Origin: Comamonadaceae bacterium
GTDB taxonomy: Bacteria; Pseudomonadota; Gammaproteobacteria; Burkholderiales; Burkholderiaceae_C
Reading direction: 5' to 3'
Assembly: GCA_008080595.1 (NCBI GenBank)
Contig: VIKI01000013.1
Location: 1 to 46,451, forward strand
DNA length: 46,451 bases
Below are positions 1 through 46,451 of this stretch, in pieces. Position 1 is the stretch's first letter; every line of letters begins with the position of its first letter. A program made the translations under genes and the position numbers. Under the pieces are notes generated by a model. That model was not told where the DNA came from and did not search any database. It was given only the letters and a program-made list of their open reading frames with translations.

Positions 1-1215
1 CTGGAAGTGATGGCGCTGATGGTGGACAATCTGGTGAAAGATACCCGGTTGCTTGAACCCGTGCGTGACATCATTGCCCGGTTGGAGCCCGCCTTGCTGC
101 GCCTGGTGCTGGTCGATGCCCGATTCTTCAGCGACAGAACACATCCAGCGAGGTGTTTGTTGCAAGAGATTTCCCAGCGGGGACTGGCATTCAGTTCGGT
201 GGATGATCCCCATTTCAATGCGTTTTTGGTGTCCTTGCAACGTTTTGTCAGCCCCTTGGCTTCTTTGCATATTGAGAATGCAGAGCCTTTTGAGCTTGCG
301 CTCAAGAGTTTGTTGAGTCTTTGGTCGGAGGCCATCCCCACAGGTAAGGTTTCCAATCAAATCGACAGCGTCGTAGCGGTGCTGGAATATGCCGAAGAGC
401 GTAATCTGTTGGCTGAAAAAATGGTAAGTGACATGCAAACCATTCCTGATTTGCAACGGGTTCCCCAGAGTGTGGTTGATTTTTTGTTGGGCCCATGGGC
501 GCAAGTCATGGCTTGTGCACAACTGAATGACCGTTCTGGTGATGATGATCCGGGTCATTACAAGGCCTTGGTCAACACGCTGCTTTGGAGTGCTCAGCCA
601 GAACTGACTCGTAAGCACGTTGATAAACTGACCAAGCTGGTGTCACGATTGTTATCAAGCTTGCGCGAAGGTCTGCGCATGATTGATTACCCATCAGTTA
701 AAACCAGTGCATTTTTTGATGTGTTGATGAAATTGCATCAACAAGCTTTTCGCCCTGCCTCTCAGTCAGAACGCACTGGTTTGGCAAGTAGCCTGCAGGG
801 TAATCAGGATCACTGGGTTGCACCTGCAGAGGCTAAAGCCTCTGGCTTCATGGAAATGCCGCAAGACATGGGCGTTGCGGCACCACTCACGACTCAGAAT
901 CCATCTTCTTCTGATGAAGTTGTACTTGAAGAAGAAAAAACGGATGCAGTCAGCTTGACGGTCGGATCTTGGGTGGAAATGCTTGTGAATGGTGTTTGGA
1001 CACGTTCTCAGCTGTCCTGGGTCAGCCCACAGCGCTCCATGTATCTGTTCACGACAGGGCAGGGCAAGACCCAGTCGATGACCAAACGGATGCTCCAACG
1101 GATGCTGTCCACGAAATTGTTGCGTGTGTTGTCTGATCAATCGATGGTGGATACTGCACTGGACGCGGTGGTGCAGACCGCGATGCTCAATAGCCTGGAT
1201 CTCCGATTTGAATGA
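1..1215 (+). CDS. DUF1631 family protein, C-terminal part (5' end outside window)
   Basis: The frame is open from base 1 and ends at a TGA at 1213-1215, so only about the last 404 residues are present. DUF1631 proteins are usually about 700-800 residues, so the N-terminal half is missing at the window edge rather than lost. The last about 85 residues (VGSWVEMLVNGVW..., then QRSMYLFTTGQGKTQSM...) have the conserved look of the family's C-terminal block; a low-complexity acidic linker (VVLEEEKTD) precedes it. No catalytic motif, signal peptide or membrane segment is visible. The family is common in Beta- and Gammaproteobacteria and its biochemical role is unknown. The gene converges on yqeY, with 16 bases between the stop codons. 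Confidence 0.8.
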   Translation: MEVMALMVDNLVKDTRLLEPVRDIIARLEPALLRLVLVDARFFSDRTHPARCLLQEISQRGLAFSSVDDPHFNAFLVSLQRFVSPLASLHIENAEPFELALKSLLSLWSEAIPTGKVSNQIDSVVAVLEYAEERNLLAEKMVSDMQTIPDLQRVPQSVVDFLLGPWAQVMACAQLNDRSGDDDPGHYKALVNTLLWSAQPELTRKHVDKLTKLVSRLLSSLREGLRMIDYPSVKTSAFFDVLMKLHQQAFRPASQSERTGLASSLQGNQDHWVAPAEAKASGFMEMPQDMGVAAPLTTQNPSSSDEVVLEEEKTDAVSLTVGSWVEMLVNGVWTRSQLSWVSPQRSMYLFTTGQGKTQSMTKRMLQRMLSTKLLRVLSDQSMVDTALDAVVQTAMLNSLDLRFE

Positions 1216-1231
1216 GTCTGATGGCAGACGC

Positions 1232-1678
1232 TTAGCCTGCCAAAGCCGCTTTCACAGCTTGTGACACCAAGGCCATGTCGGCTTTGCCGGCCAGTTGTGT
1301 CTTGACTGCTGCCATCACTTTGCCCATATCTGCTGGCCCTTTGGCATCCAGCGCGGTGACAATGGCTTGCACTGCGGCAGTTATTTCTTCAGCGCTCAGC
1401 CGTTGTGGGAGATAGGCTTGCAGGACTTTGATTTCTGCACTTTCCTTGTCAGCCAAATCCATGCGCTGCGCCTGGGTGTAAGCAGCAACTGAGTCTTTGC
1501 GTTGTTTGATGAGTTTGTCCACAATGGCGACCATGGCAGCATCATCGAGCACCACGCGCTCGTCCACTTCTTTCTGCTTGGCGGCTGCCAGCAACAAACG
1601 AATGGTGCCCAGACGTTCGCTGTCTTTGGCTCGCATGGCGGTTTTCATGTCTTCGGTGATTTGTTCTTTGAGTGTCAT
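1232..1678 (-). CDS. yqeY: GatB/YqeY domain protein
   Basis: A 148-residue soluble, highly helical protein. The start MTLKEQITEDMKTAMRAKD and the internal IRLLLAAAKQKEVDER are typical of YqeY proteins, whose usual length is about 147-150. The fold matches the tail domain of the GatB amidotransferase subunit, which contacts tRNA. The role of the free-standing protein is not settled; family members occur next to rpsU, as here, and are assumed to act in translation. The gene lies downstream of rpsU on the same strand, but an intrinsic terminator separates them, so its expression probably depends on read-through or a weak local promoter. Confidence 0.9.
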   Translation of the reverse strand: MTLKEQITEDMKTAMRAKDSERLGTIRLLLAAAKQKEVDERVVLDDAAMVAIVDKLIKQRKDSVAAYTQAQRMDLADKESAEIKVLQAYLPQRLSAEEITAAVQAIVTALDAKGPADMGKVMAAVKTQLAGKADMALVSQAVKAALAG

Positions 1679-1700
1679 GGCTCATCCTTATCAAAAGTTG

Positions 1701-1740
1701 AAATAAAAAAAGCCCGCCTGAGCGTCCTTAGGCGAGCTTT
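1701..1740 (-). terminator. Rho-independent terminator after rpsU
   Basis: Read on the minus strand, AGCTCGCCT (1730-1738) pairs with AGGCGGGCT (1711-1719) with one G-T wobble and a 10-base loop, followed at once by a T-run (1705-1710). It lies between rpsU and yqeY and should end most rpsU transcripts. Confidence 0.85.
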
Positions 1741-1821
1741 GCGACTGAGGCTGCAAGGCCTCAATCTGTGGTGGGCATGGAAGACGGATTGAACTGATCT
1801 GCCTTGCCTCAGAAGGTGTAC

Positions 1822-2034
1822 TTAGTACAGCTTCTTGGGCAGTTGCATGGCGCGAATACGCTTGTAGTTGCGTTTCACGGCAGCAGCCTTCTTGCGCTTG
1901 CGCTCAGCGGTGGGCTTTTCATAGAACTCGCGGGCGCGCAAGTCTGTCAGCAGGCCAAGTTTTTCAATGGTACGTTTGAAGCGGCGCAGCGCGACATCAA
2001 AAGGTTCGTTTTCTTTAACACGGATGGTGGTCAT
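1822..2034 (-). CDS. rpsU: 30S ribosomal protein S21
   Basis: A 70-residue, very basic protein beginning [20 protein letters not shown] and ending PKKLY, the standard length and sequence of proteobacterial S21. S21 sits on the small subunit near the anti-Shine-Dalgarno end of 16S rRNA and helps initiation. The frame stays open upstream to 2157, but family alignment fixes the start at 2034; the upstream part is leader. The gene is followed by a strong terminator, and its leader carries a GC-rich hairpin, so it is probably a mainly monocistronic transcript. Confidence 0.97.
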
Positions 2035-2108
2035 TACGTCAAATAATCCAAAATGTGCAGTGCTCAAGCCAAGGAGATCGGGCCATGGAGAGAGCATCAT
2101 GCGAAGTT

Positions 2109-2138
2109 CCCCGCTTAAAAGTTGATCAGGCAGCGGGG
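2109..2138 (-). promoter_or_regulatory. Hairpin in the rpsU 5' leader
   Basis: CCCCGCT (2109-2115) and AGCGGGG (2132-2138) form a perfect 7-bp GC-rich stem with a 16-base loop, about 75 bases upstream of the rpsU start and downstream of the TATAAT at 2159-2164. There is no T-run, so it is not an intrinsic terminator. A role in mRNA stability or autoregulation is inference. Confidence 0.45.
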
Positions 2139-2158
2139 TTTTGCCAGCAAAGACCAAG

Positions 2159-2164
2159 ATTATA
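2159..2164 (-). promoter_or_regulatory. Candidate -10 element of the rpsU promoter
   Basis: On the minus strand the six bases read TATAAT, a perfect sigma-70 -10 hexamer, about 125 bases upstream of the rpsU start. No convincing -35 hexamer sits 16-18 bases further upstream, so the promoter call is tentative. Confidence 0.4.
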
Positions 2165-2274
2165 GCGATCTGTTCATCCGGGTTGGCTCATGTCTCTGCA
2201 TAAAAACGCAGCTTTCCCCGCAAGTTTCGCGGATTTTGCGACATTTCTGAGGGGGGACGAGGGTGCATGGGTGA

Positions 2275-3726
2275 TCAGTTTGCCGTTGGGGATGCGGCTT
2301 GTGCCATGTGGCTGCCACCGCCCAGGGTTTTGAACAGTGCAATCTGGTTTTGCAAATAAGCCAAGCGGGTTTGAACCGCCGTTTGCTGGGCGCTAAACAG
2401 GCTGCGTTTGGCATCGAGCCACTCCAATTGACTGGCCGCGCCATGCTCCAGGCGCAATTGGGTCAAGTGGTGGCGCGTGGTTTCTGCTGCCAGCAGGGCC
2501 TGGCTGGCCTGCACTTGCGCAGCCAGCGTGGCGCGACTGGCCAAGGCATCAGCCACCTCGCGAAAAGCGTTCTGGATGGATTTTTCGTACTGCGCCACAG
2601 CCAGGTCGCGCCCCACTTGAGCCGCCTCCAGGTTGGCCTGATTGCGCCCAGCATCAAAAATGGGCAGCATCAGTTGCGGAGCCAGTGTCCAGCCCCATGA
2701 CCCGCTGCTGAACAGATTCGCAAGTGCCGTGCTGGCCGAGCCAACCCCGGCGGTCAGGCTGATGCGCGGGAAAAACGCGGCACGGGCCGCGCCGATGTTG
2801 GCATGGCTGGCGATCAGGTTTTGTTCGGCCTGGCGAATGTCGGGGCGACGGGTCAGCAAATCTGATGGCAAACCCGCAGGCAATTCAGCCAACTGGAGCT
2901 GGCTTAGGCTGACGTGGGGGGCGGCTGTTGGCGATGCCGGGGCAAGTTGGGCGGCCTCTGGCAAGGGTTGACCCAGCAACAGCACCAGGGCATTTTCGTC
3001 CAGAGCTCGCTGGCGGGTTTGCTGGGCCAGCGTGACTCGGGCGCTCTCCAACAGGGTTTGCGCCAGTTGCTGATCCAACTCAGAGGCCGCTCCGTTTTGC
3101 AGTTTGAGCGCGGTGAGTTTGAGTGATTCGGCACGCGAGTCGAGTGTTTGCCGTGTCACAGCCAGCAGCTCATCGTCAGCCAGCAAGGCCAGCCAAGCTT
3201 GTGTCACGGTGGCTATCAGGCTGATTTGAGCGGTTTGTGCCGCCTCAGCGCTGGCCATGTATTGCGCCAAAGCCTGCTCCTTGAGGCTGCCGACACGGCC
3301 AAAAAAATCCAGCTCGTAAGCGGTCACGGTCAGCCCACCGGCATAGGCGCTGTTGATGGCCCCATTGCTGTTGGGCGTGCGCGAACCGGTCAGAGCCGCA
3401 TTCACGGTTGGAAACTGGTCGGCCCGGCGAACGCCCAGTTGGGCCAATGCCAGCTCGGTATTGAGCGTGGCCATGCGCAGGTCACGGTTGTTTTTGAGTG
3501 CAATTTCAATCAGTGTGCGCAGGGTTGGATCGGTAAAGTAGCTTTGCCAGTCCAACGGCTGCGTGCTGGATACTGCTGCTGGAGTCGAGGCTGGCCACTG
3601 TGCCGCCACTGGGGCTGCTGGGCGCTCATACTTAGGGATTTGGCTGCAGCCAGCTATAAAAATAATAGCTGCTTGCGCAAGTGTGTTAAGCGCTAGAGGC
3701 TTAAAAGTCTTATAAAAATTACTCAT
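2275..3726 (-). CDS. Outer-membrane efflux lipoprotein (NodT/OprM family)
   Basis: A 483-residue outer-membrane factor that forms the exit duct of the tripartite pump with the two upstream genes. It has a lipoprotein signal peptide with lipobox IAGC, lipidated Cys27, then the family pattern of two repeated coiled-coil/beta-barrel halves (LDWQSYFTDPTLRTLIEIAL; GLPSDLLTRRPDIRQAEQNL is the usual second-repeat signature). The ATG at 3726 overlaps the end of the pump gene by 8 bases (ATGAGTAA), implying translational coupling; GGGAG upstream is the likely ribosome binding site. The frame remains open upstream, but that part lies inside the pump gene. Oddly, codons about 6-24, most of the signal peptide, coincide with a copy of the dispersed palindromic repeat (3653-3710). 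Confidence 0.93.
   Translation of the reverse strand: MSNFYKTFKPLALNTLAQAAIIFIAGCSQIPKYERPAAPVAAQWPASTPAAVSSTQPLDWQSYFTDPTLRTLIEIALKNNRDLRMATLNTELALAQLGVRRADQFPTVNAALTGSRTPNSNGAINSAYAGGLTVTAYELDFFGRVGSLKEQALAQYMASAEAAQTAQISLIATVTQAWLALLADDELLAVTRQTLDSRAESLKLTALKLQNGAASELDQQLAQTLLESARVTLAQQTRQRALDENALVLLLGQPLPEAAQLAPASPTAAPHVSLSQLQLAELPAGLPSDLLTRRPDIRQAEQNLIASHANIGAARAAFFPRISLTAGVGSASTALANLFSSGSWGWTLAPQLMLPIFDAGRNQANLEAAQVGRDLAVAQYEKSIQNAFREVADALASRATLAAQVQASQALLAAETTRHHLTQLRLEHGAASQLEWLDAKRSLFSAQQTAVQTRLAYLQNQIALFKTLGGGSHMAQAASPTAN
3653..3710. repeat. Dispersed palindromic repeat, copy A (inside the channel gene)
   Basis: Shares the blocks TAAGCGCTAGAGGCT and ATAGCTGCT with copy B (14202-14261), plus flanking A/T-rich ends. 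It lies within the coding start of the OprM-like gene and encodes its signal peptide. The palindromic arms are only partly kept here (GCGC core pairs). Confidence 0.8.
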
Positions 3727-6700
3727 GCGAATGCACTCCCATGTGTTCGGCTTGCGCCGCATGTACGGCTTGCTGGCGTGCGCTGTCCTTGAACAGGCTG
3801 CGCACCACCACAAAAAAGATCGGCACAAACACCACTGCCAGGCTGGTGCCGGTCAGGATGCCGCCAATCACCCCGGTGCCAATGGCGCGCTGGCTGGCCG
3901 AGCCTGCGCCGGAGGCAATCGCCAGCGGCAACACGCCCAGCGTGAACGCCATCGAGGTCATGATGATCGGGCGAAAGCGCAGGTGAGCAGCCTCCAGTGC
4001 CGATGCCACCACACTCTTGCCCTGGGCTTGCAGGTCTTTGGCGAACTCGATGATCAGAATCGCGTTCTTGGCCGACAGGCCAATGATGGTGATCAGCCCG
4101 ACCTGAAAGTACACGTCATTGGCGTAAGCGCGCAGCAGCGTGGCCACGATCACACCGAGCACGCCCAGAGGCACCACCAGAATCACTGCCAGCGGGATCG
4201 TCCAGCTCTCATAGAGGGCGGCCAGGCACAAGAACACCGCCAGAATGGCAAACCCGTAGAGGATGATGGCCTGCGAGCCCGCCAACTTTTCCTCACGTGA
4301 GGTGCCGGTCCACTCATAGCCAAAGCCTGGTGGCAACTGGGCCGCCAGTTGTTCCATCTCTTGCAACGCCGCGCCAGTGCTGTAGCCAGGGGCGGCACTG
4401 CCGCTGATGCGCATGGCCGGGTAGCCGTTGTAACGAATGGTTTGCATGGCACCCGTCACCCAGCGGGTGTTGGCAAAGGCGGACAGCGGCACCATCTGGC
4501 CCTTGTTGTTGGCAACATTGAGTTTGAGCAGGTCTTCGGGTTGCATGCGTGCCGGTGCGTCAGCCTGCACCACCACCCGCTGCAAGCGGCCCGCGTTGGG
4601 GAAGTCGTTGGCGTAAGACGAACCCAGCGCGGTGGAGATGGTGGCGTAGATGGCATCAAAGCCCACGCCCAGGGCACTGGCTTTGTCGCGGTCAATGTCG
4701 AGCTGCAATTGCGGCGCATCTTCCAGCCCGTCGGGGCGTACCTGAGTTAACACCTTGCTCTTGGCGGCCATGCCCAGCAACTGGTTGCGTGCGCCCAGCA
4801 GGGCATCGTGGCCGAGGCCAGCGCGGTCTTGCAGCCGGAAACTGAAGCCGCTGGAGGCACCCAGTTCAGGAATGGGTGGCGGGCTCAAGGGGAAGATGAA
4901 GGCATCGCGAATGCCGCTCAAAGCCCCAAACGCACGCCCGGCCAGCGCCTGGGCTGAACTGCCTGGCCCGCTACGTTCCGCCCAGTCTTTGAGGGTGACG
5001 AAGGCCAGCGCGGCGTTTTGCCCCTGGCCTGAGAAGCTGAAGCCCAGCACGCTGACCATGCCTTGCACCTCGGGTTGCTTGAGCATGAAGCCTTCGACCT
5101 GCTGCATCACCGCCAACGTGCGCTCTTGCGTGGCACCGGGGGGCAGTTGCACGTTCACCAGCATCGTGCCCTGGTCTTCATTGGGCAGGAATGAAGTGGG
5201 AAGGCCGCGGTACATCCAGGCGGCACCGGCGCCGATGGCCAGGTAAATCACCAGATAGCGGGCCGCATGCGACAGCAACTTGGCCACGCCGCCTTCATAG
5301 GTTTTGGCGGTGCGGGCAAAGCCCCGGTTGAACCAGCCAAAAAAGCCGGTCTTGGCATGGTGGTGCCCGGCCTCTACCGGCTTGAGCAAGGTGGCGCACA
5401 AGGCCGGGGTGAGTGACAGGGCCATGAAGGCCGAGAACGCAATCGAGGTGCCCATCACCGCCGCAAACTGGCGGTAGATGTTGCCAATTGACCCGCTGAA
5501 AAACGCCAGCGGCACAAACACCGAGATCAGCACCACCGTCACGCCCACAATCGCACCCTGGATTTGGCCCATGGCTTTGCGCGTGGCTTGCAGGGGCGGC
5601 AGGCCTTCTTCGCTCATGATCCGTTCGACGTTTTCCACCACCACAATCGCATCGTCCACCACGATACCGATCACCAGCACCATGGCAAACATGGTCAGCA
5701 CGTTGATGGAGAAACCCAGTGCCAGCATGGTGGCAAAGGTGCCCAGCAGCGCCACCGGTACCACCAGCGTGGGGATCAGGGTGTAGCGCCAGTCCTGCAA
5801 GAACAAAAACATCACCAAAAACACCAGCGCCACGGCTTCCAGCAAGGTCTCAGCCACCTGGCGCAGCGAGGTGTCAATGAAGCGCGAGCTGTCGTAGGGA
5901 ATGGTCCAGGTCATGCCCTTGGGAAAGAATTTTTCCAGCTCGGTCATGCGTGCACGCACCGCTTTGGCCGTGGCCAGGGCGTTGCCGCTGGGCGAGAGCT
6001 GCACGCCGATACCGGTAGAGGGCTTGCCATTGAGCCGGGCCGAGGTGGCGTAGGACTGGGCCCCGAGTTCGATGCGGGCCACGTCTTTCAGGCGCACGCT
6101 GGAACCATCGGTGTTGGCACGCAGCACCACGTTGCCAAACTGCGCCACGCTGCTGAGCTGGCCGCCCACCACCACGGTGGCGGCAATGCCTTGACCCGCC
6201 ACGTTGGGCAGGCTGCCGATTTCACCGGCCGATACCTGGGCGTTTTGCGCCCGGATGGCGGCGGTGACCTCGTTGGCTGACAGGTTGTAGCTTTGCAGCT
6301 TGGCGGGGTCAATCCAGATGCGCATGGCGCGTTCGGTGCCAAACAATTGCGCCTGGCCCACCCCCGGCAAACGCTGCAGTTCGGGCACGATGCTGCGTGA
6401 GGCGTAGTCACCCAGGGCCACCGGATCGAGCTTGGGGTCATCAGATGAGAGGATGGCAAACAGCAGGAAGTTGCTGCGTGACTTGTCCACTCGCACACCC
6501 TGCTGTGTGACGGCTGAGGGCAGGCGTGGGGTGGCGCGGCTCAGGCGGTTTTGTACATCCACCTGCGCCAGATCGGGGTTGGTGCCGGGCTGAAAGCTCA
6601 GGGTGATGGTGCCGGTGCCGTTGGCCTGCGCCACCGATTCCATGTAGATCAGGCCGGGTGAGCCGTTCATCTCCTGTTCCACGATCGACAGCACGCTGTC

Positions 6701-6874
6701 TTCCAGCGTCTGCGCCGAGGCCCCTGGGTAGGTGGCCGAGATCACGATGGAGGGCGGTGCCACCGGCGGGTACTGGGCAATCGGCAGCTGGGTGATGGCG
6801 ACCGAACCCGCCACGATGATGAACAGCGCGATGACCCAGGCAAAGATGGGCCGTTCAATGAAAAATTTCGCCAT
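3719..6874 (-). CDS. acrB: RND multidrug efflux pump, HAE1 family (AcrB/MexB-like)
   Basis: A 1051-residue inner-membrane proton antiporter, full length for the HAE1 family. It begins MAKFFIERPIFAWVIALFII, the usual first membrane helix, and has twelve predicted helices with two large periplasmic loops. The proton-relay aspartates are D407 and D408 (IGIVVDDAIVVVEN) and the relay lysine is about K936 (IGLSAKNAILIIEFAKD). It should work as a trimer, taking hydrophobic drugs from the periplasm or membrane and passing them to the outer-membrane channel encoded just downstream. The adaptor gene is 12 bases upstream. Transcription is probably controlled by the AcrR-type repressor at the divergent promoter. 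Substrates cannot be deduced from sequence. Confidence 0.96.
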   Translation of the reverse strand: MAKFFIERPIFAWVIALFIIVAGSVAITQLPIAQYPPVAPPSIVISATYPGASAQTLEDSVLSIVEQEMNGSPGLIYMESVAQANGTGTITLSFQPGTNPDLAQVDVQNRLSRATPRLPSAVTQQGVRVDKSRSNFLLFAILSSDDPKLDPVALGDYASRSIVPELQRLPGVGQAQLFGTERAMRIWIDPAKLQSYNLSANEVTAAIRAQNAQVSAGEIGSLPNVAGQGIAATVVVGGQLSSVAQFGNVVLRANTDGSSVRLKDVARIELGAQSYATSARLNGKPSTGIGVQLSPSGNALATAKAVRARMTELEKFFPKGMTWTIPYDSSRFIDTSLRQVAETLLEAVALVFLVMFLFLQDWRYTLIPTLVVPVALLGTFATMLALGFSINVLTMFAMVLVIGIVVDDAIVVVENVERIMSEEGLPPLQATRKAMGQIQGAIVGVTVVLISVFVPLAFFSGSIGNIYRQFAAVMGTSIAFSAFMALSLTPALCATLLKPVEAGHHHAKTGFFGWFNRGFARTAKTYEGGVAKLLSHAARYLVIYLAIGAGAAWMYRGLPTSFLPNEDQGTMLVNVQLPPGATQERTLAVMQQVEGFMLKQPEVQGMVSVLGFSFSGQGQNAALAFVTLKDWAERSGPGSSAQALAGRAFGALSGIRDAFIFPLSPPPIPELGASSGFSFRLQDRAGLGHDALLGARNQLLGMAAKSKVLTQVRPDGLEDAPQLQLDIDRDKASALGVGFDAIYATISTALGSSYANDFPNAGRLQRVVVQADAPARMQPEDLLKLNVANNKGQMVPLSAFANTRWVTGAMQTIRYNGYPAMRISGSAAPGYSTGAALQEMEQLAAQLPPGFGYEWTGTSREEKLAGSQAIILYGFAILAVFLCLAALYESWTIPLAVILVVPLGVLGVIVATLLRAYANDVYFQVGLITIIGLSAKNAILIIEFAKDLQAQGKSVVASALEAAHLRFRPIIMTSMAFTLGVLPLAIASGAGSASQRAIGTGVIGGILTGTSLAVVFVPIFFVVVRSLFKDSARQQAVHAAQAEHMGVHSHE

Positions 6875-6886
6875 GAACTACGCTCC

Positions 6887-8146
6887 TTATTGTGTAGCGA
6901 TTGACGCTTTGTTGGCGGCGCTAGCGGGCTGTATGGGGGCAGTGCCAGGAGCTTGCCAGGGCACGGGTTTGACCGGGGCCCCGCCGCGCAGTTTCTGGAA
7001 GCCGTCCACCATGACCTGGTCGCCGCTTTGCAGTCCGTCCAGAATCACCCACTGGCCGCGTTGCTGGTTGCCCACCTTGACCGGGCGTGGGCTGGCCTTG
7101 CCTTCGGCATCCACCACCATCACCGAATCGCCCTGTGCGGAGCGGGTCACGGCCTGCTGTGGCAGGGTGATGGCATTGCTGACCTGGGCTTGTTCCAGGC
7201 GCACGCGCACAAACAGGCCCGGTAGCAAGGTGCCGGAGGGGTTGGGGATTTCAGCGCGCAGGGTGATCTGGCCGCTGGTGGCATCGACCGTCAGGTCAGA
7301 AAACAGCAGCTTGCCGGGCTGGGCGTATTCGCTGCCGTCTTCCAGCACCACCCGCACGCTGGCGGCCTGGTTGCCCGCGCGCTTGAGCTGGCCCGATGCC
7401 ATGGCGGCGCGCAGCTTCATGACCTCGGCGGCAGACTGTGTGAAGTTGATGAACATCGGGTCAATTTGCTGGATCACGGCCATCGGCGTGGCCTCGCCCT
7501 GACCGACCAGTGCACCTTCTGTCACCAGTGCGCGGCCAATGCGGCCACTGATTGGGGCGGTGATGGCGGCGTAGCCCAGGTTGATGCGTGCGGTTTGCAC
7601 GGCTGCGCGGGCCACGGCCAGGTCAGCTTCGGCCAGTTTTTGCGCGGCCTGGGCGTTGACAAAGTCTTGTTGACTGATGGCCTTGGCCTCGATCAGGGGT
7701 TTAAATCGCTCCGCTTGGGCGGTGGTCTGCATCACATTGGCCTCGGCCTTGGCGACCGTGGCCTGGGCGCTGGCCAGCGTGGCCTCAAAAGGGCTGGCAT
7801 CGATCTGGAACAGCGCTTGCCCGGCGCGCACGGCACTGCCTTCGACGAACAGGCGCTTTTGCACAATGCCTGCGGCACGCGCCCGCACCTGGGCGATGCG
7901 CGAGGCTTCCAGCCGACCGGGCAGCTCGGTGACCAGGCCCACATCCCCTGGTTTGACCGTGACCACACCCACTTGGGCTGGCGGTGGCGCACTGCCTGGC
8001 CCGCCTGCACCAGCACTCGGCGCGGCACTTTGGCCGCAGGCAACGAGCATGAGCACCGTTGCCAACGTCAGGGTTGTGGGAGCGAGAGGATGGTTGTTGC
8101 CGCTGGCGGCTGACAGGGCGATTGATCGAACACGGGTATGAGGCAT
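6887..8146 (-). CDS. acrA: Efflux periplasmic adaptor (membrane fusion protein, AcrA/MexA-like)
   Basis: A 419-residue adaptor linking pump and channel. The N-terminus carries a signal sequence ending in a lipobox (LMLVACG), so it is probably a lipoprotein of the inner membrane's outer face, followed by a proline/glycine-rich linker. The barrel-sandwich halves (VKPGDVGLVTELPGRLEASR; GYAAITAPISGRIGRALVTE) flank an alpha-hairpin (about residues 115-180), and a beta-barrel and membrane-proximal domain follow. The start at 8146 fits the signal peptide; the open frame upstream would run through the promoter. It is the first gene of the efflux operon, 12 bases before the pump gene. Its leader contains the AcrR-type operator/promoter and a terminator-like hairpin. 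Confidence 0.93.
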   Translation of the reverse strand: MPHTRVRSIALSAASGNNHPLAPTTLTLATVLMLVACGQSAAPSAGAGGPGSAPPPAQVGVVTVKPGDVGLVTELPGRLEASRIAQVRARAAGIVQKRLFVEGSAVRAGQALFQIDASPFEATLASAQATVAKAEANVMQTTAQAERFKPLIEAKAISQQDFVNAQAAQKLAEADLAVARAAVQTARINLGYAAITAPISGRIGRALVTEGALVGQGEATPMAVIQQIDPMFINFTQSAAEVMKLRAAMASGQLKRAGNQAASVRVVLEDGSEYAQPGKLLFSDLTVDATSGQITLRAEIPNPSGTLLPGLFVRVRLEQAQVSNAITLPQQAVTRSAQGDSVMVVDAEGKASPRPVKVGNQQRGQWVILDGLQSGDQVMVDGFQKLRGGAPVKPVPWQAPGTAPIQPASAANKASIATQ

Positions 8147-8160
8147 GGTGGGAGTCCCGG

Positions 8161-8187
8161 AAAAAAAGGAGCCCGAAAAGCCGGGCT
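8161..8187 (-). terminator. Terminator-like hairpin in the leader of the efflux operon (possible attenuator)
   Basis: On the minus strand AGCCCG, a six-base loop and CGGGCT form a 6-bp GC-rich stem (8170-8187), followed by CC and seven Ts (8161-8167). It lies between the efflux promoter and the adaptor ATG at 8146, so it would interrupt the operon's own leader. Attenuation is inference. Confidence 0.5.
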
Positions 8188-8213
8188 GAAAACAAGACAA
8201 CAGGTGTTTCCAA

Positions 8214-8243
8214 AGTATACATACAATCGTGAATGTATGTCGA
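8214..8243 (-). promoter_or_regulatory. Efflux operon promoter with AcrR-type operator in its spacer
   Basis: The palindrome ACATACA-N8-TGTATGT occupies 8219-8240; its core matches the E. coli AcrR box as I recall it in nearly every base. On the minus strand a -35 TCGACA (8238-8243) and -10 TATACT (8214-8219) are spaced by 18 bases, so a bound repressor would cover the promoter. On the plus strand TACAAT (8222-8227) could be the -10 of the repressor gene, giving autoregulation. Confidence 0.8.
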
Positions 8244-8267
8244 TCAACCACGGATTCCTTTTTTCTC

Positions 8268-8888
8268 ATGCCACGTCGTACCAAAGAAGATGCCCAAGCC
8301 ACCCGCCACCAATTGCTGGAGGCGGCCCAGCGCGTGTTTGCTGACAAGGGGGTGTCGCGCACCTCGCTGCAAGACATTGCGCAAGCCGCAGGGGTCAGTC
8401 GGGGGGCGATTTACTGGCATTTCAAGAACAAGGCGGACTTGTTCAACGCCATGATGGAGTGTGCAATTTTGCCGATGGAGCAGGCCATGCAGCGAATCGG
8501 GCACGATGCCCGCCAGGATCCGCTGGTGGAGCTGGAACGCGCCATGTTGCAGACCATGCACAGCATTGCGACCGATGCCAGCACGCGCGCCATTTTCGAA
8601 ATTGCCACGCAGAAGGTGGAGTATGTGGACGAGTTGCTGGCGGTCAAGCAACGGCATGCGAAGTGCAGTGCAGATGGCACGCTTGAAATGCAACGCAGTC
8701 TGCAAGAGGCTGCAGCCCGGCGTTCGGTGAGGCTGCCCATTGCGGCTGACGTTGCGGCGCTAGGCTTGCACGCATTGATGGTGGGCCTGATTCACAGCTG
8801 GATGCTGGCACCCGAGTCGTTCGAGTTGGTGGCGGTATCCAAGTCGGGCATTCGAACTTATCTGGCCGGCCTAGGCTTGCAGGCCTGA
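8268..8888 (+). CDS. acrR: TetR/AcrR-family repressor of the efflux operon
   Basis: A 206-residue regulator with the N-terminal TetR helix-turn-helix ([18 protein letters not shown]..., then [19 protein letters not shown], about residues 10-55) and a divergent C-terminal ligand-binding domain as in AcrR/TtgR. The start [13 protein letters not shown] matches family N-termini (usually MARRTKEEA); an upstream GTG at 8229 would lie inside the operator and is not chosen. It is transcribed divergently from the efflux operon across a 121-base gap holding one clear palindromic operator. The likely role is to repress the pump, and probably itself, until a drug-like ligand binds. Confidence 0.93.
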
Positions 8889-8925
8889 GGCGCATCAAGC
8901 AATCCATCGCCTAAACTTGTCCGCT

Positions 8926-10005
8926 ATGGTCAAAAATTTATGTGTTTTGGGGATTGAGTCCTCGTGTGATGAAACCGGCGTGGCATTGGTACAGGTGGAA
9001 GGCCAGCGGGTGCCGAGGCTCTTGGCGCATGCGCTGTACAGCCAGATCGAGATGCACCAGGCTTATGGCGGCGTAGTCCCTGAGCTGGCCAGTCGCGACC
9101 ACATTCGCCGGGTGCTGCCGCTGACGCAAGATGTGCTGAAGGAGTCTGGTCGCAGCTTGCAAGAGGTGGATGTGGTGGCCTTTACCCGCGGCCCAGGCCT
9201 GGCCGGTGCTCTGTTGGTGGGGGCGGGTGTGGCCTGTGCCCTGGGCGCGGCTTTGGGCAAGCCGGTGCTGGGGGTGCATCACCTGGAAGGGCATTTGCTG
9301 TCACCGTTCCTGAGTGCTGACCCGCCCGAGTTTCCGTTTGTCGCCTTGCTGGTGTCGGGCGGGCACACGCAGCTGATGCGGGTCGACGGGGTGGGGCGCT
9401 ACCAGATTCTGGGCGAAACCATTGACGATGCCGCGGGTGAGGCGTTTGACAAGTCGGCCAAACTGCTCGGTCTGGGCTACCCGGGCGGGCCTGCGTTGTC
9501 GGCCTTGGCGCAGCAGGGTGATCCCACCGCCTTCAAACTGCCGCGCCCACTGCTGCACAGCGACAACCTGGACTTTTCATTTGCCGGACTGAAAACCGCT
9601 GTGATGGTGCAGGCCAGGAAATGTGCCGCGGCGCAGGGTTGTGCGGTGGAGGCCTTGCCGAGTGCCGTGCTGGCAGATTTGGCCGCCTCGACCCAGGCGG
9701 CGATTGTCGAGGTGCTGGTGAAAAAATCATTGGCCGCCTTGAAGCAAACCCAGCTCAAGCGCCTGGTGGTGGCTGGTGGTGTGGGGGCCAACCGCAGCCT
9801 GCGCACGCAGCTCAACTCAGAGTGTGCCAAGCGTGGTGTGCGGGTGCATTACCCTGAGCTGCACCTGTGCACTGACAACGGTGCCATGATCGCCATGGCG
9901 GCCGCCATGCGCTTGCAGTCTGGTCAGCAAACCGCCAGCGAGGTCTATGCGTTTGATGTCAAACCACGCTGGCCGCTGGATGCGATTCAGGCCGGTAGCA
10001 GATAG
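8926..10005 (+). CDS. tsaD: tRNA N6-adenosine threonylcarbamoyltransferase
   Basis: A 359-residue ASKHA-fold enzyme that transfers threonylcarbamoyl from threonylcarbamoyl-AMP to A37 of ANN-decoding tRNAs, working with TsaB and TsaE. Visible family marks are the N-terminal [15 protein letters not shown], the metal-binding histidines in [39 protein letters not shown] and the C-terminal [10 protein letters not shown]. The length is normal (about 340-360). The ATG at 8926 is chosen because family N-termini begin just before VLGIESS; a TTG three codons upstream is possible. It stands alone 37 bases after acrR; no tsaB or tsaE gene is in the window. Confidence 0.97.
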
Positions 10006-10172
10006 CTGATGTGTGCTGAGTGGGCCGTCAAGGGCCTGTTTATTTAGGTTTTTAATAAATAATTACAAATCCAGGTTGTCACTTGTCAACCTGTACACTG
10101 CGCGGCGCTCCATGCGAACCAGCCGTTTGCCGTCGACTTTCGAGCGGCATGGCTGACTTTAATGAGGTCGAT

Positions 10173-11462
10173 ATGTTCAAAAAAAATGTGTTCCGAGCCG
10201 TGTTGGGGCTGGTTTGTTGGGTGTGCGTTTCATTAGCAGCGCAGGCAGAGTCCGTCGGGGCTGCGGTCAAGATTGCGATGATTGAAGGCTTGAGTGGCCC
10301 GTTTGGCAACACTGGCGAAGCGGTGTTTCGGAATCTGTTGTGGGCGGTGGAGCGCGTCAATGCGCGGGGGGGCGTGACACTGGCGGCAGGCCCGGGCATG
10401 GAGGCAGGCAAACATCCCTTGCTTTTGGTGCGTTATGACAGCAAGGGGCAAACCGAAGAGGCGTTGTCGGTGTTGAAGTCTGCCATTGATGATGGGGCCC
10501 GGTTTGTCATGCAAGGCAACTCGTCAGCGGTGGCGGCGGCATTGATCGATGCCATCAACAAGCACAATGCCCGAGAGCCTGGCAAAAGTGTGCTGTTTTT
10601 GAATTACGCAGCGGTTGATCCGGCATTAACCAACGACAAATGCAGCTACTGGCATTTCCGGTTTGATGCTCATGCGGATATGCGGATGTCTGCACTGATG
10701 TCGGTGCTGAAAGACGATGCATCGCTTAAAAGCGTCTACCTGATCGGGCAAGATTACAGCTTTGGGCATGCAGTGGCACGCGAGGCCAAGCGCCAGTTGG
10801 CGGTGTTGCGGCCTGATATTGGGCTGGTGGGTGAAGAGTTGCATCCGATGGGGCGGGTTAAAGACTTCTTGCCCTATGCCAGCAAAATCAAGGCCAGTGG
10901 AGCCCAGGCGGTCATCACCGGCAACTTTGGCAATGATTTAACCTTGTTGATCAAGGCGGCCAAAGATGTGGGTTTTGAGGGCAAGTTTTACACTTTTTAC
11001 GGTAACGCATTGGGTGCCCCCGCAGCGATTGGAGAGGCTGGCGTAGGCAAAGTGGTGGCTGTGGCCGACTGGTTGCCGAATGTGCAAAATGCCCAAAGTG
11101 AAGCTTTTTATGCTTCTTTCCGTGAACGTTTTCCCAAACCCGCAGATGATTACGTGCATATGCGCATGCAACTGATGGTGCAAGCGCTGGCGCAAGCCAT
11201 CGATCAAGCGGGTGCTATTGATTCAAGAGCTGTTGCCGCACAATTGGAGAGGGCCAAGGTCACATTTGGTGCGCAAACTGGCAGTATGCGTGCACAGGAT
11301 CACCAGTTTCAGCAACCGCTTGTGGTCGGCGTGATGGACAAGCTTGGCTCGCCTGGAGTGAAGTTTGATGTGGAAGGGTCTGGCTATGGTTTTCGGGTGG
11401 TGAAGACTCTTGCCGCAGCGCAGGCTGAATTGCCCAGCACGTGTCAAATGCAGAAACCTTGA
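10173..11462 (+). CDS. Periplasmic substrate-binding protein, branched-chain amino acid type (orphan)
   Basis: A 429-residue type-1 periplasmic binding protein (Peripla_BP_6/LivJ-like). A Sec signal peptide (MFKKNVFRAVLGLVCW..., cleavage near AQA) is followed by the binding fold beginning VKIAMIEGLSGPFGNTGEAV. The start at 10173 is preceded by GAGG at a good distance; earlier in-frame codons would destroy the signal peptide. Such proteins feed Liv-type importers of branched-chain amino acids, amides or aromatic acids, but no permease or ATPase gene is adjacent, so it must use a transporter encoded elsewhere or act as a sensor component. The ligand is not predictable. It stands between tsaD and rpsO with gaps of 167 and 127 bases. 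Confidence 0.85.
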   Translation: MFKKNVFRAVLGLVCWVCVSLAAQAESVGAAVKIAMIEGLSGPFGNTGEAVFRNLLWAVERVNARGGVTLAAGPGMEAGKHPLLLVRYDSKGQTEEALSVLKSAIDDGARFVMQGNSSAVAAALIDAINKHNAREPGKSVLFLNYAAVDPALTNDKCSYWHFRFDAHADMRMSALMSVLKDDASLKSVYLIGQDYSFGHAVAREAKRQLAVLRPDIGLVGEELHPMGRVKDFLPYASKIKASGAQAVITGNFGNDLTLLIKAAKDVGFEGKFYTFYGNALGAPAAIGEAGVGKVVAVADWLPNVQNAQSEAFYASFRERFPKPADDYVHMRMQLMVQALAQAIDQAGAIDSRAVAAQLERAKVTFGAQTGSMRAQDHQFQQPLVVGVMDKLGSPGVKFDVEGSGYGFRVVKTLAAAQAELPSTCQMQKP

Positions 11463-11502
11463 TGCTTGGACGCCTGCCCAAAGTCAGCTGTGAAGGCTTG
11501 GC

Positions 11503-11563
11503 TATAATCAGCGGCTCTGCAAATTGCAGACCAGCACGTCAGGGGCAGTTCCAGCGCCTGACG
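11503..11563 (+). promoter_or_regulatory. rpsO -10 element and structured leader
   Basis: TATAAT at 11503-11508 is a perfect -10 hexamer; a -35 is not obvious. The following leader holds CGTCAGG (11537-11543) pairing perfectly with CCTGACG (11557-11563). S15 represses its own mRNA through a structured leader in several bacteria, so this stem is a candidate S15 site. That role is inference from family knowledge. Confidence 0.5.
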
Positions 11564-11589
11564 CAAGTTTATTTTCTACAGGAAAAATC

Positions 11590-11856
11590 ATGATTGCATC
11601 CAGTATCAAAGCAGCCGTTGTCAAAGACAACGCACGTTCCGCCGGTGACACCGGTAGCCCTGAAGTTCAAGTGGCCTTGTTGACCGCTCGCATCAATGAA
11701 TTGATGCCTCACTTCAAAACCCACGCCAAGGATCACCATGGTCGCCGTGGTCTGCTGCGCATGGTGAGCCGTCGCCGCAAATTGCTCGATTACCTCAAAG
11801 ACAAAGATGCAGACCGTTATGTTGCGCTGATTGCCAAACTGGGCCTGCGCAAGTAA
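11590..11856 (+). CDS. rpsO: 30S ribosomal protein S15
   Basis: An 88-residue basic protein with the S15 signature ([20 protein letters not shown], then [21 protein letters not shown]). S15 binds the central domain of 16S rRNA and starts platform assembly. Family length is 88-89, so the ATG at 11590, preceded by AGGA, is the start; the longer open frame is leader. It precedes pnp, the widely conserved order, with a strong terminator between them. Confidence 0.98.
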
Positions 11857-11877
11857 TTGATTCACAAAGAATGATGA

Positions 11878-11912
11878 ACGCCTGAGTTAGGTCACTAGCT
11901 CAGGCGTTTTTT
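11878..11912 (+). terminator. Rho-independent terminator after rpsO
   Basis: ACGCCTGAG (11878-11886) pairs with CTCAGGCGT (11899-11907), the stem extending inward through TAG/CTA with one T-G wobble, and TTTTTT (11907-11912) follows. Read-through into pnp is possible, as in E. coli rpsO-pnp. Confidence 0.9.
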
Positions 11913-11947
11913 ACTTCGGAGACGGCAAAAACACAAGCGAAGCTGTG

Positions 11948-11993
11948 TCATTCCAAAGCTTTTGATCCCGGGCGGGGTGAGTCTTTGGAATGG
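11948..11993 (+). promoter_or_regulatory. Long hairpin in the pnp 5' leader
   Basis: CATTCCAAAG (11949-11958) and CTTTGGAATG (11983-11992) form a perfect 10-bp stem (plus a T-G pair at the base) around a 24-base GC-rich loop, about 75 bases before the pnp start. A smaller imperfect stem (ACACAAGC/GCTGTGT) lies just upstream. In E. coli a leader duplex of pnp is cut by RNase III as the basis of PNPase autocontrol; this is the likely counterpart, by inference. Confidence 0.6.
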
Positions 11994-12068
11994 CATCGTG
12001 TTCTGTGTTGCGGCTTCCGGGCTTCGGTGGGGTGGCCTGCATCCCCCAAATTCACAGGAGATAGCACA

Positions 12069-14183
12069 ATGACAATGTTCAACAAAGTAAGTAAAACTTT
12101 CCAATGGGGCCAACATACCGTCACCATGGAAACGGGTGAAATCGCCCGTCAATCCAGTGGCGCGGTCATGCTGGATATGGAAGGTACCGTGGTGCTGGCC
12201 ACGGTGGTGGCGAAAACCGAAGGCAAAGCCGGCCAGGATTTTTTCCCTTTGACGGTTGATTACCTCGAAAAATCGTATGCCGCAGGCAAGATTCCTGGCA
12301 GCTTTTTCAAGCGCGAAGGCCGTCCCAGTGAATATGAAACCCTGACCAGTCGTCTGATTGATCGTCCAATCCGTCCGCTGTTCCCCGAAGGTTTTTACAA
12401 CGAAGTGCATGTGGTGGTGCACACCTTGTCGCTCAACCCTGAAGTGGATGCCGATATTGCCGCCATGATCGCCGTGAGTGCCGCCCTGTCGGTCAGCGGT
12501 GTGCCGTTCAGTGGCCCGATTGGTGCAGCTCGTGTGGGTTACATCAATGGCGAATACGTGCTCAATCCGGGTCAAACCCAGCGCAAATCCAGCCAGATGG
12601 ATCTGGTGGTGGCTGGTACCGAAGCCGCCGTGCTGATGGTGGAGTCTGAAGCTGACCAATTGCCCGAAGATGTGATGTTGGGTGCGGTGGTGTTTGGTCA
12701 CCAGCAAGGTGCGATTGCCATCAATGCCATCCATGAACTGGTGCGTGATGCTGGTAAACCTGTCTGGGACTGGCAAGCGCCTGCACGTGATGAGGCTTTG
12801 ATCGCCCAAGTAGGTGTTTTGGCCAACGACAAGCTCGCAGCGGCTTACCAAATCCGCAACAAACAAGCCCGTACCCAGGCTTGCCGTGCGGCCTATGCCG
12901 ACGTGATGGCTGGTTTGAAAGAGCAAGGTGTGGTGTTTGATTCGGTCAAGGTGGAAAGCCTGCTGTTTGACATTGAAGCCCGCTTGGTGCGTGGTCAGAT
13001 TTTGGCCGGTGAGCCACGTATTGACGGCCGCGATACCCGTACCGTGCGTGCCATTGAAATCCGCAATGGTGTGCTGCCGCGCACCCATGGTTCTGCCTTG
13101 TTCACACGTGGTGAAACCCAAGCTCTGGTGATCACCACCTTGGGTACCGAGCGTGATGCGCAGCGTATTGATGCCCTGAGTGGTGACTATGAAGACCGCT
13201 TCATGCTGCACTACAACATGCCTCCTTTTGCCACCGGTGAAACCGGTCGTGTGGGTACGCCCAAGCGCCGCGAGATTGGCCACGGCCGTTTGGCCAAACG
13301 CGCGTTGGTCGCCGTGTTGCCGAACAAAGAGGATTTCCCCTACACCATGCGTGTGGTGTCTGAGGTGACTGAGTCCAACGGTTCTTCTTCCATGGCCTCG
13401 GTGTGTGGCGGTTGCCTGAGCTTGATGGACGCGGGTGTGCCTTTGAAAGCTCACGTGGCAGGTATTGCCATGGGGCTGATCAAGGAAGACAACCGTTTTG
13501 CCGTGTTGACCGATATTTTGGGTGATGAAGATCACCTCGGTGACATGGACTTCAAGGTGGCGGGGACCACCAATGGCATCACGGCCTTGCAGATGGACAT
13601 CAAAATCCAGGGCATCACCAAAGAAATCATGCAAGTCGCACTGGCACAAGCCAAAGAGGCTCGCATGCACATTCTGGGCAAGATGACCGAGGCCATGGCT
13701 GAGGCCAAGACTGAAGTGTCCAACTTTGCGCCACGCTTGTTCACCATGAAGATCAATCCCGAGAAGATTCGTGACGTGATTGGCAAGGGTGGTGCGGTGA
13801 TTCGTGCGTTGACCGAAGAAACCGGCACCCAAATCAATATTGACGAAGATGGCACGATCACCATTGCCTCTGCTGATCCAGCCAAGGCCGAAGAAGCCAA
13901 GCGCCGTATTGAAGCCATCACCGCTGAAGTTGAAATTGGCAAGGTGTACGAAGGCCCGATCACCAAAATCCTCGACTTTGGTGCCTTGATCAACTTGCTG
14001 CCCGGTAAAGATGGCTTGTTGCACATCAGCCAAATTGCCCATGAGCGTGTTGAAAAGGTCACGGACTACCTGAAAGAAGGTCAGATCGTGAAGGTCAAGG
14101 TCATGGAAACCGATGAAAAGGGGCGCATCAAGTTGTCCATGAAAGCCTTGCTTGAGCGCCCTGCTCAAGAAAACCGCAGTTGA
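12069..14183 (+). CDS. pnp: Polyribonucleotide nucleotidyltransferase (PNPase)
   Basis: A 704-residue 3'-to-5' phosphorolytic exoribonuclease, a trimeric degradosome-type enzyme. Domains in order: first RNase PH domain (about 1-215), helical linker, second RNase PH domain (about 305-545, with [20 protein letters not shown] and [20 protein letters not shown]), KH domain (about 555-615, [20 protein letters not shown]) and S1 domain (about 620-695, [19 protein letters not shown]). The ATG at 12069 has AGGAG upstream and matches family N-termini; the open frame upstream is leader. The length is normal. It follows rpsO behind a terminator and a long leader hairpin that may mediate autoregulation. 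Confidence 0.97.
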
Positions 14184-14201
14184 TCCATTGACAGTGAGGT
14201 T

Positions 14202-14261
14202 GCAATAAAATTGATAGCTGCTAGCGCTTGGTACATAAGCGCTAGAGGCTAAAAATGCTAT
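14202..14261. repeat. Dispersed palindromic repeat, copy B (leader of the quinone oxidoreductase gene)
   Basis: The best-preserved copy: TAGCGCTT, seven bases, AAGCGCTA form a perfect 8-bp palindrome, flanked by ATAGCTGC and AGAGGCTAAAAAT. It fills most of the pnp-to-oxidoreductase gap and ends on the ATG; its AGAGG (14243-14247) is the only Shine-Dalgarno-like sequence for that gene. Confidence 0.85.
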
Positions 14262-15255
14262 GAAGTTTGTTGAGATCACTCAGTTTGACGGCCCAGATGT
14301 TTTGCATCTGGCGGATCGCCCTGTGCCTGTGGCAGGTGCAGGCGAGGCGCTGATTCGCGTGAGTGCCAGTGGGGTCAATCGACCGGATGTATTGCAACGT
14401 AAAGGGAAATATCCGGCTCCGTCAGGGGCCTCGGATATCCTGGGTTTGGAAGTGGCTGGGGTCATCGAAAGTGGCGATGAGCAAGCACTGGCTCGGGCGG
14501 GTTTGCATCTGGGTGACCGGGTGTGTGCGTTGCTGGCAGGGGGGGGCTACGCCCAATGGTGTGTGGCCCCGATTGCACAATGTTTGCCTGTGCCTGAGGG
14601 TTTCTCGGATGTGCAAGCGGCAAGCTTGCCTGAGACTCTTTTTACCGTCTGGAGCAACCTGATGGATCGCGGTCACTTGGCTGCTGGTGAAACCGTGTTG
14701 ATTCAAGGCGGGTCCAGTGGCATTGGGGTGATGGCCATTCAGTTGGCCAAAGTCATGGGGGCTCGAGTGCTGGTTACTGCTGGCAGCGATGAAAAGTGTG
14801 CGGCATGTGTGGCGTTGGGTGCGGACGCGGCAATCAACTACAAAACCCACGATTTCCAGGCCGAGGTCGCCCGGCTGACCGATGGTCAGGGCGTGGATGT
14901 GATTCTGGACATGGTGGCTGGTAGCTATGTGGCCAAGGAAGTGCAGAGTTTGCGTGAAGATGGTCGTTTGGTCATCATTGCGGTGCAAGGTGGGGTTCAA
15001 AGTGAGTTGGATGCGGGATTGGTATTGCGCCGTCGTCTGACTGTGACAGGTTCGACTTTGCGCCCACGGCCTGTGGCATTCAAAGCTGCCATTGCGCAGG
15101 CGTGTTTCAGTTTGGTCTGGCCACATTTGGTCTCGGGCCAAATCAAATCCGTGATTCACAGCGTGTTCGTGGCAGCAGATGCAGCCAAGGCACATGCCTT
15201 GATGGAGTCCAACCAACATGTTGGAAAAATTGTTTTGACTTGGGGAAACACATGA
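14260..15255 (+). CDS. NAD(P)H:quinone oxidoreductase (zinc-free MDR, PIG3-like)
   Basis: A 331-residue medium-chain dehydrogenase/reductase. The N-terminal GroES-like domain includes [16 protein letters not shown]; the nucleotide-binding domain carries the glycine motif [20 protein letters not shown] (about residues 149-168) and later [13 protein letters not shown]. Structural-zinc cysteines are absent, as in quinone oxidoreductases. It reduces quinones with NADPH in the cytosol; the natural substrate is unclear. Its ATG sits at the end of repeat copy B. It overlaps tpiA by ATGA, so the two are probably co-translated, a gene order common in Burkholderiales. Confidence 0.9.
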
Positions 15256-15995
15256 AAAATAAGCTGATTGCTGGCAATTGGAAAATGAATGGCAGTTTGG
15301 CTGCCAATGAGCAGTTGTTGAAGGGCTTGTTGGCCGGTATTGGGCAACCGGCTTGTGCTGTAGCGGTGTGTGTGCCAGCGGTTTATCTGGCGCAATGCCA
15401 GGCTTTGTTGGCAGGGAGTGTCATAGAGTTGGGTGGACAAGATATTTCCAGCCATCCAAGTGGAGCCTATACCGGCGAGATTGCGCCTTCCATGCTCAAA
15501 GAATTTGGTCTTCGCTATGTCATTGTGGGGCACTCTGAGCGTCGTCAATACCACGGGGAAACGGATGAGGTGGTGGCCGCCAAGGCACAACAAGCCTTGG
15601 GTAGCGGCATCACCCCCATTGTGTGTGTGGGTGAGACCCTGGCGGAGCGTGAAGCCGGCAAAACAGAAGAGGTTGTGAAGCGTCAGTTGGCTGCCGTCAT
15701 CCATGCCAATGGTCATTGCATCAGTGAGGTGGTGGTGGCTTATGAACCTGTGTGGGCGATTGGTACGGGCTTGTCTGCCACTGCAGAGCAAGCACAGCAA
15801 GTCCATGCCGTTTTACGTGCCCAACTCAAGGCTGCCTCACCCAATGCAGATCGCATCAAACTGCTTTATGGTGGCAGCATGAATGCCGCGAATGCGGCCA
15901 GTTTGCTGGCGCAGCCAGATATCAATGGTGGTTTGATCGGCGGGGCCGCACTGAAACCACTTGATTTTTTAACAATTATTGCTGCTGCCGTTTGA
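15252..15995 (+). CDS. tpiA: Triose-phosphate isomerase
   Basis: A 247-residue TIM-barrel enzyme interconverting dihydroxyacetone phosphate and glyceraldehyde 3-phosphate. Active-site residues are visible: the N-terminal Asn/Lys in IAGNWKMNG, the His in [13 protein letters not shown] and the Glu in [14 protein letters not shown], followed by the phosphate-gripping loop and [12 protein letters not shown]. The start at 15252 (ATGA overlap with the upstream stop) gives the standard length; the frame is open further upstream but inside the preceding gene. secG follows 37 bases later. Confidence 0.98.
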
Positions 15996-16032
15996 ATACG
16001 TGCGTGATAAGCTATTTAATTAGGAGTAATTT

Positions 16033-16386
16033 ATGAATGTAGTGTTGACGATTTTGTTGGCTGTGCAGATGATTTCAGCTGTGGCCATGGTAGGTTTGAT
16101 TTTGGTTCAGCATGGCAAGGGTGCTGACATGGGAGCTGCATTTGGCAGTGGTGGTTCCGGGAGTTTGTTTGGGGCTAGCGGCAGTGCCAATTTCTTATCA
16201 CGCACCACTGCTGTTCTGGCATCGGTCTTTTTTGTCAGTACGCTGGCGCTGGCCTATTTTGGTACGCCGCGTACCGCCGCATCCACGGGTAGTGTGCTTG
16301 AAAATGCGGCATTAACAACGCCTGCGGCAGCGGTGTCTGCACCTGTCATTCCCGCGTCAGGTGCAGGGCAAATTCCGGTCAAATAA
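16033..16386 (+). CDS. secG: Protein-export membrane protein SecG
   Basis: A 117-residue inner-membrane subunit of the SecYEG translocon. Two hydrophobic helices (about 3-24 and 53-73) flank a glycine/serine-rich loop ([17 protein letters not shown], including the usual FLSRTTA), and an alanine-rich C-terminal tail follows. AGGAG lies well placed before the ATG. The order tpiA-secG-tRNA-Leu is conserved; in E. coli secG is also followed by a tRNA-Leu(GAG) gene. Confidence 0.95.
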
Positions 16387-16398
16387 TTGCATTCATGC

Positions 16399-16420
16399 CA
16401 TCTTCTCCACAGGGAAGATG
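16399..16420 (+). other. Inverted repeat after secG
   Basis: CATCTTC (16399-16405) and GAAGATG (16414-16420) form a 7-bp stem that can add two C-G pairs in the loop. No T-run follows on either strand, so it is not a clear terminator; it may protect the secG mRNA end or do nothing. Confidence 0.3.
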
Positions 16421-16501
16421 TGGATTTCAGGGTAAACTCTAATGCGTTCAGCAATGATGAAATTCACAACTTGAATTCCATCTGAGTTGGTCAAAATATC
16501 A

Positions 16502-16586
16502 GCCGTCGTGGTGAAATTGGTAGACACGCTATCTTGAGGTGGTAGTGGCGAAAGCTGTGCGAGTTCGAGTCTCGCCGACGGCACCA
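16502..16586 (+). tRNA. leuU: tRNA-Leu (anticodon GAG)
   Basis: An 85-base class-II tRNA with encoded CCA. The acceptor stem is GCCGTCG/CGACGGC; the D arm GTG...CAC contains TTGGTAGA; the anticodon stem CTATC/GGTAG has loop TTGAGGT with anticodon GAG at 16536-16538; the variable arm is TGGC-GAAA-GCTG; the T arm is GCGAG-TTCGAGT-CTCGC. It decodes CUC and CUU. No terminator separates it from nuoA, so it may be excised from a longer transcript. Confidence 0.97.
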
Positions 16587-16647
16587 AATTTAATAGGCTT
16601 GGCACATATCCTGTGTGCTGGCCAGTCAATTGAATCAAACTCAGACT

Positions 16648-17007
16648 ATGAATCTTGATCAATATTTGCCTGTCATCATTTTTCTCTTGATAGGTATTGC
16701 AGTAGGTGTTTTGCCCCAGGTGATTGGTTACGTTCTGGGCCCCAATCGCCCTGATGCTGCAAAAAATTCCCCTTACGAGTGCGGCTTTGAAGCGTTTGGT
16801 GATGCGCGAATGAAATTTGATGTTCGCTATTACCTGATTGCCATTCTTTTCATTTTGTTCGACCTGGAAACTGCGCTGTTGTTTCCGTGGGCCATGACTC
16901 TAAAAGAGTTGGGTTTGTTTGGCTTTTTTATTGGCTTAGAAATTGTGACCATTCTGACGATTGGTTTTGTGTACATGTGGATCAAAGGCGCCCTGGATTG
17001 GGAGTAA
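16648..17007 (+). CDS. nuoA: NADH-quinone oxidoreductase subunit A
   Basis: A 119-residue membrane subunit of complex I with three predicted helices. It contains the conserved loop [23 protein letters not shown] and the acidic helix start ILFDLETA. The subunit forms part of the quinone-site junction with NuoH and NuoJ. The start at 16648 matches family length; no good Shine-Dalgarno precedes it, and the longer open frame would start within the tRNA spacer. First gene of a 14-gene operon, 61 bases after tRNA-Leu. Confidence 0.96.
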
Positions 17008-17011
17008 CACA

Positions 17012-17491
17012 ATGATTGAAGGTGTTTTCAAAGAAGGGTTTGTCACCACAAGTTATGACGCTGTGGTGAACTGGGCCAAGACAGGTTCAGTCTGGCCTAT
17101 GACATTTGGTTTGGCATGTTGCGCCGTAGAAATGATGCATGCTGCAGCCGCTCGCTATGACATCAGCCGGTTTGGCGCTGAGGTGTTTCGTCCGAGTCCG
17201 CGCCAGTCTGATCTGATCATTGTGGCAGGCACTTTGACTAACAAAATGGCTCCGGCATTTCGGAAGGTGTATGACCAGATGGCAGAGCCACGCTGGGTGA
17301 TCAGCATGGGCTCTTGTGCCAATGGGGGTGGTTATTACCACTACAGCTATTCGGTGGTCAGGGGGTGTGATCGGATCGTGCCTGTGGATGTGTATGTTCC
17401 GGGTTGCCCGCCTACGGCTGAAGCATTGATCTACGGAATTTTGCAATTGCAGCGAAAAATTCGTCGCACGCAAACGATCGCACGGACGTAA
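17012..17491 (+). CDS. nuoB: NADH-quinone oxidoreductase subunit B
   Basis: A 159-residue peripheral subunit carrying the terminal iron-sulfur cluster N2 next to the quinone. The cluster cysteines are seen in [11 protein letters not shown] (tandem pair), MGSCANGGG and [11 protein letters not shown]. The start [10 protein letters not shown] is four bases after the nuoA stop. The length is normal. It binds NuoD and NuoI in the connecting module. Confidence 0.97.
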
Positions 17492-17501
17492 AGGCTTGAC
17501 G

Positions 17502-18113
17502 ATGACTTCTTATGCTGTAAATCCACTCACTCTGAAAGCCAATGTTGAGGCGGCCCTGCAGGGGTTGATCCAAAGCAGTGTGCTGGCCCTGGATGAGTTG
17601 ACGGTGGTGGTTGATGCTGCCAACTATTACCAAGCTGCCAAAATTCTGCGTGATGATGCGACATGCTGCTTTGAGCAAATGATTGATTTGTGTGGTGTGG
17701 ACTACTCCACCTACAAAAATCAAGCGCAAACGGGCTTGCGCTACTGCGTTGTTTTGCATTTGCTGTCCGTTAGCCTGAATCAGCGTGTGCGGCTGAAGGC
17801 ATTTGTGCCTGACGATCTGGCTCCGGTGATGCCTTCAGTGTGTGATTTGTGGAGCAGTTCCAACTGGTTTGAGCGCGAGGCTTTTGACTTGTTTGGCATT
17901 GTGTTTGAAGGGCACAACGATTTGCGTCGGATTTTGACGGACTATGGTTTTATTGGTCATCCCTTCCGCAAGGATTTTCCGATCAGTGGCCATGTTGAAA
18001 TGCGTTATGACGCAGAGCAAAAACGTGTGGTGTATCAGCCTGTCACGATTGTCCCGCGAGAAATTACGCCCCGCATCATCCGTGAAGAAAACTACGGAGG
18101 CCTTGCTAACTAG
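17502..18113 (+). CDS. nuoC: NADH-quinone oxidoreductase subunit C
   Basis: A 203-residue peripheral subunit of the connecting arm, here separate from NuoD as in most Betaproteobacteria (fused in E. coli). The conserved C-terminal stretch [20 protein letters not shown], followed by [19 protein letters not shown], is present. The ATG at 17502 with AAGG upstream is preferred to an in-frame TTG two codons earlier. It contains no cofactor and scaffolds NuoD. Confidence 0.96.
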
Positions 18114-18123
18114 CAGTTGAAAC

Positions 18124-19377
18124 ATGGCTGATATCAAGAACTACACCCTGAATTTTGGACCGCAGCACCCTGCTGCACACGGCGTGTTGCGCCTTGTGTT
18201 GGAGCTCGATGGTGAGGTGATCCAGCGCGCTGATCCGCACATTGGTTTGTTGCATCGTGCCACTGAAAAGTTGGCTGAAAACAAAACCTATATCCAGGCC
18301 CTTCCGTATATGGATCGGCTGGATTACATGTCCATGATGTGTAATGAGCAAGCTTATTGCATGGCTCTGGAAAAAATGCTCGGGCTCGAAGTGCCCTTGC
18401 GGGCACAGTACATCCGTGTCATGTTTGCAGAGATTACGCGCCTGCTGAACCATTTGTTGTGGGTTGGGGCTCACGCCATTGACTGCGGTGCCATGACGGT
18501 GATGCTGTTTGCATTTCGCGAGCGTGAGGATCTGATGGATGCATACGAGGCCGTGAGTGGCGCGCGTATGCATGCGGCCTACTTTCGGCCGGGTGGTGTG
18601 TACCGGGATTTACCTGACACGATGCCTAAACATCAAGCCAACAAAATTCGCAGTGCCAAATCAACTGCCGCATTGAATCGCAACCGCGAAGGCAGTTTGC
18701 TGGATTTTCTGGATGATTTCACACAGCGTTTTCCAACCTATTTAGGTGAATACCACACGCTGTTGACCGATAACCGTATCTGGAAGCAACGCACTGTGGG
18801 CATTGGTGTGGTGACACCTGAACGGGCACTGAATCTTGGTTTTACCGGGCCAATGTTGCGCGGCTCTGGCATCGCTTGGGATTTGCGTAAAAAGCAGCCC
18901 TATGAGGTGTATGACCGGCTTGATTTTGACATTCCAGTGGGTAAGACCGGTGACACCTACGACCGGTATCTTGTCCGCATGGAAGAGATGAAGCAATCCA
19001 ACCGCATCATCAAGCAATGTGTGGATTGGCTCAAAGCCAATCCAGGCCCCGTCATCACGGACAACCACAAAATTGCGCCCCCTGATCGTGAGTCCATGAA
19101 AACCAACATGGAAGATCTGATTCACCATTTCAAGTTGTTCTCTGAAGGTTTTCCTGTGCCTGAAGGGGAAGCTTATGTCGGTATTGAACATCCCAAAGGC
19201 GAGTTTGGTATTTACCTGATCAGTGATGGAGCCAACAAACCTTATCGCCTCAAAATCAGACCGCCAGCATTTGTCCACTTGGCAGCGCTGGATGAAATGG
19301 GACGCGGGCACATGATTGCGGATGCGGTTGCGATTATTGGCACCATGGACATTGTGTTTGGGGAAGTTGACCGATGA
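18124..19377 (+). CDS. nuoD: NADH-quinone oxidoreductase subunit D
   Basis: A 417-residue subunit related to the NiFe-hydrogenase large subunit, with no metal site. It lines the quinone cavity: the N-terminal [20 protein letters not shown] contains the quinone-binding His, and the conserved tyrosine lies in [13 protein letters not shown]. The C-terminus [19 protein letters not shown]...FGEVDR is intact. Its TGA overlaps the ATG of nuoE (ATGA). Confidence 0.97.
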
Positions 19378-19865
19378 TTTCTGAAGAATCCAAAGCGCGC
19401 TTCGCCAAAGAAGTTGCAAAATATCCGTCAAGTCAGAAGCAATCGGCTGTGATGGCATGTCTGGCTATTGTTCAGCAAGAGTTGGGCTACGTGAGTCCTG
19501 AGAGTGAACAGTTTGTGGCTGACTATCTGGGTATGGCCCCTATGGCTGTGCATGAGGTCACCAGTTTCTACAACATGTACAACCAAAAACCTGTTGGGAA
19601 GTACAAGATTAATGTGTGTACCAATTTGCCCTGTCAACTGCGTGATGGTGGCAAGGCCTTGGCTCATTTAAAGAGCAAACTAGGCATTGATGAGAATCAG
19701 ACCACGTCCGATGGTTTTTTCACTTTGCAACAGTGTGAATGTTTGGGCGCTTGTGCTGACTCACCTGTTTTGTTGGTCAATGATGCCACCATGTGCAGCT
19801 TTATGACGAACGAAAAGCTTGATCAAATGATTGATGGTTTACGCTCAGCTGAGGTGAAGTCATGA
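19374..19865 (+). CDS. nuoE: NADH-quinone oxidoreductase subunit E
   Basis: A 163-residue thioredoxin-like [2Fe-2S] subunit (cluster N1a) of the NADH-oxidising module. Cluster ligands are visible as CTNLPCQL and [11 protein letters not shown]. It pairs with NuoF. It overlaps nuoD and nuoF by four bases each, so translation is coupled along this part of the operon. Confidence 0.97.
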
Positions 19866-21214
19866 ACGCAAACCAGTTTTTGTCTCGATTCAGAGCCAGT
19901 GGTGTTGAAACATGCTTGCATAACAGGCACATCAGTCCACAAATCTATGCTGATTTAAATGGCAGCAACTGGCATTTGAAAGACTATGAATCGCGAGGTG
20001 GTTATCAGGCTTTGCGCAAGGTGCTTGGTCTGGATGGCGGCGCTGGCTTGACGCAGGATCAGGTGATTGCCACAGTCAAGGAATCCGCTTTGCGAGGCCG
20101 TGGTGGCGCAGGTTTTCCGACAGGGCTGAAGTGGAGTTTCATGCCACGCAAGTTTCCTGGCGATAAATACTTGGTGTGTAACTCCGACGAAGGTGAGCCT
20201 GGGACTTGCAAAGATCGTGAAATCATGCAGTTCAATCCGCATATTGTGATTGAAGGGATGATCATCGCTGCGTATGCCATGGGGATTGCTGTAGGGTACA
20301 ACTACATTCATGGTGAGATTTTCCAAACCTATCAGCGTTTTGAAGAAGCCCTTGAAGAGGCGCGTGCAGCAGGTTTGTTGGGCAACAATATTTTGGGCAG
20401 CGGCTTCAGTTTTCAGCTTCATGCTGCACATGGTTTTGGTGCCTATATTTGTGGTGAGGAAACCGGTTTACTTGAATCTTTGGAAGGCAAAAAAGGCCAA
20501 CCCCGGTTCAAACCACCGTTTCCTGCGAGTTTCGGTCTGTATGGGAAACCCACGACCATTAACAATACGGAAACCTTTGCCGCCGTACCCTGGATCATTC
20601 GCAATGGGGGGCAAGCGTATTTGGAGTGTGGCAAACCAAACAATGGCGGCACTAAGATTTACTCAGTGAGTGGCGACGTTGAGCTCCCCGGTAACTATGA
20701 AGTGCCGATGGGAACCCCGTTTGCGAAACTATTGGAGCTCGCTGGTGGCGTTCGTCAAGGTCGACAAATGAAGGCAGTGATACCCGGAGGATCATCCTCC
20801 CCGGTGTTGCCTGCTGCTGTCATGATGGATTGCACCATGGACTACGACTCCATCGCTAAAGCTGGCTCCATGCTGGGCTCTGGTGCCGTCATTGTGCTGG
20901 ATGACTCTCGCTGCATGGTCAAGAGTTTGCAACGACTGAGTTATTTTTACATGCACGAGTCCTGTGGTCAGTGCACACCATGCCGTGAAGGTACCGGTTG
21001 GCTTTCACGCATTGTGGATCGGATTGAAACCGGGCATGGTCAAGCTGCAGATTTGGAGCTGTTGAACTCGGTCGCTGAAAACATTCAAGGGCGAACTATT
21101 TGTGCGCTTGGGGATGCTGCGGCGATGCCTGTGCGTGCCATGCTTAAGCATTTCATGCCTGAATTTGAATACCATGTGGCTCACAAGACCTGCATGGTTC
21201 CTGCTTACGTTTGA
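19862..21214 (+). CDS. nuoF: NADH-quinone oxidoreductase subunit F
   Basis: A 450-residue flavoprotein that takes hydride from NADH onto FMN and passes electrons to cluster N3. The NADH/FMN site is marked by [17 protein letters not shown] and [15 protein letters not shown], and the [4Fe-4S] ligands by [13 protein letters not shown] with a later Cys in [13 protein letters not shown]. The length is normal (about 430-450). Adjacent nuoE and nuoG complete the NADH-input module. Confidence 0.98.
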
Positions 21215-21226
21215 GCGAGTCACAAG

Positions 21227-23329
21227 ATGATTGAAATTGAACTCGACGGTAAAAAGGTTGACATTGCAGAAGGCAGCACGGTCATGCACGCTGCTGAAAA
21301 AGCAGGAACCTTTATTCCCCATTTTTGCTATCACAAAAAATTAAGCATTGCCGCCAGTTGCCGGATGTGTCTTGTTGATATCGAAAAAATGCCCAAACCC
21401 ATGCCTGCCTGTGCCACGCCAGTGACACAAGGCATGGTGGTTCACACCAAGACCGACAAAGCCATCAAGGCACAACAATCGGTCATGGAGTTCTTGCTGA
21501 TCAACCATCCTCTGGATTGTCCAATTTGTGATCAAGGCGGTGAATGTCAGTTGCAAGATATTGCGGTGGGTTATGGTGGTTCGGCATCCCGATACCATGA
21601 AGAAAAACGTGTTGTGTCCCCTAAAGATGTGGGGCCTCTGATCTCTATGCAAGAGATGACACGTTGTATCCACTGCACGCGCTGTGTACGTTTTGGTCAA
21701 GAAATTGCGGGTGTCATGGAATTGGGCATGCCCTTTGTAGGCAACAGTGTTGACTCTGAACTTTCGGGCAACATGATTGACATTTGCCCTGTTGGGGCGT
21801 TGACCAGCAAGCCATTCCGCTACAGTGCACGAACATGGGAATTGTCTCGCCGCAAGTCGGTCAGCCCACATGACTCCACAGGTGCGAACTTGATTGTTCA
21901 GGTCAAAAACAATCGGGTCATGCGCGTGGTGCCGTTGGAAAATGAGTCTGTCAACGAATGCTGGATTGCGGATCGTGACCGTTTTTCCTATGAGGCTTTG
22001 AATAGCACTGAGCGTTTGACCGAACCCATGATCAAACAAGGTGGTCAATGGAAGTCAGTCAATTGGCAGACTGCGTTGGAATATGTGGCTAATGGACTGA
22101 AGCAAATTCGTGCTGAGTTTGGTTCAGCAAGTCTGGGGGCACTGGTAAGCCCGCACTCCACATTGGAAGAGCTTCATTTGTCGGTTGAATTGATGCGGGG
22201 ATTGGGTAGTTCAAACATTGACTATCGCCTGCGAAATGCTGAGTTTCCTGCACATGAGGGTATCCGGTATTTGGGCATGCCCATCGCTTCGTTGTCGAAT
22301 CTGCAGAGTGTGCTGGTGGTTGGATCAAACCTGCGCAAAGATCATCCTCTGTTTGCGCAACGCATTCGTCAAGCCGTAAGAAAAGGCTGTGTGTTAACCG
22401 CGATTGGTTCAGGTCAGGAAGATTGGGCAATGCCCGTATTTTCCCGAATTCAAGCCTCGGCAGATCAGTGGGTTCAAATCCTGGCTTCTGTGGCCAGTGC
22501 CGTTGCTGCAGAAAAGGGTTGTACGTCTCCTACATCTGTCGAGGCAACTGAGAACGCCATAGTCATTGCGCGTGCGTTGGTTTCGGGTGAGCACAAGGCC
22601 ATACTGTTGGGTAATGGTGCTGCGCATCATGCACAGGCTTCGAGCCTGCTTGCACTCACTCAATGGATCGCAGATCAAACGGGTGCAAGTTTTGGTTATT
22701 TGACCGAAGCAGCCAACACTGTCGGAGCTCAATTGGTCGGTGCAATACCTGCAAATGGTGCATCCCATGCGGGTGACATGCTGGCTGGGGCTCTTAAAGC
22801 CGTGTTGTTGTTGAACACTGAGCCTGAGTTTGATGGGGTATGGAGCAGCAAGGCCCTTGATGCCATGAGCAGCGCCAAGATGGTGGTGTCTTTGAATCCA
22901 TTCAAAGCCAACATGCAGTTTTGTGATGTGGTGTTGCCAGTCTCTCCCTTTACAGAAACATCTGGCACATTTGTGAATGCAGAGGGTCTTGCCCAGAGTT
23001 TCCACGCAGTCGTACAACCACTCGGAGAAACCCGACCGGCATGGAAGGTGTTGCGTGTGTTGGCCAATATGCTTGAGGTTTCCGGGTTTGATTACAACTC
23101 CTCGCAGGACGTACTGAAAAGTATTCCTGGCTTGCAATTGGGAGAGACGGTGCACGTCTTGGCAGAAAAATTGAGTAACCGTACATCTGCGAATATTGAC
23201 CTGAATGCTCATGCAGGTGCACCCGTGGTTGCAAGTCTGTACCAACTCGATGGCATTGTTCGGCGTGCGCCTTCACTCCAGTTGACCGCGGATGCTAGGT
23301 CTGTGAAGTCTCAAGAGGTGGCAGCATGA
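21227..23329 (+). CDS. nuoG: NADH-quinone oxidoreductase subunit G
   Basis: A 700-residue iron-sulfur subunit of the peripheral arm. The N-terminal [2Fe-2S] ligands ([20 protein letters not shown], with a later Cys in PACATPV), the His-Cys3 cluster region ([14 protein letters not shown]) and the [4Fe-4S] region ([16 protein letters not shown], with a later Cys in [14 protein letters not shown]) are in order. The molybdopterin-oxidoreductase-like C-terminal part follows without the cofactor-binding signature, as expected. It starts 13 bases after nuoF and overlaps nuoH by four bases. Confidence 0.97.
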
Positions 23330-24408
23330 GTGATTTTTTGTTTTCTTTGGGCCACGGCCTTCTCAGCGCGTCCTGGTGGACAACGATGGCGTGGCCCATC
23401 ATCTGGGCATTGCTGAAAGTTGTGGCTGTTTTGATGATTGTGTTAACCGCAGTCACGTATGCCACGCTTTGGGAGCGTAAATTACTCGGTTGGGTTCAGA
23501 TTCGTTTGGGGCCCAATCGGGTCGGGCCGTGGGGTTTGCTACAACCCATTGCCGATGCTCTGAAATTGATGACCAAGGAAATTGTGCGTCCTGCGGCTTC
23601 AGACAAGGTGCTTTTTTATCTTGGCCCGGTGATGACGGTAGCTCCGGCATTGGCCGCCTGGGCGGTGGTTCCTTTCGGGCCCGAAATCGCTGTCGCCAAC
23701 CTGAATGCAGGCTTGTTGTTTCTCATGGCCATCACTTCCCTGGAGGTTTATGGGGTGATCGTGTCAGGTTGGTCATCCAACTCAAAGTATGCGTTTTTAG
23801 GCTCTTTGCGTGCCTCGGCGCAAATGGTGAGTTATGAGATTTCGATGGGATTTTGTTTGTTGATTGTGTTGATGGTTTCATCAAGTTTGAATCTCACAGA
23901 CATTGTCATGACGCAAGGCAAGGGTCAGTTTGCACAAATGGGATTGAACTTTTTGTCCTGGAATTGGCTGCCTTTGTTGCCCATTGTGGTCGTGTATTTT
24001 GTGTCTGGCTTGGCTGAGACAAACCGAACACCTTTCGATGTGATCGAAGGTGAATCTGAAATTGTGGCTGGGCACATGGTGGAGTATTCGGGCATGTCGT
24101 GGGCGATGTTTCAAATGGCTGAGTACGCCAGTATTTGGCTGCTCTCCATTTTGTCTGTCACCATGTTTTTTGGTGGTTGGATGCCACCCATCGACAGCGC
24201 TTTATTCAATGCGATTCCTGGCTGGATTTGGCTTGGACTTAAAACGTTTTTTGTGATGACCATCTTCATTTGGGTACGTGTGACGTTTCCAAGGTTCCGG
24301 TATGACCAAATCATGCGTTTGGGCTGGAAGATTTTTATTCCTGTGACCTTGGTATGGCTGGTCGTGGTCGGTGTTTGGATGCAGACCCCTTGGAACATTT
24401 GGATCTAA
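23326..24408 (+). CDS. nuoH: NADH-quinone oxidoreductase subunit H
   Basis: A 360-residue membrane subunit with eight to nine helices that forms the membrane side of the quinone channel. Conserved stretches are [20 protein letters not shown] and the acidic loop [20 protein letters not shown], which couples quinone reduction to proton movement. It overlaps nuoG by ATGA. The length is typical for Betaproteobacteria (about 350-360). Confidence 0.97.
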
Positions 24409-24420
24409 TTCGAGTCGCTT

Positions 24421-24954
24421 ATGTCTACCCCAACTACAAATACTGTTGACCACTTGCCAGGTCAAGCTTTTTCGTTGAAAGATTTCTTTTCAAGCTTCCT
24501 GTTGGTTGAATTGCTCAAAGGCATGAAACTCACGGGTAAGTATGCGTTTCGCAGCAAGATTACGCTTGAATACCCTGAAGAGAAAACACCTCTGTCGCCG
24601 CGCTTTCGTGGCCTTCATGCCTTGCGCCGTTACGACAATGGCGAAGAGCGCTGCATCGCTTGCAAACTGTGTGAAGCCGTGTGTCCTGCTATGGCCATTA
24701 CCATCGAATCCGAGGTGCGTGAAGATGGGTCTCGGCGGACAAATCGGTATGACATTGATCTCACCAAGTGCATATTTTGTGGATTTTGCGAAGAAAGTTG
24801 CCCGGTCGATTCCATCGTTGAAACCAACATTCTGGAGTACCACGGAGAAGAACGCGGTGATCTCTATTTCACAAAAGAAATGTTGTTGGCCGTAGGGGAT
24901 CGTTTTGAGGCACAAATTGCAGCTGACAAGGCTGCTGATGCCAAATACCGCTGA
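24421..24954 (+). CDS. nuoI: NADH-quinone oxidoreductase subunit I
   Basis: A 177-residue ferredoxin-like subunit carrying clusters N6a and N6b. Two CxxCxxCxxxCP motifs are visible: [12 protein letters not shown] (about 78-89) and [12 protein letters not shown] (about 117-128). An amphipathic N-terminal helix ([16 protein letters not shown]) contacts the membrane. The first about 20 residues are a variable extension. It lies between nuoH and nuoJ in the normal order. Confidence 0.97.
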
Positions 24955-24977
24955 CTTCTAAGAAAGATACGTTAACC

Positions 24978-25637
24978 ATGGATGTCAAGACTGGTCTGTT
25001 TTATCTATTTTCGGCAGTGCTGTTGCTGTCTTCGTTTCGTGTGATCACGGCTCGAAATCCTGTGCATGCCGTGTTGTTTTTGGTGCTGTCATTTTTTCAA
25101 GCATCCATGATCTGGATGTTGCTGAAAGCAGAATTTCTCTCGATCACCTTGGTGCTGGTGTATGTCGGGGCAGTGATGGTGCTGTTTCTCTTCGTTGTGA
25201 TGATGCTCGATGTCAAGATCGAAGGTATGCGTGAGGGTTTCTGGAAACACTTTCCCTTGGCTGCTGTGGTCGGCGTTTTGATTGTGCTGGAAATGTCTGC
25301 AGTATTGATGGGCGGCTTCCGAGTTGTCGATGAACCCAAAGTGGTCGCAGTGGTTGGGCAAGTGGGTGTTCCAGTGTCAAACACACGTGAATTGGGCTTG
25401 TTGCTTTACACCCATTACATTTACCCGCTGGAGGTGGCTGCAGCACTGTTGTTGGTTGCCATGATCGCGGCCATTGCCCTGACTTTGCGTCACCGCAAGG
25501 ATGTCAAAACAATCGATCCTTCCAAGCAGGTTCATGTGAAATCTGGTGATCGCTTAGCGGTTATCAAAATGGCAGCAACTCAGCCTGCTTTGCCTCAGCC
25601 ATCGATTGAGGCCCCCACTTTGGAGCACAAGGTATGA
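24978..25637 (+). CDS. nuoJ: NADH-quinone oxidoreductase subunit J
   Basis: A 219-residue membrane subunit with five predicted helices. The third helix shows the conserved pi-bulge region [20 protein letters not shown], which takes part in proton-path coupling. A hydrophilic C-terminal tail of about 50 residues is less conserved. It overlaps nuoK by ATGA. Confidence 0.95.
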
Positions 25638-25942
25638 CACTCACATTAGGTCACTTCCTATCTTTGGGAGCGATGTTGTTCGCGCTCTCAGTGGTTGGGA
25701 TTTTTTTAAATCGTAAAAATCTGATTGTTTTGCTGATGGCTATCGAATTAATGCTTCTGGCTGTCAATACCAACTTTGTCGCGTTTTCTCACTATTTGGG
25801 TGACTTGAATGGGCAAATATTTGTTTTCTTTATTCTGACGGTTGCTGCTGCTGAGTCGGCCATTGGCTTGGCCATTCTGGTTTTACTGTTCCGTCACAAA
25901 TCGACCATCAATGTTGATGAACTCAATACATTGAAGGGTTAA
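25634..25942 (+). CDS. nuoK: NADH-quinone oxidoreductase subunit K
   Basis: A 102-residue, three-helix membrane subunit related to MrpC. The two essential glutamates are present: one in [13 protein letters not shown] (about E36) and one in [17 protein letters not shown] (about E72). The length is standard. Translationally coupled to nuoJ and followed by nuoL four bases later. Confidence 0.97.
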
Positions 25943-25946
25943 CAAA

Positions 25947-27962
25947 ATGAGTCAAACCCTTTCTTCTTCAACGCTTCTGGTGATTGCACTTGCGCCTTTG
26001 GTGGGGGCCGTTGCTGCTGGTGTACTGGGTACCCAGTTTGGTGGCAATGTCATTGGTCGGCGCTTGTCCCATTCGCTCACTATCCTGGGTGTCTTTTTAT
26101 CCTTTGTGCTCTCGGCGCTGACGCTCAAAAGTGTTGCCTTGGAAGGCGCACGATTCAACGAAACCATTTACACATGGATGGTGGTGGGCGGTCTCAAGAT
26201 GGAAATCGGCTTTATGGTCGATGGATTGACTGCCATGATGATGACCGTGGTCACTTTTGTGTCTTTGATGGTGCATATCTACACTATTGGTTACATGGAA
26301 GAGGATGAGGGCTATAACCGATTCTTTGCCTACATCTCCTTGTTCACGTTCTCGATGTTGATGCTGGTCATGAGCAACAACATGTTGCAGCTCTTTTTTG
26401 GCTGGGAAGCAGTAGGTTTGGTGTCGTATTTGTTGATTGGTTTTTGGTTCAATAAACCGACGGCAATTTTTGCCAATATGAAGGCTTTCCTGGTGAATCG
26501 TGTCGGTGACTTCGGATTTATTCTTGGCATTGGTTTGTTGGCGGCTTACACCGGTACGCTCAATTACGCAGAAACTTTTGCCAAATCCGCAGACCTCGCC
26601 AAGCTCATGTTGCCTGGGACTGACTGGATGTTGGTCACCGTGATTTGCATTTGTTTATTCATTGGTGCCATGGGTAAATCAGCCCAGTTTCCATTACATG
26701 TCTGGCTGCCTGACTCGATGGAAGGCCCCACACCCATTTCGGCGTTGATTCATGCCGCCACAATGGTGACTGCTGGGATATTTATGGTCGCCAGAATGTC
26801 GCCCTTGTTTGAACTCAGTGAAACTGCGCTCAATTTTGTGTTGATCATTGGGGGTATTACGGCCTTGTTCATGGGTTTTCTGGGCATTATCCAGAATGAC
26901 ATCAAACGCATCGTGGCTTATTCGACCCTGTCCCAGTTGGGTTATATGACGGTGGCTTTGGGCGCTTCGGCTTATTCGGTGGCGGTTTTCCACTTGATGA
27001 CACATGCCTTTTTCAAAGCACTGCTGTTCTTGGCCGCAGGTTCGGTCATCATGGGGGTGCATCACAATCAGGATATTCGCTGGATGGGTGGTTTGCGCAA
27101 ATACATGCCCATCACGTGGATCACCAGTTTGTTGGGCTCTTTGGCTTTGATCGGAACCCCACTTTTTGCCGGCTTTTACTCCAAAGATGAAATCATCATG
27201 GCGGTGCATGCCAGTCAGTTGCCAGCCGCAGGCTTTGCTTACTTTTCGGTCTTGGCTGGTGTGTTTGTGACTGCTTTTTATTCGTTCCGCCTGTATTTCC
27301 TGGTGTTTCATGGCAAAGAGCGTTTTGATCAAAACCCGGATGCACATCATGGCCATGATGACCATGGACATCATGGCAGTCAAAAGCCACATGAATCCCC
27401 TTGGGTGGTCACAGTTCCATTGGTCTTGCTTGCCATTCCCTCGGTGTTGATTGGATTTATCACAATCAGTCCGATGCTCTTTGGTGATTTCTTTGGAGGT
27501 GCAATTTTTGTCAATCATGAATTGCATCACGCCATGGAAACCTTGCGAGAAGAATTCCATGGGCCTTTGCAATTGGCCATGCATGGATTGATTGCAGCAC
27601 CATTTTGGTTGGCTCTATCTGGTGTGGTTTTGGCCTACTACATGTACATGGTGAATCCAGCTTTGCCTGCGGCCATCAAGCGTCGAGTTGAACTCATCTA
27701 CACCGTACTGGAAAACAAGTACTACATGGATTGGTTCAATGAGAATGTCTTGGCTCCGGCGGCCCGTGGTTTAGGTTTCGCCCTCTGGAAGGTGGGTGAC
27801 CAAGCGGTGATTGATGGTGCTGTTGTGAATGGTTCTTGGCGCATTGTTGGCTGGGTTTCTGCCATCGTGCGTAAAGTTCAGACGGGGTATTTGTATGACT
27901 ATGCCCTCACCATGGTATTGGGCGTTTTTGTTCTGATGACGTATTTCGTCTGGCTCAAATAG
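25947..27962 (+). CDS. nuoL: NADH-quinone oxidoreductase subunit L
   Basis: A 671-residue antiporter-like subunit at the distal end of the membrane arm, with the long lateral helix at its C-terminus. The channel Glu is in FFGWEAVGLVSYLLIG and the Lys in IGAMGKSAQFPLHVWLPDS. A histidine-rich loop with eight His in about 19 residues (around 464-483, HHGHDDHGHHG) lies between two helices; its DNA includes a perfect 16-base palindrome at 27345-27360, probably a by-product of the His and Met codons. The length is normal, in contrast to nuoM next door. Confidence 0.97.
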   Translation: MSQTLSSSTLLVIALAPLVGAVAAGVLGTQFGGNVIGRRLSHSLTILGVFLSFVLSALTLKSVALEGARFNETIYTWMVVGGLKMEIGFMVDGLTAMMMTVVTFVSLMVHIYTIGYMEEDEGYNRFFAYISLFTFSMLMLVMSNNMLQLFFGWEAVGLVSYLLIGFWFNKPTAIFANMKAFLVNRVGDFGFILGIGLLAAYTGTLNYAETFAKSADLAKLMLPGTDWMLVTVICICLFIGAMGKSAQFPLHVWLPDSMEGPTPISALIHAATMVTAGIFMVARMSPLFELSETALNFVLIIGGITALFMGFLGIIQNDIKRIVAYSTLSQLGYMTVALGASAYSVAVFHLMTHAFFKALLFLAAGSVIMGVHHNQDIRWMGGLRKYMPITWITSLLGSLALIGTPLFAGFYSKDEIIMAVHASQLPAAGFAYFSVLAGVFVTAFYSFRLYFLVFHGKERFDQNPDAHHGHDDHGHHGSQKPHESPWVVTVPLVLLAIPSVLIGFITISPMLFGDFFGGAIFVNHELHHAMETLREEFHGPLQLAMHGLIAAPFWLALSGVVLAYYMYMVNPALPAAIKRRVELIYTVLENKYYMDWFNENVLAPAARGLGFALWKVGDQAVIDGAVVNGSWRIVGWVSAIVRKVQTGYLYDYALTMVLGVFVLMTYFVWLK

Positions 27963-27975
27963 GAGAAATATAAAA

Positions 27976-29370
27976 ATGGGTTTGCTGAGCCTGGCTATCT
28001 GGACACCAATTTTGTTTGGTGTGGTGTTGCTTGCACTAGGTCGTGATGATCAAGCGCAGGCTGTTCGTTGGATCGCGTTGATTGGTGCGCTTGTCAGTTT
28101 GCTGGTGACACTGCCCCTCTATACAAGGTTTGATGTCGCTACGGCGGCGATGCAATTTGTCGAAACATCACCCTGGATCGAACGATTTAATATCAATTAC
28201 CACTTAGGTATTGATGGTATTTCTGTCTGGTTCATTTTGCTCACGGCCTTCATCAATGTGATTGTGGTGATTGCCGGTTGGGAAGTGATTACCAGTCGGG
28301 TCAATCAATACATGGGTGCCTTTTTGATACTCAGCGGGCTCATGATTGGTGTCTTTTGTGCGCTCGATGGCATGCTCTTCTATGTGTTTTTTGAGGCCAC
28401 ACTGATTCCGATGTACCTGATTATTGGTGTCTGGGGTGGCCCCAACAAAATCTACGCAGCCTTTAAATTCTTCCTGTATACCTTGCTGGGTCCGCTTGGC
28501 CAGACTGCCCAAACTCTTTTGTTCTTTGCTTTTCTTGCTGCGTTTGCAGTCAAGGTGCCGATGTGGCCTGTACATACCTGGTTACCAGACGTGCACGTAG
28601 AGGCTCCAACCGGTGGCTCGGCCGTTCTGGCGGCCATCATGCTGAAGCTTGGTGCCTATGGTTTCCTTCGTTTCTCTTTGCCCATCACACCTGATGCTTC
28701 CCATGAGTGGGCTGGCTTGATGATTGGTTTGTCACTTGCTGCTGTGATTTATGTTGGCTTGGTGACCTTGGTGCAGAAGGACATGAAGAAACTGGTGGCC
28801 TACTCATCGGTTGCCCATATGGGTTTTGTCACGCTGGGCTTTTTCATCTTTAATGACCTCGGTGTTGCTGGCGGTATCGTGCAAATGATTTCGCACGGGT
28901 TTGTATCGGCTGCCATGTTCTTGGGCATTGGCGTCTTGTATGACCGGGTTCACTCACGTGAGATTTCCAGCTATGGTGGTGTTGTCAATACGATGCCTAA
29001 ATTCACCGCATTTGCCTTGCTTTTTGCCATGGCAAATTGTGGATTGCCAGGTACAGCTGGCTTTGTGGGTGAATGGATGGTGATCTTGGGTGCAGTCAAG
29101 GTTAATTTTTGGGTTGGATTGGCTGCAGCAAGTGCATTGATTTTTGGTGCGGCTTACACGCTTTGGATGGTTAAACGTGTGTATTTTGGTCCAGTGGCCA
29201 ATGACCATGTGAAGCACCTGAAAGACATCAATTCGCGTGAATTTTTCTATCTGACTCTGCTTGCTATTGCGGTGTTGTACATGGGGGTTTACCCCAAACC
29301 TTTCACTGATGTGATGGATGCTTCTGTCGCTCAATTGCTTACGCACGTGGCCCAATCGAAACTGAATTGA
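27976..29370 (+). CDS. nuoM: NADH-quinone oxidoreductase subunit M, apparently lacking about 27 internal residues
   Basis: A 464-residue antiporter-like subunit; relatives I remember are about 490 residues. The channel Glu (E140, FFEATLIPMYL) and Lys (K193, FAVKVPMWPVHTWLPD) are present but only 53 residues apart, against about 80 in related proteins and 90 in E. coli. The shortening is at G172-P173: AAFKFFLYTLLG runs directly into PLGQTAQTLLFF, where the rest of the membrane helix (usually SLLMLVALIYLY-like) and a loop should be. The frame is kept. Everything before and after aligns well to the family. Either a real in-frame deletion of about 81 bases or an assembly/sequence error. Confidence 0.93.
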   Translation: MGLLSLAIWTPILFGVVLLALGRDDQAQAVRWIALIGALVSLLVTLPLYTRFDVATAAMQFVETSPWIERFNINYHLGIDGISVWFILLTAFINVIVVIAGWEVITSRVNQYMGAFLILSGLMIGVFCALDGMLFYVFFEATLIPMYLIIGVWGGPNKIYAAFKFFLYTLLGPLGQTAQTLLFFAFLAAFAVKVPMWPVHTWLPDVHVEAPTGGSAVLAAIMLKLGAYGFLRFSLPITPDASHEWAGLMIGLSLAAVIYVGLVTLVQKDMKKLVAYSSVAHMGFVTLGFFIFNDLGVAGGIVQMISHGFVSAAMFLGIGVLYDRVHSREISSYGGVVNTMPKFTAFALLFAMANCGLPGTAGFVGEWMVILGAVKVNFWVGLAAASALIFGAAYTLWMVKRVYFGPVANDHVKHLKDINSREFFYLTLLAIAVLYMGVYPKPFTDVMDASVAQLLTHVAQSKLN

Positions 29371-29407
29371 TCAGTTTGTCCAGATAACACCGAGATAAGA
29401 GATTCCT

Positions 29408-30895
29408 ATGATTGACAAACTCAGCTTGATCGCGGTTTACCCTGAATTCATTTTGCTTTTGATGGGGTGCGTGATTGCATTGTTTGACCTCAGTGTCAAA
29501 AGCCACTCTCGTACTGCAACCTATGTGGTCACCATGTTGACGCTGGCGGTTGTCGCAGCTCTTCAGGCCAGTTACGCCAGCACAGGGCAGACCATTTATG
29601 CATTTGGCCATATGGTTGTCAGTGACGTGATGGGAAACTGGTTGAAGTGTTTTGCCACATTGGCCATGATGGTCACTTTGGTCTATGGCCGTCCGTATGC
29701 TGCAGATCGAGATATGTTGCGTGGTGGCGAGCTGTTTGTGCTCAGCATCTTCTCCTTGCTGGGTATGTTTGTCATGATTTCTGGCAACAATTTCCTGGTG
29801 ATCTACATGGGTGTTGAATTGTTGACACTCTCAAGCTATGCCCTGGTTGCCTTAAGGCGTGATCACACCCAGTCGATTGAAGCGGCCATGAAGTATTTTG
29901 TGTTGGGTGCCTTGGCATCGGGTTTCCTGCTTTACGGTATGTCCATGATTTATGGCGCAACTGGCTCACTTGACATGCAGGAAGTTTTGAAAGCGGTCAG
30001 TTCTGGACAGGTCAAGCATCAAGTGTTGGTGTTCGGTTTGGTGTTTTTGGTAGCGGGTCTGGCCTTCAAATTAGGTGTTGTACCCTTCCACATGTGGATC
30101 CCTGATGTCTACCAGGGCGCACCTACGGCAATCACACTCATGATTGGTGGTGCACCCAAATTGGCAGCGTTTGCTGTCACCATCCGTATCTTGGTTGAAG
30201 GCCTTTCACCATTGGCCTTTGATTGGCAGCAAATGCTGATGTTGCTGGCGATTGCTTCGCTTGCGATTGGTAATTTTGCGGCCATTGCGCAAACCAATAT
30301 CAAACGTATGCTGGCCTTCTCAACCATCTCACACATGGGTTTTGTCTTGATCGGCATGATGTCCGGTTTGGTCAATGGGCATGCCGATGCGGCGGGTGGT
30401 GCCTACAGTTCATCCATGTTTTACGTGATTTCTTACGTCTTAACGACGTTGGCCAGTTTTGGTGTCATTCTTTTGCTGGCTCGTAATGGTTTTGAGAGTG
30501 AAGAAATTTCGGATTTTGCAGGTCTGAATCAACGCAGCCCTTTTTATGCCGGTGTGATGGCGCTTTGCTTGTTTTCATTGGCGGGTATTCCTCCGATGAT
30601 TGGTTTTTATGCCAAGCTCGCGGTTTTGCAAGCCTTGATTGCAGCTGGAGGAACTCTGCATCTGGCCTTGGCTGTCTTTGCCGTCATGATGTCTTTGGTG
30701 GGAGCCTTCTATTACCTGCGTGTGGTCAAGGTCATGTACTTTGATGCTCCTACCCAATCTGGAGCGGTGACCGCACCTTTTGAGGTGCATGCTGTTTTGT
30801 CCATGAATGGTGCTTTGCTTCTGGTTTTGGGTTTGTTGCCAGGTGGCCTCATGGCCTTGTGTGCCAGTGCCATCAAACAGATGCTGACAAGTTGA
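29408..30895 (+). CDS. nuoN: NADH-quinone oxidoreductase subunit N
   Basis: A 495-residue, fourteen-helix antiporter-like subunit completing the membrane arm. The channel Glu ([14 protein letters not shown]) and Lys ([18 protein letters not shown]) are in place and about 85 residues apart, which is a useful internal comparison for the shortened nuoM. The conserved [19 protein letters not shown] is present. Last nuo gene; the Nudix gene follows 18 bases later with no terminator visible. Confidence 0.97.
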
Positions 30896-30913
30896 GTTGG
30901 CTTGTTGGTTCGA

Positions 30914-31531
30914 ATGGATGATTTGCCCAATGACGGTGCAACTTGCACGGGTTTGTTTGAAGAAAAAGTAGACAGTCAAGAGCTTTTTAAAGGTCACTTT
31001 CTTCACGCTTTTCGAGATACGGTGCGCTTGCCAAGTTCCGCTTTGGCCAAGCGTGAATATGTGGTTCACCCCGGTGCTGTGATGATCATCCCTTTGGTTG
31101 AGGGAGACGATGGTCAGGTTCAAATTGTTCTTGAGCGACAGTTCCGGTATCCTATTGGGCAGGTCATGATCGAATTTCCTGCCGGAAAACTGGATCCCGG
31201 TGAGGACTGTTTTCAATGCGCTCAACGCGAGTTGCTAGAGGAAACGGGCTATTCCGCCAGCCATTGGGCGCATGCGGGAGTGTTGCATCCAGTCATCGCC
31301 TATTCCACAGAATTCATTGACATCTGGTTTGCTCGCGGACTCAGGGCTGGCCCACAGAAGCTGGATGACGGTGAATTTTTGGATGTGTTCACGGCCACCT
31401 TCACTCAGTTGCTCCAGTGGTGTGCACAAGGTCAGGTCACCGACGGTAAAACGCTGACAGGTGCCCTGTGGTTACAGAATGTGCTCTCTGGTGCATGGCA
31501 ACTTGAGTGGCAAGAAAGGGTGATCCCATGA
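30914..31531 (+). CDS. Nudix hydrolase, ADP-ribose pyrophosphatase type
   Basis: A 205-residue protein with a complete Nudix box GX5EX7REUXEEXGU (GKLDPGEDCFQCAQRELLEE, then TGY; about residues 96-118) and the upstream FPAGKLD typical of ADP-ribose/nucleoside-diphosphate sugar hydrolases. It would hydrolyse ADP-ribose to AMP and ribose 5-phosphate using Mg2+. The ATG at 30914 is chosen over an in-frame TTG at 30902; neither has a strong Shine-Dalgarno. It sits at the end of the nuo operon, an order seen in relatives, so a link to NAD turnover is plausible. In several relatives I recall a small DUF2818 membrane-protein gene between nuoN and this one; there is no room for it here. Confidence 0.88.
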   Translation: MDDLPNDGATCTGLFEEKVDSQELFKGHFLHAFRDTVRLPSSALAKREYVVHPGAVMIIPLVEGDDGQVQIVLERQFRYPIGQVMIEFPAGKLDPGEDCFQCAQRELLEETGYSASHWAHAGVLHPVIAYSTEFIDIWFARGLRAGPQKLDDGEFLDVFTATFTQLLQWCAQGQVTDGKTLTGALWLQNVLSGAWQLEWQERVIP

Positions 31532-31629
31532 GTTATTTGCATAACTTGATGAACTGACCCGTTTCGAATGCTTTGTTTGTAGCGCGCTCCCTAGAATCTT
31601 CGGTGTCAAAAGAACTACCGGAGACTTGC

Positions 31630-34600
31630 ATGACCCATGCACCCCTTGCCGCTTTGCGTACCTATACCCAGGAAAACGCTGGAGTTGCCTCACACGATTT
31701 AGCTGATTTTGTATCGGCCTATTTTGATAAATCCGATCCAGATGAGTTGCAGGAACGTGGCCCATCCCGCCTTCTTGCAATGGCCAATGCGCACCGCCGC
31801 TTGTTGGATGTAGAACCCGATGCCAACGGTGTTCGGATGCGTGTCTACAACCCCACCTTGGCAGAAGATGGTTTTGTCAGTGAGCACACCATCATTCAGA
31901 TCGTCCATGAAGACATGCCATTTTTGGTCGACTCCGTCACCATGGCGGTTAATCGCAATGGCCGTGTTGCGCACTGGATTGTTCATCCGCTGCTGACCAT
32001 TGAACGTAATGCCGAAGGGCAAGTGATTCGAACAGCAGTCGCTCAATACAAAGAGGCCAGCTCACATCACATTTCATCCTTGATCATGGTCGAATGTGAT
32101 CGTATTTTGAGCCTTTCCGACCGTGAGCAGTTGCTGGCTGACCTTTCCCATGTTTTGCGAGATGTGCGTGTTTCGGTTGCAGATTGGTCACTCATGCTGC
32201 AACGTCTTCAAACCGTTCGCTCAGCCTCTGCAGAGGTTGCATCTTCAGTCACGGATCAGCGTGAAGGGGTGGATTTTCTTCTTTGGCTGGAAGACCAGCA
32301 CTTTACTTTTTTGGGGGCACGCGACTACACCCTGAAGCACGAACAAGATGGCATCAGCCTGGTGGCCGAACCAGACTCTGGTTTGGGAATTTTGCGTGGC
32401 GATCCGCAAACGCCGGTCAGCCGTCTGCCTTCAGATGCCATGGAGTTTGTCAATTCAGATCAGTTGGTGTTGATCACCAAAGTCATGACACGCTCAACAG
32501 TGCATCGCCCCTCGTGGCTGGATTGTTTAACCGTCAAACGCTTTGATGCCAATGGAAAGCTTGTGGGTGAGGCCCGTTTCTTGGGTCTTTACACCTCTAA
32601 AGCCTATGCCGCCATGGTGGGCGAGATTCCATTGATCCGGCGCAGAGCAGCGGATGTCATGGCTGCGGTAGATGTGTTGCCAGAAAGCCATGCGGCCAAA
32701 TCCTTGCAATCCATTCTGGATGCCTATCCTCGCGACGAGTTGTTTCAAATTGACAAGCCCACGTTACTGGAACATGCACTGGGAATTCTGCGTTTGCAAG
32801 AAAGTCAGCGGCCCCGCGTCTTTTTGCGACGTGACCCCTTTGGCCGCTTTACCTCGGTGCTGGTATTCGTGCCACGGGATCGCTACAACACAGAGTTGCG
32901 CATCAAAATCGGCGAGGAACTGAGCCGTGCCTTTGATGGCTTGTCGATTGAATTCACCCCCATGTTGACAGACAGTCCACTGGCGCGCATCCACTACCTG
33001 ATCCGTGCACGCCAGCAAGCTCCTAAAAACGTCGATGTTGCCATGCTGGAGGCCCGCGTGGCACAACTGGCCCAGCGCTGGGAAGACGATTGCAAGCAAG
33101 CCCTGGTACAGGTGCATGGTGAAAGTCATGGGATGCACCTGGCCGCACGTTTTGCCAATGGATTCCCGGCGGCCTATCAAGAAGAGTTTTCCGGCCCCAT
33201 GGCTGCAGACGATGTGCAGGTGTTGTTTGGCTTGTCTGACGCCACTCCCCTGACCGTAAGACTTTACCGCCCGATTGACAGTTCACCGGGCTCGGTACGT
33301 TTCAAAATCTTCAGCCGCTCCAAGGTCGCCCTCTCTGATTCTTTGCCGGTACTTGAACGCATGGGGGCACGTGTGCTTGATGAGCATCCATACCGGGTGC
33401 TTGATACGGTTCAAAACACCCAAGCCTCCGAATGCTGGATTCATGACCTCGGTTTGCAACTGGCTGCACCGCTTGAGTTCTCGGAAATCCGCCAGCGCTT
33501 TGAGTCCTTGTTTGTCCAGGCCTGGCACAAAGAATGTGACAGTGATGACCTCAACAGCCTGGTGCTGGTCAGCACACTGGATGCCCGCGCCATCGCAGTA
33601 TTGCGGGCCTACACACGCTACTTCAAACAATTGGATTTCCCGTACAGCCAAAGCTACATGGAAGCCACGCTGGTTAAAAATGCCGGCCTGACACAAGCCT
33701 TGTACCAACTGTTTGCAGCCCGCTTTGATCCTGCATGCCAGGCAGACAATGCCGCCGCACAAGCCAGCTTGAACACATCGATCAACGCACAACTCAGCGC
33801 AGTGGCCAGCCTGGAAGAAGATCGAATCTTGCGTCAATACCACCACGCCATTCTGGCCACAGTGCGCACCAACGTGTGGCAAATAGCTGCTACGGGCGAA
33901 TACAAGTCATACATGAGCTTCAAATTCCGTTCTCACGCGATGCCTGGCATGCCGCAGCCCAAACCTCTTTTTGAAATTTGGGTGCATTCCCCACGTGTTG
34001 AAGCCATTCACCTGCGCATCGATAAAGTTGCCCGTGGTGGACTGCGTTGGTCAGATCGGCGTGAAGACTTCCGCACCGAAATTCTGGGCCTGGTCAAAGC
34101 CCAGCAAGTCAAAAACACGGTCATTGTTCCGGTCGGATCCAAGGGCGGTTTTGTCCTGAAAAGTCCCCCCCCAGCGAGTGACCGTGAGGCCTTCATGGCT
34201 GAAGGTATTGCGTGCTACAAGCTGCTGCTGTCCGGCATGCTGGACTTGACCGACAACCTAGTCAAAGGCCAGGTCGTACCCCCAGTCAATGTCGTCCGGC
34301 ATGATGAGGATGACCCCTATCTGGTGGTGGCGGCAGACAAAGGCACCGCCAGCTTTTCAGACATTGCCAACAGCGTCTCTGCTCAATACGGTTATTGGTT
34401 GGGCGATGCCTTTGCCTCTGGTGGTTCGGTGGGTTACGACCACAAAAAAATGGGCATCACCGCCCGTGGGGCATGGGAATCGGCCAAACGCCACTTCAGG
34501 TCTCGGTCCCACAATATTCAGACCACCCCCTTCACGGTGGTCGGTATTGGTGACATGTCCGGCGATGTGTTTGGCAACGGCATGCTGCTGTCAAACCAGA

Positions 34601-36399
34601 TCCAATTGGTGGCTGCGTTTGACCATCGGCACATCTTCATTGATCCCACACCAGATGTGGCCCGCAGTTTTGCCGAGCGCCAACGCCTGTTTGCTCTGCC
34701 ACGCTCCAGTTGGGATGACTTTGACCGAAGTGTCATGTCAGAGGGCGGTGGCATTTATGCCCGATCAGCCAAGTCGATCAGCTTGTCCCAGATGGCCCGC
34801 GAAGTCTTGGGAATTGAGGCACAAGAACTCTCGCCCAACGACTTGTTACACGCCCTTTTACAAGCCCCGGTGGACATGATCTACAACGGCGGGATTGGCA
34901 CTTACGTCAAATCGTCCCAAGAGAGCCATGCCCAAGTCGGCGACAAGGCGGGCGATGCGTTTCGTGTCAATGGCCAACAACTGCGCTGCAAGGTGTTGGT
35001 GGAAGGCGGCAATCTGGGCTGCACCCAGTTGGGCCGGATCGAATACGCACAACACGGCGGCTTGATTTACACCGATGCCATTGACAACTCGGCGGGCGTG
35101 GACTGCTCTGACCATGAGGTCAACATCAAGATCTTGCTGGATCGTGTGGTCGAGGCCGGTGACCTGACCCTCAAACAGCGCAACGAGTTGCTGGCCTCCA
35201 TGACCGACGAGGTGGGCCATCTGGTGCTGGCCGACAACTACTACCAGACCCAAGCGCTGGATGTGGCCTGCCATCGCCCCCTGTATTTCCTGGCCGGGCA
35301 GCAACGCCTCATGCAATGGCTTGAAGGAGCTGGCCGACTCAACCGCCAGATTGAATTTTTGCCCGCTGACGAAGAAATTGCCCGCAGGCGCAAGCTGCAG
35401 CTTGGCCTGACCGCGCCCGAGGGCGCGGTGCTTTTGGCCTATGCCAAGATGTCGGTCTTTGATGATCTGCTGGCCAGCAATTTGCCGGATGACCCGTATT
35501 TCACCCGTGTCCTGAAAGCCTATTTTCCCAAGGCCTTGACCGAACGGTTTGCCAGCGCGATGGATCAGCACCCGCTCAAGCGCGAAATCATCGCCACCTT
35601 TGTGGCCAACACCGTGGTGAACCGCACCGGGGCCACCTTTGTGAATTTCCTGGCCGCAGAAGCCGGTGCCACTGTGGCCGATGTGGTGCGAGCCTATACC
35701 CTGGCCCGTGAAATCTTTGACCTGGAACCTTTGTGGGATCAAATTGATGCGCTGGATGGCAGCGTATCGAGCAGTTTGCAGCTTGATCTGTTGTGTAAGC
35801 TGATTGCAATTGCCCAACGTGCCTCACGCTGGATGTTGCGCGCACGCTCCAAAGCAGCCGATTTGCCGACCCTGATCACACGTTACCAACCCGGAGCCCG
35901 TGAACTCAGGGCAAATTTGACCCAATGGTTACCGGCCAGTGCTGCGGAGCAATGGGCGCAGGCCACACACAAACTGATGCACGCCGGTGTTGTTCCTGAA
36001 TTGGCTGAAAATCTGACCGCGCTGGAATTCATTTTCCCGGCGCTGGATTTGGTCGACCTGACCGATCATGCCAACACCACTCTGGCCCAGGCGGCACAAG
36101 TCTACTTTGGCGTGGAAAACGTGCTGAGCCTGGTGGCCTGGCGCAGCCAAATCACCCGCCTGCCCACCGACACCCTGTGGCAAACCCAGGCCAGGGGCAG
36201 TGCCCGTGAAGACGTGTACGCCATTGCCAACCAGATCAGCCAAAGTGTGTTGATGCGTTTTGAGGGCGTGGCCGCTTGGTCTGAATGCCATACAGCCAGC
36301 ATTGAGCGTTTGTCCCGTTTGCTGCAAACCATCACCGCTCAGGAACCCGATCTGGCCCCTGTTTCAGTGGCTTTGCGTGAGCTTCGGCATCTGATTTAA
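31630..36399 (+). CDS. gdhB: NAD-specific glutamate dehydrogenase, 180-kDa class
   Basis: A 1589-residue enzyme, the normal size for the L-180/Bac_GDH class, converting glutamate to 2-oxoglutarate and ammonia with NAD+. A long N-terminal regulatory part contains ACT-like segments (about 1-700). The catalytic core begins near residue 770 (FKFRSHAMPG) with RGGLRWSDRREDFRTEILGL (about 802) and the lysine-containing PVGSKGGFVLK (about 838), followed by the Rossmann region (VVGIGDMSGDVFGNG). A C-terminal helical domain of about 400 residues ends it. GGAG lies seven bases before the ATG at 31630; the open frame upstream is leader. It stands alone, convergent with a small minus-strand gene. It probably serves glutamate catabolism, allosterically controlled as in other members. 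Confidence 0.95.
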   Translation: MTHAPLAALRTYTQENAGVASHDLADFVSAYFDKSDPDELQERGPSRLLAMANAHRRLLDVEPDANGVRMRVYNPTLAEDGFVSEHTIIQIVHEDMPFLVDSVTMAVNRNGRVAHWIVHPLLTIERNAEGQVIRTAVAQYKEASSHHISSLIMVECDRILSLSDREQLLADLSHVLRDVRVSVADWSLMLQRLQTVRSASAEVASSVTDQREGVDFLLWLEDQHFTFLGARDYTLKHEQDGISLVAEPDSGLGILRGDPQTPVSRLPSDAMEFVNSDQLVLITKVMTRSTVHRPSWLDCLTVKRFDANGKLVGEARFLGLYTSKAYAAMVGEIPLIRRRAADVMAAVDVLPESHAAKSLQSILDAYPRDELFQIDKPTLLEHALGILRLQESQRPRVFLRRDPFGRFTSVLVFVPRDRYNTELRIKIGEELSRAFDGLSIEFTPMLTDSPLARIHYLIRARQQAPKNVDVAMLEARVAQLAQRWEDDCKQALVQVHGESHGMHLAARFANGFPAAYQEEFSGPMAADDVQVLFGLSDATPLTVRLYRPIDSSPGSVRFKIFSRSKVALSDSLPVLERMGARVLDEHPYRVLDTVQNTQASECWIHDLGLQLAAPLEFSEIRQRFESLFVQAWHKECDSDDLNSLVLVSTLDARAIAVLRAYTRYFKQLDFPYSQSYMEATLVKNAGLTQALYQLFAARFDPACQADNAAAQASLNTSINAQLSAVASLEEDRILRQYHHAILATVRTNVWQIAATGEYKSYMSFKFRSHAMPGMPQPKPLFEIWVHSPRVEAIHLRIDKVARGGLRWSDRREDFRTEILGLVKAQQVKNTVIVPVGSKGGFVLKSPPPASDREAFMAEGIACYKLLLSGMLDLTDNLVKGQVVPPVNVVRHDEDDPYLVVAADKGTASFSDIANSVSAQYGYWLGDAFASGGSVGYDHKKMGITARGAWESAKRHFRSRSHNIQTTPFTVVGIGDMSGDVFGNGMLLSNQIQLVAAFDHRHIFIDPTPDVARSFAERQRLFALPRSSWDDFDRSVMSEGGGIYARSAKSISLSQMAREVLGIEAQELSPNDLLHALLQAPVDMIYNGGIGTYVKSSQESHAQVGDKAGDAFRVNGQQLRCKVLVEGGNLGCTQLGRIEYAQHGGLIYTDAIDNSAGVDCSDHEVNIKILLDRVVEAGDLTLKQRNELLASMTDEVGHLVLADNYYQTQALDVACHRPLYFLAGQQRLMQWLEGAGRLNRQIEFLPADEEIARRRKLQLGLTAPEGAVLLAYAKMSVFDDLLASNLPDDPYFTRVLKAYFPKALTERFASAMDQHPLKREIIATFVANTVVNRTGATFVNFLAAEAGATVADVVRAYTLAREIFDLEPLWDQIDALDGSVSSSLQLDLLCKLIAIAQRASRWMLRARSKAADLPTLITRYQPGARELRANLTQWLPASAAEQWAQATHKLMHAGVVPELAENLTALEFIFPALDLVDLTDHANTTLAQAAQVYFGVENVLSLVAWRSQITRLPTDTLWQTQARGSAREDVYAIANQISQSVLMRFEGVAAWSECHTASIERLSRLLQTITAQEPDLAPVSVALRELRHLI

Positions 36400-36441
36400 C
36401 TGGTCGAGCTCAGCACCGCGCCTCGCAACGGGGCGCAGGGT

Positions 36442-36855
36442 TCAGGCGCTCAGGTTGAGAATACGCCCAGTGGTCTTCCCCTGGGCGTAAGACATCAGAG
36501 GGGTATTGATTCTGGTTTGCAGACCACTGTCGGCGGCATTCTGTTGGGCACTGATGGCGTTGTGAAGTCCGCTGAGCCATGTTTGTGTCTTGCCCTGCGC
36601 AACCGCCTGGCTGGGCTTGGTGCGTGATGTGTAGGTGCTGGCTGTTTGAGTGGCCTGATTGGCTTGGCTGCTCAGACTACGTACCTTGTCTTGGGATTGC
36701 TGAGTCTGGGATTCGGCTTCAGAAACCTGCTGACGCAGACGATCCTCATTGGCCTGAGCCTGCTCGGCCTCACGACGTGCCGCCGCCAGCCGACTGCGGA
36801 TCAGGCTGGTTTGTAGCGACGGAGTCGCGCTGTTGGTGGCAGAAAGGGCAGCCAT
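36442..36855 (-). CDS. Small unrecognised protein with coiled coil and C-terminal QGKTTGR motif
   Basis: A 137-residue hydrophilic protein I do not recognise. Residues about 20-75 are a heptad-like helical stretch rich in Ala, Gln, Glu and Arg (RSRLAAARREAEQAQANEDR), so probably a coiled coil. No signal peptide, membrane segment, Cys or metal motif. The C-terminus AQGKTTGRILNLSA closely resembles the C-terminus of the next upstream gene (TQGQTTGRLLNVTA), and both have NTP six to seven residues earlier. The genes are 35 bases apart on the same strand and probably co-transcribed. The shared tail looks like a common docking or processing signal; this is inference. The downstream gap to gdhB has only a short GC-rich hairpin with no T-run. 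Confidence 0.7.
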   Translation of the reverse strand: MAALSATNSATPSLQTSLIRSRLAAARREAEQAQANEDRLRQQVSEAESQTQQSQDKVRSLSSQANQATQTASTYTSRTKPSQAVAQGKTQTWLSGLHNAISAQQNAADSGLQTRINTPLMSYAQGKTTGRILNLSA

Positions 36856-36890
36856 GGTACGAATCCAAAAATACAGGTGTGAATGCCGCC

Positions 36891-37088
36891 TCAGGCCGTC
36901 ACATTCAACAGCCGCCCGGTGGTCTGCCCTTGTGTATTCACCACTGGGGTGTTTTTAGGGGGGGCACTTTTTTTGACTTCAGGCTCAGCATGTTGAGCCT
37001 GCATGTCCGCTTTTTGCTCAGCTTGTTGACTCTGGGTGGGGCGCTGCGTGGTCTGAACAGACGAGGCCCTGGGTGCTGAAACGTTCAT
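36891..37088 (-). CDS. Small unrecognised protein sharing the C-terminal QGQTTGR motif
   Basis: A 65-residue, Gln/Ser/Thr/Lys-rich, probably disordered protein that ends NTPVVNTQGQTTGRLLNVTA. Its coding status is supported by a strong Shine-Dalgarno (AAAGGAG, seven bases before the ATG), a well-spaced sigma-70-like promoter upstream (37116-37144), and the match of its C-terminal 14 residues to those of the adjacent downstream gene. Only the tail is shared; the N-terminal parts are unrelated. Function unknown. Confidence 0.65.
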   Translation of the reverse strand: MNVSAPRASSVQTTQRPTQSQQAEQKADMQAQHAEPEVKKSAPPKNTPVVNTQGQTTGRLLNVTA

Positions 37089-37115
37089 AAGAGGCTCCTT
37101 TCGAGGATTGTTTTG

Positions 37116-37144
37116 AGTTTACGCCTCTTGACATTTTGATTCAA
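37116..37144 (-). promoter_or_regulatory. Candidate sigma-70 promoter of the two small genes
   Basis: On the minus strand TTGAAT (37139-37144), 17 bases, TAAACT (37116-37121); each hexamer matches four of six consensus bases. It lies 28 bases upstream of the 37088 start. Confidence 0.45.
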
Positions 37145-37217
37145 GTCCCTGCTGGTTTTTGGATGTGATTTGAGGTGAGCCGTCAAAAACACCCATAATG
37201 CGGCATTTTTATACATC

Positions 37218-37275
37218 AAATCGGCCTCTTGTGCTTATGCTTAAAGCGTAACAAGCTGCTAAAAGTATAGCAATA
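37218..37275. repeat. Dispersed palindromic repeat, copy D (divergent, reverse orientation)
   Basis: GCCTCTTGTGCTTATG followed by AAAGCGTAACAAGCTGCTA corresponds to the reverse complement of copy B. The arms TTGTGCTT and AAGCGTAA still pair over all eight positions if two G-T wobbles are allowed. It starts directly after the stop of the minus-strand hydrolase gene. Confidence 0.65.
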
Positions 37276-37276
37276 A

Positions 37277-38371
37277 TCAAAGCCGCAAAGGGCTGCTGTA
37301 GCCGGTCATTTCCAGATAACCCTGTCCGATCACTTGGCCATGGTCGTTCAGCAACTCGCTCAAACCTTCCCAGTAAATCGCACCGGTGGAGGCCCGGCTG
37401 TCGAGTTCCTGGTGGTCGATGACCGCCCTCACGCGGTAGCGCTTGGGGCCCGGGCTGTTGCCACGATCCGCGTGTGTGACAAACACAAACCACTCCACCG
37501 GGTAAGTGCTGCCACTGGCCGGGCTTTTCCATGTGCGCCCAGCCGTGAACACCACCGCTTCAGGTTCAAACACCTCGGGGCTGCTCTGACCCGCTGCACG
37601 AAACGAGCCGCCGGCCCAAAGGCTCTCACCCGTTGAGGTGCGCAGCCTGAAGGCGGTGAGGGCGCTACCGTCTGTCAAATTCATGCCAATCCAGTCCCAG
37701 CCCACGGCATTGGGGGGCATCAGCGACTGGCACCACTCGTGATCCAGCCAGGCCTGGCCTTGCACCTTCAGGGGGTCGCCTGCCAGTTGCAGCTGCCCAC
37801 TGGCGCTCAATTGCGGCAGGCTGTAGTAATGGCTGGCCTGTGCTGCACCAGGCCCCTTGCGTGACCAACCCTGATCACCTTGCAGCAGCCGTGCCTGAGT
37901 CTCGCGCAAGGCCAGCTGGAATGAAAAACCGCTTCCGCTGGCTTGCGCCAGGTAAGTGCTGCCCTCGCGCAAGAGCCGCCAGTTAGTCAACTGCACATCG
38001 GTGTCTGAGGTGCTGGCACGGGCTAAATCAAGCGCAGTTTCCCCCGAAGCGCGGCCGATGCGCTGGTCGTGCAAATGGCGAAGTCCGGCCACATCGGTCA
38101 CGGCGGCATGGGCAAAAATCAGCTGTTTGGCGGCAAAAGCAGAGCGCATGCCCTGTGTTTGCGGCACGCGCGAGCGGAAAAATGTCAATTGAAAACCAAA
38201 CCGACGTGGCCCTGCCAGCAACTGGCCAGTCAGATACCACCACTCAATCGCATACTCCGGGTGGCTGCCCAGGTCACGCGGAAACGTCAATGCGGCTCGG
38301 TTGGGAACACCCCGAGCATCAAACCACCAAGGCCAGGCCAGACCAAGAGCCAGACACTGTCGTCGATTCAT
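37277..38371 (-). CDS. Predicted secreted hydrolase, AttH/CrtC-like lipocalin fold
   Basis: A 364-residue protein resembling the COG5621/AttH family, related in fold to carotenoid 1,2-hydratase. It begins MNRRQCLALGLAWPWWFDARG, a twin-arginine-like signal sequence, then the family hallmarks FPRDLGSHPEYAIEWWYLTG and FGFQLTFFRSR, and, about residue 205, WLDHEWCQSLMPPNAVGWDW with the usual NLTDGSALTAFRLR. The biochemical reaction is unknown. Relatives usually sit beside an FtsX-type ABC permease; here instead it follows the PLP enzyme by 62 bases on the same strand. The upstream in-frame ATG at 38410 would spoil the signal peptide, so 38371 is chosen. Confidence 0.8.
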   Translation of the reverse strand: MNRRQCLALGLAWPWWFDARGVPNRAALTFPRDLGSHPEYAIEWWYLTGQLLAGPRRFGFQLTFFRSRVPQTQGMRSAFAAKQLIFAHAAVTDVAGLRHLHDQRIGRASGETALDLARASTSDTDVQLTNWRLLREGSTYLAQASGSGFSFQLALRETQARLLQGDQGWSRKGPGAAQASHYYSLPQLSASGQLQLAGDPLKVQGQAWLDHEWCQSLMPPNAVGWDWIGMNLTDGSALTAFRLRTSTGESLWAGGSFRAAGQSSPEVFEPEAVVFTAGRTWKSPASGSTYPVEWFVFVTHADRGNSPGPKRYRVRAVIDHQELDSRASTGAIYWEGLSELLNDHGQVIGQGYLEMTGYSSPLRL

Positions 38372-38433
38372 CACGGGCAAGCTTGGTGCGGCAAGCTCCC
38401 GCAGGCACAAGGTGGGACAGTACCCATCATCGT

Positions 38434-39486
38434 TTAATCCTGGGTCTGGATTTGTCCCTGCAGCCGCGTCAGGGCCGGGGCGCAGTCGCCAATGTGCTGC
38501 GCCACCCAGGCCGCATCAAAATAGCTGCCCATATAACGTTCACCCGCATCACACAGCAGCGACAAAATGCTGCCTTGCTCGCCCCGCTGGCGCATCTCGC
38601 AAGCCAGGTTCAGCATACTCACAAAGTTGGTGCCGGTGGATGGCCCTACCTTGCGCCCGAGCAAGCTGCTGAGCAACTGCATGGCGGCAATGGAGTCGGT
38701 GTTGTCCACCGTCATCATGCGATCCACCAGTGTGCGGATAAAGCTGGCCTCCACACGCGGTCGGCCAATACCTTCAATGCGCGAGCCTGGCCCGGTCAAG
38801 CTGGCATCACCGGTGCGGTGGTAGTCGCCAAACACCGAGCCTTCAGGGTCGGCCACACACACCTGAGTGGCGTGGCGCTGGTAGCGCACAAAACGGCCAA
38901 TGGTGGCGCTGGTGCCCCCCGTGCCTGCGCCCACCACCACCCAACGTGGCACCGGAAAACGCTCCCGCGCCATCTGGCTGAACATGCTCTGGGCAATGTT
39001 GTTGTTGCCACGCCAGTCGGTGGCACGTTCGGCATAGGTGAACTGATCCATGTAATGCCCGTCGGTCTGCTGGGCCAGAGCCCGCGCCTCGTCATAGACG
39101 GCCGAAGCACTGTCCACCAAGTGGCATTGCCCGCCATAGAACGCAATCTGGGCAATTTTTTCATGCGAGGTGCTGCGTGGCATGACCGCAATAAACGGCA
39201 AGCCCAGCAGCCGGGCAAAGTAGGCCTCACTCACTGCCGTGGATCCGCTGGAAGACTCCACCACGGTCGAGCCCTCATGTATCCAGCCGTTGCACAGGCT
39301 GTAGAGAAACAGCGAACGCGCCAGCCGGTGTTTCAGGCTGCCGGTAGGGTGGGTGGACTCGTCTTTCAGGTACAGGTCAATGCCCGCACTGGCAAAACCG
39401 GGCAAGGGCAGCGGGATCAAGTGGGTGTCGGCGCTGCGCTGGTAGTCGGCCTCAATGCGGGAAATCGCGCTGTGTAACCAGTTCAT
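38434..39486 (-). CDS. PLP-dependent cysteine synthase-family enzyme (Cds1-like cysteine desulfhydrase candidate)
   Basis: A 350-residue fold-type II PLP enzyme. The cofactor lysine is in [18 protein letters not shown] (about K52); [13 protein letters not shown] binds the substrate carboxylate and [17 protein letters not shown] the PLP phosphate. The architecture (long N-terminus with [18 protein letters not shown]-terminal [13 protein letters not shown]) resembles actinobacterial Cds1, which breaks cysteine into pyruvate, ammonia and sulfide, more than CysK/CysM. No SAT-binding or CBS domain is present. It is downstream of the ABC ATPase gene, separated by repeat copy C, and may degrade an imported amino acid. 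The exact substrate is not certain. Confidence 0.75.
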
Positions 39487-39494
39487 GTGTGTTT

Positions 39495-39552
39495 GCTATA
39501 AAAAAAGTAGCTGTGTGCGCTTGTTGCATAGGCGCTAGAGGCAAAAATCACT
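39495..39552. repeat. Dispersed palindromic repeat, copy C (between ATPase and PLP-enzyme genes)
   Basis: GTAGCTGTGTGCGCTTGTTGCATAGGCGCTAGAGGCAAAAAT aligns with copy B over its length (written here in the pieces GTAGCTGTGTGCGCTTG and GGCGCTAGAGGC). It fills the 61-base gap and just overlaps the last codon and stop of the minus-strand ATPase gene. Confidence 0.75.
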
Positions 39553-40324
39553 TCAAGCTTCCAGACAGGAACTGGGCCAGCCGCACACTCTTGGGGCTGC
39601 CCAGCACCTGCTTGGGATGGCCTTCTTCTTCAATCTGGCCTTTGTGCAAAAAGATCAGGTGGTTGGACACCTCACGGGCAAACCCCATTTCATGCGTCAC
39701 TACCACCATGGTGCGGCCTTCCTGGGCCAAGTTTTTCATGACCTTCAGCACCTCAGACACCAGCTCGGGGTCGAGTGCGCTGGTGGGTTCGTCAAACAAC
39801 ATCACCTCGGGCTCCATCGCCAGGGCACGGGCAATCGCCACCCGCTGCTGCTGGCCGCCACTCAAGTGCGCCGGGTAAGCATCTTCCTTGCCCTCCAGGC
39901 CTACTTTGGCCAGGTATTTGCGGGCAATTTCAATCGCTTGGTCGCGCGGTACACCCATCACATGCACCGGGGCTTCAATGATGTTTTGCAGCACCGTCAT
40001 GTGCGCCCACAGGTTGAAGTGCTGGAACACCATGGCCAGTTTGGTGCGCAGCCGTGCCAGCTGTTTCGGGTTGGCCGCGTGTAACTCACCGTTTTTGGCA
40101 GGGTTCAAGTGCAGCTCTTCACCGGCCACATGGATGCGACCCTGGTGCGGTTTTTCCAGCAGGTTGATGCAGCGCAGAAACGTACTTTTGCCCGAGCCCG
40201 AGCTGCCAATGATGCTGATCACATCACCTGCATGGGCGGTGAGTGACACCCCTTTGAGCACTTCGTTGGAGCCAAAGCGCTTGTGGATGTTTTCAACCTG
40301 CAGTTTGAGTAGGGTGGTGGTCAT
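39548..40324 (-). CDS. aotP: Amino-acid ABC transporter ATPase (HisP/AotP-like)
   Basis: A 258-residue cytoplasmic ATPase of the polar amino-acid uptake class. Walker [10 protein letters not shown] (about 40-48), Q-loop [11 protein letters not shown], signature [15 protein letters not shown], Walker [14 protein letters not shown] and the switch His in [10 protein letters not shown] are all present. It would drive the two permeases encoded upstream. Gene order in transcription is J-Q-M-O-P, as in the Pseudomonas aeruginosa arginine/ornithine aot operon. The last codon and stop lie in repeat copy C. Confidence 0.93.
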
Positions 40325-40354
40325 GACAATGTGGGTCTGAAAAAATCTGTGGGC

Positions 40355-41416
40355 TTAGGCGCCCAGCAACTCGCCGCTACGAAAGGCCTGTGCGCCGGCA
40401 ATCTTGCCAAGCTCACCGCCGCTGGTGATGTAACGGTCACGAATGCGGGCGTAAAAACAGCCGGTCACACCCGCTGTGACACGGTGCACCTGGTTGGCAA
40501 TCGGGTCAATCACCTCGGCCACCAGATCCCCTGCTTGAAGTTGCTGGCCCACTTGTGCGGCAAACACCACCACGCCGGGAGCCGGTGCATGCAGGGTTTC
40601 GGAGCCCGCCAGCGGTGTGGCCTGGCATTGTGGGGCCGGCACTTCGGGCACTTGCGGGCAGGCCAACACCCCTATGAATTGCATCCAGTTCAGAATGGCT
40701 TGGGCATCGGTTTGCGCCCAGGTGTGGCTCACATCCAGCTCGCCGCGCAATTCAATGGTGGTGCTGCAACAGGCTTGGGGCACAGGCAGCTCCAACCCGC
40801 GGGCTTTCAAACGCTCAGCCAGTTGCCACCAGACGCCTGACAGGCATTCGTCGATCGGCTGCTGGCCCGAATTTTTGGCCAGCAAAATGGTTTGGGCTTT
40901 TAAAAAATGGGCCAGCGGGGCCAGTTGTGGCCAGCAGGCTTCTTCGGTATAGAAGTGCAACACAGCTTCGCAGTCGCAGTGCAAATCCAGCATGTAGTCG
41001 GCATCATGGGCTAGTAACAGCAGGGTGCGGCGCAGGCTTTGTAATTCGGTGTTGGGTTGCCAGCTGGTCAAAAACTGGGCGATGGCCTGGCGCAGGGTCA
41101 GCACGTTGGCCGTTGCATCTGGCCCCAGTTGGTCGCGCACCATGGGTTCTACGGCAGCGGCCAGGTCGGGGTAGTGGCGGTTGAAGTTTTCCGAGGTGTC
41201 CAGCTCAAAACGGCCCATCGGTTTGTGGTCGAGCCGTTGCGCCAGGCCGATCGGGTTGGCCACCGGTACCAGCAGCATGCCGGGCAACTCTTCGGCATGC
41301 AGGCTGGCCTGAATGTAAATTTTGGGGCCACTGCCCGCTGTGCCAAAGTGAAAGCTGCTCAGGGTTTTCTGGCTGCCCAGGCTGGCACAGAGCAGGGGGT
41401 GATCAATGCGTTGCAT
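40355..41416 (-). CDS. aotO: Succinylglutamate desuccinylase/aspartoacylase-family protein (AotO-like)
   Basis: A 353-residue protein of the M14-like zinc amidohydrolase family. The metal motif is visible as ASLHAEELPGMLLV (His and Glu, about residues 35-38) and DLHCDCEAVLHFY (His); the C-terminal domain (AGSETLHAPAPGVVVFAAQV, then GDLVAEVIDP) is biotinyl-lipoyl-like, as in bacterial members. It could release amino acids from N-acyl forms; the physiological substrate is not known. It is embedded between the second permease and the ATPase, 8 bases after the permease stop, the same place as aotO in Pseudomonas, which suggests action on imported ligand. An upstream in-frame ATG at 41494 lies inside the permease gene and is not chosen. 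Confidence 0.85.
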   Translation of the reverse strand: MQRIDHPLLCASLGSQKTLSSFHFGTAGSGPKIYIQASLHAEELPGMLLVPVANPIGLAQRLDHKPMGRFELDTSENFNRHYPDLAAAVEPMVRDQLGPDATANVLTLRQAIAQFLTSWQPNTELQSLRRTLLLLAHDADYMLDLHCDCEAVLHFYTEEACWPQLAPLAHFLKAQTILLAKNSGQQPIDECLSGVWWQLAERLKARGLELPVPQACCSTTIELRGELDVSHTWAQTDAQAILNWMQFIGVLACPQVPEVPAPQCQATPLAGSETLHAPAPGVVVFAAQVGQQLQAGDLVAEVIDPIANQVHRVTAGVTGCFYARIRDRYITSGGELGKIAGAQAFRSGELLGA

Positions 41417-41424
41417 AAGGTTCT

Positions 41425-42138
41425 TCAGCCTTTGCGCGGAGCCAGGTACGCCAGCAGGCGACCTTCTGCCACGCGGAACAGACCAATCAAACAAAACGAC
41501 GCCGCAAGGTAAATGGCGGCGGCGGCCAGATAAGCCTCAAATGGCAGGTAATAGGTGGCGTAGATCCGGCTGGCAGCCGAGGTCACATCCAGCATATTGG
41601 GCACCGCACTGGCCAGGCTGGTGGCATGCAGCATCATCACCACCTCATTGCTGTAGGCTGGCAGGGTGCGGCGCATGGCGCTGGGCAGCACGATCCGCAG
41701 CATGGTCTGGAAGCGGCTCATGCCGTAGGCGTGGGCGGCTTCAATTTCACCGGCGCTGGTTTCGCGAATCGCTCCGGCCAGCATTTCGGCGGTGTAGCCC
41801 GCAGTATTCAGGCTGAAGGCCAACAGGGCACAAAAGAAGGGTTCCTTGAAATAAGTCCAGGGCCAGACCGCGTCCCAGCGGGCTTGAATCCACTCCAGCT
41901 GGCCCAGGCCGTAATAAATCAGGTAAACCTGAATCAGCAACGGTGTGCCGCGAATCACAAAGGTGTAAGCCCCCACCAACCAGCGGGCCAGGGCCCAGGG
42001 GCCGGTCAGCAGCAAGGCAAAAATCAGCGCCAGTACTGCGCCCACCGCCAGAGAAGAAAACAGCAACCACAGCGTGATGACGATGCCGTTGCCAAACAAG
42101 GCCAGGTTGTCTGGCTCAAAAATAACCGCCCATTCCAT
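41425..42138 (-). CDS. aotM: Amino-acid ABC transporter permease (HisM/AotM-like)
   Basis: A 237-residue inner-membrane permease with five predicted helices and the HEQRo-type signature VIRGTPLLIQVYLIYYG (about 61-77) and the EAA loop EIEAAHAYGMSRFQTMLRIV (about 131-150) that docks to the ATPase. It pairs with the upstream AotQ-like permease; start and stop overlap by one base (TAATG), so the two are translated in step. Basic amino acids are the likely substrates by operon layout. Confidence 0.92.
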   Translation of the reverse strand: MEWAVIFEPDNLALFGNGIVITLWLLFSSLAVGAVLALIFALLLTGPWALARWLVGAYTFVIRGTPLLIQVYLIYYGLGQLEWIQARWDAVWPWTYFKEPFFCALLAFSLNTAGYTAEMLAGAIRETSAGEIEAAHAYGMSRFQTMLRIVLPSAMRRTLPAYSNEVVMMLHATSLASAVPNMLDVTSAASRIYATYYLPFEAYLAAAAIYLAASFCLIGLFRVAEGRLLAYLAPRKG

Positions 42139-42836
42139 TACAGCTGCCCCCGTTTGGTGCCCAGGCTGTAGCGGGCGTTGACCTTCTTAAGAGCGTACAA
42201 GCTGACCGAGGAGTAAATCAGGAACAGCGCCCCGGTGAACAAAAAGAACACAAACGGCGAGCGTGTGGCAGCGCTGGCCTGTTTGGCCAGGTAGGTCATC
42301 TCTTGCAGGCCAATCAGGCTGACCAAAGCGGTGGCTTTGATCAGCACCAGCCAGTTGTTGGTGAAGCCGGGCAGGGCGTAGCGCACCATTTGAGGCAGGG
42401 TGATGCGCACAAAAGTTTGCGTTCGCCCCATGCCAAAGGCCCAGGCGGCCTCCATCTGGCCTTTGGGAATACTCAAAATCGCCCCGCGAAAAGTCTCGGT
42501 CATGTACGCGCCGTAGATGAAGCCGATGGTGATCACCCCGGCGGCAAAGGGTTCGATGTCAATGGTGGCCTCGGAGCCCATTTTTTCCAGCAGGGTGTTG
42601 ATGCCAATGGTGCCGCCGTAAAACACCAGCAGCATCAGCACCAAATCAGGGATGCCGCGGATGATGGTGGTGTAAAACGTGCCCAGCGCCACCAGCACCG
42701 GGCGGCCAGACAACTTGGCGGCTGCGCCCAGCAGACCCAGCAGGATGGCAACGACCAAAGCCCCCAGCGACACGCCCACCGTCAGCAACGAGCCATGCAA
42801 AATCACCAGCAGATAAGACTGAATGTTGGAGGTCAT
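42138..42836 (-). CDS. aotQ: Amino-acid ABC transporter permease (HisQ/AotQ-like)
   Basis: A 232-residue permease with the signature TIIRGIPDLVLMLLVFYGG (about 57-75) and EAA loop QMEAAWAFGMGRTQTFVRIT (about 127-146). It should form a heterodimer with AotM. Notably, the ATG at 42836 has no purine-rich ribosome binding site: the bases just upstream on the coding strand are CCCTCCCTCCCCCT. It is preceded by the strong 11-bp hairpin that separates it from the binding-protein gene. Confidence 0.92.
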   Translation of the reverse strand: MTSNIQSYLLVILHGSLLTVGVSLGALVVAILLGLLGAAAKLSGRPVLVALGTFYTTIIRGIPDLVLMLLVFYGGTIGINTLLEKMGSEATIDIEPFAAGVITIGFIYGAYMTETFRGAILSIPKGQMEAAWAFGMGRTQTFVRITLPQMVRYALPGFTNNWLVLIKATALVSLIGLQEMTYLAKQASAATRSPFVFFLFTGALFLIYSSVSLYALKKVNARYSLGTKRGQL

Positions 42837-42857
42837 AGGGGGAGGGAGGGTATTGGG

Positions 42858-42884
42858 CCACTTTGGCAGCCTGTGCCAAAGTGG
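42858..42884 (-). other. Intercistronic hairpin between binding-protein and permease genes
   Basis: CCACTTTGGCA (42858-42868) and TGCCAAAGTGG (42874-42884) form a perfect 11-bp stem with a five-base loop. No T-run follows, so it is probably an mRNA-stabilising or partial-stop element allowing more binding protein than permease, like the REP element between E. coli/Salmonella hisJ and hisQ. Function is inference. Confidence 0.7.
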
Positions 42885-42901
42885 ACTCGGGTTAGGCCGT
42901 C

Positions 42902-43669
42902 TTACTTGCCGTAAACGTCAAACTTGAAGTACTTGTCGTTGATGGTTTTGTATTTGCCATTGCCACGAATTGCCTTGATGGCCGCGCTGATTTCTTTCTT
43001 CAGGTCGGCCTGCCCTTTGCGCAGGGCGACACCTGCGCCGGTACCGAAGTATTTGGGAATGTAGAGCTCGTCACCTTTGAGTTCATAGGCTTCACCACCG
43101 GGTTTGCCCAAAAAGCCGCCGCCCACTTCCAGAATGTCGGCCACCGTGCCATCCAGACGGCCAGCCTTGATGTCCAGATACACCTGGTCTTGCGCGTCAT
43201 AAGACACCACTTCCACACCCTTGGTCTTGAGTTCGCCCAAGGCGTATTTCTCTTGCGTGGAGGCTTTCAGCACGCCAATTTTTTTGCCTTTGATCGAGGC
43301 CGGGCCGGTGTACTTCACATCTTTCTTGAGCACCACGCGGCTGGGGGTGTTGTAGTATTTTTCAGAAAAGTCGACCTGTTTCAGGCGCTCTTCGGTGATC
43401 GACATCGAGCTGATGATCACGTCGTATTTTTTGGCCATCAGGCCGGGAATCATGCCGTCCCAGGCTTGCTCGACAAATACGCAGTTGCGTTTGATTTGTT
43501 CGCACAGTGCGTTGGCAATGTCCACGTCAAAGCCGGTGGGTTTGCCGTCGACGGTTTTGAAGGTGAACGGTTCGTAGGTTGGGTCAATGGCCACTTTGAG
43601 GTCTTTGCCCTGGGCAAAGGCGCTGGCGCACAAGGCGCTGATGGCAGCAGCTAACAAGAGTTTTTTCAT
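42902..43669 (-). CDS. aotJ: Periplasmic basic-amino-acid binding protein (HisJ/AotJ-like)
   Basis: A 255-residue class-II periplasmic binding protein. A Sec signal peptide MKKLLLAAAISALCASAFAQ precedes DLKVAIDPTYEPFTFKTVDG, then the family stretches GFDVDIANALCEQIKRNCVF (two Cys that can form the HisJ-type disulfide) and MSITEERLKQVDFSEKYY. These features fit the lysine/arginine/ornithine/histidine group. It is the first gene of the transporter operon, and a hairpin separates it from the permease genes. Confidence 0.93.
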   Translation of the reverse strand: MKKLLLAAAISALCASAFAQGKDLKVAIDPTYEPFTFKTVDGKPTGFDVDIANALCEQIKRNCVFVEQAWDGMIPGLMAKKYDVIISSMSITEERLKQVDFSEKYYNTPSRVVLKKDVKYTGPASIKGKKIGVLKASTQEKYALGELKTKGVEVVSYDAQDQVYLDIKAGRLDGTVADILEVGGGFLGKPGGEAYELKGDELYIPKYFGTGAGVALRKGQADLKKEISAAIKAIRGNGKYKTINDKYFKFDVYGK

Positions 43670-43732
43670 GGAGCAACTTTCTCAAAAAAGCCAAGGGGGT
43701 TCCCTGGCGGGTTAATAAAAAATTAAAAACTG

Positions 43733-43760
43733 ATTCTACGGTCAGGATTGGCTGCGTCAG
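43733..43760 (-). promoter_or_regulatory. Candidate promoter of the aot-like operon
   Basis: On the minus strand CTGACG (43755-43760), 16 bases, TAGAAT (43733-43738); the -10 matches five of six consensus bases. It lies about 64 bases upstream of the binding-protein ATG. No ArgR-box-like palindrome was recognised. Confidence 0.4.
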
Positions 43761-44045
43761 GGGCAGGTTTCTACTAACTTACATAAGCTGGCTATCGTGG
43801 ATGCAAAGAACGTGCCACTTGGGTGTGGGTGTGGAGTCACAGTTTCAATGCATGTCACACGTCGTGCACTGATGATCCTAGATTCAGTTGGACGCGCCTG
43901 AGCGGGCTGCCAGGTGACCCTTCTGGGAAAAGCGTTTGAACTGCTGGGTGGAAATTCCCATCGACAGGTTCCTGATCGCAAACAGCCACAACCGAAAAAT
44001 CATGTGAAGCCGCATCTGAGCATGGCTTACAAGGGGTGAGCTTAC
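43761..44045. other. Gap with no recognised gene
   Basis: Short open frames exist on both strands (one minus-strand frame of 74 codons at 43757-43981) but none shows a family match, a good ribosome binding site or a natural codon pattern. It marks the passage from the transporter operon to the toxin-antitoxin cluster and may be decayed mobile DNA; nothing specific can be claimed. Confidence 0.5.
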
Positions 44046-44369
44046 CTAACCGGAGCGCCGTTTTTCGTTGCGTCCTGTGGAGCGCGGGGCCAGGCTGGAT
44101 GCTTTCTCGGCCAAGCGGCCCGTGACATATTTATGCAACACACTGGCAATAAACGTCTGGTAGGGAATACCTTCCTCCAATGCCCGCGTCTGGATATCCA
44201 TCAGGTCTGGCGTAGACAGCCGGATATTGATTCGACGATCTTTGATAAAGGTTGCGCTAGCCGCAGCTTTGAATTTGGACAGATCAGCTTTTGACGGGGC
44301 GGTGGATTGAAGCTCACCCTTTTCATAAGCTGCCAGCAGCTCTTGCTCATAAGCGTCAAGTTTTTTCAT
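44046..44369 (-). CDS. CopG-family antitoxin, apparently without its toxin
   Basis: A 107-residue protein beginning MKKLDAYEQELLAAYEKGEL, with the ribbon-helix-helix-like block IKDRRINIRLSTPDLMDIQT followed by GIPYQTFIASVLHKYVTGRL, as in CopG-type antitoxins of chromosomal type II modules. GAGGA precedes the ATG at 44369 at about nine bases; longer starts would read into the repeats at 44401-44461. Such antitoxins normally have a toxin gene immediately next to them; none is found on either side. The repeats like IS21 ends 32 bases upstream suggest an insertion removed or displaced it (inference). Confidence 0.75.
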   Translation of the reverse strand: MKKLDAYEQELLAAYEKGELQSTAPSKADLSKFKAAASATFIKDRRINIRLSTPDLMDIQTRALEEGIPYQTFIASVLHKYVTGRLAEKASSLAPRSTGRNEKRRSG

Positions 44370-44400
44370 CTGGGATGTTCCTCTGCAAGTCGTCATGGGT

Positions 44401-44461
44401 TGTTGCCGCCGATCGAAAATTGAGCCATTTTTAGAGGTTGTGCCGACCCAAAACTGAGCCA
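44401..44461. mobile_element. Tandem repeats resembling an IS21-family terminus (relic)
   Basis: Two direct 20-base repeats, GCCGATCGAAAATTGAGCCA at 44408-44427 and GCCGACCCAAAACTGAGCCA at 44442-44461, differ at three positions and are 34 bases apart. Read on the minus strand they start TGGCTCA(A/G)TTTT, as in the multiple transposase-binding repeats that I recall at IS21-family ends. No istA or istB gene is nearby, so at most a solo end remains. Confidence 0.5.
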
Positions 44462-44559
44462 AGTGTTTTACTAGCTCTGCCACATTTTTAGGCAGGAACT
44501 ATCGTTTTTGATCAAATCATTGGAATCTGCCCCCGACTTCCCAATTTCAGAGCAAGCCA

Positions 44560-44853
44560 TTAAAGCCTGCCAAGCCAGTATCCCGGCCGCCGCCGATGAG
44601 GCGCGACGACCAAAACTTCAACTTCCAGACCCACAAGCCTATAGAGAATGTTGTAAGGGAAACCTGGTACGCGAAATTTGCGAACATCTGGTTGAAATTC
44701 AACGCGAAACCGATCAGGCGATTGACAGACTTTATCCATAGCCTCATCGAAAGCCGACAGATAACGTGCGCCAAGACCGCGCTGACAAGACTCGTAGTAA
44801 GCGACATGCTCAAGGTGCTCAGCGCGGGCGGCTTCATGGAAGAAGTAACTCAC
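44560..44853 (-). CDS. RelE/ParE-superfamily toxin
   Basis: A 97-residue protein with the ParE-like pattern: N-terminal helix SYFFHEAARAEHLEHVAYYE, later FDEAMDKVCQSPDRFRVEF, and the C-terminal strands VRKFRVPGFPYNILYRL and VEVLVVAPHRRRPGYW. The start is a GTG at 44853 that overlaps the antitoxin stop (GTGA); a longer frame upstream lies within the antitoxin gene. With the preceding gene it forms a type II toxin-antitoxin module. Whether the target is gyrase (ParE) or mRNA (RelE) cannot be told. Confidence 0.85.
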   Translation of the reverse strand: MSYFFHEAARAEHLEHVAYYESCQRGLGARYLSAFDEAMDKVCQSPDRFRVEFQPDVRKFRVPGFPYNILYRLVGLEVEVLVVAPHRRRPGYWLGRL

Positions 44854-45074
44854 TTGAGCAAAGCCTTCGCCTGGCGACGCACCTCTTCGGCCGGAATGCG
44901 CCTGGAAAGCCCTTGATCCATCTCGGCCGCTCGCTGCGCAGCCACTTGAAACCAAAGGGGTTCAATTTCAGCTTCGGACAGCGCATCAAGACTGGACAGC
45001 AACTGTGCCGCCAATTCAGCCCGCTGTTGCACAGGGAGGGACAAGGCTTCGCGGGTGATGGTTTCAGTGTTCAT
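44850..45074 (-). CDS. Addiction-module antitoxin component (TIGR02574-like)
   Basis: A 74-residue acidic helical protein: EALSLPVQQRAELAAQLLSS, then EPLWFQVAAQRAAEMDQG and a basic end RRQAKALLK. This is the small antidote family commonly paired with ParE/RelE-type toxins. Antitoxin-first order and a four-base overlap with the toxin support a functional pair, probably autoregulated. The ATG lies inside the end of an upstream transposase-like relic frame. Confidence 0.85.
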   Translation of the reverse strand: MNTETITREALSLPVQQRAELAAQLLSSLDALSEAEIEPLWFQVAAQRAAEMDQGLSRRIPAEEVRRQAKALLK

Positions 45075-45240
45075 GAAAGAATCCTAGCACTTGTAGCCGC
45101 GATTGGGCAAAGCCATCGTCGCTCAGGTAGAGCTGGCTTTTCAGGTCATCCCAGATGCTCAGCGATGGATGTTGCAATGTAAGACCTGACTCGATTTCTA
45201 CAGTATGAAACCGAGCAAATGAAATTGGCATATCAAGCAT
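45064..45240 (-). pseudogene. Possible C-terminal relic of a REP-associated (RAYT/Y1) transposase
   Basis: An open frame of 58 codons from 45240 (open for at least 20 codons more upstream) contains SIWDDLKSQLYLSDDGFAQ. This resembles the C-terminal W-x-x-L-x-x-Q-x-Y-L-G-x-x-x-F region of REP-associated tyrosine transposases. The HUH and catalytic-Tyr parts are absent. It ends just inside the following antitoxin gene. The identification rests on this one motif. Confidence 0.3.
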
Positions 45241-45295
45241 TCTCGAATGGGTGCTGACTCCATGGCGTTCATGTGCGCTACACCGCCTAGGTGTG

Positions 45296-45592
45296 TCAAG
45301 TGCCTCGTCTTTTGGATGCCATCAAATACACCGCGTCGTGGTCACGCCGCCCCACTGCGATAACCACTATGACTAAACGCCGGTCGATGACTTCATAGAC
45401 CAGCCGATACCCCACGTCTTTGAGCTTGATTTTGTAGGTGTTTTGCAGATCACCATGCAGTTTGGCCGAGGGTACGTGCGGGGCCAGCAAGCGTTTGGCT
45501 AGCTGCTTTTTGAATTGCGCACGGATTGAGCCATCGAGTTTGTGCCACTCTTTGAGGGCATCCACATCGAATTCAAGTTCATAGGTCAACAA
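45296..45592 (-). CDS. relE: RelE-type mRNA interferase toxin
   Basis: A 98-residue protein closely resembling E. coli RelE: LEFDVDALKEWHKLDGSIRA, KLHGDLQNTYKIKLKDVGYR, and the C-terminal AVGRRDHDAVY. Functionally important residues of RelE (the lysines of KIKL, Arg of GYRLVY, Arg of GRRD and the C-terminal Tyr) are conserved, so it is probably an active ribosome-dependent mRNA endonuclease. It overlaps the antitoxin gene by 14 bases. Confidence 0.92.
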   Translation of the reverse strand: MLTYELEFDVDALKEWHKLDGSIRAQFKKQLAKRLLAPHVPSAKLHGDLQNTYKIKLKDVGYRLVYEVIDRRLVIVVIAVGRRDHDAVYLMASKRRGT

Positions 45593-45833
45593 GCTTCACC
45601 TTGACCGTTTTCCCGCCTTGGCGTTCTTTGACAACTTTGGTTAATTCGGCATCCTCCAGCTGCTCTAGAAGGGCTTCATAGGCGTTGGCGGACAGTAGAT
45701 AGGCCGCCGGTTTGTTGTGGTTCAGGATTGCAATGGGCGAGTCTCCTGCATCCTCCAGAATACCGCTGGGGTTGCGTCGCAAGTCAGTCATGCTGACCGT
45801 GGTTCTGGCGTAGATGGTTTGTGTGATGGACAT
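45579..45833 (-). CDS. Phd/YefM (StbD)-type antitoxin
   Basis: An 84-residue protein with the Phd/YefM DNA-binding N-terminus (TTVSMTDLRRNPSGILEDAG, then PIAILNHNKPAAYLLSANAY) and a charged C-terminal toxin-neutralising tail ending KVKLVDL. The StbD/StbE arrangement pairs this fold with RelE-type toxins. It is the first gene of the module; upstream lies an A/T-rich region with an 8-bp inverted repeat overlapping a sigma-70-like promoter, the usual place for autoregulation. Confidence 0.9.
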   Translation of the reverse strand: MSITQTIYARTTVSMTDLRRNPSGILEDAGDSPIAILNHNKPAAYLLSANAYEALLEQLEDAELTKVVKERQGGKTVKVKLVDL

Positions 45834-45843
45834 GATTTAATTT

Positions 45844-45888
45844 GTGCTTAATTTAGTGCATTTTTAAGCACTTTTTATGCTCTGTCAA
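45844..45888 (-). promoter_or_regulatory. Promoter and probable operator of the relE module
   Basis: GTGCTTAA (45844-45851) and TTAAGCAC (45864-45871) are perfect inverted repeats 12 bases apart. On the minus strand TTGACA (45883-45888) is a consensus -35, with AAAAAT or TAAAAA 16-17 bases on as a weak -10 inside the palindrome. Antitoxin binding here would repress the module. Confidence 0.65.
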
Positions 45889-45962
45889 GCCAAATCGGCC
45901 TTGGGTTCAGGTCTTGCATTGCAACACTGACATCCTTTCTGCTGCCATTTCTGCCACTCGCT

Positions 45963-46451
45963 CTACATTGCCTCAAGGTCAGGAGCATCGCTCACGTGCT
46001 CAAACTGATGCTCATGGGCCTCGAAGGCTACCGCGAAGATGGAGGATTCTCTTGTCTTGCTTGGATCGCGTACTGCCCAATCTCGGAAATCTCCAGGGAC
46101 AGTCTGCATATCGATTTGAGTATTTGCGGGGATCGTCGCCGACTTTGTGTGCCAGTCAACGAATGCTTCACCGGATAACGGGACGAAGCGCTCGTATTCG
46201 CGGCATTCTCGCTCTGCGTGGAAGGAGATTGCCCTGCAGAGTTGCATCTGACCCGGTGCGTGAGAAACTTGAATTGGAGGATCAAAGACCATCTGGAAGT
46301 TGATAACCCATCCGGTGGTGTTCTCTCTGTGTCTTTCGCGGAGGAGATAGTTGGTGAACCAGTCGAGGACTCTTCCCCTACCGACCAGAAGCTGCTCTGG
46401 GGGGACATTAGGCTCGGGCTGGCTGGGATCAGCAGGATGCGCTTGAATTTG
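45963..46451 (-). CDS. Unrecognised protein, C-terminal 162 residues (runs off the right end)
   Basis: The frame is open over all 162 codons from the window edge to a TAG at 45963-45965, so this is a 5'-truncated gene and not just the 109 codons from the internal ATG at 46292. The visible part has a proline-rich stretch, then VLDWFTNYLLRERHRENTTG, FQMVFDPPIQVSHAPGQMQ and a C-terminal part rich in aromatic, His and acidic residues (FEAHEHQFEHVSDAPDLEAM). No membrane segment or known motif is recognised. Its composition looks like a genuine protein. It faces the same way as the toxin-antitoxin genes downstream and may belong to the same accessory island. Confidence 0.6.
   Translation of the reverse strand, partial: QIQAHPADPSQPEPNVPPEQLLVGRGRVLDWFTNYLLRERHRENTTGWVINFQMVFDPPIQVSHAPGQMQLCRAISFHAERECREYERFVPLSGEAFVDWHTKSATIPANTQIDMQTVPGDFRDWAVRDPSKTRESSIFAVAFEAHEHQFEHVSDAPDLEAM

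Follow-up and report, generated by a model that had tools for sequence, protein, structure and literature searches.

Shortened nuoM gene in a draft bacterial genome as a probable local assembly error

RESULTS

The short form of nuoM in the window (the whole stretch of 46,451 nucleotides analyzed here) is most likely a local assembly or scaffolding error, a reading to which we give a probability of about 0.93 and which we hold strongly, although short of proof, from the comparison of sequences. What favors it is that short stretches of a similar kind are also missing from unrelated housekeeping genes of this draft. The initial annotation had left three options for this gene, namely, a complex I working with a re-entrant segment, a disabled complex I, or a wrong sequence. 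The last of these fits best, given that the losses found in the draft are clean and one-directional, fall in unrelated genes, and are mostly out of frame where they are coding. The draft (G000), which is most probably derived from a metagenome, consists of 322 contigs and is 89% complete.

The identity of the gene is supported both by its family matches and by its place. Its product scored 810.4 bits with NF004501 (NCBIfam; cut-off, 598) and 567.3 bits with TIGR01972 (cut-off, 263.8). The gene lies between two genes that we take from their sequences to be nuoL and nuoN (ORF order at 25947-30895), within a nuo operon that runs from nuoA to nuoN in ORF order, the genes being named from their sequences. 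Exactly 81 bp are absent from it compared with the congeners G010, G032, and G008, in agreement with the annotated lack of about 27 residues, and, in alignments with G010 and G032, the break is best placed after 28490 or 28491, with an ambiguity of ~1 bp (Table 1). In G010 numbering, the absent part corresponds to the 27 residues following G172, which comprise the latter portion of a hydrophobic helix together with the loop leading to the next one. We assume the truncated helix to be helix 6 of E. coli NuoM. On hydropathy, the G010 protein has peaks at ~174 and ~215 separated by a trough at ~194, whereas the window protein has a plateau and a single peak. One hydrophobic peak is thus gone at the junction and, by hydropathy, the set of membrane helices is incomplete, as expected from the annotated loss of most of one helix. 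Both the Glu and the Lys of the proton channel are present, yet E140 and K193 are 53 residues apart, as had been noticed, instead of the ~80 of an ordinary NuoM (80 in G010). The spacing in the neighboring NuoN, put at about 85 in the annotation, is 84. Along the window, DNA identity to G010 is ~89% at 11487-28494 (17 kb), ~82% at 28491-37147 (8.7 kb downstream), and then 85 to 92%; nuoM itself is ~91% identical on both sides of the junction despite the drop in the wider downstream DNA.

Table 1. Position of nuoM and of the other losses discussed in the text
Feature	Position	Strand	Difference	Basis or comparison
nuoM as assembled	27976..29370	+	464 aa; 81 bp shorter than relatives'	ORF, family match, alignment
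nuoM junction	28490..28492	+	81 bp (27 residues after G172) absent; no N	Alignment
nuoG as assembled	21227..23329	+	30 bp (10 residues) absent at 21731/21732	Versus G010, G008
Gene without NCBIfam family	40358..41416	-	69 bp absent at ~41273/41274	Versus G010 and G032; matches 376-aa G010 protein
Malic enzyme gene	L171:9954 (contig C45)		116 bp lost, out of frame	Halves 98% and 95% identical to G010
Guanine deaminase gene	L176:5560 (contig C50)		85 bp lost, out of frame	Halves 93% and 87% identical to G010
Methylmalonyl-CoA mutase gene	L176:13956 (contig C50)		65 bp lost, out of frame	Halves 99% and 97% identical to G010

The main evidence comes from the rest of the draft. We compared 1.08 Mb of it, made up of the window and the first ≤20 kb of contigs C1 to C72 (ten of these masked to N), hence 73 of the 322 contigs and many of them in part, with 1.255 Mb of G010, a one-contig congener of 4.94 Mb. 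The aligned set comprised 141,373 bases in 59 alignments, each of at least 300 bases and at least 72% identity, and an event was considered clean when the length difference was 50 to 400 bp with no more than 10 unmatched query bases. Over these aligned bases, the draft had 11 clean deletions (58 to 123 bp) and no clean insertion with respect to G010, a split with a two-sided p of ~0.001. A looser listing found the draft shorter in 17 events and longer in 1, and among within-alignment gaps of 15 to 49 bases it was the shorter in 9 versus 2. Eight of the clean deletions lay well inside G010 ORFs, two at ORF ends, and one in no ORF of at least 80 aa. Those eight coding losses ignored the reading frame: five were out of frame (82, 116, 85, 65, and 98 bp) and three in frame (81 bp in nuoM, 69 bp in the gene at 41274, and 123 bp in the DAHP synthase gene), near the one third expected by chance.

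Six of the eight affected G010 proteins could be named with NCBIfam, the other two having no family at 1e-30. They are an AroG-type DAHP synthase, an NADP-dependent malic enzyme, a guanine deaminase, a methylmalonyl-CoA mutase, NuoM, and a sensor histidine kinase, the score of the latter being below the cut-off. In the draft copies of the malic enzyme, the mutase, and the guanine deaminase, the frame shifts at the junction, and two further frame breaks affect less conserved proteins (~77 to 84%). Since the malic enzyme, mutase, guanine deaminase, DAHP synthase, and NuoM of G010 each match their family in one stretch across the site, G010 carries no insertion at those five sites. Broken copies of near-identical housekeeping enzymes are difficult to account for biologically, whereas sequence lost at joins accounts for them readily.

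The same comparison with G010 was made for other genomes and returned neither clean deletions nor insertions in G032 (15 kb), in G008 (19 kb), in 28 genus loci (L010-L037; 106 kb), or in 80 named loci (L039-L118; 70 kb), these controls being mostly on the conserved nuo region. When cuts of 81 bp were spiked in to gauge sensitivity, the screen recovered them in 17 of the 28 genus loci and in 7 of the 25 named loci open to spiking; G032 and G008 were unspiked controls and coincide in part with two of the genus loci. Given this limited sensitivity, the controls indicate that losses of this kind are uncommon in other genomes, rather than absent from them.

The draft sample also contains 22 internal N runs of 1 to 69 bases, and the draft was thus scaffolded. 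Five runs could be measured against G010, a sixth stretch having no usable match. In the methylmalonyl-CoA mutase gene, 40 N stand in place of 148 G010 bases, while a run of 69 N replaces 17 G010 bases and is too long; runs of 15 N and 20 N, taken together, miss the right length by no more than 4 bases. On contig C1, 4 N (L127:15001-15004) adjoin a short repeated end with no G010 bases opposite, apparently a scaffold gap put where the ends overlap. A systematic underestimate of gap sizes as the exact mechanism found no support as a rule over these five runs. N-run sizes being this erratic, an N-free join that hides ~60 to 120 missing bases is plausible.

We propose that, at nuoM, two pieces separated by 81 bp in the actual chromosome would have been joined end to end without Ns, and an ordinary NuoM would thereby have lost 27 residues on paper; we infer that no read would support such a junction. 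A loss of 81 bp, a multiple of three, would have left the frame intact, and the artifact would hence resemble a protein variant. Two other origins of the gap were considered and rejected. Slippage between direct repeats does not fit, as no repeat longer than ~1 bp is found at the junction, nor does a chimera of two strains, as identity to G010 within nuoM is 91.5% on the left and 91.3% on the right, without a step. A second full-length nuoM was not found in the draft, where the nine other matches are antiporter-like frames of 24 to 32% identity. When the absent 81 bases were sought there, contigs below ~3 kb being read as N, only two chance-level matches of 20 to 22 bases appeared.

Besides nuoM, the window holds two further losses (Table 1). 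One of them is in nuoG, at variance with the annotation that all other nuo genes were intact. The tested 133-aa nuoG stretch was matched in full by 78 of 88 congeners, spanning 429 bases in 77 of them and 432 in one, compared with 399 in the window; among the remaining 10, two matched from residue 69 on only, one matched weakly, and seven gave no match. The extra residues are present in mitochondrial and bacterial solved NuoG/NDUFS1 chains (four alignments), and we presume that they sit between cysteines with a ligand role in cluster binding. The other loss affects a gene on the opposite strand that has no NCBIfam family at 1e-30, the product of which we take to resemble a hydrolase of the succinylglutamate desuccinylase/aspartoacylase type. 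The losses of 30, 69, and 81 bp in the window are all in frame, for which the chance would be ~1 in 27 if frames were ignored. This in-frame trio counts against an artifact, but it is outweighed by the genome-wide sample.

A real and recent in-frame deletion of nuoM in the sampled population would also fit the frame, which is open throughout, including across the junction, with no N there. The later helices would then misthread, and complex I would be disabled or left unassembled. The absence of 10 conserved residues from NuoG, encoded in the same operon, is what relaxed selection might give. However, the two halves of nuoM have dN/dS values against G010 of 0.0103/0.41 (~0.025) and 0.0076/0.457 (~0.017), hence ~0.02 in both, with amino-acid identities of 98.6 to 98.8%, and dN/dS is below ~0.06 in every nuo gene measured. 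Both halves appear to be under strong purifying selection and look like those of a normally constrained gene. Moreover, the like losses in the malic enzyme, methylmalonyl-CoA mutase, and guanine deaminase genes, mostly out of frame, are unrelated to complex I. We consider such a deletion very unlikely.

Still less probable is that the short NuoM is real and functional, its truncated helix being re-entrant and the later helices keeping their orientation. The conserved remainder of the protein and the open frame would agree with it, but the short form was found in none of the 29 congener loci (L009-L037) and none of the 80 named loci (L039-L118, mostly from Comamonadaceae and other Burkholderiales). 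The annotation had placed the ordinary spacing of the two residues at 80 to 90; it is 80 in all 29 congener loci and 79 to 80 in all 80 named loci, as scored by motif in 105 of the 109 loci (27/29 congener and 78/80 named) and read out in the remaining four, all at 80. The annotation had reasoned that the anomaly would vanish if a family alignment gave this length as normal, and that the same short form in sister strains would speak for a real variant; the 109 loci, all with the ordinary spacing, offer neither, and nothing was found in support of a working short form. A short-gap DNA pattern matched only the genome of the window among 89, in a search of low sensitivity in which the long-gap control matched just 27 of the 89. 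In addition, with losses spread over the genome in this pattern, nuoM needs no explanation of its own.

DISCUSSION

Our analysis argues that the short nuoM is probably not a real feature, nor a new kind of complex I, and that its biological importance is probably none. It is scarcely credible that the population truly carries the in-frame losses in NuoM (27 residues) and NuoG (10 residues) while expressing a complex I with a re-entrant shortened helix. If true, such a short NuoM would call into question the idea that antiporter-like subunits have an unalterable helix order. The case rather calls for caution, as in-frame losses in draft genomes mimic bold protein variants, and a comparison with a one-contig congener exposes them cheaply.

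With regard to known NuoM proteins, the window protein aligns entirely, except at the junction, with the family (NF004501 and TIGR01972) and with the solved structures 8qby chain M and 3rko chain M. It matches NF004501 and TIGR01972 in two stretches split by the gap, whereas NuoM of G010 does so in one stretch.

With regard to known assembly errors, Chen et al. 2020 (PMC7111523) describe local errors in metagenome-assembled genomes, suspected to feature prominently in assemblies made with IDBA-UD, and one of the error types in that work is the insertion of Ns despite overlapping ends. Uncorrected errors, according to the same authors, bring incorrect protein-coding sequences into public databases. 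Clean losses of 58 to 123 bp, as in our draft, are not described as such in the parts of Chen et al. 2020 (PMC7111523) on which we draw. Nevertheless, the draft resembles the cases presented in those parts by its short N runs, its Ns beside overlapping ends, and its wrong protein-coding sequences.
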